Notes under the pieces: model-generated
Database searches by the model: none
The model's input: the letters and a program-made list of their open reading frames with translations, nothing else
What the model was told of the DNA's origin: nothing
Program-made: the position numbers and the translations under genes
Assembly: GCF_900176595.1 (NCBI RefSeq)
Contig: NZ_LT838813.1
Span: forward strand, 3,118,001 to 3,182,000
Length of the DNA: 64,000 nucleotides
Direction: 5' to 3'
DNA from: Aquiflexum balticum DSM 16537
GTDB lineage: Bacteria; Bacteroidota; Bacteroidia; Cytophagales; Cyclobacteriaceae
Shown here: positions 1 to 64,000 of the stretch, piece by piece
How the letters are laid out: every line of letters begins with the position of its first letter
Position numbering within the stretch: the first letter of the stretch is position 1

Positions 1-822
1 GAAGAATCTTCCAATTACACCGATGAGGAGTTTTTGGAAATTCTCAAAAAGGGCCAGGAGCATTGTTTTAGGGGAGATGTATTCCAGATTGTGCTTTCCA
101 GGAGGTACACTACTTCATTCAAAGGAGATGAATTCAATGTTTATCGGGCACTTAGATCGGTCAATCCCTCACCATATCTCTTTTACTTTGACTATGGTTC
201 CTACAAGGTTTTCGGCAGTTCACCGGAAGCACAGATAGTTGTTAAAAACAATGTGGCCACCATTTACCCTATAGCAGGGACTTTCAAGCGAACAGGCAAT
301 GACCAGGCAGATGCAAGCTTGGCCATGAAGCTTTATGATGATCCTAAAGAGAATTCAGAACATGTGATGCTGGTTGACTTAGCCAGAAATGACCTGAGCA
401 GGTCTTCAGAAAAAGTAAAAGTGGAGGTCTTTAAAGAAATCCAATACTATTCCCATGTCATCCATTTGGTATCCAAAGTCACTGGTCAGCTCCCTGAAAA
501 TTCCAATCCTCTCCAATTGGTTGCAGATACCTTTCCTGCAGGTACTCTTTCTGGAGCACCAAAGTACCGGGCAATGGAATTGATAGATGAATTGGAAAAT
601 ACTTCAAGAAAATTCTATGGTGGAGCTATTGGTTTTCTGGGTTTTAATGGGGATTTCAATCATGCCATTTTGATCAGATCCTTCGTCTCCGAAAACAACC
701 AACTCAGGTTCCAAGCAGGTGCAGGAGTAGTTGCGAAGTCCTCAATACCCTCCGAATTGCAGGAAGTGACCAATAAGTTGGAGGCGTTGCGGGTGGCACT
801 CAAAACAGCTGAAAAAATCTAA
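1..822 (+). CDS. trpE: Anthranilate synthase component I, 3' part (open at left edge)
   Basis: The last 273 residues of the large subunit of anthranilate synthase; the start and the N-terminal regulatory part lie outside the window. The chorismate-binding core is clear from VDLARNDLSR, PAGTLSGAPK and FQAGAGVVAKS. With TrpG, 110 bp downstream, it turns chorismate and glutamine into anthranilate, the first committed step to tryptophan, in the cytoplasm. PabB and isochorismate synthase share this fold, but the trpGDCFBA genes that follow decide for TrpE. Feedback control by tryptophan is usual in the family; the residues for it would sit in the missing part. Confidence 0.95.
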   Translation, partial: EESSNYTDEEFLEILKKGQEHCFRGDVFQIVLSRRYTTSFKGDEFNVYRALRSVNPSPYLFYFDYGSYKVFGSSPEAQIVVKNNVATIYPIAGTFKRTGNDQADASLAMKLYDDPKENSEHVMLVDLARNDLSRSSEKVKVEVFKEIQYYSHVIHLVSKVTGQLPENSNPLQLVADTFPAGTLSGAPKYRAMELIDELENTSRKFYGGAIGFLGFNGDFNHAILIRSFVSENNQLRFQAGAGVVAKSSIPSELQEVTNKLEALRVALKTAEKI

Positions 823-932
823 TTGATGAAAATTACTTAAAGATATGAATTGCTTGACCAGTAAGGCTGGGTTTCAGAATAGCCATGAATCTATTCTACC
901 AACAGTAAACAGTTTAAAACATTGATGCCCAT

Positions 933-1499
933 ATGAAGATTCTTGTTGTAGATAATTATGATTCTTTTACTTACAATTTGGTGTATATCATCAGGCAATT
1001 GGGATATGGAACTCAAATGGACATTTTCAGGAATGATAAAATTCCCTTAGAAGATGTAGCTAAGTTCGATAAAATACTCCTTTCACCTGGACCGGGAATC
1101 CCCTCCGAAGCTGGAATTATGCCTGAATTGTTAAAAACATATGCTGCGTCCAAAGACATCCTTGGAATCTGTCTTGGTCATCAGGCCATTGGGGAGGCTT
1201 TTGGCGGTGATCTGATCAACCTTTCAGAAGTTGTCCATGGCTTGGCTTCCGAGGTGAAAATCGAAGCGGATTTGTTATTTCATGGTTTGCCTGAAACTTT
1301 CAAAATAGGTCGGTACCATTCTTGGGTGATCAATGAAGGGAATTTATCCTCCGATTTGGAAATCATAGCAAGAACGCCTGATGGACAGATTATGGGAGTC
1401 AGACACAAAAAATATAAAGTCCGAGGCCTTCAGTTCCACCCGGAGTCGGTTTTGACTGAGCATGGGGTGGAGATGATGAGGAATTGGTTGGAAAGCTGA
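933..1499 (+). CDS. trpG: Anthranilate synthase component II (glutamine amidotransferase)
   Basis: A 188-residue class I glutamine amidotransferase that supplies ammonia to TrpE. It begins with the family signature VDNYDSFTYNLVY, has the SPGPG loop at 51-55, the nucleophile Cys80 in GICLGHQ, and His169/Glu171 in HPES, so the catalytic triad is complete. Length is normal for an unfused TrpG. PabA is nearly identical in sequence; the position between trpE and trpD supports the tryptophan role, although one protein may serve both pathways. The 324-bp gap behind it is unusually long for this operon and is filled with repeats. Confidence 0.95.
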   Translation: MKILVVDNYDSFTYNLVYIIRQLGYGTQMDIFRNDKIPLEDVAKFDKILLSPGPGIPSEAGIMPELLKTYAASKDILGICLGHQAIGEAFGGDLINLSEVVHGLASEVKIEADLLFHGLPETFKIGRYHSWVINEGNLSSDLEIIARTPDGQIMGVRHKKYKVRGLQFHPESVLTEHGVEMMRNWLES

Positions 1500-1823
1500 A
1501 TTTTGAGAAACAAGAGCCAAGAAACAAGAGCCAAGAAGCGAGAAGCGAGAGCCGAGAATCTAGAGCCAAGAGACAAGTGATACAAAAAGCAAAAACCAAA
1601 GCCTGTCCCGAGTATCGGGAAATGAAGAAAGAAGAAACAAAGTTTGCCTAAAGAATTTTAGAAAAAAAAAGATAAAAATGGAGTTTTGATAATCGAATGC
1701 ATTAACTACTAAAAAGAACTCCACCTTGTCATGTCGATCCCGACAGCTGTACGGGAGAGACATCTGAAGAGCAGGTAGTCAGGAGCATTTCAACCCTAAA
1801 AGTAACCACACAAACCTACAACC
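1500..1823. repeat. trpG-trpD spacer filled with dispersed repeats
   Basis: Two repeat kinds are seen. Bases about 1505-1575 are a purine-rich run built from variants of GAGCCAAGA / AGAAGCGAGA. Bases about 1699-1768 hold a motif that starts GCATTAACTA and continues to CTTGTCATGTCGA and AGACATCT; it recurs, shortened, at 9545-9600. A small inverted repeat (CCCGACAGCTGTACGGG, 1738-1754) sits in it. Short open frames here are by-products of the repeats. No promoter or terminator could be assigned. Confidence 0.6.
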
Positions 1824-2837
1824 ATGAAAGACATACTCAACCACTTGATAGAACACCGGACACTTTCCAAGGAACAGGCTAAAGAAGTGTTGAAGAACAT
1901 TGCGACAGGGGGATATAACCAATCTCAAATTGCGGCTTTTTTGACGGTTTACCTGATGAGAAGTATCACAGTGGAGGAACTTGGGGGATTTCGCGAAGCC
2001 ATGTTGGAGCTTTGTGTTCCTGTTGAAATTGCTGAATACGATGCCATGGACCTATGTGGTACAGGAGGTGACGGGAAAGATACTTTCAATATTTCTACCC
2101 TTGCCTCATTCATTGTTGCTGGAGCAGGTCAAAATGTGGCCAAGCATGGCAATACGGGGGTATCTTCTATTTGTGGTTCTTCCAACTTGTTGGCCCATTT
2201 CGGATATGAGTTTACCAGCGATATTGACAAAATCAGAAAAAGCCTGGACGAAGCGGGAATTTGTTTTCTACACGCTCCGCTTTTTCACCCGGCTATGAAA
2301 AATGTAGGTCCCATCAGAAAGGAATTGGGTGTCAAAACCTTTTTCAATATGCTCGGTCCTATGGTCAATCCGAGTTTTCCAAAAAAACAATTGGTAGGGG
2401 TTTTTAGTCTTGAGTTGGCAAGACTCTATGCTTACCTCTATCAAGAACACGAAGGTAGTTTCAGCATACTCCATTCTTTGGATGGCTATGATGAAATATC
2501 CTTGACAGGGGATTTTAAGATGATTTCCAATTCGGGAGAAAAACTTTACAGTCCTGCGGGAATTGGTTTAGAGAAAATCTCAGCCGATTCTATAAGGGGC
2601 GGGGATACCGTACAGGAATCGGCAGAGATATTCGATGCCATCTTGAAAGGAAAAGGAACTCTTTCCCAAAATGCAGTCGTTCTGGCAAATGCCGCTGCCG
2701 CTTTGGTTACAGCAGATCCTTCACTGGATTTCGAAAGTGCATTATCAAAAGCTGAAGATTCCCTTTTGTCAGGTAAAGCCTTACAGGTTTTTACTGCCCT
2801 TGTCAATCCCAAAACATCCATTTCATTTTCAAACTGA
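1824..2837 (+). CDS. trpD: Anthranilate phosphoribosyltransferase
   Basis: A 337-residue enzyme that joins anthranilate to phosphoribosyl pyrophosphate, the second step of tryptophan synthesis. The N-terminal helical part (about 1-70) leads into the phosphate-binding loop GTGGDG at 79-84, followed by KHGN at 107-110, both conserved for substrate and magnesium binding. Length fits the family. The start is an ATG after a CA-rich leader. trpC follows after 5 bp, so the two are surely co-transcribed. Confidence 0.95.
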   Translation: MKDILNHLIEHRTLSKEQAKEVLKNIATGGYNQSQIAAFLTVYLMRSITVEELGGFREAMLELCVPVEIAEYDAMDLCGTGGDGKDTFNISTLASFIVAGAGQNVAKHGNTGVSSICGSSNLLAHFGYEFTSDIDKIRKSLDEAGICFLHAPLFHPAMKNVGPIRKELGVKTFFNMLGPMVNPSFPKKQLVGVFSLELARLYAYLYQEHEGSFSILHSLDGYDEISLTGDFKMISNSGEKLYSPAGIGLEKISADSIRGGDTVQESAEIFDAILKGKGTLSQNAVVLANAAAALVTADPSLDFESALSKAEDSLLSGKALQVFTALVNPKTSISFSN

Positions 2838-2842
2838 ACCTT

Positions 2843-3664
2843 ATGAATATATTAGATAGAATTATTGTCCACAAAAGAAAGGAAGTCTCCGAAAAGAGCA
2901 GCCTTGTTCCGGTAAAGTTGCTTGAAAAGAGTATCTACTTTGAAAGTCAAGTGGTGTCGATGAAAAAGTATATCACCAGAGAAGATAAAACAGGCATCAT
3001 TGCGGAATTCAAAAGGAAATCACCTTCAAAAGGAGATATCAATATCAACGCATCCATAGAAAAGGTAAGCATAGGCTACATGCAGGCAGGGGCTTCGGCT
3101 TTATCCATTCTGACAGATCAGGAGTTTTTCGGTGGAAAAAATGAAGATTTGACCTTGGCCAGAAAATTCAATTTTTGCCCGATTCTCAGGAAGGATTTCA
3201 TCATTGATGAATATCAGATCATTGAAGCAAAATCAATAGGGGCTGACTGCATTCTCCTGATTGCTGCAGCGTTGGAGCCAAAGAGATTAAAAGAATTGGC
3301 TGCTTTTGCCCGGTCATTGGGATTAGAGGTATTGATGGAAGTGCATGATGGGGAAGAACTTGAAACTGCTCTCAATGAATATCTGGATTTGGTGGGTGTG
3401 AATAATAGGAGCTTGAAGACTTTTGAAGTTTCCTTGGAAACATCCTTTAGTCTTGTATATCAAATTCCACCAGATTTTGTAAAAATTTCCGAAAGTGGCA
3501 TTTCAAATCCACAAACACTCGTTGACTTGAAAGAAGCTGGGTTCGATGGATTTCTGATCGGTGAGAATTTCATGAAATCAGGGAGACCACATCAAGCAGC
3601 TTATAATTTCATAAAGGAATACAGGAGTTTAATTTCCCAAAAGCATGGCATTACCAAAGGATGA
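2843..3664 (+). CDS. trpC: Indole-3-glycerol phosphate synthase
   Basis: A 273-residue TIM-barrel enzyme that closes the indole ring by decarboxylation. Seen motifs: IIAEFKRKSPSKG (52-64, with catalytic Glu55 and Lys57), LTDQEFFGG, PILRKDFIIDEYQI with the second catalytic lysine, and VGVNNRSLKTF. All catalytic lysine and glutamate positions of the family are kept. It is a single-domain enzyme, not fused to TrpF as in enteric bacteria. Its stop overlaps the trpF start (ATGA), which points to translational coupling. Confidence 0.95.
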   Translation: MNILDRIIVHKRKEVSEKSSLVPVKLLEKSIYFESQVVSMKKYITREDKTGIIAEFKRKSPSKGDININASIEKVSIGYMQAGASALSILTDQEFFGGKNEDLTLARKFNFCPILRKDFIIDEYQIIEAKSIGADCILLIAAALEPKRLKELAAFARSLGLEVLMEVHDGEELETALNEYLDLVGVNNRSLKTFEVSLETSFSLVYQIPPDFVKISESGISNPQTLVDLKEAGFDGFLIGENFMKSGRPHQAAYNFIKEYRSLISQKHGITKG

Positions 3665-4284
3665 TGAAGCTGAAAGTCTGTGGCATGCGCGATCCTGAAA
3701 ACATCAGGGAATTATTAGATCAAATCCAACCTGATTGGATGGGTCTGATCTTTCATCCACCTTCGCCAAGATTTGTGGACAGTATACATGCGGACTTTAT
3801 TAAGCAACTTAAGGTTAGAAAAGTGGGGGTTTTTGTGAATGCGGAGATTTCAGATATTGAAGAAAAAATCCAATCATTTGGGTTGACAACTTTACAATTG
3901 CATGGGGAAGAAACGGTCGATGAAGTCAGCAAAATCAAAGAGAAAACAGGTTTGGAAATCTTCAAGGTTTTTTCTGTCCATGATTCCATCGATTGGGATT
4001 TATTGGAAGCTTACCTGCCTTTTGTGGACTTCTTCCTATTTGATACCTTCACCAAGTCATATGGTGGAAGTGGAAAGACTTTCAACTGGCAGTTATTAAT
4101 GGACTATCCCTTCGAAAAACCGTTTTTACTCAGTGGAGGATTAAGTTTGGATCAAACTGAAGAAATCAAAAATCTCCAATCCCAAGTCCCACAAATGAAA
4201 GGAATAGATATCAATTCAAAATTCGAAATTGAACCTGGGATTAAGGATATACCTTTAATAGAAAAGTTTAAAGGGAAAATTTGA
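3661..4284 (+). CDS. trpF: Phosphoribosylanthranilate isomerase
   Basis: A 207-residue (beta/alpha)8 enzyme that performs the Amadori rearrangement between the TrpD and TrpC steps. The N-terminal KVCGMRDPENI motif carries the catalytic cysteine; FIFHPPSPRF-like text (LIFHPPSPRFV), VGVFVN and LQLHGEE are family marks, and the catalytic aspartate lies in FLFDT. Two ATG codons stand in tandem at 3661 and 3664; the first overlaps the trpC stop. The gene ends the tight trpDCF run; trpB follows after 125 bp. Confidence 0.95.
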   Translation: MMKLKVCGMRDPENIRELLDQIQPDWMGLIFHPPSPRFVDSIHADFIKQLKVRKVGVFVNAEISDIEEKIQSFGLTTLQLHGEETVDEVSKIKEKTGLEIFKVFSVHDSIDWDLLEAYLPFVDFFLFDTFTKSYGGSGKTFNWQLLMDYPFEKPFLLSGGLSLDQTEEIKNLQSQVPQMKGIDINSKFEIEPGIKDIPLIEKFKGKI

Positions 4285-4365
4285 TAATGGAAAAATTGTT
4301 GATATAAAGTGGATATAAGATTGAAATAAGTCGGTTCTATCCTCTTACTCCAATAGGGAACATGA

Positions 4366-4402
4366 CCAAGTCTCACGTCTTATGTCTCATGTCTTAAGTC
4401 TA
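4366..4402. repeat. GTCTCA-type pyrimidine tract just before trpB
   Basis: A run of variants of AGTCTCACGTCTTATGTC with a spacing near 10-11 bp. It ends 7 bp before the trpB start, where the ribosome binding region would be. The same kind of tract stands before trpA, hisH and phhA. Confidence 0.6.
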
Positions 4403-4409
4403 AAAAAAA

Positions 4410-5588
4410 ATGATCAAAGTCGACGAAAAAGGATTTTACGGAAAATTTGGGGGTGCATACATCCCTGAAATGCTCCATCCCAATATTGAAGAGCTCAGGG
4501 AAAATTATGAGCAGATAGTGGCAACGGCTGAGTTCCAAAAGGAATTCAAGAGTCTGTTAAAGGATTTTGTGGGAAGGCCTTCACCTTTGTACTTTGCAGA
4601 ACGCATGTCCCAGAAATATGGCGCGAAAATTTACTTCAAGCGAGAGGACTTATGCCATACCGGTGCCCACAAGGTAAATAATACCGTTGGTCAGATCATT
4701 TTGGCCAAAAAGCTTGGCAAAAAGCGGATCATTGCCGAAACAGGTGCCGGTCAGCATGGAGTTGCCACAGCGACTGTGTGTGCATTGATGGGGATGGATT
4801 GTACCATTTACATGGGAGCACTTGATATCCAACGTCAGCGGCCGAATGTAGAAAGAATGAAGATCCTCGGTGCAAAAGTGGTTCCCGCAACTTCAGGAAG
4901 CCAAACCCTCAAAGATGCGACCAATGAAGCCATGCGGCAATGGATCAATAATCCTGTGGATACGCATTACATTATAGGTTCCGTGGTTGGGCCACATCCA
5001 TATCCTGAGATGGTGGCCAGGTTCCAGTCCGTGATTTCGGAAGAGATCAAATGGCAGTTGAAAGAAAAAGAAGGAACAGAAAATCCGGACTTGGTCATCG
5101 CCTGTGTGGGTGGCGGAAGTAATGCTGCCGGAGCCTTTTATCATTATTATAATATCCCACAGGTAAGACTGATTGCCGCGGAAGCAGCAGGATTGGGCAT
5201 ATCTTCGGGTAAATCGGCAGCAACCACAGCTTTGGGAACTCCCGGAATCCTGCACGGCAGTAAAACTTTGCTGATGCAGACCGAAGATGGACAGGTTGTT
5301 GAGCCACATTCCATTTCAGCAGGATTGGATTACCCTGGAATCGGCCCTGTGCATGCACATTTGTTTGATATTGGGAGAGGAGAATTTGTGGCTGTGGAAG
5401 ATGAAGATGCGATGAAAGCAGGAATTGAACTCAGTCGTATGGAAGGTATCATTCCGGCCATCGAGACAGCCCATGCCATACATGCTTTAAATATGATCGA
5501 ATACCGAAAAGACGATATCATCGTCATCAACCTTTCAGGAAGAGGCGACAAGGATTTGGATACTTACATTAAGTGGGGAGGGTATTGA
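4410..5588 (+). CDS. trpB: Tryptophan synthase beta chain
   Basis: A 392-residue PLP enzyme that condenses indole with serine to give tryptophan. The PLP lysine is Lys88 in GAHKVNN; the catalytic glutamate is in [10 protein letters not shown] near 110; the phosphate-binding loop is GGGSNA near 235. Length and order match the common TrpB1 type that works in an alpha2beta2 complex with TrpA. The start ATG follows directly on a pyrimidine repeat tract and an A-run, without an obvious Shine-Dalgarno sequence, which is usual in Bacteroidetes. Confidence 0.97.
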
Positions 5589-5685
5589 AAGGGAGGAAGG
5601 TTGAAGGATGAAGGATTGTACAATGTACCACGTACCAAGTACCAAGATAGGCCTATCTAATCCTGACTGCTTGGACTGAAATCTA

Positions 5686-5757
5686 AAACCTACATTCTAC
5701 AATCTTCAATCTAAAATCTCACATCTTGTGTCTTACGTCTCACATCTTAAGAAAAAA
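5686..5757. repeat. GTCTCACATCT-type tract just before trpA
   Basis: Degenerate tandem units of TCTAAAATCT / GTCTCACATCT that run to the base before a poly-A stretch and the trpA ATG. It extends the reading frame of trpA upstream artificially, which is why a longer start at 5728 should not be used. Confidence 0.6.
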
Positions 5758-6531
5758 ATGAACAGAATACATACATTATTTCAAAATAAAAAAGAGCGGG
5801 TACTCTCTATTTACTTTACAGCTGGATTTCCGAACTTGGAAGATACCTTGCCGATCATGAAGGCGATTCAGGATGCTGGGGCAGATATCATCGAGATCGG
5901 AGTTCCATACTCGGACCCAATTGCTGATGGACCGACCATTCAGGACAGCAACATGATTGCCCTTGATAACGGTATGAGTCTCAAGAAGCTTTTTGAGCAA
6001 TTAAAGTCCATGCGGGAATCAATTTCCATCCCGGTAGTGATAATGGGCTACCTCAATCCGATCATCCAATATGGGATGGAAGCTTTTTGTAAAAAATGTC
6101 AGGAATTGGGGATTGATGGATTGATTTTGCCAGATCTTCCGGTTCAGCAATATCTGGAAGAATACCAGCAATTGTTTGAAAAATATGGATTGGCCAATAC
6201 ATTTTTGATTTCACCACAGACCAGTGAAAAAAGAATTCTGGAGATTGACCAAAACTCTGATGGCTTCATTTACATGGTGTCCTCGCATAGTATCACAGGT
6301 GCTAAATCAGGAATTTCGGAAGAACAGATTGCCTATTTCAAGAGGGTAAAAGAGATGAACCTTAAAAATCCAAGGTTAATAGGATTTGGGATTTCCGATT
6401 CAGAAACTTTTTCCATAGCATCTACTTATAGCAATGGGGCGATTATAGGAAGTGCGTTTATTAAAGTGATCAAAGACAGTAAAAATTTGGCTGAGGATAT
6501 CAAAAACTATATTCAGTCAGTAATCAAATAA
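5758..6531 (+). CDS. trpA: Tryptophan synthase alpha chain
   Basis: A 257-residue TIM-barrel enzyme that splits indole-3-glycerol phosphate to indole, which is channelled to TrpB. Catalytic Glu46 (DIIEIGVPYSDP) and Asp57 (IADGPT) are both present. I place the start at the ATG at 5758 (MNRIHTLFQNKKE); the frame stays open to a GTG at 5728, but those ten codons are pyrimidine-repeat sequence and are not conserved in the family. The DAHP synthase gene follows after 3 bp. Confidence 0.95.
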   Translation: MNRIHTLFQNKKERVLSIYFTAGFPNLEDTLPIMKAIQDAGADIIEIGVPYSDPIADGPTIQDSNMIALDNGMSLKKLFEQLKSMRESISIPVVIMGYLNPIIQYGMEAFCKKCQELGIDGLILPDLPVQQYLEEYQQLFEKYGLANTFLISPQTSEKRILEIDQNSDGFIYMVSSHSITGAKSGISEEQIAYFKRVKEMNLKNPRLIGFGISDSETFSIASTYSNGAIIGSAFIKVIKDSKNLAEDIKNYIQSVIK

Positions 6532-6534
6532 AAT

Positions 6535-7554
6535 ATGATTGTTCAGCTAAAAGAAGATATTTCTGAGATTCAAAAGGAATCACTTATTCAGGAAATCAAT
6601 CAAATCGGTTACAAAATCACAGAAGTAAAAACCCAATTGGGGGATTACTTGGTAGGGATAGGCAAGAAAGAATTTGACATCCGTCAAATCGGCCAAAAAG
6701 AAGGGATTCAGGACATCCATATTGTTTCCGACGAGTATAAGTTGGTTTCCAAAAAGTGGAAAGCAAAACCAACCTCAATAGACCTAGGTGATGGGGTTTA
6801 TATCAAAGACGGTGATATGGCTATCATGGCAGGCCCCTGTTCCATTGAATCAGAGGAACAGATCATCAAAGTGATCAACCATCTTAAAGAAAACGGCATC
6901 AAAATGATGCGGGGCGGGGTATTCAAACCCAGGTCAAGTCCATATGCCTTCAGAGGCTTGGGAATTGATGGCTTGAAATTATGGTATGATTTGGCCCAGG
7001 AAGCAGGTATAAAGATTGTGACCGAAGTCATGCAGGTTTCGCAGATTGAGGAGATGTATCCTTATGTGGATATTTACCAAGTAGGCGCCAGAAACACCCA
7101 AAACTTCAATTTATTGGATGAATTGGGGAAAGTCGACAAAGCCGTAATGATCAAAAGAGGGATTTCCGGAACCATAGAGGAATTGCTTCAGTCTGCCGAA
7201 TATGTTTTCTCCGGAGGCAATGAAAAACTGATACTTTGTGAAAGGGGAATCAGAACTTATGAAAAAGCAAGCCGAAACACCCTTGACCTGAATGCCGTTC
7301 CCATATTGAAAGCCAAATCCCATTTACCGGTGGTCGTAGACCCTTCCCATGGAATTGGAATCAGGGAATATGTTCCTCAAATGGCCCTGGCAGGGGTGAT
7401 GGCGGGTGCTGATGGAATCATTTATGAAACCCATGAGATTCCAGAAAAAGCCTATTCTGACGGCCAACAAACTTTGGATTTTGATCAAAGTGCGCTTTTG
7501 GCTGATTGGATAAGGAAGACCTTTGCGATGAGAAAGACGTTTGATTTGTTGTAG
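6535..7554 (+). CDS. aroF: 3-deoxy-7-phosphoheptulonate (DAHP) synthase
   Basis: A 339-residue DAHP synthase of the type I-beta kind: an N-terminal ferredoxin-like regulatory domain (about 1-75) before the TIM barrel. Motifs: AGPCSIES, RGGVFKPRSSPYAF, QVGARNTQNF and VDPSHGIG. It makes the first shikimate-pathway compound from erythrose 4-phosphate and phosphoenolpyruvate. The gap to trpA is only 3 bp, so precursor supply and tryptophan synthesis appear co-transcribed. No chorismate mutase domain is fused to it. Confidence 0.93.
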   Translation: MIVQLKEDISEIQKESLIQEINQIGYKITEVKTQLGDYLVGIGKKEFDIRQIGQKEGIQDIHIVSDEYKLVSKKWKAKPTSIDLGDGVYIKDGDMAIMAGPCSIESEEQIIKVINHLKENGIKMMRGGVFKPRSSPYAFRGLGIDGLKLWYDLAQEAGIKIVTEVMQVSQIEEMYPYVDIYQVGARNTQNFNLLDELGKVDKAVMIKRGISGTIEELLQSAEYVFSGGNEKLILCERGIRTYEKASRNTLDLNAVPILKAKSHLPVVVDPSHGIGIREYVPQMALAGVMAGADGIIYETHEIPEKAYSDGQQTLDFDQSALLADWIRKTFAMRKTFDLL

Positions 7555-7835
7555 TGGATTGAAAAATTGAAAAATTGGAAAACTGGAAAATTGAAAAATT
7601 AGGAGAAGGATAAAATCAGGAGGTTTAAAAAGTTAAAGGTTGTTAGGTGTGCCGTTTTAAAGTAATTTATCTCGGTTCTCGGTTCTTGTGTCTTTGTTAT
7701 TTCCTCTTGTTTTTTAACGATTATCGTAAGACAAAAACCTTCGAGGTCAAAAAAAGACCTCAAAGGTTACGCTACCTGTCTCACATCTCAAATCTTCACT
7801 ATATTTACAATCAAGAATAAAAGCCCAAATATAAA
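7555..7835. repeat. Repeat-filled spacer with hairpin element
   Basis: Three repeat kinds follow each other: GAAAAATTGG units (7558-7600), a CGGTTCTCGGTTCTTGTG tract (7673-7690) and a hairpin at 7736-7768 whose arms AACCTTCGAGGTC and GACCTCAAAGGTT flank seven A. The hairpin recurs with the same arms at 9450-9481. A GTCTCACATCTC tract closes the spacer before phhA. The hairpin might end transcription, but its run is inside the loop and not after the stem, so this is doubtful. Confidence 0.55.
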
Positions 7836-8618
7836 ATGACAAATAAACCCAAAGACTGGGTCTTTTCTGACCCGAGATTAAAAGAGATGAGGCAAGATTA
7901 CGATGCCTACACGGAGGAAGACTTTAAAGTCTGGAAAATCCTTTTTGAGCGACAGATAGTCAATCTGCCAAAAGCGGCTTCAAAAGCATACTTGGAAGGG
8001 ATAAAAGAAGTTAATTTTACCGCTGACCGGATTGCTGATTTTGCTGATGTGAACAAACGATTGGCAAAAAGTACCGGTTGGGCCATACAGGTTGTTCCCG
8101 GATTGATCGATGATGATCTGTTCTTCGGACTGATGAACAATAAAAGGTTTTGTTCTTCCACTTGGTTAAGGACAATGGACCAATTGGATTATCTCCAGGA
8201 ACCGGACATGTTCCATGATGCCTTTGCCCATATGCCCATGTTGACCAATCAGCCCTATGTTGATTTTCTTGAAAATCTAAGTGGTATTGCATTGAGATTC
8301 ATTGATGATAAGTGGGCGATTGAGTTGCTTTCTCGCATCTACTGGTTTACCATAGAATTTGGTTTGATCAGAGAAGATGGTGACCTCAAAATTTACGGTG
8401 CCGGAATATTGAGTTCAGCTGGAGAGACCAAATTCAGTTTATCCAATGAACCCAAACATTATGAATACAACGTGCGCAAAATCCTGAATACACCTTATTG
8501 GAAAGACAAATTTCAGGACAAGTATTTTGTGATTGAAAGTTATGAACAGCTTTACCGATCCTTGCCGGAAATTGAGGAGGTATTGGGAGAGATGGTTGCT
8601 GAGGCGGCGAAGGGGTAA
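7836..8618 (+). CDS. phhA: Phenylalanine 4-hydroxylase (pterin-dependent)
   Basis: A 260-residue monooxygenase of the aromatic amino acid hydroxylase family that makes tyrosine from phenylalanine with tetrahydropterin and oxygen. The iron ligands are visible: His127 and His132 in MFHDAFAHMP, and Glu174 in WFTIEFGLI. It corresponds to the catalytic domain only, without the N-terminal ACT domain of animal enzymes, as is normal in bacteria. Its place behind a DAHP synthase suggests a role in tyrosine supply, or in phenylalanine breakdown; sequence alone does not decide. Confidence 0.92.
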   Translation: MTNKPKDWVFSDPRLKEMRQDYDAYTEEDFKVWKILFERQIVNLPKAASKAYLEGIKEVNFTADRIADFADVNKRLAKSTGWAIQVVPGLIDDDLFFGLMNNKRFCSSTWLRTMDQLDYLQEPDMFHDAFAHMPMLTNQPYVDFLENLSGIALRFIDDKWAIELLSRIYWFTIEFGLIREDGDLKIYGAGILSSAGETKFSLSNEPKHYEYNVRKILNTPYWKDKFQDKYFVIESYEQLYRSLPEIEEVLGEMVAEAAKG

Positions 8619-8782
8619 TTAATTGAAAGAACTTATCCGCTACGTCACAGGCGCACAGGCGTGGCGGATTGAAAAATTGAAAAATTGGAAAATTCGGTCC
8701 GCTTCACTCCTTTTAGACACTGTTTCTTTAAATAGTCCTACCTACCTATCTCAAATCTAACGTCTCACGTCTCACATCTATA
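8619..8782. repeat. Repeat-filled spacer before hisH
   Basis: Contains GAAAAATTGAAAAATTGG units (8668-8695) and a TCTCAAATCTAACGTCTCACGTCTCACATCT-like tract split over 8735-8780 that ends 2 bp before the hisH ATG. Same families as in the spacers before trpB and trpA. Confidence 0.55.
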
Positions 8783-9379
8783 ATGAAAGTAGCAGTTATT
8801 AAATACAATGCTGGAAATGTCCAATCAGTTTTATACGCATTGGAAAGGCTAGGAGCGGATGCTGTTTTGACAGATGATTTGGAAATAATCTCGAAAGCCG
8901 ACAAAGTTATTTTTCCAGGTCAAGGAGAGGCAAGCACGGCCATGCATTATCTGAAAGAAAAAAAACTCGACAGATTGATCCCTGAACTAAAGCAGCCTTT
9001 TTTTGGAGTTTGTTTGGGACAGCAGCTGCTTTGCGAGTATTCCGAAGAAAATGATACCAAGTGCTTGGGTGTTTTTCCTGTCAAGGTCAAAAAGTTTATC
9101 CCGGAATCATACGAAGAATTCAAAGTTCCTCATGTGGGTTGGAACAACCTACTGGAGTTGAAAAGTCCTCTTTTAGTAGGTTTGGATGATGAATCGTATG
9201 TTTATTATGTTCATAGCTTTTATTGTGAATTAAGTGAATTTACCATTGCCCAGACCCATTACATCCATGACTTTGCAGCTTTGATGCACAGGGACAATTT
9301 CTACGCCATGCAGGCACATCCTGAGAAAAGCGGTAAAGTGGGAGAGAGGATTTTGGAGAATTTTCTTTCGAAGACGTGA
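8783..9379 (+). CDS. hisH: Imidazole glycerol phosphate synthase, glutamine amidotransferase subunit
   Basis: A 198-residue class I amidotransferase. Marks of HisH rather than TrpG or PabA: YNAGNVQSV at the N-terminus, FPGQGEASTAM, GVCLGQQLL with nucleophile Cys77, YYVHSFY, and MQAHPEKSG with His179 and Glu181. It passes ammonia to HisF for the imidazole ring. HisF is not in the window; the next gene is hisA after a 426-bp repeat-filled spacer. Confidence 0.92.
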   Translation: MKVAVIKYNAGNVQSVLYALERLGADAVLTDDLEIISKADKVIFPGQGEASTAMHYLKEKKLDRLIPELKQPFFGVCLGQQLLCEYSEENDTKCLGVFPVKVKKFIPESYEEFKVPHVGWNNLLELKSPLLVGLDDESYVYYVHSFYCELSEFTIAQTHYIHDFAALMHRDNFYAMQAHPEKSGKVGERILENFLSKT

Positions 9380-9805
9380 GACGCTAGACATGAGACGTGA
9401 GACAAAAGAATCGAGAGCCGAGATGCGAGAGCCGAGATTAGGACAATGTAACCTTTGAGGTCTTTTTTGACTTCGAAGGTTTAGCTGGAGATATTAGCTG
9501 AGATGCGAGAAGGGAAGACACTAAAGAAGATAGGATATAATAAGGCATTAACTATTAAGAAAGACCTTTCCTTGTCATGTCGACGGCAGGAGACATCTAT
9601 AAAGACGCCTAACAATAGATTTAAGAATCAAGAAAAAAGAAGCGAGGCGACATGCGATAATCAAGTCCAAAGAAATTACAGTAAGTCTCTCCAATACAAA
9701 AAGTCAAACTTCGGTCTTCTGTCTTCTGTCTCCCGTCTTCCGTCTCCCGTCCCAAACATCGGTCATCTGAAATCCAACATCGGTCATAAATAATACAACC
9801 AAAAG
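9380..9805. repeat. hisH-hisA spacer made of dispersed repeats
   Basis: In order: AGACGTGAGACGC units (9378-9436, reverse sense of the GTCTCAC tracts); the hairpin with arms AACCTTTGAGGTC / GACTTCGAAGGTT around six T (9450-9481); the GCATTAACTA...CTTGTCATGTCGA...AGACATCT element (9545-9600); a CGGTCTTCTGTCTCCCGTC tract (9710-9755); and two copies of AACATCGGTCAT (9757-9788). A 96-codon open frame across it has repeat-derived, low-complexity text and is not taken as a gene. Confidence 0.65.
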
Positions 9806-10528
9806 ATGCAAATCATACCAGCAATAGATATCATCGGCGGAAAATGTGTCCGTCTTACCCAAGGGGATTATGGACAAAAAAAAGAATACCATGATTCTCC
9901 ATTGGTCATGGCCAAGCGTTTTGAAGACGCAGGGATAAAGAGATTACACTTAGTGGACCTTGATGGTGCAAAGGCCAAGAAAATAGTCAACCATGAAGTC
10001 CTGAAAACCTTAGCCAGGGAAACCTCACTTCAAATTGATTTCGGTGGTGGAGTGCAATCAGATGAAGATATTGAATTGGCATTTGATTTGGGAGCGCATC
10101 AGGTGACAGGCGGAAGTGTTGCCATCAAAAACCCCATCCTATTTGATTCTTGGGTAAAAAAATACAAGGGTGAAAAAATTATTTTAGGCGCAGATGCTAA
10201 AGACCGAAAAATCGCTATTTCAGGTTGGGAGGAAACCACAGCTGTTGATCTGATTGATTTCATCAAAGATCACTATGCCAATGGAATAAAATATGTTATC
10301 TGTACGGATGTTGCCAAGGATGGTTTGCTTCAGGGGCCTTCTTTGGAATTATATCGGGATATTTTATCTGAGATTCCGGGAATCAATTTGATTGCAAGTG
10401 GTGGAGTGGCAGGGATTGAGGACCTCGAAGAACTTCAGAAATTGGGTGTTTATGGTGCCATTGTCGGGAAAGCTTATTATGAAGGGAAAATATCTTTGGA
10501 AGAATTAGGAATTTTGTCAGATAAATAG
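9806..10528 (+). CDS. hisA: ProFAR isomerase (HisA)
   Basis: A 240-residue half-symmetrical TIM barrel that isomerises the ProFAR intermediate of histidine synthesis. IIPAIDIIGGKCVRL carries catalytic Asp8; the second catalytic aspartate is in ICTDVAKDGL; phosphate loops are FGGGVQSD and ASGGVAG. It resembles HisF, but the PAIDIIGGKCVRL start marks HisA. Usually hisF and hisIE follow directly in Bacteroidetes; here the next gene is an unrelated secreted protein. Confidence 0.92.
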   Translation: MQIIPAIDIIGGKCVRLTQGDYGQKKEYHDSPLVMAKRFEDAGIKRLHLVDLDGAKAKKIVNHEVLKTLARETSLQIDFGGGVQSDEDIELAFDLGAHQVTGGSVAIKNPILFDSWVKKYKGEKIILGADAKDRKIAISGWEETTAVDLIDFIKDHYANGIKYVICTDVAKDGLLQGPSLELYRDILSEIPGINLIASGGVAGIEDLEELQKLGVYGAIVGKAYYEGKISLEELGILSDK

Positions 10529-10633
10529 TTGTTGTTTTTAATTTTATTCTCAAATTAGTTTCAAAATTTTACAGCTATTTACCAATTTTTAAAAAAAAAT
10601 AAACTTGATCATCTAAACTCAAAAACAAAAATT

Positions 10634-11125
10634 ATGAAAAACATGCTTACGATTCTTGTGTTTATTTTCTCTATACAGCTAGCTTTTGGCCAAACGGCTG
10701 AAAGTTTCCATGCAAAAGATGAAGTAGAGGGATGTTACAATGAATATTACACAGCCTTTACTGAAAGAGGTGCAAATCCCGTGACAGATGGCCAACATGA
10801 TGTTGTCATTTCAGTTATCCATCAAGGGAAAAGTGAATGTTATTTCGGGAAAGCCACTGTAAAAGATGGCAAATTTGTCAATCCTGTTACTATCCAAAAA
10901 GATGATATGTCTTTCGTTCCTTTAAATACGATTTTTAAAAGCTTGGATCCGAACTGGCTTGAAGAACAAGACATGGCTACTATCAATGACATTACAGATG
11001 GAATGACCAATGTCTTTTTGACCAAAGATGAATATGAGTTGCGGATGTTTTTCTACACTTTCGTTCATCCCAAACCAAGGGCAAACAGAAAGGCACCTTC
11101 TGCTGATGTATTGCTGAAAAAGTAA
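10634..11125 (+). CDS. Secreted protein of unknown function
   Basis: A 163-residue protein with a clear signal peptide (MKNMLTILVFIFSIQLAFGQ, cut likely after residue 19 or 20). The mature part is acidic in its first half and has no motif I recognise; two cysteines (about 37 and 68) could pair. It stands alone, with its own AT-rich upstream region and a strong hairpin behind it. Confidence 0.75.
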   Translation: MKNMLTILVFIFSIQLAFGQTAESFHAKDEVEGCYNEYYTAFTERGANPVTDGQHDVVISVIHQGKSECYFGKATVKDGKFVNPVTIQKDDMSFVPLNTIFKSLDPNWLEEQDMATINDITDGMTNVFLTKDEYELRMFFYTFVHPKPRANRKAPSADVLLKK

Positions 11126-11157
11126 ATTCTGAAGTAAAAAATAGCTCAAAAAAGATA

Positions 11158-11201
11158 ATATCCCTGCCTCGAAAATGGTATTAAGAGGCAGGGATATTTT
11201 G
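11158..11201. terminator. Bidirectional terminator between 10634 gene and proC
   Basis: A perfect 13-bp stem (ATATCCCTGCCTC / GAGGCAGGGATAT) with a 14-base loop. On the plus strand it is followed by TTTTGTTTT; on the minus strand A-runs upstream give a T-rich tail. It lies between two convergent genes and can serve both. Confidence 0.85.
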
Positions 11202-11203
11202 TT

Positions 11204-12007
11204 TTAATTCTTTTCTATTTTTTCATATGAAGCCAAAACGCCTCTTACCATAGCAGCTGAAAAACCCTGATGTTCCATTTCATTGAGTCCGACAATAGTG
11301 CATCCTTTTGGGGTTGTTACTTTGTCAATGGCTTCTTCGGGATGGATGTTTTTTTGGATCATCAATTCCGCCGCACCCTTTACAGTTTGGTTCACGATTT
11401 TGCTTGCTGTCTTGGCATCGAATCCAATCTGTATCCCGCCTTGAATCATAGCCCGCATAAATCTCAATACATAAGCAATTCCACAGGCACCAAGGACTGT
11501 GGCCGCTTCCATCAGGTTTTCATCAATAGTAATACTGAAACCAACACTGTTGAATAAATCCTTTACCTGGGATTCTGTGGTATCAGTGATATTTCTACCG
11601 CAGATGCAGGTCACGGATTCGCGGATATCGGCAGCAATATTGGGCATTGCCCTAAATGCAGTAGTCTTGGAATCTATTTCCTGGAATATTTCATCCAATG
11701 TGATACCTGTCGCTACAGATACTATAATTTGTTTTTTTGGATCTAATACCGGCTTGATTTCTTTCAAAATTGAGGCCACATTATAGGGCTTCACTCCTAA
11801 GATAACTACGTCCGCTTCTTTGGCAGCTATCAGATTATCCGAATGCACCCGCACCCCTTTATCTTGAAGGTACAGGATATTGGCTGGATTTCTTTTGGTG
11901 ACGTGGAGGTTTTGAGGTAAAAAGTCAGCTTGCTCCAGTAGGCCATTTGCTATGGATGTTCCGAGATTTCCGCAACCAATGATCGCGATTCTAATATCTT
12001 TCAACAT
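11204..12007 (-). CDS. proC: Pyrroline-5-carboxylate reductase
   Basis: A 267-residue NAD(P)H enzyme that makes proline in the last step of its synthesis. The Rossmann motif IAIIGCGNLGTSIANGLL is at 7-24, and AFRAMPNIAADI with the helical dimer domain (AATVLGACGIAYV, about 166-180) follow in the right order. Length fits. It is transcribed alone on the minus strand. Confidence 0.93.
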   Translation of the reverse strand: MLKDIRIAIIGCGNLGTSIANGLLEQADFLPQNLHVTKRNPANILYLQDKGVRVHSDNLIAAKEADVVILGVKPYNVASILKEIKPVLDPKKQIIVSVATGITLDEIFQEIDSKTTAFRAMPNIAADIRESVTCICGRNITDTTESQVKDLFNSVGFSITIDENLMEAATVLGACGIAYVLRFMRAMIQGGIQIGFDAKTASKIVNQTVKGAAELMIQKNIHPEEAIDKVTTPKGCTIVGLNEMEHQGFSAAMVRGVLASYEKIEKN

Positions 12008-12162
12008 ATGGTGTTTTCGATGTTTTGGTTTTGAGCCTCAAAGGTAACTAGGAATACGTGTTTATTTGGTGTTTTCCTTTCAATTAAACAGACAACCTGC
12101 AAATAGCCCATTTGATATTTTTGTGTATAAATTATTTCATTCAAAAATATTTATCAAATTTG

Positions 12163-12194
12163 TTTGACTATATGTAAAACAAACTTTACATTTG
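12163..12194 (+). promoter_or_regulatory. Bacteroidetes housekeeping-type promoter
   Basis: TTTG at 12163-12166 and TACATTTG at 12187-12194 (consensus TAnnTTTG) are separated by 20 bp, the spacing expected of a Bacteroidetes primary-sigma promoter. Transcription would start near 12201, about 14 bp before the first gene of the membrane/XRE cassette. Confidence 0.65.
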
Positions 12195-12210
12195 GTAAAA
12201 ATATCTTTAC
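12173..12210. promoter_or_regulatory. Tandem palindromic operator over the promoter
   Basis: Two inverted repeats of the same kind: TGTAAA-6 bp-TTTACA at 12173-12190 and GTAAA-6 bp-TTTAC at 12195-12210. Their centres are 21 bp apart, two helical turns. They cover the promoter spacer, the TAnnTTTG box and the likely start point, an arrangement expected of a repressor site. A half site TGTAAA recurs at 12631-12636, before the second gene. The XRE protein at 13110 is the natural candidate to bind. Confidence 0.6.
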
Positions 12211-12214
12211 AATT

Positions 12215-12628
12215 ATGAAGAATAATGATTTAATGTATGTACCGATGTTGGAAAGGAAATGGAGGCCTTTGTCGTTTCTGTTTTTCCCACTGCCCGTAGT
12301 TCTTGTGATTGTCTTGGCTTTGTTGCAGGTGGGATTGAGTCCTGACAATGCAGCAGAAATTATCTATGGAAGCTGGGCGGTAGGTTTTACGCTTTTGAAC
12401 CTGACCAAAGAAAAGATCGAGGATGAGATGGTCAAGACCTTTCGATTACAGGCCTTTCAGACAGGGTTTTTTTGGTTGATGTGTGGCTTGGTCGCCATCA
12501 TGGTGGTCAATTACCTTCGGTTTGGAGAATTCAGACAGGAGATATTTTCCGCACCCTTGGTATTATTTCTACTCAATGCCTATGTATTTGCTGCCTTCGA
12601 ATATCAAAAATGGAGATCAAATCAATAA
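12215..12628 (+). CDS. Four-helix membrane protein of XRE cassette
   Basis: A 137-residue integral membrane protein with about four hydrophobic segments. Start chosen at the ATG at 12215 (MKNNDLMYVPMLERKWRP) because the longer frame would run through the operator and promoter. After the second segment comes TKEKIEDEMVKTFRLQAF, which is nearly repeated in the next gene (SKEKIEDEYIQKLRLDSL); the two proteins are paralogues. Function unknown; small membrane proteins with an XRE regulator are common in Bacteroidetes, some thought to sense envelope state. Confidence 0.75.
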   Translation: MKNNDLMYVPMLERKWRPLSFLFFPLPVVLVIVLALLQVGLSPDNAAEIIYGSWAVGFTLLNLTKEKIEDEMVKTFRLQAFQTGFFWLMCGLVAIMVVNYLRFGEFRQEIFSAPLVLFLLNAYVFAAFEYQKWRSNQ

Positions 12629-12646
12629 AATGTAAATAAACATTAT

Positions 12647-13099
12647 ATGCTGACTAAATTACTATTGCCATATCGTTTAAAATTTATCGGTTTGGCGCTT
12701 TTACTTCCAATGACGCTTTTACTCATTCTTTCGGGTGTTTATGAATATGAATTATTATGGTTGACCTGGAATGGTTTCCGAAAACCAGGTGATTTGTTTT
12801 ATGGTTCAAATGAAAATTTTACATACGAGTTTGCTTACATAGGGACATTTTTGTCTATGTTTTTGATTGCTTTTTCAAAAGAGAAAATTGAAGACGAATA
12901 CATTCAAAAACTCAGACTTGACAGTCTTCTACTGGCTTTTTATTTGTATTCCTTGATTTCTATTTTGGGGACATTGGTCTTTTACAGTTTTGATTATTTG
13001 CTGTTTATGGGTTACAATACATTTTCTCTTCAGCTGGTGTTTATCATCAGATTCAGATGGGTGATGTATAGACAACATGAAACCCTTGCTTTGATTTAA
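12647..13099 (+). CDS. Second membrane protein of XRE cassette
   Basis: A 150-residue membrane protein with about four hydrophobic segments, paralogous to the gene before it through the shared S/TKEKIEDE motif and similar segment order. It starts 18 bp after its neighbour and ends 10 bp before the XRE gene, so the three form one operon. No catalytic motif seen. Confidence 0.75.
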   Translation: MLTKLLLPYRLKFIGLALLLPMTLLLILSGVYEYELLWLTWNGFRKPGDLFYGSNENFTYEFAYIGTFLSMFLIAFSKEKIEDEYIQKLRLDSLLLAFYLYSLISILGTLVFYSFDYLLFMGYNTFSLQLVFIIRFRWVMYRQHETLALI

Positions 13100-13109
13100 A
13101 CTTGGCAAT

Positions 13110-13313
13110 ATGAAAAACACAGTCAAAGTAGAACGTGCCAAGAAAGACATGACCCAACAGGATTTGGCGGAATCTGTTGGGGTTTCCAGGCAAACCATCA
13201 ATTCCATTGAATCTGGCAAATATGTTCCATCCACGGTTTTAGCCTTGAAAATATCTAAGGTTTTTGGAGTGACTTTGGATGAGTTGTTTCAATTGGAAGA
13301 GGGTGATTTCTGA
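13110..13313 (+). CDS. Small XRE-family transcriptional regulator
   Basis: A 67-residue protein that is all helix-turn-helix: MTQQDLAESVGVSRQTINSIESGKYVPS is the typical XRE/Cro sequence (written here in part), followed by a helix ending LDELFQLEEGDF. No ligand domain. Such short regulators bind as dimers to palindromes; the tandem palindromes on the operon's own promoter suggest that it represses its own operon. It is the last gene of the cassette. Confidence 0.88.
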   Translation: MKNTVKVERAKKDMTQQDLAESVGVSRQTINSIESGKYVPSTVLALKISKVFGVTLDELFQLEEGDF

Positions 13314-13424
13314 ACCGCCCACAATTCCACCAAAATTGGGAATGGATTTATTTATTTTTTCAAATTTTAATCTGACCCAAAGCAATAAAAAGTTAACTTT
13401 GGCATTTTAAAAACAAAAAACTGC

Positions 13425-14594
13425 ATGCCAAAATTAATCCGCGTAACCACTGTACCAATTTCCCTTAAGCTTCTTTTAGCTGGTCAAATGAAATATATGA
13501 AGGAAGCAGGTTGGGATGTACTCATGGTCAGTGCAGATGGGAAAGAAATCAATGAAATTGAAAAAGGGGAGGGCTGCACCCATTATACCGTACCTTTCAC
13601 CAGAAAAATAACTCCCTTACATGATATTGTATGTCTTTGGAAATTATATGGTTTGTTCAAACAAGAAAAACCTGATATTGTCCATTCCCATACACCCAAA
13701 GCTGGACTTTTATCTATGTGGGCAGCTAAATTGGCCGGAGTGAAAGTAAGGATCCATACCGTAGCAGGATTGCCCTATATGGTTGCCGAAAAGCAGAAGA
13801 AAAGCCTTTTGGTTCAAATGGAGAAATCAACCTATGCCTCTGCAACAGCGGTATGGCCCAACTCCAAATCCCTGAGAGAGTTTATTATCAAAGAAGGATT
13901 GGCAGAACCTGAAAAACTAAAAGTGATAGGAGAGGGGTCTTCCAATGGAATAGACCTTAAAAAATTCAACAGGAATTCTTTGAAGGAAAATCACCTGGTG
14001 GCTGCAACAATGCGAATTATGCCTTCTGAAAATGATTTCATTATTTTGGCAATAGGCAGATTGGTCAAAGATAAAGGGATTGAGGAATTGGTTCAGGCTT
14101 TTGTAGGTTCCAAACTGGCTGATAGGGCAAAATTGGTGCTTTTAGGCTCTTTTGAACAGGATTTAAATCCGCTTGACCAAGAGGTGGTGAGAAAAATTCA
14201 GGATCATCCAAGGATAGTCCAAATAGAATGGACAGATCATGTGGCGCATTATTTGGCTTTGGCTGATGTCCTTGTTCACGCTTCCCATAGAGAAGGATTT
14301 CCAAATGTGCTTCTTGAGGCCGGTGCTATGCAGGTACCCATAATATGTTCTGATATTATCGGTAATTTGGATATCGTTACCAATAAAAAGACAGGCTTGG
14401 TCTTTCCTGTCAAAAAAACAGATATTTTAAAAGATGCTTTGGAGTTTGCTTATGTAAAAAGGGACTATATGCAATTATTGGCAGATAATCTTTTTGAAGA
14501 GGTTACCACAAAATACGAAAGAGGGAAAATGCATCATTTGATTTTAGAAGAGTACAACAAATATGTGCCCCAAGAAAAAATCGAGATGAAATAA
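13425..14594 (+). CDS. Glycosyltransferase, GT4-like (GT-B fold)
   Basis: A 389-residue cytoplasmic glycosyltransferase that probably builds a surface polysaccharide or O-antigen unit. The N-terminal domain has PDIVHSHTPKAG; the C-terminal nucleotide-sugar domain shows LAIGRLVKDKGIEELV and HREGFPNVLLEAGA with the E-x7-E pair (Glu290, Glu298) of retaining GT-B enzymes. Donor and acceptor cannot be told. The following two genes make or convert nucleotide sugars, which fits a polysaccharide setting. Confidence 0.85.
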   Translation: MPKLIRVTTVPISLKLLLAGQMKYMKEAGWDVLMVSADGKEINEIEKGEGCTHYTVPFTRKITPLHDIVCLWKLYGLFKQEKPDIVHSHTPKAGLLSMWAAKLAGVKVRIHTVAGLPYMVAEKQKKSLLVQMEKSTYASATAVWPNSKSLREFIIKEGLAEPEKLKVIGEGSSNGIDLKKFNRNSLKENHLVAATMRIMPSENDFIILAIGRLVKDKGIEELVQAFVGSKLADRAKLVLLGSFEQDLNPLDQEVVRKIQDHPRIVQIEWTDHVAHYLALADVLVHASHREGFPNVLLEAGAMQVPIICSDIIGNLDIVTNKKTGLVFPVKKTDILKDALEFAYVKRDYMQLLADNLFEEVTTKYERGKMHHLILEEYNKYVPQEKIEMK

Positions 14595-14681
14595 TTGGTT
14601 TTCTTCAAAATTAAATAAAGATTTGGGTTACATATTTTGAAATTATTTGTTTTTTTGGTTTTTCAATTTTAAAAAGAAAAG

Positions 14682-15734
14682 ATGAAATATCTTGTTACCG
14701 GTACTGCCGGGTTTATAGGCTTTCACGTCGCCCATTATCTATTAAAAAGAGGTGATGCTGTTGTTGGTCTGGATGTGATCAATGACTATTATGATGTCAA
14801 TCTAAAATACAGGAGGTTAGAAGAGTGCGGAATTGAAAAAAGTCAGATTTCTTTGGGAAAAGCGGTTCATTCCAATAAATACGAAGCCTACACTTTTTAT
14901 CAAATGGATCTCTCCGATAAAGAGACCATGATGGCAATATTTGAAAAAGAGAAAGTGGATGTGGTCATCAACCTAGCTGCCCAAGCAGGGGTAAGGTATT
15001 CATTGACCAACCCTGATGTATATATTCAGGCCAATATTCAAGGGTTTTTGAATATTTTGGAAGCCTGTCGTGCCTATCCTGTCAAGCATTTGGTGTATGC
15101 TTCTTCCAGTTCTGTTTATGGTGCCAATACCAAAATGCCTTTTGCGACCAACCATAATATTGACCATCCGGTAAGTTTGTACGCAGCCACCAAAAAAGCC
15201 AATGAATTGATGGCCCATACGTATAGCCATCTCTTTAACATTCCTACGACTGGTTTGAGGTTTTTTACTGTTTACGGACCTTGGGGCAGACCGGATATGG
15301 CTTTGTTCTTGTTCATAGAGGCCATCAAAAAAGATGAACCGATACAGGTATTCAATCATGGTAAAATGAAAAGAGATTTTACCTACATCGATGACATTGT
15401 AGAAGGTATCATCCGAGTGGCCGATAGACCGGCGACACCTAATCCTGATTGGACGGGAGATAACCCAGAACCCGGTAGTTCATATGCCCCTTTCAAAGTT
15501 TACAATATCGGTAATTCCAATCCTGTTGAGTTGATGGACTATATAGGTGCTTTGGAAAAGGCCTTGGGCAAAACAGCAAAGAAAAATATGTTACCGTTAC
15601 AGCAAGGTGATGTACCTGCCACTTATGCCGATGTCACAGACCTGAAAAGAGATACCGGTTACCAGCCCAATACCTCTGTTGAGGATGGGGTAGCTAAGTT
15701 TGTGGCTTGGTACAATGAATTTTACGGGAAATAA
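14682..15734 (+). CDS. NAD-dependent sugar-nucleotide epimerase (UDP-glucuronate 4-epimerase type)
   Basis: A 350-residue short-chain dehydrogenase/reductase-type epimerase. GTAGFIG at 7-13 binds NAD; the catalytic pair is Tyr167 and Lys171 in SLYAATKKANE, with SSSSVYG near 142. The DVINDYYDVNLK stretch and the RFFTVYGPWGRPDMAL segment are typical of the CapI/UDP-glucuronate 4-epimerase branch. It would feed galacturonate to surface glycans. UDP-galactose epimerase is less likely given these segments. Confidence 0.85.
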   Translation: MKYLVTGTAGFIGFHVAHYLLKRGDAVVGLDVINDYYDVNLKYRRLEECGIEKSQISLGKAVHSNKYEAYTFYQMDLSDKETMMAIFEKEKVDVVINLAAQAGVRYSLTNPDVYIQANIQGFLNILEACRAYPVKHLVYASSSSVYGANTKMPFATNHNIDHPVSLYAATKKANELMAHTYSHLFNIPTTGLRFFTVYGPWGRPDMALFLFIEAIKKDEPIQVFNHGKMKRDFTYIDDIVEGIIRVADRPATPNPDWTGDNPEPGSSYAPFKVYNIGNSNPVELMDYIGALEKALGKTAKKNMLPLQQGDVPATYADVTDLKRDTGYQPNTSVEDGVAKFVAWYNEFYGK

Positions 15735-15824
15735 AATTGTCTTAGAAAATGCTTGTTTCTACTATTCTTGAAATAAAATTGATTTATCGAAAAATCAATC
15801 TGCCACAGCGGACATCTATTTCCA

Positions 15825-15860
15825 ATTTTCCAATTTTCCAATCTTTCAATTTTTAATTTT
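15825..15860. repeat. CCAATTTTCCAATC tract before rmlB
   Basis: Tandem units of CCAATTTT ending just before the rmlB start; complement of the GAAAAATTGG units at 7558-7600 and 8668-8695. Confidence 0.55.
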
Positions 15861-15861
15861 A

Positions 15862-16914
15862 ATGATGAAAAAAAATATTCTGATCACAGGCGGGGCAGGG
15901 TTTATAGGCTGTCATGTAGTTAAGCTTTTTGTGGAGAAATATCCTGATTACAATATCATTAATCTGGATTGTCTGACCTATGCAGGGAATTTGGAGAACC
16001 TGAGAGAAATTGAGGCTAGTCCAAATTACTTTTTCGAGAAAGTGAACTTATTGGATGTTCCTGAATTGGAAGCAGTATTTGCAAAACATGCAATTACTGA
16101 TGTCATTCATTTAGCAGCGGAATCCCATGTGGACAGGTCAATTTCAGATCCTTTGGCATTTGTAAAAACAAATGTGATAGGCACTGTCAATCTGCTGAAT
16201 GTAGCAAAAGCTTATTGGGGAGATTTGGAAAATCATCTTTTCTACCATATTTCCACAGATGAGGTTTATGGTTCTTTGGAAGACGGTGGTTTCTTTACCG
16301 AGACTACCCCTTACGATCCGCAATCTCCCTATTCTGCATCCAAAGCATCCTCAGATCATTTTGTAAGGGCTTATGCCAATACGTATAAAATGAAAACCGT
16401 CATTACCAATTGCTCCAACAATTACGGTCCGAATCAATTCCCTGAGAAATTGATCCCGCTTTGTATCCACAACATCAAAAACAACAAACCTTTGCCTGTC
16501 TATGGGAAAGGAGAAAATATCAGAGATTGGCTATATGTTGTTGACCATGCCAAAGCTATTGACCTGGTTTTCCATCAGGGGAAAATGGGGGAAACCTATA
16601 ATATCGGGGGATTCAATGAATGGAAAAACATTGATATCGTACAATTGCTTTGCCAAAAGATGGATGCCAAACTCGGAAGGGAATCAGGTACCTCAGAAAA
16701 GCTGATCACCTATGTGAAAGATAGGGCAGGGCATGACCACCGATATGCCATTGACGCCTCAAAAATACAGAAAGAACTCGGATGGGAACCCAGTCTCCAA
16801 TTTGAGGAGGGGATTGAAAAAACCATCGATTGGTATTTGGAAAATGAAGATTGGCTGAATAATGTGACCTCAGGCAATTATCAGAAGTATTATGAGGAGC
16901 ATTATGGGGGGTGA
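15862..16914 (+). CDS. rmlB: dTDP-glucose 4,6-dehydratase
   Basis: A 350-residue enzyme that dehydrates dTDP-glucose to the 4-keto-6-deoxy sugar used for rhamnose and related sugars. GGAGFIG at 10-16 binds NAD; Thr132-Asp133-Glu134 in ISTDEVYG and Tyr157/Lys161 in YSASKASSDH are the full dehydratase active site; NCSNNYGPNQFPEKLIP is diagnostic. rmlA, C and D are not in the window, so it may work with a single-gene locus elsewhere. Confidence 0.93.
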   Translation: MMKKNILITGGAGFIGCHVVKLFVEKYPDYNIINLDCLTYAGNLENLREIEASPNYFFEKVNLLDVPELEAVFAKHAITDVIHLAAESHVDRSISDPLAFVKTNVIGTVNLLNVAKAYWGDLENHLFYHISTDEVYGSLEDGGFFTETTPYDPQSPYSASKASSDHFVRAYANTYKMKTVITNCSNNYGPNQFPEKLIPLCIHNIKNNKPLPVYGKGENIRDWLYVVDHAKAIDLVFHQGKMGETYNIGGFNEWKNIDIVQLLCQKMDAKLGRESGTSEKLITYVKDRAGHDHRYAIDASKIQKELGWEPSLQFEEGIEKTIDWYLENEDWLNNVTSGNYQKYYEEHYGG

Positions 16915-17173
16915 TAGTTTTTTTATTTATTTAGTTTTCAGCCTGTAATTTTTTTTAAAAATTGAAAATCACCCTGTCAAGCTGGAATGTCCTCTGACTA
17001 TATCATTCATGAATCGATGTTCATCATTCCATATGCTTTCCGAAAACAGACAGTTTGATATTAAGGTCTTTAAAATGATAGACACTTACCTGACCAAAAA
17101 GAATTTCTAGGATTTCTTCCAGAAAAATGTAGCTGCTCTATAAAGCAAAAATCTGGACTTGCCTGGCTTTAAA
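16915..17173. other. Spacer without a recognisable gene
   Basis: AT-rich at its left end, then about 160 bp of more mixed composition (17000-17160) that reads as broken open frames on both strands. It may be decayed coding sequence, but I could not name a source. Confidence 0.4.
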
Positions 17174-17503
17174 TTAATTCTGATTTAAAGTTAAATGTAA
17201 ACTCCTTCCTCCTAAACTATCAATTCTATAAACTTTTAGCACTTCCGAACCTTTTTCTTTAACAATGAGATCTCCGGGTTTTACATCGTGATAGTCGTAA
17301 AGTACAAAACGCTGTAACCTTAATTTATTTCCATTTTTATCATATAACACAGATCTTAAAACATGAGTAGTTTCAACCCTATCAACTTCAAAGTTAATTG
17401 CTAACTTTTTTTCATTCTCTACTTGCATCAAAGACAAAACCACAGTCAACACAATTACTACTGCTGCAAAGATTGCCAAGAAAAACATTGATTTTCTTTT
17501 CAT
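17174..17503 (-). CDS. Small membrane-anchored protein, unknown function
   Basis: A 109-residue protein with one N-terminal membrane segment (MFFLAIFAAVVIVLTVVLSL, about 6-25) and an outside domain of about 80 residues with two short beta-rich stretches. No family recognised. It stands at the edge of the repeat-bounded, decayed stretch that follows (17.55-18.48 kb). Confidence 0.6.
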   Translation of the reverse strand: MKRKSMFFLAIFAAVVIVLTVVLSLMQVENEKKLAINFEVDRVETTHVLRSVLYDKNGNKLRLQRFVLYDYHDVKPGDLIVKEKGSEVLKVYRIDSLGGRSLHLTLNQN

Positions 17504-17551
17504 TTGATTTATTTTTTGAAATGCTTTAGAACAATTGACAGCTGTAACTTA

Positions 17552-17660
17552 CCCTCATATTCTTACCAATTTGTAATTTACCAATTACGCAGTTGAAGGT
17601 CGTCACCTGTCTCAAGTTAACTCTTGAAACATGAATTGCAAATTCTAATGGATAGAAAAG
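17552..17660. repeat. Direct repeat, copy A
   Basis: About 110 bp sharing TATTCTTACCA, CAATT.CGCA.TTGAAG and CTTGAAACATGAATTGCAAA with copy B at 18357-18467, same orientation, an estimated four bases in five alike. Together the two copies bracket the decayed toxin-antitoxin and RHS remnants. Confidence 0.7.
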
Positions 17661-17690
17661 TGTAATTGCTCCCTGTATTCTGGCCCTTCG

Positions 17691-17855
17691 CTAGATTAGT
17701 CCAAATGGAATAATCTTTAACCCTCCATCCTCTATCGCATCATATTGGTAAGTGATTTTGCGGTTTGTTCCGGTCAGGATGATTTTGGTCGGCAGGTCTA
17801 GGTGGTTGTAAATGATTTTGCTTGACTTTTTTCTCAAAAGATATCCAAATAGCAA
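17691..17855 (-). pseudogene. Scrap of an RHS/YD-repeat gene
   Basis: On the minus strand, 17820 to 17706 reads KIIYNHLDLPTKIILTG, then TNRKITYQYDA: two linked pieces of a classic YD repeat as found in RHS proteins. The frame is closed by a stop upstream (17858-17856) and downstream (17693-17691), and no RHS gene surrounds it. It is therefore a fragment of about 40 codons, left by recombination. The intact Rhs gene of the window is 27 kb away. Confidence 0.7.
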
Positions 17856-17868
17856 TCATCCTTTTGAT

Positions 17869-17922
17869 TTAAAAATACTTCTTGATTCTCCAACTCAGAT
17901 TTTCGTCTATTAAAATCTTCAT
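17869..17922 (-). pseudogene. Truncated DUF5615-like toxin gene
   Basis: Seventeen codons, MKILIDENLSWRIKKYF, then a stop. This is the typical N-terminus of DUF5615 PIN-like proteins (MKxLIDENLSxRxxxxL), including the acidic DEN active-site start. It begins 15 bp behind the DUF433 gene, the usual order of this pair. The rest of the toxin (about 90 residues) is missing and replaced by sequence leading to the RHS scrap. Confidence 0.7.
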
Positions 17923-17937
17923 CTGCAATATTAAAAC

Positions 17938-18159
17938 CTAGACAGATAACTTGACTTTCTTTTCTGCATCTGCTGCATAAGCTAAACTTGCTTTGATATC
18001 ATCAAGAGTTAATTCAGGAAAATCTTGCAGAATCTCTTCATTCGTCATTCCGGAAGCCAGATAGCCTAAAATATCATAGACGGTTATTCTCATACCTCTT
18101 ATACAGGGTTTACCCCCTCTTTTACCTGGCTCGATGGTAATTATTTCTCTGTAGTCCAT
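17938..18159 (-). CDS. DUF433 protein, antitoxin-like
   Basis: A 73-residue DUF433 protein: GKRGGKPCIRGMRITVYDILGYL and ILQDFPELTLDDIKASLAYAA are the family's conserved halves, a wing and a helix-turn-helix. DUF433 genes commonly pair with DUF5615 PIN-like genes as a putative type II toxin-antitoxin system. Here the partner is cut after 17 codons, so this is probably an orphan antitoxin. It is itself intact and of full length. Confidence 0.85.
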   Translation of the reverse strand: MDYREIITIEPGKRGGKPCIRGMRITVYDILGYLASGMTNEEILQDFPELTLDDIKASLAYAADAEKKVKLSV

Positions 18160-18554
18160 TATATCAAGATTTTATATAAAAATACATATTAATTCTAACA
18201 TGTTAATAGGTTCAATACTTTACCTGCGAAAATTTGAACATTCCATTTTGATGCTTTAGTTGGATTTATTTTCCACGGATACTTTAACTCGTCTGGGTGT
18301 AGAATAAGGTTGGAAAGTGAAAGGGTGAATCCTGATAGCCATCTGAATGCATCTTCACCCTTATATTCTTACCATTTTGGACTTGGCCAATTTCGCAATT
18401 GAAGCTCTGCGCCTTTCTCAAAGTTAATTCTTGAAACATGAATTGCAAATTCTATTGGATAGAAAGGCGAAGTTGCTCTCGACAGCTGTGCGGGAAAGAC
18501 TAGCGACTTCGCCATCCTATTACCTGATGAGGTTCAAGTTTTCCAACAACATTA
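18160..18554. repeat. Repeat-rich spacer with direct repeat copy B
   Basis: Copy B of the direct repeat lies at 18357-18467. Its right end runs into CGACAGCTGTGCGGG (18480-18494), related to the small inverted repeat in the trpG-trpD spacer. The rest (18160-18350) shows no gene I can support. Confidence 0.55.
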
Positions 18555-18592
18555 GAAAAAAACCACCACAGTTTACCTATGGTGGTTTTTTA
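18555..18592. terminator. Terminator of the propeller gene
   Basis: Stem AAAAACCACCA / TGGTGGTTTTT around a short loop, with a T-run on either strand. It lies about 75 bp past the stop of the minus-strand gene at 18668. Between them is a CGGTCTCCCGTCTCCCGTC repeat tract (18624-18652). Confidence 0.75.
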
Positions 18593-18667
18593 TTATTTCA
18601 AACCTGAATATTGAAAGTAACCATCTTCGGTCTCCCGTCTCCCGTCCTTTCACAATTTATAAAGCAA

Positions 18668-21600
18668 TCACTTCACTTCCACCTTCTCAATCTCCTTGAA
18701 AATATCGATTTTGGTATTTCTGGCTTTTTCTTCAAATACTTTCCAGTCATTTTCAAAGAATTCATTCCATACTTTCAGTGCTTCCTCCGCACTTTCTTTG
18801 GCCTGTTGCAACAACCTGTCCTCTGTTGGTCCGGGAGCGCCATAAGATGAGTTGGCATAGCTTCGAGGAGCGAATAGTCTTGACATGGTAGTTGGATAGA
18901 GATTTCTGACAATTCCCTGTCCTTCTTTGGTGGGTCCATAGAATGCTTCTCTGGTGCTGTCTATTTTCTTTTTGGTTTCATTGGCTAGTTTTACCAATTC
19001 TTTGACTTCTGCATCATCGACATCTTTGGCAAATGTGATGATTTTGTCCACTGTATTTTTGGCGTCATCCAACTGTCGGGTAGCTTTCATGACATCAGCC
19101 GTCAAGATTTCAGTTTGTTTGATGAATTCCTCTCGGGCTTGTAAATCCGCCAAATCTGCTTGAATCCTTGGATCAGAGTGAACTACAATAGAACCCTCAG
19201 AACGGATATCACCATATTGATACACCACTTTATAAGTCCCGGGTAATGCTGCACCACCGCTCGGTTCAAAGAAACCGCGTGCTCTTTGGCCGCCACCTCC
19301 GCCTCCTCTGCCAAAAGGAGTATCGACAGAAGATTTCCGATCCAAGTTCCAGATTACCTGATTGACTCCATTTGTCGGAAGTTTTTTGATGGTTCTGATT
19401 TGTTGGCCTGCAGCATCAAATATGGAAACAGTCACAGAATCCAATTTTTCTTTTCCAGGGTCATTAATGACAAAACTTAGTCTTCCACCTAACGGCCTGT
19501 TTTCAGCAGCATATTTTCCGTCTGCAGGAAATCTTTCACCGTGTGGCTGGTGAATTTCTGCCTGATAGGCATCAGAAGAAGGAACGGCTGTAATTTTGCC
19601 TTCAGGTGCTTTACCTTGGTTTTTGGCATAAATTCTCAAGGGCCTGATATCATCCAAGACATATAGAGAACGACCAAAGGTACCGATAACCAAATCAGCC
19701 TCTCTTTCCTGTATGACCATGTCGTAAGTAGAAACTGCATTTGGATAGCCGTGTCTCCATTGATTCCAAGTCTTGGCATTGTCAAAACTCACATACAATC
19801 CGAACTCTGTTCCTAGGAATACTAAGTTTGGTTCAACGGGATCTTGAATAATAGAAAGGGCAAATCCCCAAACTTTATTGTCGTCGGCTATCCTTTCATA
19901 GCTATTGCCATAATTTTTGGTTCTATAGGCATAAGCAGAAAAATCATTATTTCGGTAATTATTAGCGATTATCCAAGCTTCTCCCGCATCATATCTGGAA
20001 GCTTGGATCTGTGGAATCCAACTTGCTTTTGGTAAGCCGGTAAGTTTGGCTGATGTATTGGACCAGGATTTTCCTCCATCTTTTGTTACCTGCACATTGC
20101 CATCATCGGTACCTACCCAGATTACATTTTTATCTATTGGGCTTGGAGCAATCGCAATGATTGTGGTGTGGTTTTCTGCCCCTGTGATATCAAAGGTCAA
20201 GCCACCTGTTTCCTGTTGCTTTTGTTTTTCAGGATCATTGGTGGTCAGATCCGGTGAAATGATCTCCCATGTCTCTCCACGATCGGTGCTTTTGTGAAGG
20301 AATTGGCTGCCGTAATAAATGGTGGCTGCATCATGGGGGTCTTGGGCTATTGCTGCATTCCAATTGAATCTTAGGAAAACGTCTTTATCAGGATGCGTTG
20401 GCTTAATGGTTCTTTTGTGCCCTGTTTCTTTGTCAAAGCGAGTGACATTTCCTCCTTGGGACATAGAATATCCGAATCTGGAATTTTCAGGATCTGAAAC
20501 AACATCAAAACCATCACCAAATTGGATTTCCTGCCAATAGGTGTTTCTTATGCCATCTCTTCGCCAAACATATGCAGGTCCTACCCAGCTACCATTGTCC
20601 TGAAGACCACCATAAATATTGTAAGGAATTTCGTTGTCTACATTAATATGGTACCATTGTCCAACAGGAATGTTCTCAGCAAAATACCAAGTTTTTCCGC
20701 CATCCCGGGTAATGTTCAGACCGCCGTCGTTTCCATCTATCATGAGGCTTGGATCGTTGGGGTTGATATACCAGGCATGATGATCCGGGTGAACACCTGC
20801 ATATGAGAGAAGTTCGGTGAAAGTCCGTCCTCCATCTTCGCTTATTCCCACTCTTGAATAAAGCGTAAATAACCTATCTGCATTTTTTGGATCAGCGTGG
20901 ATTTCAAAATAATAAAATGGTCTGTCACCGATTTCAGGTTTGTCATTGACCATTTTGAAATTATCCCCGCCATCTTCTGAAACATAAAGGGCATTTTTAG
21001 TGGACTCGACTAAAGCATATACTTTATTGCTGTTGGCTTTGGAGATGGTAAGCCCCATTCGGCCTAAATTACCCTTCGGTAATCCATTTTTATCATCCAG
21101 TTTTTTCCAATTATCACCCCCGTCAAGGGTTACAAACAAACCTGAAGAGGCTCCACCTGAATTGAAAAACCATGGATAACGACGGTGTTCCCACATATTG
21201 ACAAAAATCTTGTTGGGATTATTTGGATCCATGATCATTTCGCCGACACCTGTTTTGGTATCAATGTAAAGGATCTTTTTCCAGGTTTTCCCGCCATCAG
21301 TTGTTTTATAGACTCCTCTTTCCTCTTGTTCTCCCCAAGGTGATCCTATGGCTCCTACAAATACGGTATTGGGATCGTCAGGATGAACAATTATTCTGTG
21401 AATCGCCATGGTTTTTTCGAGTCCCATCATTTGCCATGTTTTACCGGCATCCAAGGATCTGTATACACCATATCCCATATTCAGGGAATTCCGGGGATTG
21501 CCCTCTCCGGTACCTACCCAAATGATATTTGGGTTTTTTTGATAAATGGAAATTGCTCCTATCGAATGGACTTTTTCCTCATCAAATATCGGTTTCCAAG

Positions 21601-21853
21601 TAATGCCCCCTGAAGTTGATTTCCACAGGCCACCGGAAGCAGAACCTGCATAAATGATAGAAGGATTGTCATCTACAGCATCGATGGCTGTAATCCGGCC
21701 GCTCATAGCAGCAGGGCCAACGCTCCGGGCTTTCATTTCCTTGAATTGACTCATGTCAATTTGTTGGGCAAAAAGATTATCCTGCGGACTAAATACCAGC
21801 AGCAAAATTCCTAATCCCAAAAAACATATTCGGGTAAATATTTTGTTTCTCAT
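18668..21853 (-). CDS. Secreted sortilin/BNR-type beta-propeller protein
   Basis: A 1061-residue exported protein with signal peptide (about 1-30, ending LFAQQ). At least nine Asp-box-like turns are visible (SGGITWKP, AGKTWQMM, GGKTWKKI, GGDNWKKL, GGRTFTEL, GGKTWYFA, RGETWEII, GGKSWSNT, NAKTWNQW), meaning one or two large propellers over about residues 40-730. A C-terminal part with a beta domain (about 790-900) and a helical stretch (about 905-1030) follows. Family members are called sortilin-like or glycosyl hydrolase, but no catalytic residues of a sialidase can be pointed out, so an enzyme activity is unproven. Confidence 0.85.
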   Translation of the reverse strand: MRNKIFTRICFLGLGILLLVFSPQDNLFAQQIDMSQFKEMKARSVGPAAMSGRITAIDAVDDNPSIIYAGSASGGLWKSTSGGITWKPIFDEEKVHSIGAISIYQKNPNIIWVGTGEGNPRNSLNMGYGVYRSLDAGKTWQMMGLEKTMAIHRIIVHPDDPNTVFVGAIGSPWGEQEERGVYKTTDGGKTWKKILYIDTKTGVGEMIMDPNNPNKIFVNMWEHRRYPWFFNSGGASSGLFVTLDGGDNWKKLDDKNGLPKGNLGRMGLTISKANSNKVYALVESTKNALYVSEDGGDNFKMVNDKPEIGDRPFYYFEIHADPKNADRLFTLYSRVGISEDGGRTFTELLSYAGVHPDHHAWYINPNDPSLMIDGNDGGLNITRDGGKTWYFAENIPVGQWYHINVDNEIPYNIYGGLQDNGSWVGPAYVWRRDGIRNTYWQEIQFGDGFDVVSDPENSRFGYSMSQGGNVTRFDKETGHKRTIKPTHPDKDVFLRFNWNAAIAQDPHDAATIYYGSQFLHKSTDRGETWEIISPDLTTNDPEKQKQQETGGLTFDITGAENHTTIIAIAPSPIDKNVIWVGTDDGNVQVTKDGGKSWSNTSAKLTGLPKASWIPQIQASRYDAGEAWIIANNYRNNDFSAYAYRTKNYGNSYERIADDNKVWGFALSIIQDPVEPNLVFLGTEFGLYVSFDNAKTWNQWRHGYPNAVSTYDMVIQEREADLVIGTFGRSLYVLDDIRPLRIYAKNQGKAPEGKITAVPSSDAYQAEIHQPHGERFPADGKYAAENRPLGGRLSFVINDPGKEKLDSVTVSIFDAAGQQIRTIKKLPTNGVNQVIWNLDRKSSVDTPFGRGGGGGGQRARGFFEPSGGAALPGTYKVVYQYGDIRSEGSIVVHSDPRIQADLADLQAREEFIKQTEILTADVMKATRQLDDAKNTVDKIITFAKDVDDAEVKELVKLANETKKKIDSTREAFYGPTKEGQGIVRNLYPTTMSRLFAPRSYANSSYGAPGPTEDRLLQQAKESAEEALKVWNEFFENDWKVFEEKARNTKIDIFKEIEKVEVK

Positions 21854-22217
21854 AAATTATTTTTGACTATTTCAAAAAGTAAATAAGTGCAAATTGCTGA
21901 AGTAAAATATTGATTTTAGTTGAGAGGGGTATTTGTATTGATGGAAGGGTTATAGTTTTTTTAATGGGAACTGTAATTAAGGAGGCTCATAAATTCCAGG
22001 AAATTTTATTGTTTTGAAAAAACTCAAGAATTGAATTTTCTTTTTTTTTATTATTGTTATTAAGCCAAAATCATGAAAGTTCAATTTAATTTTTGAAAAC
22101 AAACCCTTCATAATTCGTTATAGAAGATCGTAGGCAAGATTATCCAACCAAAGGGTTTCTTTCCTTGCTATTGAAAAAATAAATATGAACTTTGTGCAAA
22201 AAGTAGGTCAAAACTTT
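21854..22217. other. Divergent promoter region, no gene
   Basis: About 360 AT-rich bases between divergent genes; must hold both promoters. I did not find a convincing TTTG/TAnnTTTG pair with correct spacing. An RS-like segment AACCCTTCATAATTCG...CCAAAGGGTTT (22102-22158) gives a weak long-range AACCCTT/AAGGGTT inverted repeat. Confidence 0.4.
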
Positions 22218-23372
22218 ATGAAAAAGATTGTTGTATTTGGATTCTGTATTGCTTTTAGTTTGGGATTACAGGCTGCAGAATTGGTATTGGTTGATTCCGT
22301 TGGTATTGAAAAAATAGGAAATAAAACCTTTATAATCCATCAGGTTGCGGAGAGAGAAACCTTATTTGGTATTTCAAGAAGATACCAAGTGGCAGTGAAT
22401 GACATCATCCAGAATAACGAACAACTTGAGGATGGATTGAAAATGGGGCAGCGGATTAGAGTTCCCTATATATCCAAAACCGCTATTCCCGAAGGGGCAA
22501 AACTCCATAAGGTTGAACCAGGGGAAACCCTTTTTGGAATTTCAAAAAAATACAATGTCTCTGTGGGTGATATATTGGCATGGAATAAATTGCAGGGTTC
22601 GGATTTGAGTGTTGGTCAGTCATTGGTCATTCAAGGAGTCGAAGAAGAAGTAACTCCGCCTACCTCTGACCAAGGCATTGTCGCTGCCAAAGCTGTCTCG
22701 GCAACTGTTCCAGTAGAATCCAAAACTGAGGAAATTAAAACAGCTGTTACTGAAAAAGCTACAAATAGTCCAGCCAAAAGTTCAGAAACAGCGCCTGTTA
22801 TCAATACCAATGCGAATGGCATGGGTTCTAATTTGCCAGGTGATTGGATTACGCATGTTGTAGAACAAGGTGAAACTTTGTTTTCCATCACCAAAAAATA
22901 TGAGGCGAATATGGAGGACATCAAGGCTTGGAACGCTTTGAATTCAAATAACATTTCCGTCGGGCAGAAATTAAAGGTCGGAAGAGAACAGACCTCCTCA
23001 GTGCCTGTAGTGACTTCTACGGTACCTGTCATTGTAAACAATGAAAAGGCCAATGCCACCCTGACTACGCCAAATACCGTTACCTCTGCGGGCGAGGATA
23101 TGGCATACAAAAACATCAAACAAACTGGATTGGCGGAGGTGATTGAGGGTACGGGGAATCACAAAAAATATTTGGTTCTGCATCGGGACGCACCTGTAGG
23201 TACAATCATGCGAGTGAGAAATGAAGAGAATGATATCACTATTTTTGCGAGAGTAGTGGGTGTACTTCCTCAGACAGGTGATAATAGTAAATTGGTCATC
23301 AAGCTTTCAAAGGCTGCTTTTGATCAACTCCGAGCAGTAAATGCCCGTTTCCCTGTAGAAATTTCCTATTGA
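22218..23372 (+). CDS. Exported LysM-repeat protein with double-psi barrel-like C-terminus
   Basis: A 384-residue protein with signal peptide (MKKIVVFGFCIAFSLGLQA). The start is set at 22218; a longer frame from 22185 would bury the signal. Three LysM domains bind peptidoglycan or related glycans: about 38-84, 95-140 and 212-258, each with ETLFGIS/ETLFSIT and a closing VGQ/MGQ. A low-complexity linker lies between the second and third. The last 90 residues (GLAEVIEGTGNHKKYL on) resemble the RlpA-like barrel seen in similar Bacteroidetes proteins. A cell-wall structural or sensing role is likely. Confidence 0.85.
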   Translation: MKKIVVFGFCIAFSLGLQAAELVLVDSVGIEKIGNKTFIIHQVAERETLFGISRRYQVAVNDIIQNNEQLEDGLKMGQRIRVPYISKTAIPEGAKLHKVEPGETLFGISKKYNVSVGDILAWNKLQGSDLSVGQSLVIQGVEEEVTPPTSDQGIVAAKAVSATVPVESKTEEIKTAVTEKATNSPAKSSETAPVINTNANGMGSNLPGDWITHVVEQGETLFSITKKYEANMEDIKAWNALNSNNISVGQKLKVGREQTSSVPVVTSTVPVIVNNEKANATLTTPNTVTSAGEDMAYKNIKQTGLAEVIEGTGNHKKYLVLHRDAPVGTIMRVRNEENDITIFARVVGVLPQTGDNSKLVIKLSKAAFDQLRAVNARFPVEISY

Positions 23373-23383
23373 TTTGAAATTGA

Positions 23384-23938
23384 ATGAATAAATTCCAATT
23401 GATATTCCATCATTTTTTCAGATTTATCTGGAATGCCATCTTCGTGATAACTTATCCGATTTTGGCCACTTTTGGATTATTGTTTATTGGTATTACCTAT
23501 TTTTTTTCAGCTATTTCCCGACTACTTGCCGGATTTGGTCCAAAGAAAAAAAATAAAGAAGAAATTCAGGGAGACTGGCTTCCATTAATGGATTCGGGCG
23601 ATTTATTGGAGGCAAAAATCTATAAACAAATTATGTTTGGTCCCTCTTGTTTTAAAATCAGGAGGGTTGATGGGATACCTTCTGTTTTGGAAGACCACTA
23701 TTTTGGAAACAAGGTCAGGTTCATTGAAGAAGGAATATTGCTCGAAAAATGGAATTCCACCGAATCAAAAGACTTACCTGATTTTGATATCTGCCTTTAT
23801 GAACCTGATTTGGATAGCCTTACATCTTTGACCAACATCAAATGTTTTGATTGGCATCTTTCTGATAAAGAGGACAATGAATTATTGTTTAAATGGTTTG
23901 ATGGAATTCAGGGTGGGGAAGTAAAGGTGGCGATATAG
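23384..23938 (+). CDS. Membrane protein of unknown function
   Basis: A 184-residue protein with one or two membrane segments near its N-terminus (about 12-45), a basic KKKNKEE joint, and a cytoplasmic or periplasmic part of about 125 residues rich in aromatic and acidic residues. No family recognised. It follows the LysM gene by 11 bp and precedes the TIGR02757 gene by 1 bp, so the three form an operon. Confidence 0.7.
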   Translation: MNKFQLIFHHFFRFIWNAIFVITYPILATFGLLFIGITYFFSAISRLLAGFGPKKKNKEEIQGDWLPLMDSGDLLEAKIYKQIMFGPSCFKIRRVDGIPSVLEDHYFGNKVRFIEEGILLEKWNSTESKDLPDFDICLYEPDLDSLTSLTNIKCFDWHLSDKEDNELLFKWFDGIQGGEVKVAI

Positions 23939-23939
23939 G

Positions 23940-24704
23940 ATGGATTTAAAGGACTTTTTAGACCAGAAAGTGTCGGAATACAATACTTCTGCCTTCATTG
24001 AATTGGATCCTGTGTCTATTCCACATCGATTTTCGAAAAAGCAGGATATTGAAATAGCAGGTTTTTTTGCAGCCATATTGGCTTGGGGACAAAGAAAGAC
24101 TATTATCAATAAGTGTGGTGATTTATTGGCAATGATGGATAATTCACCGCATGATTTTGTTTTAAATCATTCTGAAGAAGATTTAAAAGTTTTTTTGAAT
24201 TTTAAGCACCGCACTTTCAACGATATTGATACTTTATATTTCATTCATTTTTTTTCATGGTTTTATAAAGAAAATGACAGTCTTGAAAAGGCATTTACCA
24301 TTGGATGGAAACCTGGAATTGATGTGATGGAGGTACTCCTGAAAAACTTTCATCAATTCTTTTTTCAATTACCTGAAGCGCCAAATAGGACAAAAAAGCA
24401 TATTGCTACCCCTGAACGAAATTCAGCCTGCAAAAGGCTGAACATGTTTTTGAGGTGGATGGTAAGGAGCGATTCCAAGGGAGTTGATTTTGGATTGTGG
24501 CAAAAAATTAAGCCATATCAATTAATTTGCCCTTGTGATTTGCATGTAGACAGGGTAGGCAGGAAATTGGGTTTGATTTCAAGAAAGCAAACAGACTGGC
24601 AAACAGCCCAAGAACTTACGGGAAGATTAAGACAATTTGACCCAATGGATCCGGTTAAATATGACTTTGCCCTTTTTGGATTGGGGATAGAGGAGAAGTT
24701 TTGA
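23940..24704 (+). CDS. TIGR02757 family protein
   Basis: A 254-residue protein of the TIGR02757 (DUF2400) family, widespread in Bacteroidetes and without known activity. Recognised by IPHRFSKKQDIEIAGFFAA, LAWGQRKTIINKC, FKHRTFNDIDTLYF and the C-terminal CPCDLHVDRVGRKLGL, the last reminding of helix-hairpin-helix DNA glycosylases. No signal peptide; cytoplasmic. Confidence 0.85.
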   Translation: MDLKDFLDQKVSEYNTSAFIELDPVSIPHRFSKKQDIEIAGFFAAILAWGQRKTIINKCGDLLAMMDNSPHDFVLNHSEEDLKVFLNFKHRTFNDIDTLYFIHFFSWFYKENDSLEKAFTIGWKPGIDVMEVLLKNFHQFFFQLPEAPNRTKKHIATPERNSACKRLNMFLRWMVRSDSKGVDFGLWQKIKPYQLICPCDLHVDRVGRKLGLISRKQTDWQTAQELTGRLRQFDPMDPVKYDFALFGLGIEEKF

Positions 24705-24725
24705 ACAGTTTGTACTAAAGAATTA

Positions 24726-25373
24726 CTAAACTGGTTTCCAGGATGCAGGATCTTTCCGCCATTCTACCAAAGAAGCAAGGGTGCTGTCATCTATGTAATC
24801 ATTGGCCAATGCCGGAGTAAGCAAAGAGGAATAATCACTTAAACAAATCAGTTTTACTCCAGCCTCTTTGAAGTTTTTTTCGGCAATTTCAAAACCATAA
24901 GTGAAAATGGCTACCATTCCCAGAACTTCAAAACCGGCAGCCCTAAGGTCGGCTACAGCCTTTAATGAACTTCCGCCGGTAGATACTAGGTCTTCAACAA
25001 CAACGACTTTTTGGCCAACAGTAACTTTTCCTTCGATCATATTTTCCATTCCATGACCTTTGGGCTTGGACCGAACATAAACGAAGGGAAGAGAAAGTTC
25101 ATCCGCCAATAAGGCACCTTGAGGGATACCTGCTGTTGCGACACCAGCTATGGCTTCCGCAGTGGTAAAATTCGTTTTGATCACCTGTGCCAGACTTTCT
25201 TTGATAAAATTCCTAACTGCAGGATAGGAAAGTGAAAGTCTGTTGTCACAATAAATCGGAGATTTCCAACCTGATGCCCAGGTAAATGGTTTCTCAGGCT
25301 GAAGGCGGATTGCTTTTATTTCCAAAAGTTGAGTAGCTACTTCAGAAGCTATTTTTTTATCGAATATTTCCAT
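24726..25373 (-). CDS. pyrE: Orotate phosphoribosyltransferase
   Basis: A 215-residue enzyme of UMP synthesis. The PRPP-binding motif VVVVEDLVSTGGSS is present and the flexible loop KPKGHGMENMIEG carries the catalytic lysine. Length is normal for the bacterial single-domain form. Convergent with the TIGR02757 gene, 21 bp between stops. Confidence 0.95.
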   Translation of the reverse strand: MEIFDKKIASEVATQLLEIKAIRLQPEKPFTWASGWKSPIYCDNRLSLSYPAVRNFIKESLAQVIKTNFTTAEAIAGVATAGIPQGALLADELSLPFVYVRSKPKGHGMENMIEGKVTVGQKVVVVEDLVSTGGSSLKAVADLRAAGFEVLGMVAIFTYGFEIAEKNFKEAGVKLICLSDYSSLLTPALANDYIDDSTLASLVEWRKDPASWKPV

Positions 25374-25479
25374 GGCCTAAAATTAAGGTATAAAAAGTAA
25401 GCAGGGATTGTGCAGGCTAAAAAAAATTATGCATTTTTGAGTTAAATATTTTATACCACTACTGATAATCCTGCCGGTT

Positions 25480-26166
25480 ATGAAGATTTTTATCAACGAT
25501 AAGCCTTTGGATTTATTTACCTATGAAGAGTTGCCAAAGGATAAAACGTTTGAATGTGTATATGACCATCCAATTGATATTCCTGCTACCGGTGACTTTC
25601 ATGATGATGTACTTATCATTGAACCCACAGGAGATGTGATTATTAAATTACTTTATCTTTTGAGAACCAGAAAACTGAAACATCTGGATTCGGTATCAGT
25701 GGTAGTGAAGGATAAACCAAAGATGAAAGCTTTTATCAAAAGCAGATTTACGGTCATTAAAGCAGCCGGTGGTGTTGTAACCAAAGGTGATAAAGTACTT
25801 TTTATCCATAGGTTAAACAAATGGGATCTTCCTAAAGGAAAGTTTGATAGGGGAGAAAAACCTTCAGAATGCGCTTTGAGGGAAGTGGAAGAGGAGTGTA
25901 ATATTAAAGTGAGACTAGGAAATGAAATCTGTAAAACTTGGCATACTTATACCCATGACAGGAAAAGCATTCTTAAAAAAACCTATTGGTACAGCATGGA
26001 GTGTATTTCAGATCAGGATATGAAGCCCCAAAAAGAAGAGGGAATTTCCGATATCAGGTGGATGTCCCACTATGAAGCCAAAACGGCCTTGGTCAATTCT
26101 TACCCCTCTATGCGTTATTTATATAAAAGATTTTTAAAATTGGTCCCAAAGGTTCATAACGTGTAA
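25480..26166 (+). CDS. Nudix hydrolase with N-terminal extension
   Basis: A 228-residue protein. Residues about 1-85 form an extension found in some Bacteroidetes Nudix proteins; the Nudix domain begins near AAGGVVTKGDKVLFI. The Nudix box reads GKFDRGEKPSECALREVEEECNI over two lines of the motif: R-E-x2-E-E are kept, while the usual glycine after EEx is replaced. It most likely hydrolyses a nucleoside diphosphate derivative; substrate unknown. Its 3' end overlaps that of coaD on the other strand by 13 bp. Confidence 0.85.
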   Translation: MKIFINDKPLDLFTYEELPKDKTFECVYDHPIDIPATGDFHDDVLIIEPTGDVIIKLLYLLRTRKLKHLDSVSVVVKDKPKMKAFIKSRFTVIKAAGGVVTKGDKVLFIHRLNKWDLPKGKFDRGEKPSECALREVEEECNIKVRLGNEICKTWHTYTHDRKSILKKTYWYSMECISDQDMKPQKEEGISDIRWMSHYEAKTALVNSYPSMRYLYKRFLKLVPKVHNV

Positions 26167-26609
26167 GGCAAATATCCCTGTACGTCTCCGCCATACCGGT
26201 GAATTTCTCTGATTACAGTCGAACTTACTGTGGCATATTGAGGTGAGGTGATCAGAAAAACCGTTTCCAGATCAGGATTTAAGTTTCGGTTCATTTGGCT
26301 GATGGTATTTTCATATTCAAAATCAGTGGTGTTCCTCAATCCTCTAACCAAGAACCTGGCTTCATGTTTTTTGGCAAGGGTGGATGTCAGTTCATTGTAA
26401 ACCAATACCTGTACATTAGGATTGTCCTGATAAATCCCTGAGATTTTATTTACCATCAGGTCTATTTCAAAATAACGGTTATTTTTAGCAGAATTAAATC
26501 CTATCGCTATGATTACTTTATCAAAAAGGTTGAGACTTCTCACAACAATATCATGATGACCTTTTGTAAAGGGGTCAAATGAACCAGGAAATATGGCCGT
26601 CTTTTTCAT
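26154..26609 (-). CDS. coaD: Phosphopantetheine adenylyltransferase
   Basis: A 151-residue enzyme of coenzyme A synthesis. The start is the ATG at 26609 (MKKTAIFPGSFDPFTKGHHD); the frame is open further upstream but that part overlaps the DUF3822 gene. The nucleotidyltransferase motif TKGHHD (for T/HxGH) and VSSTVIRE (for the ISSTxIR motif) are intact. It is the last gene of a minus-strand operon, 10 bp after DUF3822. Confidence 0.93.
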   Translation of the reverse strand: MKKTAIFPGSFDPFTKGHHDIVVRSLNLFDKVIIAIGFNSAKNNRYFEIDLMVNKISGIYQDNPNVQVLVYNELTSTLAKKHEARFLVRGLRNTTDFEYENTISQMNRNLNPDLETVFLITSPQYATVSSTVIREIHRYGGDVQGYLPYTL

Positions 26610-26619
26610 AATTGGGGTA

Positions 26620-27465
26620 TTAGGGGAGTTCCCAAAAAGATTCAAAAGTTTTTGGATTTTGAAAACTTTGGGTCCCTTCTTGGTAATGAATATTGGATAA
26701 AGGCGAGGAAATAGCGAAGTTTTTGAAATATTGAGAGACCCAATTATCATCTATTCCATATAAAGAAGAATTTCCGAAAATGGAAAGTCTGCAATAATTT
26801 GCATTGAATTCCAATTGATGGGTTATTCCAACAATATAATTAAGGATTTCTTCTTTGTTGTTGACTTCAAATCTGTTGAAAAGGACAAGTTCCTGATTTG
26901 AAAATGCGGTTAAGTAAAACCAACCTTTATGGATTAAAATTAATATTTCCTGATTTACAAGATTAAACTTTTCTTTCAATACAAAGGAAAGAAACGAAGT
27001 TGCCCCATGATGAAAATAAATTTCCGACTTATTTTCTGAAAGCATTTCAGCCAAATCTTTTCTGATTGAACCTACTAGGTGAAGATTGTTACTTTCAAGA
27101 CTGGTGTCATAAACCATGCTGTTTTCCACAGGTTTTTCGGAAAAAAACAAGAATACAGAGGATAAGGCAGGGTCAAACAATGGGCCGGGAATCAATGAAA
27201 AAGGAGATGCGAAATTATAAACCCGGGTAGGAACATCCAATTGATATAATCTGTCTTCTTTGAGTTTATAATTCAGCGATCTTAGATTTTCAAAAGAATG
27301 TTTATGAATGGCAAGAATTTTCCCGTTTTGGTCTTTGGCAAAATGGAAATAATAGTCTTCATACAAGAAAAGCGATAAACTTGACACCATATTGGTATCA
27401 AATTTATCGCAGTAAATTTTTTCTTCCAGGATATTATCAGTTCTTATTTCCAAAATTACTCCCAA
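26620..27465 (-). CDS. DUF3822 family protein
   Basis: A 281-residue cytoplasmic protein of the Bacteroidetes-specific DUF3822 family, which looks like a degenerate actin-type ATPase (HHGATSFLSFVL; LILIHKGWFYLTAF). Function unknown. Such genes usually lie next to coaD and the rRNA methyltransferase rsmD; rsmD is absent here. It overlaps the gene before it by 10 bp. Confidence 0.85.
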   Translation of the reverse strand: MGVILEIRTDNILEEKIYCDKFDTNMVSSLSLFLYEDYYFHFAKDQNGKILAIHKHSFENLRSLNYKLKEDRLYQLDVPTRVYNFASPFSLIPGPLFDPALSSVFLFFSEKPVENSMVYDTSLESNNLHLVGSIRKDLAEMLSENKSEIYFHHGATSFLSFVLKEKFNLVNQEILILIHKGWFYLTAFSNQELVLFNRFEVNNKEEILNYIVGITHQLEFNANYCRLSIFGNSSLYGIDDNWVSQYFKNFAISSPLSNIHYQEGTQSFQNPKTFESFWELP

Positions 27466-28037
27466 TTACCAGAAGTAGAGGAATCGGTTCTAGAACCCAC
27501 TCTGAGAGCTTTTTCTTTATTATTCTCTCTTCTTTTTGGATTGATCGGGGCAGGATCCCTGATTTCAAAAACAGGTATCTGCCTTTGATTCCTTTCGACT
27601 TTGTCCGCAAAGAATTCAAATTCCTTACCCCCTGAGCCTGGTACAACCTGAAGATTTTCAAGGTTGAAATTAGGGTATTTTCTCTCGTTGAATAAGGAGT
27701 CAATCACATTGACTGACCCTAAGGTATCCAAGGTAACAGTGATTTCCTCTTTTCCATATTCTAAAAGAGTAGTGGTTTCACTTCTTTGAACCAACCAGAT
27801 TTTCCCGTTTTCAATAAAATTCTTTAGGTCATTCCAGTTGCCTGCATATTCTCCATTGGATGCTATGTAAGCTGTTTGGGCATCACGTAGCATTTGAAGT
27901 TTTTCGATTATTCTAGCTTCGGTAGCTGCGATTCTTTTTTCTTCCTGCATTACATCGTCAACACTTCTGAATAACATGTATCCGAGCCCCAATGCTCCAA
28001 GTAAGAAAACAATCGATAAAATTCTGTTTAGTGTCAT
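27456..28037 (-). CDS. Membrane-anchored protein conserved next to DUF3822
   Basis: A 193-residue protein with one N-terminal membrane segment (ILSIVFLLGALGLGYMLF, about 5-23), then a helical stretch (about 30-65) that recalls the start of pilin-like or coiled-coil proteins, and a beta-rich remainder. No name assigned. First or second gene of the DUF3822-coaD operon. Confidence 0.7.
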   Translation of the reverse strand: MTLNRILSIVFLLGALGLGYMLFRSVDDVMQEEKRIAATEARIIEKLQMLRDAQTAYIASNGEYAGNWNDLKNFIENGKIWLVQRSETTTLLEYGKEEITVTLDTLGSVNVIDSLFNERKYPNFNLENLQVVPGSGGKEFEFFADKVERNQRQIPVFEIRDPAPINPKRRENNKEKALRVGSRTDSSTSGNWE

Positions 28038-28090
28038 TTTCGGATTGATTTAATCTATGATTTAAGTTGATGGTATTAAAGTTGAGAACG

Positions 28091-28594
28091 CTATTTTATG
28101 TAATTATTTTCAAAATTAAAATATCCTTTCCATAATCTCACATCATTCATGGATTTTATTCCCCAAAATAGTCGGTGTTTTTCATCATTTTTTATGGATT
28201 GTATATTATTGATGTCAAGAAAGGCAATTTCGGTGATCAACTGTCGGTCTTCAGGGAGTTCGGGATCAATTCCCATTTTCAATATACCACCTGATTGTCG
28301 GACTTCAAAATAAAGTTCGACAGCATGAAGAGGAGGTTTGAGGTATTCGAAGGTACATAGAAAATTTTCAACTGTTATTTCAATACCAGTCTCCTCCAAA
28401 AACTCTCTTTCCAGGTTCTCTACGCTGGAACTTCCGAATTTCATTCCACCGCCCGGCACATTCCAGAAAAATTTTCCATTTCCCATATTATGCTTAATCA
28501 TCAAGATCTTATCATCTTGGATTAAAATTCCGTTTACACGCGTTCTTAGCCTGCCTCCGAATTTAGCATGAATTTCCTCTTCCAAAATTGTCAT
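28091..28594 (-). CDS. Nudix hydrolase
   Basis: A 167-residue Nudix protein. The box is canonical: GGGMKFGSSSVENLE followed by REFLEETGIEI. I start it at 28594 (MTILEEEIHAKFGG); the frame is open to 28750 but that would overlap the divergent helicase gene, whose N-terminus is conserved. The domain is of the general bacterial MutT type; substrate unknown. Confidence 0.85.
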   Translation of the reverse strand: MTILEEEIHAKFGGRLRTRVNGILIQDDKILMIKHNMGNGKFFWNVPGGGMKFGSSSVENLEREFLEETGIEITVENFLCTFEYLKPPLHAVELYFEVRQSGGILKMGIDPELPEDRQLITEIAFLDINNIQSIKNDEKHRLFWGIKSMNDVRLWKGYFNFENNYIK

Positions 28595-28616
28595 ATATCT
28601 CTTAGCTTCGTCACTG

Positions 28617-30065
28617 ATGACAGGTAAAGATAATGAAGCCGGGATAAAGCCATCCCTCCTTTTAAAAAGAAATTTTCCATTTGAACCGACTAAAGGCCAG
28701 TCTGATTTTTTTTCGATGATGGATCGGTTTTTTAATTTGGAAAAAGGCATTCACTCAGCTTTTCTTTTGAGAGGTTATGCAGGAACAGGAAAAACTTCTT
28801 TGATTTCTGCCTTGGTAAAATCACTTCCTAAATTGAATTTGAAGTCCTTGCTACTTGCGCCAACAGGTAGGGCCGCTAAAGTGATGGGAAACTACAGCAA
28901 CAAATCTGCATTTACCATTCATAAGATCATTTACAAACCCAAAGGAGAATTGGGGGATTTGGGGCAGGGTTTCACCTTACAGAAAAATTATTACAAAGAC
29001 ACGCTGTTTATCATCGATGAATCTTCCATGCTGGCAGATGAGGGAAGTGCAGGTAGAAGTTTATTAAGGGACCTGATTGATTTTGTCTTTCAAGAGTCCA
29101 GTAATAAATTGATGATGGTAGGAGATATTGCACAGCTGCCACCCGTAGGAAGTTCATTAAGTCCTGCTTTAGACAAAGATTATCTTATAAGGCATTTTCG
29201 ATTGCAGACTGATGGTATAGAACTCACCGAAGTAATGAGGCAACAGTTGACATCAGGAATCCTGTTCAATGCTACTGAAATAAGGTCACAACTCTGGTTA
29301 GAAAACCCAATGGTGCAGATGGTCACAAAGGGATTCAGAGATTTTTTTAGAATGACGGGTGAAAAACTTGAGGATGGACTCAGATATGCTTATAATAAAT
29401 ATGGAGTCGAAAGCACCATTATCGTTACGAGATCCAATAAAGCGGCAGTTCAGTACAATCAATATATCAGGCAGACGATCCATTTTTTTGAAGATGAAAT
29501 CAATGCCGGGGATATGTTGATGATTGTAAAAAACAATTATACCTATATGGCAGAATCCGATCGGGTAAGCTTTTTGGCAAATGGGGATTTTGCAGAAGTG
29601 ATCAAAATCCGGTCTTTTGAAGACATGTATGGGTTAAGATTTGCAACTTTGGAATTGCGCTTGATTGATTATCCGGATGAACCAAATTTTGAAGCTAAAA
29701 TTATTTTGGATACTTTACACAGTTATCACCCTTCTTTGACTGCTGAGCAGTATCAGTCTTTGTATAAACAGGTTTCTGAAGATTATGCCGATATTGCCAA
29801 CAAATCTGAAAGAGTGGAATTGATTAAAAAAGATTCTTATCTTTCGGCATTGCAAGTTAAGTTTTCGTATGCATTGACATGTCACAAAGCCCAAGGTGGT
29901 CAATGGGATGCGGTTTTTGTAGATCAGGGATACCTTACGGACGAAATGATCAATCAAGATTACTTGAGATGGATGTACACTGCAATGACAAGAGCTAAGA
30001 AAGAACTGTTTATGGTGAACTTTCACTCCAAATTTTACATTAATACAAATGATTTAGAAAATTAA
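28617..30065 (+). CDS. RecD-like ATP-dependent DNA helicase
   Basis: A 482-residue superfamily 1 helicase. Walker A is GYAGTGKTSL (about 54-63), Walker B DTLFIIDESSML, motif III VGDIAQLPPVG, and the C-terminal UvrD-like part has ALTCHKAQGGQWD and YTAMTRAKKELF. It is one of the short RecD2/Dda-like helicases common in Bacteroidetes, acting in repair or replication. N-terminal KRNFPFEPTKGQSDFF supports the start. Confidence 0.88.
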   Translation: MTGKDNEAGIKPSLLLKRNFPFEPTKGQSDFFSMMDRFFNLEKGIHSAFLLRGYAGTGKTSLISALVKSLPKLNLKSLLLAPTGRAAKVMGNYSNKSAFTIHKIIYKPKGELGDLGQGFTLQKNYYKDTLFIIDESSMLADEGSAGRSLLRDLIDFVFQESSNKLMMVGDIAQLPPVGSSLSPALDKDYLIRHFRLQTDGIELTEVMRQQLTSGILFNATEIRSQLWLENPMVQMVTKGFRDFFRMTGEKLEDGLRYAYNKYGVESTIIVTRSNKAAVQYNQYIRQTIHFFEDEINAGDMLMIVKNNYTYMAESDRVSFLANGDFAEVIKIRSFEDMYGLRFATLELRLIDYPDEPNFEAKIILDTLHSYHPSLTAEQYQSLYKQVSEDYADIANKSERVELIKKDSYLSALQVKFSYALTCHKAQGGQWDAVFVDQGYLTDEMINQDYLRWMYTAMTRAKKELFMVNFHSKFYINTNDLEN

Positions 30066-30070
30066 CCTAA

Positions 30071-30475
30071 ATGCAATCAACTATGAAAAAGATGATTTTA
30101 CTTATGGCGGTGACATTATTCACCTTTGCCGCCTATGCACAGGAAAAAGCTGGTCCTGTGATTGAATTTCAAGAAAAATCCATCGACTTTGGTGATATCA
30201 CCCAAGGGGATAAAGTAGAACACACCTTTGTTTTTAAGAACACCGGTGACACGCCATTGCTGATTCAGAATGTGGCCGTAACCTGTGGCTGTACTGCTCC
30301 AAATTGGCCCAAAGAGCCTATTGCACCAGGAACTACGGGAGAATTGAAAGTGGTTTTTAATTCTGCCGGGAAAATGGGAAAGCAAAATTCAGTGGTAAGG
30401 GTTTACTCAAATGCTTCTGAACCTATTGAGAAAGTGTCGTTGATATCCAATGTTCTGCCAAAAGGACAAAAGTAA
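30071..30475 (+). CDS. DUF1573 exported protein
   Basis: A 134-residue protein with a signal peptide (ending TFAAYAQEK) and one DUF1573 Ig-like domain: IDFGDITQGDKVEHTFVFKN and VTCGCTAPNWPKEPIAPG are characteristic. An alternative start at 30083 would give a shorter, equally good signal. Probably a periplasmic structural protein; no function known. It follows the helicase by 5 bp and ends before a strong terminator. Confidence 0.88.
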   Translation: MQSTMKKMILLMAVTLFTFAAYAQEKAGPVIEFQEKSIDFGDITQGDKVEHTFVFKNTGDTPLLIQNVAVTCGCTAPNWPKEPIAPGTTGELKVVFNSAGKMGKQNSVVRVYSNASEPIEKVSLISNVLPKGQK

Positions 30476-30496
30476 AGGATCAATAGATTTTGAATA

Positions 30497-30534
30497 AAAA
30501 AAGAGACTGCCTGAGTGAGGGGAGTCTCTTTTTT
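30497..30534. terminator. Bidirectional terminator
   Basis: A 12-bp stem AAAAAAGAGACT / AGTCTCTTTTTT with a 14-base loop, between the convergent DUF1573 and META-domain genes; T-runs on both strands. Confidence 0.85.
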
Positions 30535-30542
30535 ATTGAGGT

Positions 30543-31244
30543 TTAATCCACTTTGAGTAAGATCATCAACAATTTGCCATCCTCGTCTCTTAAAAAAAGA
30601 TTTCGGTTTTCAATGGTATAATTCCTAGTGGCAGATAATTGATCACTCATCAGCCGTTCAAGCTTATTTTCTTGCTCTCCACAGGCCATCATAGTACTGG
30701 CAAGATTTCCAAAAATCAGTTCTTTTTCTGTAACCTTGGCTATTCCCCCTCTAAAGGTATTACATCCCGAAAACCCAAAAACTCTTCTCTCTGATACATT
30801 TATCTCCATAGTCAATGCCTTTTCTCTTGCCATAGGATTCTTGATTTCACCCATTTCTATGACCTTCCAAATATCCGTCAATCTCAGTGTTCTGTCAGGT
30901 TCCTGTGAAATTATTTCTACCAGCTTATAGCCCAAACTTGAAGCATCGGCAGGAATGGGATCGGGGAGCTTAAAAATGCTGACTTTAATCTGATAAATGC
31001 TGCCGGGCTGATAATCGAAGCCCTCAATATTTGAATAGAAATTCTGCCATTTTCCTTCCTGAATTTCGTATCCCTCCTGTATTTGAAGGCAGGACATGGG
31101 CCCTACTCCCGAACAAGGTAATTTAGCACTATTTATCCAAAGGACTTTTTCTTCTACCATTTGAGATACCATATCTTGGTTGGATTTACAGGACATTGTT
31201 GCAAGCAATAATATACCCAAGTAAATGATAACTGTATTTTTCAT
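30543..31244 (-). CDS. Lipoprotein with DUF4377 and META domains
   Basis: A 233-residue lipoprotein (lipobox LLATMSC, Cys19). The first half (VEEKVLWINSAKLPCSGVGP to about 100) is DUF4377-like; the second is a META/HslJ domain with FGFSGCNTFRGG and ASTMMACGEQEN. Such proteins sit in the periplasm or outer membrane; HslJ is linked to heat and novobiocin resistance in E. coli, but a role here is not known. Confidence 0.8.
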   Translation of the reverse strand: MKNTVIIYLGILLLATMSCKSNQDMVSQMVEEKVLWINSAKLPCSGVGPMSCLQIQEGYEIQEGKWQNFYSNIEGFDYQPGSIYQIKVSIFKLPDPIPADASSLGYKLVEIISQEPDRTLRLTDIWKVIEMGEIKNPMAREKALTMEINVSERRVFGFSGCNTFRGGIAKVTEKELIFGNLASTMMACGEQENKLERLMSDQLSATRNYTIENRNLFLRDEDGKLLMILLKVD

Positions 31245-31339
31245 GATTTTTTGAATTTTCAGATCCCATCACAAATCTTTTGCCCAAAAACAGAATAAAC
31301 ACAACTGTTTCTGTTAAAAAATATTAATTAAATTTCTTT

Positions 31340-32044
31340 TCAGAGCACCATCTTTTCAAGAATTACCTTTTCCAACTTTTGAGCCCACTTGCCATAAACC
31401 AATGCACTTGGATGAAGGTTGTCCGAAACCACCATTTCGGGTAAAGCTCCAATTTCCCGGTATTCCTCGGTAATATCTATGTAATGCACCCCCAGTTGGT
31501 TTGCTATGGATTTTTTTGCTGCATTAAATCCATCTATTTCCTTTGCTATTTTAGCCTGATCAGACCCCCTGTTTACAGCAAAAGGAGTTACCCCCCAATC
31601 AGGAATTGAAATCACCACGACGCGGTTTGAATTTCCATTTGCATACCTAATGGCATCCTGAAGAAGCTTTTTGAATTCCGATTCATAATTTTCAAGGGGC
31701 CTTCCACGGTATTGGTTGTTGACACCAATCAGCAAAGTGACCAAATCATAGGTATTTCCCTCTATTTCAGCGTTTTCTATACCTTTTTTCAATTCATCTG
31801 TTGTCCAACCTGTTTTGGCAATGATGGTTGGTTTTTCGAAATCCCATCCCTTTGCTTTAAGTAATTCCACAGTTTGGTTGGGATATCGGCCTTTTTCATC
31901 CACTCCTTCCCCAATGGTATAGGAATCTCCAAGAGCCAAATAAGTATATGTTTTTGCTTCCATCAGGTTTTCTGGATTTTCTTTTTCCAAACAATTTAAA
32001 TATATGGATGAAATCAGCACTAAAATAATGGCGAGATGCTTCAT
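31340..32044 (-). CDS. SGNH/GDSL hydrolase lipoprotein
   Basis: A 234-residue esterase-like lipoprotein (Cys18 in IYLNC). LALGDSYTIGEG holds nucleophile Ser41, IGVNNQYRG is the block III asparagine, and DNLHPSA gives the catalytic Asp/His. The fold fits a small lipase, acyl-esterase or carbohydrate deacetylase. It follows the LD-carboxypeptidase gene by 8 bp on the minus strand. Confidence 0.88.
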   Translation of the reverse strand: MKHLAIILVLISSIYLNCLEKENPENLMEAKTYTYLALGDSYTIGEGVDEKGRYPNQTVELLKAKGWDFEKPTIIAKTGWTTDELKKGIENAEIEGNTYDLVTLLIGVNNQYRGRPLENYESEFKKLLQDAIRYANGNSNRVVVISIPDWGVTPFAVNRGSDQAKIAKEIDGFNAAKKSIANQLGVHYIDITEEYREIGALPEMVVSDNLHPSALVYGKWAQKLEKVILEKMVL

Positions 32045-32052
32045 AAAAAGAT

Positions 32053-33090
32053 TTAAGATTTAAAGATATGTTCGGTCAGCTTGAAAGTGCCTGAAGCTGC
32101 ATCCATTTCTACCTCTGACCCATTCGGAACAATAAATTGCTTGGCCACATGCCCTATCATTGCCCCTTTGTAGGCAGGGATATTTAAGGGCAAAATATAA
32201 TCATCCAAAATATCATCCAAAGTTAAAGAACCATATCCGCCTCCCGGTGTGCAGTCTGTACATTGACCAAAGATGAAACCTTTGATTTTACCCAAAGTCC
32301 CGTTCAGTTTTAGGGTACTCATCATCCTATCGATCTTATAAGGATCCTCGCTTATATCTTCAATGAATAGAATCGCATCTTTAAAATCAGGATAATAGGG
32401 TGTCCCCGAGATGGAAGTTAATACCGTGAGGTTTCCACCCAGAATTCTGCCTTTTGCTCTACCGGGCCTTAGTACCTGAATTCGGTTTTGCTTGACAATA
32501 AGATCATCGCCTTTGACCTGTTCATTTTCAAAATGCATCAATTCCTGATCAAAGAACATCCGTTCAAACTGTCCTACATTAAAGCTGTTCCAGCTGCCGG
32601 TTCCGTTTGGTCCGTGGAAGGTGATCAAACCGGTCTGGGAGTAAATGGCACAATGCAATGCCGTGATATCGGAATAGCCTAATAGGGGCTTGGGATTTTT
32701 TTGAACGGCTTTGTAGTCAATTCTATCCAATATCCTGGCAGCACCCGAACCTCCCCTGATACAGATGACAGCTTTGATATCAGGATCGGCAAACATCCCG
32801 TTGAAATCATTGGCCCGCTCCTCATCAGTTCCCGCCAAGTGTCCTCTGCGGTTTTTCAGGTTTTCTCCCAGCCTTACCTGTAATCCCAACGCTTCCAATG
32901 ACTCTTTGGCAAAGTCAAACTGAATCCTCTCCGAAGTGGCAGCAGAAGGGCTGATCAAACCGACGAGGTCACCTTTTTGGAAGGGGGAGGGTCTAATCAC
33001 TTTTAAATAATTATTGTAGTGAGTGTTTGAAATTAATGGCAAACTTCCTAGACCTAAAAGTGTGGATTTGAGAAATTGACGTTTTTTCAT
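32053..33090 (-). CDS. LD-carboxypeptidase, peptidase family S66
   Basis: A 345-residue exported enzyme with a Tat-like or plain signal at its start (MKKRQFLKSTLLGLGSLPLI). Nucleophile Ser140 is in LLGYSDITALH; LFIEDISEDPYKIDR and GAMIGH supply the glutamate and histidine of the S66 triad. It removes the terminal D-alanine from tetrapeptides in cell-wall recycling, or acts on microcin-type substrates. Co-transcribed with the SGNH hydrolase. Confidence 0.88.
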   Translation of the reverse strand: MKKRQFLKSTLLGLGSLPLISNTHYNNYLKVIRPSPFQKGDLVGLISPSAATSERIQFDFAKESLEALGLQVRLGENLKNRRGHLAGTDEERANDFNGMFADPDIKAVICIRGGSGAARILDRIDYKAVQKNPKPLLGYSDITALHCAIYSQTGLITFHGPNGTGSWNSFNVGQFERMFFDQELMHFENEQVKGDDLIVKQNRIQVLRPGRAKGRILGGNLTVLTSISGTPYYPDFKDAILFIEDISEDPYKIDRMMSTLKLNGTLGKIKGFIFGQCTDCTPGGGYGSLTLDDILDDYILPLNIPAYKGAMIGHVAKQFIVPNGSEVEMDAASGTFKLTEHIFKS

Positions 33091-33272
33091 GGATTTTTCG
33101 GGAGATAATTATGCAAATATTCTAAAGTTTTTAATTTAATACGGCTTTGAAAAATAAAAACAAAAAATAATTTCAAATATATTAACATATCTTAAACGAA
33201 ATTTAATATTTTGATTGAAAATTATAGAAACAACAATTAACATTTTTGTTATTTAAAACCAATGTATAGTAA

Positions 33273-33845
33273 ATGATACATCCTGATCAGTTTTATATTA
33301 TAGGACTTCTCGAAAATGACAAAAAAGTAATTGAAAAGATTTATCAAAACTTTTTCAACAAAATCAAATGGATGATAATTAAAAACAATGGGTCTTCAGA
33401 TGATGCTTCTGATATCTTTCAAGAGTCATTGATTACCATTTATAATAAAGCTCAAAAGAATGATTTTCAGTTGACATGCCCATTTGAAGCATTTCTTTTG
33501 TTAGTATGTCGTAAAAAATGGCTTAATATACTTGACAAAAACAAAAAATTTAAGGTAACAAATCTTGAAGATGATGGATATCAGTTTAAGGAAGAAAGTC
33601 ACCAATTAGCAGAGGAAAGTATTTTGCAAGAAGAGAGGTTAAGTCTGTTGACCGAAAAGTTTGCATTGTTGGGAGAGGCTTGCAGACAATTATTGGATTT
33701 GAGTTGGCAAGGAATCTCAATGGAAGAAGTTGCAAAGAGTCTTGGATTTACTTATGGTTACGCAAGGAAGAAAAAATCTGAGTGTGTTGCAAAATTGGTT
33801 TCATTGGTAAAACAATCGCCCGGTTATCAAATTCTTAAATGGTAA
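33273..33845 (+). CDS. ECF-type RNA polymerase sigma factor at head of T6SS island
   Basis: A 190-residue sigma-70 family protein of ECF size. Region 2 is seen in DDASDIFQESLITIYNKA, with a long linker (about 95-125), and region 4 in LDLSWQGISMEEVAKSLGFTYGYARKKKSECV. The candidate anti-sigma gene starts 4 bp behind it. Its position, and the repeated GGTAAC/GATATA motif before downstream units, make it the likely regulator of the T6SS island. No zinc-finger anti-sigma is visible. An in-frame match to the same promoter motif lies inside it at 33554-33582. Confidence 0.88.
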   Translation: MIHPDQFYIIGLLENDKKVIEKIYQNFFNKIKWMIIKNNGSSDDASDIFQESLITIYNKAQKNDFQLTCPFEAFLLLVCRKKWLNILDKNKKFKVTNLEDDGYQFKEESHQLAEESILQEERLSLLTEKFALLGEACRQLLDLSWQGISMEEVAKSLGFTYGYARKKKSECVAKLVSLVKQSPGYQILKW

Positions 33846-33849
33846 TTTC

Positions 33850-34623
33850 ATGGATAGTAATTGGATAGAAATATTTGAAAAATACCTGAATGATAACCTC
33901 AGTGATCAGGATCGTATTGAATTTGAAGCAAAACTAAGTTCAGATAAGGAATTAGAAGAGTCTTTTTTGATATACAAATCGATTGAGCAGGAATTTGGAA
34001 ATAGCATTAGGAATAAGTCGAAAGAAAATGAATTAAGGGGGACACTTCAGTCACTTTCAAAGGAATATTCTGAAAATACGATGATATCAACTTCTGAAAA
34101 GCCAAAAGCTTTAATTAGAATTATAAGTTTGGTTTCCAGCATTGCAGCCTCTTTGATTTTGATCTTTTTTGTTTACAACAAGTATTTTGGCAGTGAAATG
34201 GATATGCAACAAATTGCCCTTTCATATTTTAATTCAGACCTGGAAAGAATAGGTCAGACTATGGGCAGCAATAAGGATTCATTGCAAATGGGCATTTCCT
34301 TTTACAACCAAAAGGAGTATTTTAAAGCTGTTCAGGTCTTTGAAAACATGATAGTATCTGACCCTTCCAATTCGGAAGTCATAAAAAATCTTGGATTGAG
34401 CTACCTGGGTTTGGAGGAATATGACAATGCCCTGGCACAGTTTGAAAAATTAAGCCAGATGGAGCAACTTTATTCCAATCCAGGACAATTTTATAAAGCA
34501 TTGGCTTTGTTGCTAAGGAATGAAAGTGGTGATAAAAACCAAGCTAAAGAATTGCTCCAAAAAGTAATTGATGAAGATCAAGAAGGTAGTAAGAATGCGA
34601 AGGAGTGGTTGGAGAAATTTTGA
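33850..34623 (+). CDS. Membrane protein with TPR tail, candidate anti-sigma factor
   Basis: A 257-residue single-pass protein. Residues 1-85 are charged and helical with YLNDNLSDQDRIEFEAKL, a pattern common in Bacteroidetes anti-sigma N-termini; the membrane segment is about 90-110; the outer part has TPR-like helices (about 140-250, with VIKNLGLSYLGLEEYDNALAQFEKL as the best repeat, given here across the motif). A 4-bp gap to the sigma gene supports pairing. I infer that the outside TPR senses a signal and the inside binds the sigma factor. Confidence 0.7.
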   Translation: MDSNWIEIFEKYLNDNLSDQDRIEFEAKLSSDKELEESFLIYKSIEQEFGNSIRNKSKENELRGTLQSLSKEYSENTMISTSEKPKALIRIISLVSSIAASLILIFFVYNKYFGSEMDMQQIALSYFNSDLERIGQTMGSNKDSLQMGISFYNQKEYFKAVQVFENMIVSDPSNSEVIKNLGLSYLGLEEYDNALAQFEKLSQMEQLYSNPGQFYKALALLLRNESGDKNQAKELLQKVIDEDQEGSKNAKEWLEKF

Positions 34624-34647
34624 TTAATTATTTTTGAAAGTTGTTTT

Positions 34648-34669
34648 ATGCGGTATGTCCGCATTTTTT
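34648..34669 (+). terminator. Terminator after sigma/anti-sigma pair
   Basis: Stem ATGCGG / CCGCAT with loop TATGT and a T-run. It separates the regulatory pair from the first T6SS unit, whose promoter motif starts 12 bp later. Confidence 0.75.
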
Positions 34670-34680
34670 ATTAAAAAGAG

Positions 34681-34710
34681 GGTAACATTTTTTGAAAAAG
34701 TTGATATAGA
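34681..34710 (+). promoter_or_regulatory. Island promoter motif 1 (before PKD/ClpV unit)
   Basis: GGTAAC at 34681-34686 and GATATA at 34703-34708, 16 bp apart, followed by GA. The start codon lies 20 bp further on. One of seven matching sites in the island. Confidence 0.7.
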
Positions 34711-34730
34711 AGCAATAATCTACTATTGCT

Positions 34731-35738
34731 ATGAAATCAACAAAACCTATCTTTCACTTTATTGATACTAGAGTACTCATGTTTCTAGGACTTGTTTCTA
34801 TTGTTTTTTTAGTCTTTTTATCCTTTAGAATTAAGCATTTCGAGCCATGTCAAGAACCAACCATTTCCATAAGAGAGGGCAAATTATATGTCGGTGAGAT
34901 TATCCAGTTTAAAACCCAAGAAAACGAAAAAAAAACAGGATATGAGTGGGATTTTGGCGATGATTCGCCCATTAAAAAACTCGGATCTTCAGTTGGACAC
35001 GAATTTTCCAAACCTGGAAGATATCAGGTTAGGGTTAAATTATCTGATAATTGTATAGCTTTTTCAACTGTTAATATTGAGAATCCGCCTGTTTTAGTAG
35101 ATGAAAAACGAAAGGTCAATTTTTCGGGACCTGAAACCATTGAAGTTGGAAAATCTGCTGAATTTTTTGATAATACCGAAAATGCCACGACTTGGGAATG
35201 GAGGTTTGGTGAATCCAATAAGGTAGATGCTACAAGTCAAAAGGCCAATTATACTTATAAAAAGGCGGGCTCCAAGAAAGTTATTTTAACTGTTAATGGA
35301 AATGTTTATGGTGAGAAAATCATCTTGGTTACAGAGAAGCCAATAGTAAAAACTACTGCAAAACCTGTAAATAATGGACAAGCTAAACCATTTCCAAAAA
35401 TTGAGCCTCAATTGCCAAAAATTGATCAGAAACCAAGTGATGTGGAAAAAACCCCGGAAACTATAGAAGTGCCAAAAATAGCTGAGAATGAAGTAATAAA
35501 TAAATTTTTGATGGATTTGGCAGAAGCAGGCCAAAGTACAAAAAGTCTTTCAAAATTTTTCTGTGATCCCGAAAACCTCAAATTGTTCTACAAAGGGGAA
35601 TCTATAAGAGTTGGTCAATTGGATAAAGAACTGAGCAAACTCAGGCGAAGCCAACAGATTGAAAATTTGAGAATACAAACACATAGAAGTGGTGAAAACA
35701 ATTGTGTCATTATACTTCAAATTACTCTAAATAAATAA
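34731..35738 (+). CDS. PKD-domain envelope protein of T6SSiii (TssP candidate)
   Basis: A 335-residue protein with a membrane segment at about 14-32 and the bulk outside. Two PKD/Ig-like domains: the first around YEWDFGDDSP and HEFSKPGRYQVRV (about 50-105), the second around WEWRFGES and YTYKKAGSKKVILTV (about 140-190). A proline/lysine-rich linker (205-245) leads to a C-terminal domain of about 85 residues. Subtype iii systems replace TssJLM by TssN-R; a single-pass protein with PKD-type domains fits the TssP role, but the name is my inference. It precedes tssH by 31 bp. Confidence 0.65.
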   Translation: MKSTKPIFHFIDTRVLMFLGLVSIVFLVFLSFRIKHFEPCQEPTISIREGKLYVGEIIQFKTQENEKKTGYEWDFGDDSPIKKLGSSVGHEFSKPGRYQVRVKLSDNCIAFSTVNIENPPVLVDEKRKVNFSGPETIEVGKSAEFFDNTENATTWEWRFGESNKVDATSQKANYTYKKAGSKKVILTVNGNVYGEKIILVTEKPIVKTTAKPVNNGQAKPFPKIEPQLPKIDQKPSDVEKTPETIEVPKIAENEVINKFLMDLAEAGQSTKSLSKFFCDPENLKLFYKGESIRVGQLDKELSKLRRSQQIENLRIQTHRSGENNCVIILQITLNK

Positions 35739-35769
35739 TGTAAACATTGATGAATAGTCGGCAAATATT

Positions 35770-38259
35770 ATGGAAACAATAGAAATTCAATGGAAACTGT
35801 CTGATGACATCAAAGGCATAATTGGAATAGCACAAGCCTTGGCAAAAGAAAGTATGAACAAATACTTTGGTGCCCCTCACTTGCTGAAAGCTACCTTACA
35901 CAAAGAATCAGGTTTGAGAACCATATTGGCTGATATAGGTCAGGATATTTTTTATCTGGAGGATTGGGCAGATGTAAGGATTGAAAACTGCCCAAAAGTA
36001 TTTCCAATTCCAAACGTGATAGAATCCTCACATGCCAATTCTGATATTTTTCAAGAAGCGGAGGATTTAAGGTTAAAATTTGGACTTGAGGAAATCAGCC
36101 CGATGCTTTTGCTTATCGCATTGGTAACTCCTGGGGTGGCTTTTTCATTTGAACAGTTAAAAACTTTACCCCTTCAAAGGGAAATATTAATGGATGCGTA
36201 CGGGAAAAAAGTTGAAATCAAGTCCATTGTAGCACACAAGACAAATTCATCCAACAGCCAAAATCAAGTAAAATCCAATCAGGCATTGTTAAAATATTGC
36301 ATTGACAAATCATCAATGGCAAAACAAGGAAAGCTTGAACCGATTGTTGGAAGGGAAAATGAGGTCAGGACCATATCGGAGATAATTTGTCGCAGATCTA
36401 AACCCAATGTAATGCTGGTAGGGGACCCAGGAGTAGGGAAATCTGCCCTAATTGATGGGTTTGTGCTATCCTTAGAAACTGGAAATACCCCGGCATTGCT
36501 TAAAAATTCCAAAGTTTTCGAATTGGACTTGGGTTCATTGGTAGCCGGTGCATCTTACAAAGGTGAAATCGAAGAAAGGCTAAAGCAAATTTTAAATGAA
36601 ATCAAGCAATATGAAAAAACAATTTTATTTATAGATGAAATCCATGTTTTGCTTGATCGACAGAGCAATGCGGCGGGAAGTGCGAATTTTTTAAAACCAG
36701 AACTGGCCAGGGGCGAACTCACAGTCATTGGCGCAACGACGCCGGAAGAGTTTAGAAAATTTATAGAAGCCGATGAAGCCTTTAACAGAAGATTTGAGAT
36801 GCTTAAGGTTGAAGAACCTTCCAAAGAATCTTGCTTCCATATGGTGAAAGCGATCATTCCAAGATATGAAAAGCATCATGGTCTGACTGTTCCAGACGAA
36901 TGTATTTCAGAATCAATAAACCTGGCAAAAAGATATACAAAGGAAAGAAAACTTCCTGATGTGGCGATTGATCTTTTGGATCGATCACTTGCTTCTCTTA
37001 GAATGATCAATGAAACAGGAGAAATATCAATTCAGATGGCTCTGGAAGAGTTTTCTAATCGGTGTCAGGAAGAGGATGAAGGTTTAAAATATGGACTGGA
37101 AGATTGGAAATGGTATTTAGAGCAAATGAAACAACAGGTTAGTCCAATTTTATGGAATAAAGCCTTACCCAATCAGGAAAATGGAATTTCAAATGAAGTG
37201 GATTCCTTGAAACAAAAAATCCAAAAGAATTTAGAAGAACTGAAACAAGCTGTATCCATTCCAAACAGTACATTGTCTATTGCAGATTTGAGAGCTTTGG
37301 TGTCTGTAAAAACCGGGATTCCATTGGGAAAGCTTCAGAGTCATGAAAAAGACAGACTGCTAAATATGGAAGAAAAGCTTAAAGAAAGGGTAATTGGACA
37401 GGACCATGCCATCAGTTCAATTTCAGATGCGGTTTTGGAGTCACGGGCAGGTCTTGGAAAACCAGGTCAACCCATAGGATCCTTTTTCTTTTTGGGGCCG
37501 ACCGGTACAGGAAAGACAGAACTTGCAAAATCAATGGCAGAATTTCTGTTTCAGGAAGAGTCAGCAATGATCCGATTCGACATGTCAGAGTTCAAGGAAG
37601 AGCATTCAGCAGCTTTGCTTTACGGTGCCCCTCCCGGATATGTCGGATATGAGGAAGGTGGATTGTTGGTCAACAAAATCCGACAAAAGCCTTATTCGGT
37701 GGTATTGTTTGATGAAATTGAAAAAGCCCATGCATCAGTCTTTGACATTTTCCTGCAGATTTTGGATGAAGGCAAGTTACATGACAAGTTGGGCAAGGAG
37801 GGGGATTTTTCGAATGCCCTGATCATTTTCACATCCAATATCGGCAGTCAGTTTGTGGTCCAAAAATTTAATGATGGTGATATTCCAAACACCGCCGAGC
37901 TTTTGGATAAAATGTCCGGGTATTTTAGACCTGAATTTCTTGGCAGATTGACAGAGATAGTTCCATTTTCTCCCATGAAAAAGGAGATGGTCCAAAAAAT
38001 CCTAAAAAATCAATTAAAGGATATTTTCACTTTTTTAAATAAAGAAGGAATTACACTTCAAATTTCTCAGGAAGCCTTTAGTAGGTTGGCAGAACTTGGA
38101 TTTAACCCTGTTTATGGTGCAAGACCTTTGGCGGGAATCGTAAGATCTGAGGTTCGGAGACCTTTGTCAAAAATGCTGATCAAAGGGGAGCTGAAAGCAG
38201 GAAATACACTTGACTTGAATTTGGGTGATGAAGGGGACTTCCAATGGGCAATCAAATAG
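35770..38259 (+). CDS. tssH: T6SS ATPase ClpV (TssH)
   Basis: An 829-residue AAA+ protein with the ClpB layout: N domain (1-150), first ATPase with Walker A GDPGVGKS (218-225) and Walker B ILFIDEIH, a short middle helix region, and second ATPase with GPTGTGKT (576-583) and VVLFDEIEKAH. It disassembles the contracted TssB/C sheath for re-use. ClpB chaperone is excluded mainly by context: it lies in the T6SS island before tssB, and the middle domain is short. Its stop codon lies inside the stem of a terminator. Confidence 0.9.
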   Translation: METIEIQWKLSDDIKGIIGIAQALAKESMNKYFGAPHLLKATLHKESGLRTILADIGQDIFYLEDWADVRIENCPKVFPIPNVIESSHANSDIFQEAEDLRLKFGLEEISPMLLLIALVTPGVAFSFEQLKTLPLQREILMDAYGKKVEIKSIVAHKTNSSNSQNQVKSNQALLKYCIDKSSMAKQGKLEPIVGRENEVRTISEIICRRSKPNVMLVGDPGVGKSALIDGFVLSLETGNTPALLKNSKVFELDLGSLVAGASYKGEIEERLKQILNEIKQYEKTILFIDEIHVLLDRQSNAAGSANFLKPELARGELTVIGATTPEEFRKFIEADEAFNRRFEMLKVEEPSKESCFHMVKAIIPRYEKHHGLTVPDECISESINLAKRYTKERKLPDVAIDLLDRSLASLRMINETGEISIQMALEEFSNRCQEEDEGLKYGLEDWKWYLEQMKQQVSPILWNKALPNQENGISNEVDSLKQKIQKNLEELKQAVSIPNSTLSIADLRALVSVKTGIPLGKLQSHEKDRLLNMEEKLKERVIGQDHAISSISDAVLESRAGLGKPGQPIGSFFFLGPTGTGKTELAKSMAEFLFQEESAMIRFDMSEFKEEHSAALLYGAPPGYVGYEEGGLLVNKIRQKPYSVVLFDEIEKAHASVFDIFLQILDEGKLHDKLGKEGDFSNALIIFTSNIGSQFVVQKFNDGDIPNTAELLDKMSGYFRPEFLGRLTEIVPFSPMKKEMVQKILKNQLKDIFTFLNKEGITLQISQEAFSRLAELGFNPVYGARPLAGIVRSEVRRPLSKMLIKGELKAGNTLDLNLGDEGDFQWAIK

Positions 38260-38288
38260 GTTTATTGAAACCTATTTAAATTTTTTTT
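38254..38288 (+). terminator. Terminator after tssH
   Basis: A 10-bp perfect stem AAATAGGTTT / AAACCTATTT with loop ATTG, followed by AAA and a run of eight T. The tssH stop codon is in the left arm. It makes tssB onward a separate unit with its own promoter. Confidence 0.75.
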
Positions 38289-38305
38289 AAAAAATAGAAA
38301 TATAG

Positions 38306-38336
38306 GGTAACATCCTCTAACTGGTTCGGATATAGA
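38306..38336 (+). promoter_or_regulatory. Island promoter motif 2 (before tssB unit)
   Basis: GGTAAC at 38306-38311 and GATATA at 38329-38334, 17 bp apart, followed by GA; 34 bp before the tssB start and just behind the tssH terminator. Confidence 0.7.
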
Positions 38337-38369
38337 CATATAAACCTTTTAACAAAAAAATTTAAAATC

Positions 38370-38822
38370 ATGGCAACTGAAAAATATAGCATTGGCGGTA
38401 CTGTTCTTGAAAATGAAGCTTTTGAAGCTTTTGCGGACATTCCCCAAAACAGGGTACTTCTTGCGGAAAAATTGACAAACCGTGCTCCGGTTAGACCTGA
38501 AGTTGTAGGCGGATTAACCAATATTGATGAAGTTTTTGAACATTTCAAACCTGAAGTTGAGGTTGAATTCGAGACAGAAGCAGGCACGTCCCAAAAGGAA
38601 ATGATGAGGTTCAGAGGTCTGGGGGATTTTGGAATTAAGGGTATTACCCCTCAAAGCACACTTTTAAATGACCTCACGCTAAAAAGAGAACAATTCCAAA
38701 AAATCAATAAACAGCTTAAAACCAATAAGCTATTGAAGCAGGCTCTTTCGGATAGCACAACCAAGGAAAGTTTGATTTTGGCCTTGAATGCGCTTATCCA
38801 GGAATTGGAAACCTCGAAGTGA
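38370..38822 (+). CDS. tssB: T6SS contractile sheath small subunit TssB
   Basis: A 150-residue sheath protein. KLTNRAPVRPEVVGGLTNIDEVF and FKPEVEVEFETEAG, followed by a helical C-terminal half, match the subtype iii TssB kind. It pairs with TssC to form the contractile sheath around the Hcp tube. First gene of the tssBC-hcp-vgrG unit. Confidence 0.88.
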   Translation: MATEKYSIGGTVLENEAFEAFADIPQNRVLLAEKLTNRAPVRPEVVGGLTNIDEVFEHFKPEVEVEFETEAGTSQKEMMRFRGLGDFGIKGITPQSTLLNDLTLKREQFQKINKQLKTNKLLKQALSDSTTKESLILALNALIQELETSK

Positions 38823-38859
38823 TAAATGATAAAAAGTATAATCTAAACAAAATAGAGAT

Positions 38860-40227
38860 ATGGAACTAAATCAAAATATCCGGACAGTATCAGAAGGCTT
38901 AGAAGCAATGAATTTTAAACCCGGAGAGATGTTGTCAACTGCCACCGAAAGCCTTGAGAAATTCGGTGGTTTTGATATCCTTGAAACCATGATTGAAGGA
39001 GTTCAAAATTTGAACCCTGAAAGGAAAGCCAGAAAATCAATTTTTTTGGCAGAACCTTCCAGAAAGGGGGACAGGGATCAATTGGGTAAAGCCTTAAAAT
39101 GGTGGACACAGGTTTTGGAAAAATCAAATGATATCTCTGAATTGGTCCAATATTGTGAGCAGACCTCGAATAATGCTGACGCACTCTTAAATAAAAACCT
39201 CAAAAGTGCTATTGATCAGACTAGGGAAATTGAAAGATCCTACCGTTCTGTTGCGCTCTTTTATAAAAATACGGAAAGCCAAAAACTCAAGAATATTTCC
39301 ATTATCAATGTAGATGCTGAACAACTCAAAGATCTTGATAACACCAGGTTTATTGATGCCATTCAAAACGAATTGGTGGAGAACTTTGACAGACTTGACC
39401 TTGCCAATAATTATAGCTTGTTGATTTTGCCAGGCTATCTAGGATCAAACAAGGTAGTTGAGAAATGGGCCAAAATTGCTTACGAAAACAAGGTATTGTT
39501 GGTCACTGACTTTGAAAATTTGGACAATCCAGATGATGTCATGGAAATGTTTGATGGAGCAAATCTTACAGGAGGAGATATCTACAGGTCCAACATTATC
39601 ATGGCTTGCAATTGGCTGGTTGGACGGGAAAAGTTCAGTGAAATCGGGGAGGAGGATGAACTTTTTGTACCTCCATCAACTGCGTTGGCAGGAAAAATTT
39701 ACAACACCTTGATGTCCCAAGTGACCGCAGGAAAGAAATACGGCGGATTGAATGAAGTTGATGGGGTCAAATTTGACCTGAAGAAAAGTGAAATCGCAAA
39801 TATTGAAAAATTGGGCTTGGTGCCTATGGTTAAGGAATATGGTAAAGTGATGGCATTTTCAGCCAAAACGCTTTTTAACGGGGATAACCTCGGACTTCAG
39901 ACTTATTCGGTTGTCAGGGTTTTCGATTATGTTTCCAAAGTAATGATGGACTTTTTGAACAGGAGGGCATTTGAAAACTTTACTGCAAGCAGTCGCAAGG
40001 AATTGATGGGACAGATCGTGAAGTTTTTGGACAGCATCACGGGGCCTACCAAATTGATTGAGAATTTTTCCATCAAAAGGTTTGAGCAGGATCCGGTCCA
40101 GAAGGATAGGATATACTTGGATATTCACATGAAACCCTATTTTCCAGCCAAATCCTTCCTGATCAAATTGGACGGTCAAAAGGGAGATGATGGCAATGAT
40201 TGGGACTCCGAATACCAACAACAGTGA
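38860..40227 (+). CDS. tssC: T6SS contractile sheath large subunit TssC
   Basis: A 455-residue protein in the place and size of TssC. LKWWTQVLEKSNDISELV and the C-terminal half, with IDVDxK-like strands (DRIYLDIHMKPYFPAKSFLIKL, in parts), are typical of the Bacteroidetes large sheath subunit. It interlocks with TssB and is pulled apart by ClpV. A 37-bp gap separates it from tssB. Confidence 0.88.
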   Translation: MELNQNIRTVSEGLEAMNFKPGEMLSTATESLEKFGGFDILETMIEGVQNLNPERKARKSIFLAEPSRKGDRDQLGKALKWWTQVLEKSNDISELVQYCEQTSNNADALLNKNLKSAIDQTREIERSYRSVALFYKNTESQKLKNISIINVDAEQLKDLDNTRFIDAIQNELVENFDRLDLANNYSLLILPGYLGSNKVVEKWAKIAYENKVLLVTDFENLDNPDDVMEMFDGANLTGGDIYRSNIIMACNWLVGREKFSEIGEEDELFVPPSTALAGKIYNTLMSQVTAGKKYGGLNEVDGVKFDLKKSEIANIEKLGLVPMVKEYGKVMAFSAKTLFNGDNLGLQTYSVVRVFDYVSKVMMDFLNRRAFENFTASSRKELMGQIVKFLDSITGPTKLIENFSIKRFEQDPVQKDRIYLDIHMKPYFPAKSFLIKLDGQKGDDGNDWDSEYQQQ

Positions 40228-40307
40228 TTATGCTAGGATTTCGGGTTATTCCCGGATGATCAAACATAATATTTTAACTAATTATTATTTAACTAAATTT
40301 TAAAGCT

Positions 40308-40697
40308 ATGTCATTTAAAGCTAGATTGAAAGTGGCAGGGAAAGATCTCCCTGTATTGGATGCGCATTATGAGTTGAAAAGAAATGTTGACGCAACCGGC
40401 AGACCTTCCGAAGATGTAAGAGGTGGTAAGATTACATTAACTGTTGAATCGACAGGGGAAACTCCGTTTTTTGAGTGGATGTGCAACAGTTTTGAGCGTA
40501 AGGATGGTTCGATTGTATTTACCAAACGGGATACCGATGCTACTATGAAAGAGCTATCATTTACTGAAGCCTATATGGTTTCTTATTCTGAAAGCTTCGA
40601 CAGTGATAGTGCCAGACCTGTAAGGGAGACTTTTACCATCAGTGCCAAGACCATTAAGTTGGGAAATGGAGAGCATAAAAACGAATGGCCGGTTTAA
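40308..40697 (+). CDS. hcp: T6SS tube protein Hcp (TssD), first copy
   Basis: A 129-residue Hcp that stacks as hexameric rings inside the sheath. It starts MSFKARLKVAGKDLPVLD, has the GRPSEDVRGGKITLTVEST segment common to subtype iii Hcp (TssD), and ends FTISAKTIKLGNGEHKNEW. Placed 80 bp behind tssC, a gap with a small CGGG/CCCG hairpin that could raise expression of this abundant protein by mRNA processing. Confidence 0.9.
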   Translation: MSFKARLKVAGKDLPVLDAHYELKRNVDATGRPSEDVRGGKITLTVESTGETPFFEWMCNSFERKDGSIVFTKRDTDATMKELSFTEAYMVSYSESFDSDSARPVRETFTISAKTIKLGNGEHKNEWPV

Positions 40698-40779
40698 CAG
40701 TCCATTTGAAGGTGATGGACTGACCATCACCTTCTCTCCTTAATGTTTAAGTTATCTTATCAATTAATTCACCATAGCC

Positions 40780-41169
40780 ATGTCTTTTTTAGCCGTTCTT
40801 AAATTAGATGAAGAGGAGTACAGAATCTTGTATTGTTCCTTTGCTTTCCATAAAGAAATAGATCCCACAGGGAAACCCATTTCCATTCCATTGGGTGGAG
40901 TATTGGAAATTAAGCTGGAAAGCAATAGAAAAACAAATTTTTACGATTGGATGATCAGTCCGACTTTGGTGAAATCAGGAACTATCACATTTTTTCGAAG
41001 AGATGAAATGAGCAGGCTCAAAAGCCTGGAATTTAATGATTCCCATTGTATTGCTTACAAAGAAACTTTTGACCATTTGGGAGAAAATCCCATGATGATT
41101 GAACTGAAATTGAGTGCCCGGGAGCTGAAAATAAACGATTCCACTTTTTATAACAATTGGCCAGACTGA
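40780..41169 (+). CDS. Second, divergent Hcp (TssD)
   Basis: A 129-residue protein of exactly the same length as the first Hcp and alignable over its whole length (MSFLAVLKLDEEEYRILY; PTGKPISIPLGGVLEI; LKLSARELKINDSTFYNNWPD), but strongly divergent. It directly precedes vgrG (16 bp), so it may form the ring next to the spike or a tube for a special cargo. Family assignment is firm, special role inferred. Confidence 0.85.
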   Translation: MSFLAVLKLDEEEYRILYCSFAFHKEIDPTGKPISIPLGGVLEIKLESNRKTNFYDWMISPTLVKSGTITFFRRDEMSRLKSLEFNDSHCIAYKETFDHLGENPMMIELKLSARELKINDSTFYNNWPD

Positions 41170-41185
41170 CCTAAAAAACAATGCC

Positions 41186-42985
41186 ATGCCACAGATAGTC
41201 ATCACAGGAATCAAAATTGATAACAAACCTATCAAGCAGTTTACCTCATTTGTTTTGGAGCAAAAAATCAGTGAGCATCATTCTTTTTGTTTGGTATGCC
41301 CGACTGAGGCCATAGATGGAACAACCGGAGTGATATTTAACCAATCGAAAAATCTAATAGGTGCGCCGATATCTGTTTTGATGGAATCCTTGGGTACTTC
41401 TGGTCAAATGGAATTCCTGGGATTGGTGACCCAAGTGGAGACATCCAAATTCAGTGGTCATGCCGGTGAGCTTATTCTTTCAGGTTATAGCCCTACCATT
41501 CTTCTTGACCATTTGCCACACTGTCAAAGTTGGGAAGAAAAAAACATCAAAGATATTGCAACAGACCTGACCAAGGCTATTCCAAAAGAAATACTTTCGG
41601 CGCAATTGGAACCTGTTTTTAAGGATAAATTGCCATATACCGTTCAGTACAAAGAAACATCCTGGCAATTTTTGAAAAGAATCTGTAGCATCCATGGAGA
41701 ATGGCTTTTTTACAATGGGGAAAAACTGGTTTTGGGTTCTCAGAAGAGCAAACCTGTAAAGCTTCAGTTTGGCAATAACCTCAGCAATTTTAGAATGGCC
41801 TTGGAAGTCAAAGCATCTGCTTTTAAGATGGTGGCATATGATTATCTGAATAACGAGGTCTATAAATCCAACCCTAAAAATATGCCTTCTTTCTCTGGAC
41901 TAAATGATTTGGGGAAGTTTGTCTTTCAAAAAAGTGAGTCATTTTATCCTCAGGACGCAAAATTTTGGAACAACAATGACTTAACCAATAAAAAGCAGTT
42001 GGATGATTTTGTGCATACGCGTTCTGCTATGCAGAATAGTCATATGGTCCAAATGAAAGGTCAGAGTGGACATCCGGGATTAGAAGTTGGAGGTCTTGTC
42101 GATATCAGTGGAAAAAATGTATTCAATCTCTCGGATGAGTCTTTTGGGGAATATACTGTGATTTCAATAATACATCAGTGCGACGGACAGGGAAACTACA
42201 GCAATGAATTCGTTGCAATTCCCTCATCTCTGAAAATGCCTCCCACGCAAAAAATTGAAGAACCAATATGTGAAGCACAGAGTGCCATGGTGACCGACAA
42301 CAATGATGAAAAAGGCCTGGGCAGGGTGAGGGTAAAATTCCATTGGATGGAGGGGAATGAAAAGAGTCCCTGGCTTCGGGTGACGACACCCCATGCCGGT
42401 GGTGGCAAAGGCATGTTTTTGATGCCTGAGAAAGGGGAGGAAGTGATTGTAGGTTTTGAAGGAGATAGTCCAACCAAGCCTTATGTAATTGGCAGCGTCT
42501 ATAATGGCAAAGCAAAATGTTCTTTTGCAAATGGAGGAAATGATGTCAAAGTCTTGCAAAGTAATAGCGGCAATAAGCTAGTTCTGAACGATAAGGATCA
42601 AAGTGTATTGATAGAGGATGCAAAAGGAAATATGTTGATGATAGATGGGAAGGGGAATATTAATATAACCTCTTCAGAGAGTATAAATTTTACCTGTGGA
42701 GAATCAAATGTGGAATTGAAAAAAGATGGCTCAGTATCCATTAACGGTAAAAACCTGAATTTCGGAGCAACTGAAAATTTGGATGCATCAGGAGGAAAAA
42801 AAGCCACCTTTTTTAGTGGTCAGGCTTCTTTTTCAGCAGACGGTGGATCCAATGATGCAAGCATGTCTGGAAACAATGCCAACATCAGCGGAAGCATGGA
42901 AACCAATGTTAGTGGTGGATCAAAAACTACAGTGAGTGCCACAGGAAAAGTGGCTGTTCAAGGTGCTATTGTAGCCTTGAATTAA
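41186..42985 (+). CDS. vgrG: T6SS spike protein VgrG (TssI)
   Basis: A 599-residue spike. The gp27-like N-terminal part spans about 1-360; the gp5 OB-fold is marked by AMVTDNNDEKGLGRVRVKFHW and WLRVTTPHAGGGKGMF, and GEEVIVGFEGDSPTKPYVIGSVYNG. The C-terminal 120 residues are rich in G, S and N with short beta strands, fitting the triple beta-helix needle. No enzymatic tail is fused, so effectors must attach otherwise, most likely through the PAAR-like Rhs protein downstream. Confidence 0.93.
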   Translation: MPQIVITGIKIDNKPIKQFTSFVLEQKISEHHSFCLVCPTEAIDGTTGVIFNQSKNLIGAPISVLMESLGTSGQMEFLGLVTQVETSKFSGHAGELILSGYSPTILLDHLPHCQSWEEKNIKDIATDLTKAIPKEILSAQLEPVFKDKLPYTVQYKETSWQFLKRICSIHGEWLFYNGEKLVLGSQKSKPVKLQFGNNLSNFRMALEVKASAFKMVAYDYLNNEVYKSNPKNMPSFSGLNDLGKFVFQKSESFYPQDAKFWNNNDLTNKKQLDDFVHTRSAMQNSHMVQMKGQSGHPGLEVGGLVDISGKNVFNLSDESFGEYTVISIIHQCDGQGNYSNEFVAIPSSLKMPPTQKIEEPICEAQSAMVTDNNDEKGLGRVRVKFHWMEGNEKSPWLRVTTPHAGGGKGMFLMPEKGEEVIVGFEGDSPTKPYVIGSVYNGKAKCSFANGGNDVKVLQSNSGNKLVLNDKDQSVLIEDAKGNMLMIDGKGNINITSSESINFTCGESNVELKKDGSVSINGKNLNFGATENLDASGGKKATFFSGQASFSADGGSNDASMSGNNANISGSMETNVSGGSKTTVSATGKVAVQGAIVALN

Positions 42986-43005
42986 CAAACTAGAAACATA
43001 ACATT

Positions 43006-44373
43006 ATGGGAACTCAAGTAAGTAATCCGATTCAACAAAGAATGGACCTTCTTCTGGAAAAATGGGAAGAGGCTACTGAAAACGTGGATAAACCACTTGT
43101 CAGAATCCATGCAGAAGAAAATGAAAAAGGTATGATAGAGACATTCCATACTTACCTTTTAGGAACAGATACAGGAAACCATGATGTACCAATTGTTTTT
43201 GACAGAATTTTTAGGGATGAAGATTCTTTTTCAATTGGATTGCTCAAAGACCTTAATGATTTGATCAGTACCTGGAACAATTCCAATAAAGAAAATCTTG
43301 GATTTGAAGCCCCTCCAATCTTATGGACAGTTGACTTTTCATTGAGGGAAACCAATAATCCTGCATATGTTTTTATAGAAAATCTTAACAGACTTTCCAA
43401 GTTTCTGAAATTGGGAAAGGGGAAAAATTTGGTTGCCATATTTAAAGTCACACTAATTAATCTGAGTGGATTTATCAATTGGCTTGGTTTTATTTTGAAA
43501 TGTGAGATTGATCCTTTTGTAAAGCTTTTGATTGATGATACGGAAGAGGAACCCCTGTTTGAAGCATTCTGCCAAAAACATTCTTCACAGACCATCACTA
43601 TTTTCCCGGAATTGGATATGGACAATGCAATGCAACAGTTGGCATCCATGGGAAAACCAGATGATCCTGCCGTTAATTACAGAAAATCTTTTGTCAAACT
43701 CATGCAGGCTATTTCAAAAAGAAATGAAATAGAAGCCATAAAAAATGCGAATGAATGTCTTGATATCGCTATCGAAAACCTGGAGAAAAACCCATATTGG
43801 ATAGGTCAGGTAATTGCAGTTTACTCTGCCTTGGCCAATGATCAGATTGGATATAAGAACTTTCAAAAAGCAATAGCTTATGCCTCGGAAGCAGTGGAGG
43901 CAGCACATGCCTCGGGAGATTTGATCGGGGATGAATATATCGAAAAGAAATTTTTAGGGCAATCTTTGATGCTCCGCGGAGCTTTGTTTACTACGCAGAA
44001 GATTTGGGACAAAGCCATTGATGATTTTGCGAAATCAGCAAACTATTACAATTATACTCAAGACCATATACTAAGTATTGAAGCAAATAGGATGACTGCT
44101 TATTGTTATCTAAAGAACGGAGACCGCTCTTCAGCTTGCAGACAACTGGCGCCCACGTTGGCAATAGCCAAACATCTTTCTGCAGAAACAATACAAGCTT
44201 CAACTTTTGCCGGAGTATTGGAAATTCTTTTGGATTCAAATGATCAAAAATGTGTGAGCGATCATGAAGTGGAAGAAATCGGACTTCTATATTTTGGAAA
44301 AAATTGGATGAAAGAAATCAGAAACTGGAAAAATACAGAATATGCTCCTGAGACCGAGGCAGCCTTAACCTAA
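43006..44373 (+). CDS. TPR protein between VgrG and Rhs toxin, candidate effector adaptor (copy 1)
   Basis: A 455-residue soluble protein without signal peptide. The N-terminal 220 residues are of unknown fold; the C-terminal 235 are helical with TPR-like repeats (YKNFQKAIAYASEAVEAA, WDKAIDDFAKSANYY). This half is clearly paralogous to the gene at 49604: both share QSLMLRG, and end in EEIGLLYFGKNWMKEIRNW / EALGLLHYGEDWVMEIRNW. Its place between vgrG and the PAAR-Rhs gene is where other T6SS encode loading chaperones (Tap, EagR, DUF2169), so I infer that role. Not a family I can name. Confidence 0.7.
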   Translation: MGTQVSNPIQQRMDLLLEKWEEATENVDKPLVRIHAEENEKGMIETFHTYLLGTDTGNHDVPIVFDRIFRDEDSFSIGLLKDLNDLISTWNNSNKENLGFEAPPILWTVDFSLRETNNPAYVFIENLNRLSKFLKLGKGKNLVAIFKVTLINLSGFINWLGFILKCEIDPFVKLLIDDTEEEPLFEAFCQKHSSQTITIFPELDMDNAMQQLASMGKPDDPAVNYRKSFVKLMQAISKRNEIEAIKNANECLDIAIENLEKNPYWIGQVIAVYSALANDQIGYKNFQKAIAYASEAVEAAHASGDLIGDEYIEKKFLGQSLMLRGALFTTQKIWDKAIDDFAKSANYYNYTQDHILSIEANRMTAYCYLKNGDRSSACRQLAPTLAIAKHLSAETIQASTFAGVLEILLDSNDQKCVSDHEVEEIGLLYFGKNWMKEIRNWKNTEYAPETEAALT

Positions 44374-44398
44374 TTCTCAAAACACTAAATTTTTTGTT

Positions 44399-47300
44399 AT
44401 GCCTGAGGTAATAAATAGAAATCAAAAAATAGCAATCGCTGCCCAAAGAGCCAAAGAGCAAAGGGAGGGAAATTCCAAAAGAAGTGAAAAGAAGTCAACT
44501 GTTGGTCAGGTCATCGATTCGGCAAACACTGCCTTGGGGGCTTATGGAGATGTGATGGGATTCGCAAACAACCTCAGTGAAAAAGCCTTACTCCCAGTCC
44601 TGCAGCAATTGAGTTTCATACAAGGCATAGCTTGTCTTCCTGCAAGTTGTCATATGGATCCTGTGACAGGAATAGATGTGCACCTTGTCATGATACCACC
44701 CTCACCAACACCTGTTCCCATGCCACATCCTTATCTGGCTATGATAATGGATCCCAAAGATTGGTTGAGCTGTGCGGTCATGACAGTGGCAGCTATGGCA
44801 GCCCCAGTTCCAACAGGAAATGAGGATTCAGATGCAGCAGCCAGTCTGGCATTTAACGTGGGTACCATGGCTTTGGGCATGACGGGATTGGATGCATCGG
44901 TCAAATTGGGTGGATTTACCCCAAGGACCACCAGTGGGGTCAAAAATAAAACCATACCGCATTTTCCTATGGGGGCAAGTTTTGCTCCCCTACCTGTGAA
45001 AAGAAATTCAGGACATGCCCAGTTTGGAAGTCTTTTTTTGAATGCGGATAGCAATCCTTTTACAGGAATGATGCACCTCAACAACGACTGTTGGGATATT
45101 GGCTTGATGCAACTGAAGCGGAAACAATATTCCCCTCAACCTGGAAGTTTTTTTATGCCTACGGGTTTTGTTATGGCTATCCCATCTCACAATGTCATTG
45201 TCAACCCTGTGCCGACTCCGGTAAATCCTGTTGCTGTAGTTACCAAACTTTTTAATGCAGGATTTGCCAAAGTCCTTCATGGTGCCACCAATAAAATGGT
45301 AAAAGGTAAGCGATCAAACGATGCGATCCATAAAGCCATTTGCCATGTTACCGGTCACCCTGTAGATGTGGTCAGCGGCATGTTCTTTACAGATGAAGAG
45401 GACTTTTCACTTCCTGGGGTAGTACCTATATCTTGGGAAAGAACCTGGTTTAGTGACAGTGAATATGATGGACCTCTTGGACGGGGATGGCATCATGAAT
45501 ATGATATGGGTTTTAGGATAGATGGAGGGAACATGGCCATTTTGAGATTGAATGATGGTAGATTGGCTCTGTTTGATATTCCCGGTCCTGGTGATTTTTC
45601 ATTCAACAGAGAAGAAAAACTCTTTTTGCATGCAGATGAAAATAGCACTTATTATATAGTAGACAGTGAGGGATTATATTACCGATTTACCGAAAAGGCT
45701 TTTGGAAAAACCAAAAACGAAGAAGAACACCTGCTTCAGAGCATCTCGGATCGGGCAGGTTATGCCATTAGATTTTTATACAACAGACTTGGGAATCTGA
45801 TCCGCATTATAGACAGCGCAGGTCGGGAACTTCTGGTTTCAAACGACATGCAAGGAAGGATTACAAAGATCCTTGCCCCCCATCCCGAGATAGAAGGGGA
45901 ATTGTTCTCCATCGCCCAATATACCTACAGTGATGAAGGGGATATGATAGTCCAGACAGATGCACTTGGGCAAAAGATGTTGTTCGAATACCGCAACCAC
46001 ATGATGGTAAAAGAAACATGGAGAGACGGTCAGGAATGGCATTTTGTATATGAAAAACCCATCACAGGGAGCCGTTGTATTGAAACATGGGGAGAGGATG
46101 ATCTTTATCACCATAAGCTCAAATACTACGAAGGGCTGACCCTAGTGGAGGATAGCCTGGGACATCTCACCAAATACTATCACAAAGATGGACTTCCCTA
46201 TAAAAAAACTGATGCCAATGGAAATGATTGGCTATTCAGATACAATAAATACCATGAACTGGAATGGGAAACGGATCCCTTGGGCAATCAGCGTGCCACA
46301 GCCTATGACAAGTGGGGCAATTTATGCAATACCACAGATCCATGTGGAGGTTTTACCCATGCGGAGTATTTCCATCCTGATTTTAAACAGTTACCTACTG
46401 AGGCCATGGACAAATCAGGAGGAATCTGGAACTGGCAATACGACGACCAGGGAAGGGTAACCAAACTGACCAACCCTCTCAAAGCAGTATCTAGGTATAA
46501 ATATGATGATGGGCTAATGGTGCAGTCTATTGCTGCATCGGGTGCGGAGACAGAATTTCAATATGATAACCATCAAAACCTGACTGGCATTTTGGATGGA
46601 AACGGAGCCAATACCTTTTTTCAATTTGACAGATTGGGCAATTGTGTAGGTGTGACCAATCCCAAAGGAGCCAAGCAAAACATAATGTTTGACCTAAAAG
46701 GAAGGGCAACCAAAATATATGATTATGATGGCAACATAATTCATTTGGAATATGATGGGCTAGATAATGTGATCCGCTATAAAGACAAACAAAAGGAAGT
46801 CAGCTATACCTACAAAGGTCTGTGGAAATTGACAAGCAGAACTGAGTCGGGTGCTACACTCTATTTCAATTATGATACCGAAGAGCGCCTACAAAAACTG
46901 GTCAACGAACACGGGCATCCATATAGGTTTACACTCGATCCTGTTGGCAATGTTGCAGAAGAAGTAGGATTTGATGGAATCACAAGGACATTTGAGAGGA
47001 ATGCGGCGGGATGGGTAACCCGCATCAAGCGTCCAAATAATAAATTCACCCTATTTACCCATGATCCATGCGGAAGGATTACTGAAGTCATCTACAGTGA
47101 TGGTACGAAGGAAAAATATAACTATCATACCGATGGAAGTCTTTCGCGTGCTATTAACGATGCTGCCCAAGTAGCTTTTGAAAGAGATATTATGGGCAAT
47201 ATCATCAAGGAATCAGTAAATGGAGAATGGGTAGTATCCGAATATGATGCTTTGGGAAACAGGCTTACTATCCAAAGCAGTCTGGGAGCGGCTATCTCCC

Positions 47301-48784
47301 ATCAATACAATGCCCACGGAGACCTGTTGCAAATGGAATCCAAGGGATGGAAAGCACAGCTAAAACATGATAATATGGGAATGGAAGTGGAAAGAAGACT
47401 TCCCGGAGGTATTATCAGCCAATGGCAACGGGATCTGATTGGAAGGCCATTACAACAGAAAATTGGTATCCAACAAGGAGAAGTAATCCATCATAATAAG
47501 AAAAGGGATTATCTATGGGAGGTAAACGACCGTTTGAAACAAATCAAAGATGATAAAGGCATTACTTATTTTGAACATGATGGCTGGAGTAATCTTGCCA
47601 AAACAACTTATCCCGATGGTGAAGTACAGTTGAGGAATCCAGATGCAGTCGGAAATCTGTTCACGACAGTTGATCGCAAGGACAGAAACTATGGCAGGGG
47701 TGGTCAGCTTAAAAAAGCCAATGGTTGGGAATATGCTTATGATGGCGAAGGGAATCTGATAGAGAAAAAACATATCAGTGGAGAGCGATGGCAATATGTG
47801 TGGAATGATGCCGGAATGTTGGTTCAGGTAATCCGTCCTGATAAAGAGGCTGTTTCTTTTTGTTACGATGCATTGGGAAGAAGATTAAGCAAGCAATTTA
47901 AAAATACAATTACTAAATTTGTTTGGGATGGTAATGTTCCACTGCATGAGTGGAAGGAGCACGCCCTTACTGGTCAGAAACTCAGTGAGGTCAGGTTAGG
48001 GGAGAATGGGATGATTACTTGGCTTTTTGACACAGACAGTTTTGCGCCTACAGGAAAGATCAAAGGTGAAAAAAACTACAGTATCCTGACAGACCATCTT
48101 GGGACTCCACATCAGATGTACCAAGAAGATGGGGGTCTTTTTTGGGAAGGGGAACTGGACAGTTTTGGTAAAATCAGGACAGAAAAAGGAGATTTGGGTT
48201 CTTGCCCATTCCGGTATCAAGGGCAGTATGAAGATGTAGAGACGGGGCTGTATTATAATAGATTCAGGTATTATGGAGTAGAAGAGGGGAGATATCTGAG
48301 CCATGATCCTTTAGGAATGACAGGGGGTTTAAATTTATATAGTTTTGTGCCTGACACAAATATATTTCTGGATTTATTTGGGCTAGCGAAAACCTATGAC
48401 AAAAATGCAAAGCGTTGGAGAGATCCTAAAACTGGACGCTTTACTTCAAAACCTACAAGCCCTTCTGATCTTTTATATAATGGTCGTGTAAATTTTCATG
48501 ATGTGCAACAATGGGCAAGAGAAAACAATTTACCAAATAATTGGCACCCCAGTTCAACATTCCCTAGCGGAGGTTTTAGTTTTAATGATGGTAGTTATAG
48601 AATCCATGGACATGGAAGAAATCCAAATGCTGTTCAAAATTTTCCTAATTCCAATGCTGCAAATGGTCCTACAACTTCTCTCAAGAATTCTTCGGGTCAA
48701 AATCTTAGAACAAACGGAACCTGGGGCACATTTAATTCAGATCCAAACGGAGCTCATATACCCATGGATAATTCACCTTATTAA
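44399..48784 (+). CDS. PAAR-like Rhs polymorphic toxin, T6SS effector
   Basis: A 1461-residue effector. Residues about 60-320 hold PAAR-like sections (VTGIDVHLVMIPPSPTPVP; LNNDCWDIG; VIVNPVPTPVNP) with hydrophobic stretches in between; DUF6531 follows at about 318-375 (GHPVDVVSGMFFTDEEDFSL); YD/RHS repeats fill 380-1265; the core closes with YQGQYEDVETGLYYNRFRYY and SHDPLGMTGG (about 1300), where Rhs proteins cut themselves. The variable toxin is about 1331-1461 with YRIHGHGRNPNA, SNAANG and GAHIPM. This reminds me of polymorphic toxin type 30, a proposed RNase; that name is unverified. It would ride on VgrG and be injected into rivals. Confidence 0.88.
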   Translation: MPEVINRNQKIAIAAQRAKEQREGNSKRSEKKSTVGQVIDSANTALGAYGDVMGFANNLSEKALLPVLQQLSFIQGIACLPASCHMDPVTGIDVHLVMIPPSPTPVPMPHPYLAMIMDPKDWLSCAVMTVAAMAAPVPTGNEDSDAAASLAFNVGTMALGMTGLDASVKLGGFTPRTTSGVKNKTIPHFPMGASFAPLPVKRNSGHAQFGSLFLNADSNPFTGMMHLNNDCWDIGLMQLKRKQYSPQPGSFFMPTGFVMAIPSHNVIVNPVPTPVNPVAVVTKLFNAGFAKVLHGATNKMVKGKRSNDAIHKAICHVTGHPVDVVSGMFFTDEEDFSLPGVVPISWERTWFSDSEYDGPLGRGWHHEYDMGFRIDGGNMAILRLNDGRLALFDIPGPGDFSFNREEKLFLHADENSTYYIVDSEGLYYRFTEKAFGKTKNEEEHLLQSISDRAGYAIRFLYNRLGNLIRIIDSAGRELLVSNDMQGRITKILAPHPEIEGELFSIAQYTYSDEGDMIVQTDALGQKMLFEYRNHMMVKETWRDGQEWHFVYEKPITGSRCIETWGEDDLYHHKLKYYEGLTLVEDSLGHLTKYYHKDGLPYKKTDANGNDWLFRYNKYHELEWETDPLGNQRATAYDKWGNLCNTTDPCGGFTHAEYFHPDFKQLPTEAMDKSGGIWNWQYDDQGRVTKLTNPLKAVSRYKYDDGLMVQSIAASGAETEFQYDNHQNLTGILDGNGANTFFQFDRLGNCVGVTNPKGAKQNIMFDLKGRATKIYDYDGNIIHLEYDGLDNVIRYKDKQKEVSYTYKGLWKLTSRTESGATLYFNYDTEERLQKLVNEHGHPYRFTLDPVGNVAEEVGFDGITRTFERNAAGWVTRIKRPNNKFTLFTHDPCGRITEVIYSDGTKEKYNYHTDGSLSRAINDAAQVAFERDIMGNIIKESVNGEWVVSEYDALGNRLTIQSSLGAAISHQYNAHGDLLQMESKGWKAQLKHDNMGMEVERRLPGGIISQWQRDLIGRPLQQKIGIQQGEVIHHNKKRDYLWEVNDRLKQIKDDKGITYFEHDGWSNLAKTTYPDGEVQLRNPDAVGNLFTTVDRKDRNYGRGGQLKKANGWEYAYDGEGNLIEKKHISGERWQYVWNDAGMLVQVIRPDKEAVSFCYDALGRRLSKQFKNTITKFVWDGNVPLHEWKEHALTGQKLSEVRLGENGMITWLFDTDSFAPTGKIKGEKNYSILTDHLGTPHQMYQEDGGLFWEGELDSFGKIRTEKGDLGSCPFRYQGQYEDVETGLYYNRFRYYGVEEGRYLSHDPLGMTGGLNLYSFVPDTNIFLDLFGLAKTYDKNAKRWRDPKTGRFTSKPTSPSDLLYNGRVNFHDVQQWARENNLPNNWHPSSTFPSGGFSFNDGSYRIHGHGRNPNAVQNFPNSNAANGPTTSLKNSSGQNLRTNGTWGTFNSDPNGAHIPMDNSPY

Positions 48785-48903
48785 GACTATTAAGATATTT
48801 ATACATCAGGATATAAAAACGGTGAATACTCATTAGAAATAATCTATAAAAAAACTTCAAATTAGCGAAGACTTTTCTATTTGAAAAAAATTCCCAAATA
48901 TAT

Positions 48904-49215
48904 ATGAAGGAAATATTAAAATTAATTGAGTCCATGCCAACTATGATGGATGTTGATCAAGAGCTGAAAATCATAAATATGTTAATGGAATATACTTATC
49001 ATGAGGTTGTATTAAATGAAAAAGATTTTCTTAAAATATTAGATGCTCTTCAAACTTCCCACATGCAGACGATATTTGAAGTGAATAAAAATAATTATTA
49101 TTATTTTTTAAGATTTTCAAACTGGTTAGACAGTATCACAAAAGAATTTAAAAGTAAGGACGTAGTCATTTTTATTTTTAATGTCTCAGAAACTATGAAA
49201 GCGGTTATGAACTAA
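48904..49215 (+). CDS. Probable immunity protein of the Rhs toxin
   Basis: A 103-residue acidic, helix-rich protein with no signal peptide, 119 bp behind the toxin and reading the same way. Leucine/isoleucine-rich (MKEILKLIESMPTMMDVDQ). Immunity is inferred purely from position and size; small cytoplasmic partners are usual for toxins that act on RNA or DNA. Local base composition is more AT-rich than in the Rhs core, as expected of an exchangeable toxin/immunity tip. Confidence 0.6.
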   Translation: MKEILKLIESMPTMMDVDQELKIINMLMEYTYHEVVLNEKDFLKILDALQTSHMQTIFEVNKNNYYYFLRFSNWLDSITKEFKSKDVVIFIFNVSETMKAVMN

Positions 49216-49510
49216 TTCAAAATCAAGATCCTTTCCTAGATTTGGGCTCCACTAGGTGAAGATTGTATATAGACCTTTCTATCCTTTGAATTTGTAATTC
49301 CCGTTTATCAAGTTTCTACCTGAAGCCAAACAGGTTGGAGGCCTTGTTAAGCGATTAAATTTTCCAAAATTTTATAACCTCACCCGGTGGTCACAAACTG
49401 GGTGATTTTTTTATTCATAACAACCTTTACGGAAACCAAACAAAGGTTTTGTAAAGCAGGATCCAATACAATCTTTAAGTCTTACCTGAATTTTCGGACA
49501 ACATCAAATG
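49216..49510. other. Spacer behind immunity gene, with terminator
   Basis: No gene supported. A terminator with stem TCACCC / GGGTGA lies at 49380-49412, followed by an AACCTTT...AAAGGTT inverted repeat (49425-49452). Confidence 0.5.
49380..49412 (+). terminator. Terminator of the tssB-to-immunity unit
   Basis: Stem TCACCC / GGGTGA, 14-base loop, seven T behind. It ends the long unit that begins at tssB. Confidence 0.65.
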
Positions 49511-49540
49511 GGTAACAAATTCTGAAATAGAGGATATATA
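49511..49540 (+). promoter_or_regulatory. Island promoter motif 3 (before second TPR gene)
   Basis: GGTAAC at 49511-49516, with AAA behind, and GATATA at 49533-49538, 16 bp apart. The gene starts 65 bp downstream. Confidence 0.7.
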
Positions 49541-49603
49541 TATAAGCTTTGAAGTTGATAAAAGAAGCTTGAAATGGAAATAATCCTTTAAATCTTAGAA
49601 ATC

Positions 49604-50593
49604 ATGGCAGCCCTTGTCAGTTATTCGAAACATCAAAACTTGGAATTACTTTTTGAAAAATTCGGAAAATTTGTACCCAATCAGGATTTTCATTGGATAC
49701 AAATCCAAGCCAAAAACATTGGAATCTTTGAGCATACCCACACCAATTCAACAATTTCCGATAAGGGAGGGTTAAATGCCCCTGAAAATTCAAAAAATGA
49801 ATTTCAAAATGGGGATTATTATTTCCGGGCTTTTTTGGACGAATTGGATAGCATAAAAGTCTTGCAAAGTATTGGTGCTTTTGAGAATTCTGAGAATTCT
49901 GGAAAGTCATTTAGGGAAGCTTTTGAGCAACTGAATCAATCGATAGCAAAGAGGAATGAAAAAGACGCAAAAGAATATGGAAACCGGTGTATTCATATAG
50001 CCATTGATAATTCAGTAAGAAACCCATTTTGGGTTGGCCAACTTATAGCAGTCTATACAGTAATTGCCAATGAGCAGATTATTTACAAGAATTTCAAAAA
50101 GGCAATATATTACGCTACTAAGGCAGTTGATGCTGCCGAACAATCGGATTTATTGATAGGAGAAAAAGATAATTACCATAAGTTTTTAGCTCAATCCTTA
50201 ATGCTTAGGGGCATATTATTTTCAACCCAGCAAGTATGGGACAACGCTATTGATGATTTTTCTCAAGCTGCAAAATCCTATTGTTTTGCCAAAGATTTTA
50301 TCCAAGCAATTGAGGCATATAGAATGTCAGCCCACGGTTTTCAACAATTAGGAGATAACAATGGAATCCTTAGGCAACTCATGCCGGCATTGAACTTGGG
50401 TAAGGAATTACCAACTGAAATCATCAGATCCACAACTTTTCCAGGAGTCTTAAAGATGCTCCTTGATTTGGATGACCTACAATGGATTCCAGAAAAAGAA
50501 ATTGAAGCTCTCGGCTTACTCCATTATGGGGAAGATTGGGTAATGGAAATCAGAAATTGGACGAATCCCGAAACCCTGGTATTTGTGGGCTGA
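49604..50593 (+). CDS. TPR protein, paralogue of the VgrG-adjacent gene (copy 2)
   Basis: A 329-residue soluble protein whose last 240 residues match the C-terminal half of the protein at 43006 (shared SIAKRNEKDA/AISKRNEIEA, IAVYTVIANEQI/IAVYSALANDQI, QSLMLRG, IDDFSQAAKSY/IDDFAKSANYY). Its N-terminal part is 100 residues shorter and different. It has its own island promoter motif, apart from the vgrG unit. Likely an adaptor or chaperone for another cargo, or a remnant duplicated with a lost effector. Inference from paralogy and context only. Confidence 0.7.
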   Translation: MAALVSYSKHQNLELLFEKFGKFVPNQDFHWIQIQAKNIGIFEHTHTNSTISDKGGLNAPENSKNEFQNGDYYFRAFLDELDSIKVLQSIGAFENSENSGKSFREAFEQLNQSIAKRNEKDAKEYGNRCIHIAIDNSVRNPFWVGQLIAVYTVIANEQIIYKNFKKAIYYATKAVDAAEQSDLLIGEKDNYHKFLAQSLMLRGILFSTQQVWDNAIDDFSQAAKSYCFAKDFIQAIEAYRMSAHGFQQLGDNNGILRQLMPALNLGKELPTEIIRSTTFPGVLKMLLDLDDLQWIPEKEIEALGLLHYGEDWVMEIRNWTNPETLVFVG

Positions 50594-50617
50594 ATTTTGA
50601 AAAAGTAATCCTAGGCT

Positions 50618-50797
50618 ATGAATAAAGAAATCATAAATAATCTAGACAATCCTTTACATCTTGAAAAAATGTATCGTGACAAAAAAACGGCTTTTAAGAG
50701 AGCGTTTAACTTGGTCTATTTGGATATTAAAGAGATACCGATTGCCCAAATCTGGAATCTAAGCATTGGCATTATCATCTTAATATTTTTTTACTAG
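50618..50797 (+). CDS. Small 59-residue protein, possibly a truncated gene
   Basis: An ATG-started frame of 59 codons, MNKEIINNLDNPLHLEKMYR at its start, helical and basic in the middle, and ending in a hydrophobic stretch (SIGIIILIFFY). The text looks coding (no low complexity) and it follows the TPR gene by 24 bp. The end is abrupt, so it may be the N-terminal piece of a longer protein cut by a stop. No function suggested. Confidence 0.45.
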   Translation: MNKEIINNLDNPLHLEKMYRDKKTAFKRAFNLVYLDIKEIPIAQIWNLSIGIIILIFFY

Positions 50798-50953
50798 ATG
50801 GAGTTTTCTGAAAAACCTATTCCATTTAGAATGGGATAAAATAGAATTATTTATTGACTTTCTGCCTCCCGCCTCCAATAGAAATGACTTCCTTAAGGTT
50901 ATTTAGATTATACCTATCAATAAAATATTAGTATTAAATCCACTTGTGTTTGA

Positions 50954-51109
50954 ATTGCTATTGAATTCAGGAATGGCTTACTAGAGCAAGTTATAAGTAG
51001 TATTCGTGTCATTGCCATTAAAACCGCACCTGGTATTAGCGCCAAATTACCGGATATTGAATTCAATGATTACGAGGAGGTGGCAAATTACTACGGCCTC
51101 AAGGATTAA
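50954..51109 (+). pseudogene. C-terminal remnant of a collagen-like lipoprotein gene
   Basis: Fifty-one codons after a stop. The end, IKTAPGISAKLPDIEFNDYE then EVANYYGLKD, matches the last 35 residues of the collagen-like lipoprotein at 53385 (IETTPGARVQLPDIDYNNYE, EVVRHFGLSN). No start, signal or Gly-X-Y part remains. It is followed by a terminator at the expected distance. So an older copy of that gene once stood here. Confidence 0.8.
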
Positions 51110-51138
51110 GATCTTAAAACTTTTGGTTGCCCCATTTA

Positions 51139-51165
51139 GTGTAGATTGTTTCTACACCTTTTTTA
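51139..51165 (+). terminator. Terminator behind the collagen-like remnant
   Basis: Stem GTGTAGA / TCTACAC with loop TTGTT and a T-run from 51159. The rest of 51170-51425 has no gene; it holds a CGGTCTTCGGTCTCCCGTC repeat tract (51331-51357). Confidence 0.7.
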
Positions 51166-51429
51166 TTTTTTTAGCAGCCAAATATCAGTCAATGAAGACG
51201 CACTTTTTGAATTTGAATAAATCTTTTTGAGGATGTAGTCAGAATAAAATTTTCCTTGGATGTATGCAATGATGCCAGTTAATTGGCAATTCAATATAAT
51301 TCTTGTTTGGAGAATGCATTTTCCTGTACATCGGTCTTCGGTCTCCCGTCTTGTCTGAAGTAGAATATTGGGTTAATGGCAAAGAAGCGGAGATCCAATG
51401 ATTTTTTTATAAATCCTTATCATAATATA

Positions 51430-51460
51430 GGTAACAAATTGATTATATGTTTGATATAGA
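51430..51460 (+). promoter_or_regulatory. Island promoter motif 4 (before 51570 gene)
   Basis: GGTAAC at 51430-51435 (then AAA) and GATATA at 51453-51458, 17 bp apart, followed by GA. The gene begins 109 bp downstream. Confidence 0.7.
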
Positions 51461-51569
51461 TTCAAATGAATGGAAGGAGAATGTCTGTCCAGTAGTTAAA
51501 ATGACAAGGGATTTTGATTCTATTTCAAACCAGTAATTGAGTACAATCATTTATTAGACTTTTAAAATT

Positions 51570-52109
51570 ATGAAAATTACAATATTAATTTTCACAACTG
51601 CCATCCTATTGGCTTATGGGAACAGATCCTCTGATGACTTAAGGTTCGTTTCAGCCTTTGCTAATCAACTTAGTTCATTGGATTTAAGAATTTCAGGAGT
51701 TCCAAGGATCGGAACGTATATAGAGATTAACCCATGTCAGGTGGAAGATTCTCGTTTTCAGGAAAGTGGCACTTTAGATCCAAGATTAATAGGAAATTGG
51801 ACTCAAAGCCAAAGATATAATTCTGGAGATTATTCACATGTCACTTCAGGTACGATCGGATTTTCCAAAGAGGGAAAATTATATGTCTATGAAATTACTT
51901 CTCGTGCAAGTATTCCTGGTTTTTACATAAGCGAGGACTCCGACACTAAGGTGATTGCCATGGTTGAAATGTTTACTAAAGACAATGAAATATATGTAAT
52001 TCATCCGGAAACCGGAAAATCAATGTTTTTTGTAAAGTATCAAATCAACGGGAGTTACCTGCATACGGTCACTGAAGATGGAGCCAAAGAAATGTGGGTG
52101 AGACTATAA
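51570..52109 (+). CDS. Small secreted protein, LDPxxxGxW family, member 1
   Basis: A 179-residue exported protein (hydrophobic start MKITILIFTTAILLAYG). Central motif GTLDPRLIGNWTQSQRYNSG, then a beta-rich part with GKLYVYEIT, IYVIHPETGKSMFFV and a C-terminal DGAKEMWVRL. Two paralogues lie at 52162 and 54332 with the same length and motif order. The GxW start followed by an up-and-down beta region recalls lipocalin-like folds. Function unknown; its promoter motif ties it to the T6SS island. Confidence 0.7.
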   Translation: MKITILIFTTAILLAYGNRSSDDLRFVSAFANQLSSLDLRISGVPRIGTYIEINPCQVEDSRFQESGTLDPRLIGNWTQSQRYNSGDYSHVTSGTIGFSKEGKLYVYEITSRASIPGFYISEDSDTKVIAMVEMFTKDNEIYVIHPETGKSMFFVKYQINGSYLHTVTEDGAKEMWVRL

Positions 52110-52161
52110 ATTATTTTAATTAAATATTTTCCATCGGATTTACAATTTAAATAACATTATT

Positions 52162-52701
52162 ATGAAAAAGCCATTAATAGTTTTAAGCCTTGCCATGTTG
52201 CCTTGGATAGGCATCGTGGCGGGAATTCTTCAGATCAATGGACTGAAGATTAATAAAGAACCCTCCAATCAAGAAAACCTAACAGCAGCATTTTATTTCG
52301 CAGGAAAATTAGATAATAACTTGGTTAATAGTATAGAAGATCTTAATCGACAGGATAGAAACTATGTAGACCCAAGGTTGGTAGGGTTTTGGACCAAAAA
52401 AAAATATTACAATTCCAATGGGTTTTCTTACGTCTATATTCAAAAAATCTCATTGGATTCTGATGGTACCCTTATCTTATACGAACCAGTATCATATTCA
52501 AGTGTGGGTCAAACCCATATTGGCCCATCATCCGATCTTAAGATAGAAACTGTTTTAAAAATCCATACAAGAGGAAACCGGTTATACACTATGTATGGTG
52601 AACCTCCTATAGAAATCTTTGTCTTTGAATTTTCTTTCAATAATAGGTATTTGCATATAGTTGGAGCAGATGGTGTAAGAGATATTTTGGAGAGGAATTA
52701 A
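52162..52701 (+). CDS. Small secreted protein, LDPxxxGxW family, member 2
   Basis: A 179-residue paralogue of member 1: YVDPRLVGFWTKKKYYNSNG replaces the LDPRLIGNW motif, with the same following strands and VGADGVRDILERN at the end. The N-terminus (LIVLSLAMLPWIGIVAGIL) is a signal peptide or anchor. It lies 52 bp behind member 1 without a separate promoter motif, so the two are probably co-transcribed. Confidence 0.7.
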   Translation: MKKPLIVLSLAMLPWIGIVAGILQINGLKINKEPSNQENLTAAFYFAGKLDNNLVNSIEDLNRQDRNYVDPRLVGFWTKKKYYNSNGFSYVYIQKISLDSDGTLILYEPVSYSSVGQTHIGPSSDLKIETVLKIHTRGNRLYTMYGEPPIEIFVFEFSFNNRYLHIVGADGVRDILERN

Positions 52702-53311
52702 TCATTTTTTTTTAGGTTTTCACTTTACCTTAATGGTAATAGGGTAAATCAACAAATTGAATTAAAGTATTAAAAATCAGTGTGGTAAATAAAAAAAGCA
52801 AAACTCAACTGGTCCCTTTTTAGAATGGTTATTAGTCACAGAAACAGTAAGGTCAGCTGCATTTAAATACGATTATGGACCGTTAATCTTTTTTTGGGTA
52901 TACACTTTAAAAAGAAATATTTGATATCCATTAGGAGGAAATATTTTTCTGACTTTAATTTTTGAGGAATTCATTTATCAATGAGTTAATAAAACCAAAC
53001 GACATGAAAAAATATTTTTTTCTGATGGCATTCCTGAAGCAGATTGTCTCCTTTGAGAAATTCTAAAAACAGAAATCATCTTAACTTTTTGTGAGACTTA
53101 AATTGCCTTAGACAATATTTCACCCGAATGGGCCATTCTTAACTTCAAGGAATGTTAGAAAATCTCAAGTCGAATCAAACCATTATTTTGGCTTACAACA
53201 TCAGTGTCTAAGATTGGTCGGTGAATCCCATTTTTATGATTATTAGGAAAACTGCAAATTCCTTCTCAAAAAGCCAAAAAATCACGGTAAGCAGATAACT
53301 CTTAAAAAACA
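52702..53311. other. Gene-poor stretch with a possible decayed secreted-protein gene
   Basis: Over 600 bp of AT-rich sequence. At 53004 a start codon opens MKKYFFLMAFLKQIVSFEKF and then stops; this looks like a signal-peptide start with the rest lost. The following 250 bp read as broken frames on the plus strand. No intact gene or terminator could be supported. Confidence 0.4.
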
Positions 53312-53342
53312 GGTAACAATTTTTTTATGACCCGGATATAGG
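53312..53342 (+). promoter_or_regulatory. Island promoter motif 5 (before collagen-like gene)
   Basis: GGTAAC at 53312-53317 (then AATTT) and GATATA at 53335-53340, 17 bp apart; 44 bp before the start codon. Confidence 0.7.
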
Positions 53343-53384
53343 ATCAAATCTAAAATCTTACTTAAATCAAAAAATTTTAAAACA

Positions 53385-54092
53385 ATGAAAAAGAAACATT
53401 CAATTTTAGGAAAATTTTTGCCTCAATTTTGGGCAGTTTTATTTGTAATGATGGTTACCTCATGTGAGTTGTTAAAAGGTGACGAAGGTCCAATTGGTCC
53501 TAAAGGTGATCCGGGAGTTGAAGGAGCAATTGGTCCAGAAGGACCTCAAGGAATTCCAGGCAATGATGGCAAAGATGGAGTTGATGGAGTTGATGGAAAA
53601 CCAGGGGACAGAGGACCCGCAGGACCTATTGGCCCCGCTGGTCCACAAGGCCCCCAAGGTCCTCAAGGCCCTCAAGGTCCTCAAGGAGTTCCTGGAAATG
53701 CAAATGTTATGGCATACACATTAACAGGGTTTAATTTCATCTGGCCTTTAGTACCATTCCCTAATGAATCCGCCAATAGAGAGGTTATTAGAACTATAAC
53801 TATGACTCAAGCAGTTTTCAATAGGACAACTTTTTTGGTATATGCCTCGGTAGGTTCTACTTGGTCTCATCTTCCAGGTTGGGGACCCTCTGGCACAGCG
53901 TATCGCGTGAATAACAGGTTTTTTTCAAATAGAGCGGAAATAAACATTAGGAGAATGTCAGGGCTTGGGGATAATTTTAACAATATAAAGATTATCACAA
54001 TTGAAACAACACCAGGTGCCCGAGTCCAACTGCCTGATATCGATTATAATAATTATGAAGAGGTTGTCAGACATTTTGGGTTATCAAATTAA
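53385..54092 (+). CDS. Collagen-like (Gly-X-Y) lipoprotein
   Basis: A 235-residue lipoprotein (lipobox VTSC, Cys27). Residues about 32-107 are some 25 Gly-X-Y triplets, many GPQ, GPA or GPK, able to form a triple helix; a C-terminal globular domain of about 125 residues follows (aromatic-rich, ending NNYEEVVRHFGLSN), probably the trimerising head. This suggests a surface-anchored trimeric stalk. It stands alone between an island promoter motif and a terminator. A decayed copy of its C-terminus is at 50954. Confidence 0.85.
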   Translation: MKKKHSILGKFLPQFWAVLFVMMVTSCELLKGDEGPIGPKGDPGVEGAIGPEGPQGIPGNDGKDGVDGVDGKPGDRGPAGPIGPAGPQGPQGPQGPQGPQGVPGNANVMAYTLTGFNFIWPLVPFPNESANREVIRTITMTQAVFNRTTFLVYASVGSTWSHLPGWGPSGTAYRVNNRFFSNRAEINIRRMSGLGDNFNNIKIITIETTPGARVQLPDIDYNNYEEVVRHFGLSN

Positions 54093-54131
54093 TTATGTCA
54101 GGTATTTTATTTTTCAGTTAAAATTTTAATA

Positions 54132-54163
54132 AAACCGCCACAGATTTTTTGGCGGTTTTTTTA
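54132..54163 (+). terminator. Terminator of collagen-like gene
   Basis: Stem AAACCGCC / GGCGGTTT around CACAGATTTTTT-like loop, T-run behind. A near twin stands at 55495. Confidence 0.8.
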
Positions 54164-54209
54164 TTGACCAGATTTTAGAGTAAAATTTTAAAAAAACATG
54201 AACTTCTCA

Positions 54210-54240
54210 GGTAACAATTACTGATTTCTCCTGATATAAA
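54210..54240 (+). promoter_or_regulatory. Island promoter motif 6 (before 54332 gene)
   Basis: GGTAAC at 54210-54215 (then AATT) and GATATA at 54233-54238, 17 bp apart; 91 bp before the start codon. Confidence 0.7.
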
Positions 54241-54331
54241 GTCAAATAATATTTTACTAATAAGCTATAAATCTTAATCAATTGGTGAAATCAATGCAAA
54301 AAATATCCTGAACTCTTAACCTTTTAAAACA

Positions 54332-54868
54332 ATGAAAAATCACTTGCTTACCTTAATTGCAGCCTTTTTTATGGCTAATGTAAATGTGGTTCTGGGACAA
54401 GGAAATACAACCTTCATGAAAATTTCCCTTCCCGCCAATTACATGTGGATGGATACTGATCTTCGATCAAATCCCCCAAAAGTACATATGGAATTCATAT
54501 CTGAACGAAATATACTTCCACAAACAGGATCATTGGATCCAAATGTCATTGGTGTTTGGGAGAATGTAGAATATTATAGTTCGGGAGAATTTAGGAATAC
54601 TACTGTCAATTGTTTCGCTATTACTAAGGATGGGAAATTTAAAAATTATGACACTGTTTCTTACTCTACTACTGATAATGTTTCCATCTATAATAGAAAC
54701 AATCCAAGTCTTTTGAATATTTTCTTAATAAGCACCAAAAATAAATTCATTTATTTAAAAGATCCCGAATCTGGAGAAGAAATGATGCTCGGAAGATACG
54801 TAGCGGGTCCAGACTATTTGCAAATTGAATTAGAGAATGGTAACAAAACTCTTTGGAGGAGAAGATGA
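54332..54868 (+). CDS. Small secreted protein, LDPxxxGxW family, member 3
   Basis: A 178-residue exported paralogue of the proteins at 51570 and 52162. Signal peptide ends near VVLGQG. Motif GSLDPNVIGVWENVEYYSSG, then DGKFKNYDTVSYS, FIYLKDPESGEEMMLGRY and ENGNKTLWRRR at the end. It has its own island promoter motif. The PEGA lipoprotein follows after 59 bp and may be read on the same message. Confidence 0.7.
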   Translation: MKNHLLTLIAAFFMANVNVVLGQGNTTFMKISLPANYMWMDTDLRSNPPKVHMEFISERNILPQTGSLDPNVIGVWENVEYYSSGEFRNTTVNCFAITKDGKFKNYDTVSYSTTDNVSIYNRNNPSLLNIFLISTKNKFIYLKDPESGEEMMLGRYVAGPDYLQIELENGNKTLWRRR

Positions 54869-54927
54869 TTTCCCGTCATTTTCAGGAGTTAAATCATATT
54901 GAATATTCTAAACAAACATATAAGGCC

Positions 54928-55314
54928 ATGAAAATTATAGAAAAGCTAATCGTGATCGCAGTGCTTTTTTTAAGCACTAGTTGTGCAACCCTATTTACAG
55001 GAAGCAAACAATCTGTACAGATAAATTCAAATGTCCAAGGTGCCAGGATTCAGGTGAACGGGGTTGATAAAGGCGTAACTCCTGCCACTATCAAACTAAA
55101 AAAAGGTAAAGATGGGCAGGTGATATCTTTAGCCAACTATGGCTATGAAACCAAAATACTTCAGCCTGAAACAGGTATGAATCTAATTTCCATCATCAAC
55201 CTATTCAATATTTTTGGTTGGGGCATAGATGCGGTTTCAGGTGCACTTTGGAAATATGACCAAAAACAATATATGATTGAAATGGAACCTAGGGATTTGG
55301 TGGAAAACAGGTAA
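54928..55314 (+). CDS. PEGA-domain lipoprotein
   Basis: A 128-residue lipoprotein (lipobox LSTSC, Cys19). Start taken at 54928; the frame is open upstream but overlaps the previous gene. The PEGA motif is in INSNVQGARIQVNGVDKG and TPATIKLKKG; a hydrophobic, partly membrane-embedded stretch (about 85-105, ISIINLFNIFGWGIDAVSG) follows. PEGA lipoproteins are common surface or periplasmic proteins of Bacteroidetes. Too generic to be called a T6SS part. Confidence 0.8.
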   Translation: MKIIEKLIVIAVLFLSTSCATLFTGSKQSVQINSNVQGARIQVNGVDKGVTPATIKLKKGKDGQVISLANYGYETKILQPETGMNLISIINLFNIFGWGIDAVSGALWKYDQKQYMIEMEPRDLVENR

Positions 55315-55706
55315 GTGTTCTTTTGGAAGATTGAGGAGAAATGATCTTAGGGAGGAAATCTTGAATTCCTGAACAGACCCTGAACAACAAAACGTAAAAG
55401 GTAACAATTTACATATTCATAAATGTCTTGGTTTCTAAATTTGGAAGGTATTGTTTTCTCAGGGTAATTTTTTTTATTGAAGCTTAAATAGGGGCCGCCA
55501 CTTTTTTGGCGGTTTTTCTTTTGTTTCAACTAATTCATTTCAAATTCCAAATCTTGGTATTTCCGCTCAAACTTGGCTTTCTGAATTTTGGGTCAAAGAT
55601 TATGTGGAGAATACTTTTCCATGTATCAGAATAGTCAGGTCTGAACGGATCTTTGGTAAACCTCCTTGGGATTGGGTAAAATCACTCAAAAATCTCTTTT
55701 GGACTA
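55315..55706. other. Spacer with half promoter motif and twin terminator
   Basis: GGTAACAATTT at 55400-55410 has no GATATA at the right distance. A terminator (CCGCCA / TGGCGG, 55495-55517) almost copies that of the collagen-like gene. Behind it, an open frame without a start codon ends at 55711. Taken together this looks like the ends of a lost cargo gene. Confidence 0.45.
55495..55517 (+). terminator. Terminator twin before T6SS block 2
   Basis: Stem CCGCCA / TGGCGG, loop CTTTTT, five T behind. Confidence 0.65.
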
Positions 55707-55737
55707 GGTAACAATTTAGGGTGACTTTGGATATATC
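55707..55737 (+). promoter_or_regulatory. Island promoter motif 7 (before tssE unit)
   Basis: GGTAAC at 55707-55712 (then AATTT) and GATATA at 55730-55735, 17 bp apart; 20 bp before tssE, the first gene of T6SS block 2. Confidence 0.7.
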
Positions 55738-55755
55738 GATACAATATCTTTTAAG

Positions 55756-56190
55756 ATGAAAGCACAGTATTATACCCTTCCACTAAGATTAGGTGATTTG
55801 ATTACAAAAAATGACCATCGTGTTTGCAATCTAAAGCAATCAGTCGCACAACATATTCATTTGATCATAACCACTTCCTATGGGGAAATGCCAACAGATG
55901 AGGATTTTGGTTGTGGAATTTGGGAACATGATTTTGATAATCTGACCAGTAGCCATAAAATCAAGGAATTGATCAGGGACTCATTACTTCAATCGGTAGA
56001 AAGATATGAACCAAGAATTCAGCAAGTTAAAATCGACCTTAAGATCAGTCAGGATGAAATAATTGGTAATGGTTGTCGGGTAAAAAAGAAAGTTACCATT
56101 AAAATTTCTGGATTATTGGCAGCAACCAACGAAAGATTTGTCTATGAGGACAGTTTTTTTATGGGGCCTTATGATTACCAAAATTTATAA
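55756..56190 (+). CDS. tssE: T6SS baseplate protein TssE (gp25-like)
   Basis: A 144-residue gp25/lysozyme-like baseplate wedge protein. YGEMPTDEDFGCGIWEHDFD and VERYEPRI are the characteristic segments of the family. TssE joins TssF, TssG and TssK in the baseplate and starts sheath assembly. Only 6 bp lie between it and tssF. Confidence 0.9.
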   Translation: MKAQYYTLPLRLGDLITKNDHRVCNLKQSVAQHIHLIITTSYGEMPTDEDFGCGIWEHDFDNLTSSHKIKELIRDSLLQSVERYEPRIQQVKIDLKISQDEIIGNGCRVKKKVTIKISGLLAATNERFVYEDSFFMGPYDYQNL

Positions 56191-56196
56191 AAAGTC

Positions 56197-58062
56197 ATGC
56201 AGGAAACCAGACAACATATCAAATCGAGAATGCTGAAAGATGCAGCAAGATTATGGGGATATACTGAAACCCAGATGGAAAACAGTTTTGATCCTTTGGT
56301 GTCTCTGTTATTTGAAGGATGCTCCGCAGAATTGGAGAAACTTTCTTCGGACATATATGCATCTAGGGCCAGGGTAATGGAACGGTTAGTTCAGGTGCTT
56401 TGCCCTGAAACGCTAACAGGTTCACTACCGGCACATGGGCTTATGTCGGCAGAACCCTTGGAAGAAGTCAGTTATGTAGATGATTCTATGCAATTTTTTA
56501 CCCAGATAAAGGAAAATAAGGGGATCGAATCCAAATCTCGTCAAACATTGGATGTCTTTTTTTCACCTATAGGCAGATTTCAAATTAAAAAGTCTGAAAT
56601 CAAATTTATGGTTGCAGGGAATAAAATCTATAAAACCAAAGGCTCCCATAAAGAGGTGCTTGGTCAATCAAAAAACTCTTTTGGTGCAGCTGTATGGATT
56701 GGTATTTCAGGTACATCAATCGATCTAGATGGATTGATGGTATATTTTGATACTGTTTTATCGGGTGACAAAAGCATGTTTTCACATTATCTGAATAAAT
56801 CCCGTTGGTTTTACAATGAAAATGTATTGGAAAATACTGTTGGATTAGCAATTTCTGAAAACAGAAATTTAGAATCAATATTAAAATTCCGTCAAACCAA
56901 AAGCTCAAATGTTTTGCAGCAGGTTGTAAATAACGTGGAATTATATTATGGGCCTAATTTTATTACCATACATGACAAGGATGGCATAACTCAAGTTGCT
57001 ACAAATGCACATATCGAGGAAAAAATACTTCAAGGATTTGATGCCAAAATAGCCGAATCGGTTATTGAATCAGATATAAGGTGGGTAAGGATTCAGTTTC
57101 CGGAGCCATTTGCAGGTTTTGATTTTGATAACCTGATCTGCAGGACGAACTGTTTTCCGGTAATTAATAGACAGATTCATCAAATTACTTATTCGGTCAG
57201 AGATTTAGTGAATATTATACCCCTTCCCAGTGAGGATAACTTTCTCGATTTGGAAAAGATCCAGTTGAAAGAGGGAGATAATGATTCGCAAAATTTGCTA
57301 AACACCGGAGATAATCAGCTCCCAATTGTTTTGCAAAGAAACGGATCCATTGGAAGATTTGATGAAAGGGATGCCAAAGGGCTATTGGATAATTTGATCG
57401 ACGTTCTAAGGCAGGAAAGTGCCTCATTTGCGAAGTTTAATAATGATTTTATTTATGCAGAAGTAAAAAAGCTTCAACAGATATTCAATAAAATAGAGCA
57501 TGTATTGAATGAAAAACAGACTCCCAAATTCTCTTCCCCATTTTTGTTGGTAAACCAACATGAGTCCTATCAGGAAAAGAATATTTGGATAACCTATAGT
57601 AGTACACTTGGACCTAAAGCAAATCATATCAGACCAGGAACCATCCTTCATGCCTACAACAGTCAATCATTTGTTTGTCAGAATAATGAGCTTGTCACAA
57701 GTTGTATCGGAGGAAGGGAAAAGTTAAATGTAAATCAATCGATTTTGGCTTTTAGAAGTGCATTGCTTTCCCAAAATCGAATCCATTCACTGGAAGATAT
57801 TAAGGCGTTTATAATGGGGCAGTTGGGAGATGTGGTGGAACAGGTTGATATCAATAGAACAATAAGGGTGAATCCTGATCCAAAAATTGCTTTTGAAAAG
57901 ATAATAGAAGTAAATGTTGGTTTGAGGGATGGAGCTTTCGAAGGAGTTACAAGCGACCGATTCATTGATTATTGGGAAAAAAACCTTGCCAATCAATTGG
58001 ATAAAAACTCTTTGACCTGGTTCCCAATTAAGGTTTCTTTAAACAAGACTAGAATTAAATGA
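56197..58062 (+). CDS. tssF: T6SS baseplate protein TssF
   Basis: A 621-residue baseplate wedge subunit, of the usual TssF size. The N-terminal part (SFDPLVSLLFEGCSAELEKL, RARVMERLVQVLCPE) and the C-terminal RINRT..NPDP segment fit the subtype iii form; the middle is variable. It binds TssG as a 2:1 wedge. Followed by tssG after 7 bp. Confidence 0.85.
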   Translation: MQETRQHIKSRMLKDAARLWGYTETQMENSFDPLVSLLFEGCSAELEKLSSDIYASRARVMERLVQVLCPETLTGSLPAHGLMSAEPLEEVSYVDDSMQFFTQIKENKGIESKSRQTLDVFFSPIGRFQIKKSEIKFMVAGNKIYKTKGSHKEVLGQSKNSFGAAVWIGISGTSIDLDGLMVYFDTVLSGDKSMFSHYLNKSRWFYNENVLENTVGLAISENRNLESILKFRQTKSSNVLQQVVNNVELYYGPNFITIHDKDGITQVATNAHIEEKILQGFDAKIAESVIESDIRWVRIQFPEPFAGFDFDNLICRTNCFPVINRQIHQITYSVRDLVNIIPLPSEDNFLDLEKIQLKEGDNDSQNLLNTGDNQLPIVLQRNGSIGRFDERDAKGLLDNLIDVLRQESASFAKFNNDFIYAEVKKLQQIFNKIEHVLNEKQTPKFSSPFLLVNQHESYQEKNIWITYSSTLGPKANHIRPGTILHAYNSQSFVCQNNELVTSCIGGREKLNVNQSILAFRSALLSQNRIHSLEDIKAFIMGQLGDVVEQVDINRTIRVNPDPKIAFEKIIEVNVGLRDGAFEGVTSDRFIDYWEKNLANQLDKNSLTWFPIKVSLNKTRIK

Positions 58063-58069
58063 AATATAA

Positions 58070-59059
58070 ATGGAAACTACCGAAAAATTGTATCAACTGA
58101 TCAAAGTATTAAAAAGCTCATCGTTGGATGTTAAAGCTGAAGCGTATTTGGCAATTGCAGGAGTTGATGGGATTAATCAGGATCAATTTATAGCTCTAAA
58201 TTCCGGGCCATTTAAAAGGACGTTCCAAAAAGACGTTCAGGATGTTTCCATTGAGGAGGATGGGGCGCATCAAGAATTTATCGCTATTAAACTCAACAGA
58301 GAGGGGATTTATGATTTGCTTCCAGAGGGGATTTTCCACCATTCCAATGAAACAAAAAAAAGAGATGTTGGGAGTCATGGAATGGCATTGGAGGTAAGAA
58401 GAAACAAAATGATTGAAGGAGAATGTAGGAAGTTTTTTGCGCCTTTGGAAAATGCCCTTTTTGTTCAAAAACTGAATTTGGAATCTGAGGAATATTCAAT
58501 GATTCAGGGCTTGGACTTTGGAGAAATGGATTTTGATCTTATGGGGTTTTATGGTCTTCCATTGGATTTGCCAAAAGCTTTTATTCCGGGATTCTTGAGA
58601 ATAATGCCATACAAACAATTGGTCTCCAGTGATTTTCAAGTGGCTGAAAAAGTCCTTTCATTGATGATAAGCCATCCTGTGGAATTCAAATTAATTCATA
58701 AAACCGAAAATCAATGTGTATTCTCAGATCAGGATCAAAATCATGAAAATTTTGGGTTATTGGGAACAGGGTCGGTTTTGGGAGATTATTTCCCTTCCTA
58801 TGATCCAAAGATCAAGACATTCATTGGACCTATACATGAACATGAGCTGCCAGAGTACCTAGAAGGTGGTCAAAAAAAAAATGTATTGGATAGGTTTTAT
58901 AGAATTTTTCTGCCTTTGGATATGGATATCGTAACCGAGATTTCTGTAAGGGAAGATAGTCTGAATATGGATTTGAAAAATATGGCAGGGCCATATTTGG
59001 GATATTCCAGTGCTTTAGAAAGTACAGAAATACTGGATTTGGTAAGTGAAATAGTTTAA
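58070..59059 (+). CDS. tssG: T6SS baseplate protein TssG
   Basis: A 329-residue protein in the tssG position and of matching size. Recognisable pieces are weak (AEAYLAIAG, FLRIMPYKQL, GTGSVLGDYF, LFRIFLPLDM-like), as TssG diverges widely. The call rests on order (E-F-G-N-K-O), size and those pieces. It bridges TssF and TssK in the baseplate. Confidence 0.8.
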   Translation: METTEKLYQLIKVLKSSSLDVKAEAYLAIAGVDGINQDQFIALNSGPFKRTFQKDVQDVSIEEDGAHQEFIAIKLNREGIYDLLPEGIFHHSNETKKRDVGSHGMALEVRRNKMIEGECRKFFAPLENALFVQKLNLESEEYSMIQGLDFGEMDFDLMGFYGLPLDLPKAFIPGFLRIMPYKQLVSSDFQVAEKVLSLMISHPVEFKLIHKTENQCVFSDQDQNHENFGLLGTGSVLGDYFPSYDPKIKTFIGPIHEHELPEYLEGGQKKNVLDRFYRIFLPLDMDIVTEISVREDSLNMDLKNMAGPYLGYSSALESTEILDLVSEIV

Positions 59060-59084
59060 CTCAAATGTTTAAAATAAATATGAC

Positions 59085-59963
59085 ATGGAAAAGATGATAG
59101 AAGATGAGGTGACGAAAACCTTATTGATTTTAGGTATGGGTGTGGTGGGTACATTTTTGATTTTTTTGAAGTTAATTGGAAAGATTTATGGAGGATTCAA
59201 ACCATTCATGAAAGCTACTTTGATTTATTTATTGTTAGGTTTTATGTTATGTTCATTGATAGCTGTTTTGGCAATATGGACTCATCTAAAGGATCAGCAG
59301 CTATTTTTGATAATCTTTCAAATATATTTTTTGGTTTTGGGAATAGCGCATGTCAATTGGATAGATACATATTTAAAATGGGCGGGGAAGGAAAAATCCA
59401 TTCTGTTGGAATTCCTTTTTTCAGTTCTGCTGGCCATATCGGGAAGTATTGGATTTGTATTAGTCCATAGAATATTTGGGGGAAATGGATTGGAAATCCA
59501 AATGGCAGGAAGTATCATTTGGTTTATAGTGCCCTGGTTTGTCAAAAGAAGTTTTTACAATGCCATGGAAATACCTGAGAGGATATTCAAACTTTGGCAT
59601 TATCGGGTTAGTGAGGATATTGAAGAACCTGATGAAAGTAAATTGAAAAACTTGTTGTTGGTCAGTTTCCTGATTCAAAAAAAGATGGGTGACAAATTGC
59701 AAACCCATTTTAGAGCGAAAGCCCCATTGGACATGGATTTTGGACAACTGTTTTATTATTTCATCAATGACTACAATGAAAGGCATCCTCATGAGAAGAT
59801 TGAATTTTTGGACGATAGCGGTGAACCATTTGGATGGATTTTTTATAAAAAACCTGAAGTCTATAGTATTCAAAGGAATTATTTGGATGCTGAAAAAACC
59901 ATTTTCAACAATTCAGTTAAAGAGAACAACGTCATTATCTGCAAAAGAATAGTAGAGTCTTAA
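59085..59963 (+). CDS. tssN: T6SSiii membrane protein TssN
   Basis: A 292-residue inner-membrane protein with five hydrophobic segments (about 10-32, 40-67, 72-93, 105-130, 137-155) and a cytoplasmic C-terminal domain of about 130 residues (LVSFLIQKKMGDKLQTHF on). TssN is a Bacteroidetes-specific part that, with TssO-R, replaces the TssJLM membrane complex. The predicted cytoplasmic tail would contact the baseplate, next to TssK, its neighbour gene. Confidence 0.85.
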   Translation: MEKMIEDEVTKTLLILGMGVVGTFLIFLKLIGKIYGGFKPFMKATLIYLLLGFMLCSLIAVLAIWTHLKDQQLFLIIFQIYFLVLGIAHVNWIDTYLKWAGKEKSILLEFLFSVLLAISGSIGFVLVHRIFGGNGLEIQMAGSIIWFIVPWFVKRSFYNAMEIPERIFKLWHYRVSEDIEEPDESKLKNLLLVSFLIQKKMGDKLQTHFRAKAPLDMDFGQLFYYFINDYNERHPHEKIEFLDDSGEPFGWIFYKKPEVYSIQRNYLDAEKTIFNNSVKENNVIICKRIVES

Positions 59964-59973
59964 ACATATTATC

Positions 59974-61182
59974 ATGGAAAATTCCCGGAAATATCTGCCT
60001 GTCAACTGGGTTGATGGAATGAAATTGAATAAAAATCATTTTGTGAAGGAACATCTTGCCCACACTGCTTCACTGGTTAAATCGGTAGGATCTATGCTTC
60101 ATCCCTATAATTATGGGTTATTGCCTTATTGGGGCAAGACCCAGGATTTTAAAGTGTCTATTTCAACGGATAATCAAAATGAAGCTAGAGTTAGAATTTC
60201 TTCTTTTAATGCCATTACAAGAGGAGGATATCTGATTGATTTGGATTATGAAACAATCGAAGGAGGTTACCTTTCAATAACCCTTCCAAAAGTTGACAGG
60301 GTGCTTGCATCAAACAGTAAGGAGGATTCAAGTTATTTACTGGTTCTTCGGGTCAATCCTTTTGAAAGAACGCAATGTGGAAGTGCGGATATGGAAGAAT
60401 TACCACCAAGATTACCTTCAAGCTTACCCACTTATTCTCTTCATTTGATGGCTCATGAAGATTGGAAGCAATGGGTTATAGGGGATGCGGACCTACCTAT
60501 AGGAAGACTTCACCATCATGATGGCAGATTCTCAGTTGATGAACAATTCATTCCTCCCTGTACTGCTGTTTATAGTCATTCTGTTTTATTGGAATTGCAT
60601 GCAGACATGGAAAGGTTGCTGGGAAAATTGGAGATTGCGTCCATTCAGATTATCAGGAAAATCATATTTAAAAAACAGCAGAATGATATGGCTTTGATTG
60701 TCCAAAAGGTTTGTGAACAAGTATATCAATTCACTGCCATTCATGCCGGTTCTTTTGGGATTTCGAAATTGTTTCAACCACCTGTTATTTTGATTGAGTG
60801 TTTTATAGCTCTTTCAAGAGTAATAAAAAACACCTTGGATATTTATGAGGGTCTGGGGAAAGAAGAACTTTTGAACTATTGGAATGAATCATGTGACATT
60901 AAAAAAGGAGAGCTTGAGGTTCAATTATCAACTATTGCCAATTTGAAGTATAACCATCAGGATATTTCAAGTAGTGTGGAAAAAATCAATTTTTTTTCCA
61001 AGTATATGGACAAGTTGTTTACCAGTATGTCGAAACTTGAATACATAGGGAAAAGGAAAGATGCAGGAATATTTGTCAAGGAGCACCAAGATGCTAAAGA
61101 TAATTCTTCTTCAACTAGGGATTTTCAGACCGTTGAAGAACCTCCTGTGCCAAGCAAAAGAAAGAGTTTTTTTGTTGAATAA
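59974..61182 (+). CDS. tssK: T6SS baseplate-membrane connector TssK
   Basis: A 402-residue protein of the TssK family: LPVNWVDGMKLNKNHFVKEH at its start, SYLLVLRVNPFER and DLPIGRLHHHDGRFSVDEQFIPPC are diagnostic. TssK trimers link the TssEFG baseplate to the membrane complex and share a fold with phage receptor-binding proteins. The last 40 residues are disordered. Confidence 0.9.
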   Translation: MENSRKYLPVNWVDGMKLNKNHFVKEHLAHTASLVKSVGSMLHPYNYGLLPYWGKTQDFKVSISTDNQNEARVRISSFNAITRGGYLIDLDYETIEGGYLSITLPKVDRVLASNSKEDSSYLLVLRVNPFERTQCGSADMEELPPRLPSSLPTYSLHLMAHEDWKQWVIGDADLPIGRLHHHDGRFSVDEQFIPPCTAVYSHSVLLELHADMERLLGKLEIASIQIIRKIIFKKQQNDMALIVQKVCEQVYQFTAIHAGSFGISKLFQPPVILIECFIALSRVIKNTLDIYEGLGKEELLNYWNESCDIKKGELEVQLSTIANLKYNHQDISSSVEKINFFSKYMDKLFTSMSKLEYIGKRKDAGIFVKEHQDAKDNSSSTRDFQTVEEPPVPSKRKSFFVE

Positions 61183-61208
61183 CCAAAATCATAAAAAATA
61201 TAGAAATC

Positions 61209-61724
61209 ATGAAAAATATCTTGAATTCAAAAGAAAGGAATTATGCATTTGCTGTCTATTTGATATCCTTTGTCATTACTGTGACAATCATTATCGGTGC
61301 TGTGTATTTCAATTCATTGATTCCTAATGCTGAAAATGCACATCTTCGAAAAAGGATCAGTGATTTTGAGAATCAGATTTACGCACAACAACAATTTATC
61401 CAAGCTATGGAAGTATCCAAAACATTAATTGATTCTTTACAGGAATTGGGGTATGTACATCCGTTGATTGAAAGGAATCTTAATGAAAACCTGAGCAATA
61501 TGGATATACAAGGTGAAGGAGAGTTGTACGGAGTAATTAATAGAGACATTTTCAATTTTATGATTGAATATTCGGACCTGCATAAAAAATTGCTGGTTTT
61601 GAACAAAGATCTTCAAGATATAGAAAATCTTAAAAATGAACTTTCAAGAACTAAACTTCAATTGGAGGAAGCCAATAGAAGCCTTGATGCATATAGAAAC
61701 AGCTCAAATCTTGGTTTGAAATAA
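61209..61724 (+). CDS. tssO: T6SSiii envelope protein TssO
   Basis: A 171-residue single-pass protein: membrane segment at about 14-37 and a long helical, probably coiled-coil, outside part (LRKRISDFENQIYAQQQFIQ; LKNELSRTKLQLEEANRSL). Position behind tssK and this layout fit TssO, one of the trans-envelope parts of subtype iii. It is the last T6SS gene in the window; TssQ and TssR are not seen. Confidence 0.75.
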   Translation: MKNILNSKERNYAFAVYLISFVITVTIIIGAVYFNSLIPNAENAHLRKRISDFENQIYAQQQFIQAMEVSKTLIDSLQELGYVHPLIERNLNENLSNMDIQGEGELYGVINRDIFNFMIEYSDLHKKLLVLNKDLQDIENLKNELSRTKLQLEEANRSLDAYRNSSNLGLK

Positions 61725-61905
61725 AATTGCATTTTACATAATAAAATTTGGACTTATTGTTTTAATTCAACGATATATTCTTAAATTAGTGGAACTTGTT
61801 TAAGTATAGTTGTTTTGATTTTGTGATAGGTCTTGTGGGATTTGAAGGAAATTTCCTGTGGACTTTATTGTATCGTTAATTTATTAATATAAGCCTCTTT
61901 AATGT

Positions 61906-63309
61906 ATGAAAAGTAGTAGAAATTGTTTTCTGTTCATTTCGATTGTCCTTGTCACCTTATTATTTGGATGTAAAAACACAAAAGTTTCAAAACCCTCTTT
62001 CACCTCTGAACACAAGAAAAATGAGGCAATTGTTTTTTTCAGTAATCTGGAATTTAAAAAGAATTTATCAGACTCTTTAGAAAAATTGTTAACAATTGAA
62101 AATAAAGGTGTTCTCCCAAAAATTACCAAAAAACCATGTTCTAATTGTTTGGAGTTAAGTGAACTTTGGACTGCAGAAGGATTGGACTCCTTGTTAATTA
62201 GAATAATGAACGGCCATGGGGATCGAATTGCAACTGCCGATCGTTCTACGCAAGGAGTAAATGATGGCTATGCTGTTTTTGGGCTAAATTTTTTGACATC
62301 AATGCCTGAAACTTTGAAAGAGGAAAAAACGATTGGGAAATTTATTATTCCAAAAGATATATCTTTTTCGGAAAGTGGCAATAATTTTATTGTAGGTATT
62401 TTGGATTCAGGAGTGGATTTAAATATTTTCCCTTTGGAATTTCTTTTTTTAAATTCGATAGATGACGCTTGTTTTAAAAATGAAAGGTACGGTTGGAATT
62501 TCGTGAACAATTCTTCTGATATTACAGATGGAACTATTAGTAAGCACGGTACTTTGGTAAATGCATATATACTAGAACAATTTTTAAATGAAGGAAAAAT
62601 TAGACCTAAACTGTTGAATGTTAAAGTTTTGGATAATCTAAACTCAGGAACATGTTTTGATCTGCTTTGTGGGATTCTATATGCCAAGGAAAAAGGTGCT
62701 AAAATCATCAACGCCAGTATGGGGTTTTATGATAATACCGAATACACAAATAAAACAGATTATAAAAACTCCATATTTTATATGTTGCTAGAGGAGCATT
62801 TATTACCAAATGAAATCCTCCTTGTAACAGCAGCGGGGAATATTGGAAGTTCCACCGGAAATTCCAGAAACTTGGCTCAGAACAGATTTTATCCAGCTTA
62901 CATGAGTGAAACAAATGTCAACAGGCCAAATAATGTAGTGACTGCCACGACTATAAATCCAAATTTAGAAGAAGTCAGCCCTAGACAAAACTATTCACCA
63001 AAACACGTTGATGTTGGAGTAGTTTCAGATTCGATTGAAGGTGAAATTTATAAATTTGATTATCCTTTTTTTTATCAAAATAGTGGAGGAGTTCAACCTT
63101 TCACAACCGGTTCGTCATTTGCTAATGCCATTATGACAGGCAAAATTGGAGCCAAATTCGATTTTAGACTATCTTATATGTTTAAAAATTCGCCAAAATC
63201 AGAATGGTCAGAAAAATTTCTTGATTTAGGGATTTATCAGCAGGATTCACCTAATCAACTCTCCGGATTTATTTATAAAGGTAGATATTCTCATAGAAGG
63301 GATGAATAG
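61906..63309 (+). CDS. Subtilisin-like (S8) serine protease lipoprotein
   Basis: A 467-residue lipoprotein (LLFGC, Cys22). The S8 triad is complete: Asp167 in VGILDSGVD, His214 in SKHGTLV, Ser404 in TGSSFANA, with oxyanion Asn312 in AAGN. Residues 25-155 form a prodomain-like or partner-binding part of unknown fold. It lies 181 bp behind tssO and has no GGTAAC motif. Its 3' end overlaps the next gene by 8 bp, so the two are coupled. Role (processing, anti-phage or effector) unknown. Confidence 0.85.
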   Translation: MKSSRNCFLFISIVLVTLLFGCKNTKVSKPSFTSEHKKNEAIVFFSNLEFKKNLSDSLEKLLTIENKGVLPKITKKPCSNCLELSELWTAEGLDSLLIRIMNGHGDRIATADRSTQGVNDGYAVFGLNFLTSMPETLKEEKTIGKFIIPKDISFSESGNNFIVGILDSGVDLNIFPLEFLFLNSIDDACFKNERYGWNFVNNSSDITDGTISKHGTLVNAYILEQFLNEGKIRPKLLNVKVLDNLNSGTCFDLLCGILYAKEKGAKIINASMGFYDNTEYTNKTDYKNSIFYMLLEEHLLPNEILLVTAAGNIGSSTGNSRNLAQNRFYPAYMSETNVNRPNNVVTATTINPNLEEVSPRQNYSPKHVDVGVVSDSIEGEIYKFDYPFFYQNSGGVQPFTTGSSFANAIMTGKIGAKFDFRLSYMFKNSPKSEWSEKFLDLGIYQQDSPNQLSGFIYKGRYSHRRDE

Positions 63310-64000
63310 TGTATTTAAGAAATATTTCCTTATTGGAATGGCGATTTTTACATCAAATTGGTTACAGTTAAATTTTTTATTTGCCATTCAGAATGAAACT
63401 AAAGTGCCCATTGATTGGATAAACAAAATCAATGATATCCGATTTGAGAAAAATGGATTTATAGATACCAAGATCAAGAAATTGGAAATTCTTATGGATG
63501 AATATATCCAATTGGGTTACCAAAAAGACAGTATCTATGCCCGCATGGCTCATAGACTCGGAGACTATTATAGGATCCAAAATGATACTGATAAGGCTAT
63601 CCAATTGTTCGAAGAAGCAGTAAGGATAAATAGCAGCAATAGTATTTACTCTGAATACAACTATCTGTGTGAAACATATTGCAATATGGGCCTGACCTAC
63701 CTGAACATTGATCTGGAAAAGGCAGAGACTTATTTCGAGAAAAGCTTGGAAATTTTTGAAATATATCCTGAAAAGAAAGGTTTTGTTGCCGCTTTGATCC
63801 ATGAACATATGGCCTCGTACTATTTTGGTTTGGGAGATTATCAAAAAGCCATTGAGATCATTGATTATGCTATGGCCACTATCCCTAGCATTACAAGCAC
63901 AATAGATGGTAACATGCTGCTACTCCAAAAAGCTTACTCCCTTTTACTTTTGGAGCAGATGGAGCCATCCAGGGATATTTTCGAAAGGATAATTCCGGTA
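63302..64000 (+). CDS. Exported TPR protein, 5' part (open at right edge)
   Basis: An open frame of 233 codons that starts with ATG inside the end of the S8 gene and runs off the window. Residues 1-32 look like a signal peptide (IGMAIFTSNW...NFLFA). TPR units follow from about residue 78 (LGDYYRIQNDTDKAIQLFEE; MGLTYLNIDLEKAETYFEKS; FGLGDYQKAIEIIDYAM). The missing part could be a CHAT protease, a kinase or a LuxR-type domain, all known behind such TPR arrays in Bacteroidetes; I cannot choose. Confidence 0.75.
   Translation, partial: MNSVFKKYFLIGMAIFTSNWLQLNFLFAIQNETKVPIDWINKINDIRFEKNGFIDTKIKKLEILMDEYIQLGYQKDSIYARMAHRLGDYYRIQNDTDKAIQLFEEAVRINSSNSIYSEYNYLCETYCNMGLTYLNIDLEKAETYFEKSLEIFEIYPEKKGFVAALIHEHMASYYFGLGDYQKAIEIIDYAMATIPSITSTIDGNMLLLQKAYSLLLLEQMEPSRDIFERIIPV

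Follow-up and report, generated by a model that had tools for sequence, protein, structure and literature searches.

The window, the whole 64,000-nt stretch analysed here (G000:C1:3118001-3182000), holds a T6SSiii island, identified as such by PF17541, PF17642, PF17555 and PF17561 matches above cut-off, which correspond to the Bacteroidota-type TssC, TssD, TssN and TssO. An ECF-type sigma factor (33273..33845, + strand; TIGR02937 2.3e-15, above cut-off; 75% identical in Cognataquiflexum rubidum) has directly behind it a TPR protein (33850..34623, +), which its position leads us to guess is an anti-sigma factor. Next come a PKD-domain protein (34731..35738, +), TssP-like by its PKD domains when compared with the published TssP architecture (PMC10781749), and the T6SSiii core of ClpV/TssH, TssB, TssC, two Hcp/TssD and VgrG (35770..42985, +), with matches of 5e-232 for TssC (PF17541), 2e-48 and 8e-43 for TssD (PF17642) and 1e-35 for VgrG (TIGR01646). 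A TPR protein (43006-44373) lies between VgrG and an Rhs effector with a variable C-terminal tip (44399..48784, +), behind which small neighbour genes extend to the family described below. One of these, at 49604-50593, encodes a shorter paralogue of the TPR protein at 43006-44373 (47% over 244 residues). The stretch at 50954-51106, just upstream of the family, preserves the degraded end of another collagen-like gene (tail match E 7e-10), indicating that this slot has undergone duplication and loss. Farther on lie a collagen-like putative lipoprotein (53385..54092, +; Pfam Collagen 6e-15), kept in 4/4 Cyclobacteriaceae islands of this type, only 32% identical between two genera and an odd T6SS companion, and a PEGA-domain putative lipoprotein (54931..55314, +; PF08308 5e-7; 76% identical in C. 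rubidum). The baseplate and membrane-complex genes TssE, TssF, TssG, TssN, TssK and TssO follow (55756..61724, +; PF04965 6e-16, PF17561 4.5e-13, TssN PF17555 2e-64), with TssF, like TssB in the core, scoring below its cut-off and named partly from position. Adjoining TssO in all four islands is an S8 subtilase, a putative lipoprotein (61906..63309, +; PF00082 1.7e-14; Asp, His and Ser motifs recognised by eye) that also weakly matches T7SS mycosins (TIGR03921, 4.5e-5); in C. rubidum the S8 gene (L017:11542-12975) is followed by a CHAT-TPR protein (L017:12965-15766, PF12770 3e-34). The TssR model PF17643, a single 102-position Pfam model on which the absence of TssR is judged, found no match in the window's genome, the family below included, and, across nine Cyclobacteriaceae genomes with a T6SSiii, none that passed the cut-off.

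Three open reading frames in the slot behind the Rhs effector, singled out in an earlier note and present where it placed them, encode proteins of 179, 179 and 178 residues. Gene A (51570..52109, +) specifies an exported protein whose residues 69-179 (window 51774-52106) are predicted to form a lipocalin-like barrel, gene B (52162..52701, +) a paralogue with a membrane-anchor-like N-terminus and its barrel from residue 69, and gene C (54332..54868, +), located between the collagen-like and PEGA genes, a paralogue with a signal peptide-like N-terminus. The proposal that they form one homologous family was borne out by BLASTP against a small database (E ~3e-23 for A-B, ~5e-19 for A-C and ~2e-9 for B-C), by a search of the 5.99-Mb genome with A as query, in which B (7e-19) and C (5e-14) were the only further matches, and by a three-protein profile that recovered the A, B and C loci alone from the same genome. 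Both sequence hallmarks that had been claimed, the (L/V)DPxx(I/V)GxW motif and a turn (seen as YxS(G/N)), occur in all three proteins, and identity over the aligned parts amounts to 32% (A-B), 28% (A-C) and 24% (B-C).

Scans of A-C with Pfam, NCBIfam, PHROGs and PADLOC assigned no convincing family and found no enzymatic or toxin domain, Pfam lipocalin models (e.g. PF13648) gave no match at their curated cut-offs, and searches of plasmid and PDB sequences with the family returned nothing useful. Most weak matches, at E 0.002-0.01, were discarded as unrelated proteins, such as an aminoacyl-tRNA synthetase-like ORF. Four two-domain exported proteins (L024, L025, L027 and L028) are plausible distant homologues by sequence, as their C-terminal domain is alignable and has the VGxW start; unlike the family, they carry an extra N-terminal domain, are only 17-19% identical to A and form a separate tree group. 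In the barrel tree the six island proteins from the two carrier genomes cluster together to the exclusion of three distant relatives (97/98 support), with B paired with its C. rubidum orthologue (91/94), and L028 itself matches PF13648 only at E 0.25.

The suggestion that all three share a signal peptide stands for A and C, whose moderately hydrophobic N-termini resemble cleavable signals, but not for B. Judging by hydropathy, the basis of all these assignments, the long hydrophobic stretch at the N-terminus of B and of its orthologue (Kyte-Doolittle values of 2.46 and 2.53 across 19 residues) is closer in appearance to a membrane anchor that stays uncleaved. Inspection of A, B and C for signs of the surface exposure that the earlier note had raised as a possibility detected no lipobox cysteine and no match to T9SS sorting-domain models. 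The periplasm is the simplest location to propose for them. T6SS effectors loaded from the cytoplasm have no N-terminal export signals. The position of A-C behind a VgrG-Rhs module might suggest cargo delivered into neighbouring cells, yet the export signals or anchor on all three disfavour injection, and the domain scans offer no catalytic or toxic activity to deliver, so that the effector role entertained in the earlier note is very improbable.

Genes of the island have in common a promoter-like motif, GGTAACA-N15-18-GATAT, of which the genome has 11 copies, 8 of them inside the T6SS island; a reversed control pattern has 4. The copy at 33554 lies within the coding sequence of the sigma factor itself and is not necessarily a promoter, while the other seven stand 49-140 nt ahead of the start codons of TssP (site 34681), TssB (38306), the shortened TPR paralogue at 49604 (49511), A (51430..51457, +; GGTAACA-N16-GATAT, 138-140 nt from the start codon in both carrier genomes), the collagen-like lipoprotein (53312..53339, +), C (54210..54237, +) and TssE (55707). 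As had been anticipated, two family members thus have the island promoter, and the third, B, beginning 52 bp downstream of A with no motif of its own, is probably co-transcribed with A; the PEGA gene is probably co-transcribed with C. Spacing to the start codon is conserved between orthologues, at 50/50 nt for TssP, 64/64 for TssB, 49/49 for TssE, 73/76 for the collagen-like gene and 140/138 for A. The motif also clusters in the T6SS stretch of C. rubidum (8 of 10 genomic copies) and of two Cyclobacterium genomes (5 of 7 and 4 of 5), while nine other genomes, namely five family-lacking congeners of both carriers and four that have T6SSiii of other types, show scattered copies only. The form of the motif, with an AAC in the upstream element and another element some 16 bp further along, suits an ECF sigma factor. 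Proximity and co-occurrence suggest that the ECF-type factor at 33273 probably reads the island promoter, a pairing that predicts a sigma-factor switch for this T6SS. With the motif clustered next to an ECF-type sigma factor here and in three related islands, these genes represent a candidate dedicated T6SS regulon, and the motif provides a sequence handle for finding genes switched on together with this T6SS subtype.

A first scan of genome contigs with the family yielded no relative. Strong family matches were confined to two of 295 sampled Cyclobacteriaceae genomes, the window's own and G192, Cognataquiflexum rubidum AIY15W, and a wider sample of the same family left the count at 2/391, both carriers having the island and no family member being found in the 389 others; across the phylum (395 genomes) only weak matches were seen elsewhere. 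In 10 of the 295 genomes TssO scores above its cut-off, and those 10 include both carriers, an outcome that two randomly drawn carriers would produce with a chance of 45/43365, or about 0.001; G001, a congener of the window's organism, has neither a TssO match nor a family member. In the genomes sampled the family is hence restricted to the T6SSiii island, in agreement with the link to T6SS that had been put forward, and homologues were not found widespread in strains without T6SS, although with two carrier genomes this restriction, like the selection results below, rests on few data. The C. rubidum island is syntenic, and its Rhs-TssE interval likewise holds three family members, namely orthologues of A (L017:1557-2099, 53% identity) and B (L017:2489-3028, 55% overall) and a third copy (L017:456-986) that, at 19% identity, is no clear orthologue of C. 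Using TssE as the query to locate named islands of this type, we found that Cyclobacterium roseum and Cyclobacterium plantarum share the island plan, with the collagen-like and S8 genes and with no TssR, and have no detectable A/B/C homologue; this T6SSiii subtype therefore does not include the family as a rule. Their corresponding slot holds two small ORFs (L044:1175-1874; L045:16525-17153) with motif-like sequence upstream that the A-C profile does not match.

Comparison of the two carriers also bears on the possibility that A-C are periplasmic immunity or self-protection proteins, with barrels that protect the producing cell from its own or its sisters' envelope-acting effectors, as their export signals, their several diverged copies beside the effector region and the promoter motif they share with the weapon could suggest. 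No toxin gene was recognised adjacent to A-C, however, and the Rhs proteins of the window and of C. rubidum, 88% identical over about 1348 residues, then end in unlike tips that are followed by different genes, whereas the A and B orthologues stay in place; across these two genomes immunity to the Rhs effector is accordingly unlikely. Strong divergence, another feature ascribed to the family, holds between the paralogues but not between orthologue barrels, which are 59% (A) and 71% (B) identical to their C. rubidum counterparts, and it is the linker between signal and barrel that varies (45% for A, 21% for B). Nor does the suggested arms race fit, since the barrels are under purifying selection, with dN/dS (NG86) of 0.14 and 0.21 for the A and B pairs, a constraint that likewise counts against immunity in general, which we regard as improbable. 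Whole-gene dN of 0.27 for A and 0.31 for B, set against 0.03-0.27 for the compared T6SS structural genes and 0.49 for the S8 gene, places A and B among the faster island genes, yet under purifying selection.

AlphaFold2 modelling of full-length A from six sequences was confident only from residue 67, and because residues 1-66 were poorly modelled the barrel was modelled alone. The resulting model, built from ten sequences (pLDDT 90.9, pTM 0.77), is nearly all beta strands, with ten strands in series forming a predicted antiparallel barrel that opens with the GxW strand, as expected of a calycin fold. The last ~110 residues of A, B and C are accordingly predicted to be a lipocalin-like barrel, preceded by an unstructured, fast-evolving region, and the earlier hint of such a fold from the GxW start gains support from both the model and structural alignment. 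A Foldseek search with the barrel model gave no match at E <= 0.001; the best PDB matches by structural alignment were lipocalin-like, at Z 7-9.5, led by the Bacteroides lipocalin-like proteins 4gzv (Z 9.5, rmsd 4.0 Å, 94 residues) and 4iab (Z 9.4, rmsd 3.2 Å, 93 residues) and by potempin E (Z 9.3, rmsd 2.5 Å, 83 residues), which count as tied because they lie within 1 Z unit of one another. The fold serves many functions and says nothing certain about this one.

The potempin E match, to which the inhibitor U-Omp19 (Z 6.8) can be added, underlies the main rival explanation, in which A-C restrain the co-encoded S8 lipoprotein subtilase (61906-63309) in the envelope, in the way that Tannerella potempins control their partner proteases. 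That enzyme is present in all four islands and evolves fast (49% identity between genera), and potempin genes are co-expressed with their partner protease (PMC7296668). Against this, potempins are made as lipoproteins from genes immediately ahead of the protease gene (PMC7296668), whereas A-C have no lipobox and lie 7-10 kb from the S8 gene, beyond the baseplate genes and with S8 7 kb downstream of C; Cyclobacterium retains the S8 gene without A-C; and the tied matches include lipocalin-like proteins not described as inhibitors, which means that the fold by itself does not point specifically to inhibition. The family resembles the Tannerella forsythia protein potempin E (8ehc, 8ehd) in fold and in having a secreted protease encoded alongside, at only 16% identity, and we consider the inhibitor reading unlikely. 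The periplasmic barrels of ToxS and VtrC, at Z 8.5 and 8.0, raise a further alternative, that A-C are sensors or scavengers whose barrels bind a small lipid-like ligand and signal envelope conditions, in the manner of those Vibrio proteins. The high rmsd of both alignments (4.4-5.1 Å) speaks against it, it is not obvious why a sensor would need three diverged copies under common regulation, and no VtrA/ToxR-like DNA-binding partner was noticed beside A-C, which leaves this reading with a small share of the probability.

We tentatively favour a reading of A-C as periplasmic lipocalin-like accessory envelope proteins that serve a T6SSiii with no TssR match and form a lineage-specific exported family belonging to one Cyclobacteriaceae T6SSiii subtype. 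Their observed homology, island restriction, promoter motif, synteny and purifying selection form its basis, joined by the predicted fold, and to these we add the periplasmic location, the sigma-promoter pairing and the envelope role by inference. The three genes would be transcribed with the weapon from the island-specific promoter, probably under the ECF-type sigma factor; after export, A and C would stay in the periplasm as free processed proteins, while the N-terminus of B would probably keep that protein attached to the inner membrane. Carried on loose linkers, the barrels would most likely bind and steady a part of the membrane complex or an envelope ligand in this system where no TssR was found. 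A general role in the subtype is contradicted by the Cyclobacterium islands of the same plan, which likewise have no TssR and do without the family. Published T6SSiii systems have no identifiable TssR in 31% of cases, with co-option of other genes suggested (PMC10781749), and together with the lack of TssR matches above cut-off in the systems studied here this makes recruitment of other envelope proteins possible. The stronger proposition, that a TssR-lacking T6SSiii lineage recruited flexibly tethered lipocalin-like barrels into its membrane complex and wired them through a dedicated ECF sigma factor and promoter, strikes us as doubtful. The island nonetheless yields a small set of envelope proteins, promoter-linked and confined to it, as candidate TssR stand-ins.

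Among known proteins, the Bacteroides lipocalin-like exported proteins (4gzv, 4i95, 4qrl, 2m4l) come from the same phylum and resemble the family in being exported and in their ~110-residue barrel with a GxW start, while differing in sequence (11-21% identity, Z up to 9.5); we know of no report of such proteins in T6SS islands. For the many T6SSiii in which TssR, TssO or TssQ is not found, published work raised the question of what replaces them and put forward co-option of other genes as a possibility (PMC10781749). TssQ and TssR of the Bacteroides fragilis T6SSiii are, as A-C would be, envelope proteins encoded in T6SSiii loci. TssR differs from A-C as a ~790-residue lipoprotein with a vWA-like domain, and TssQ is helical (PMC10781749), whereas the folded domain of the family is all beta in the model, for which reason B was dropped as a TssQ substitute; a membrane helix at the N-terminus is nevertheless present in TssQ and, it seems, in B.
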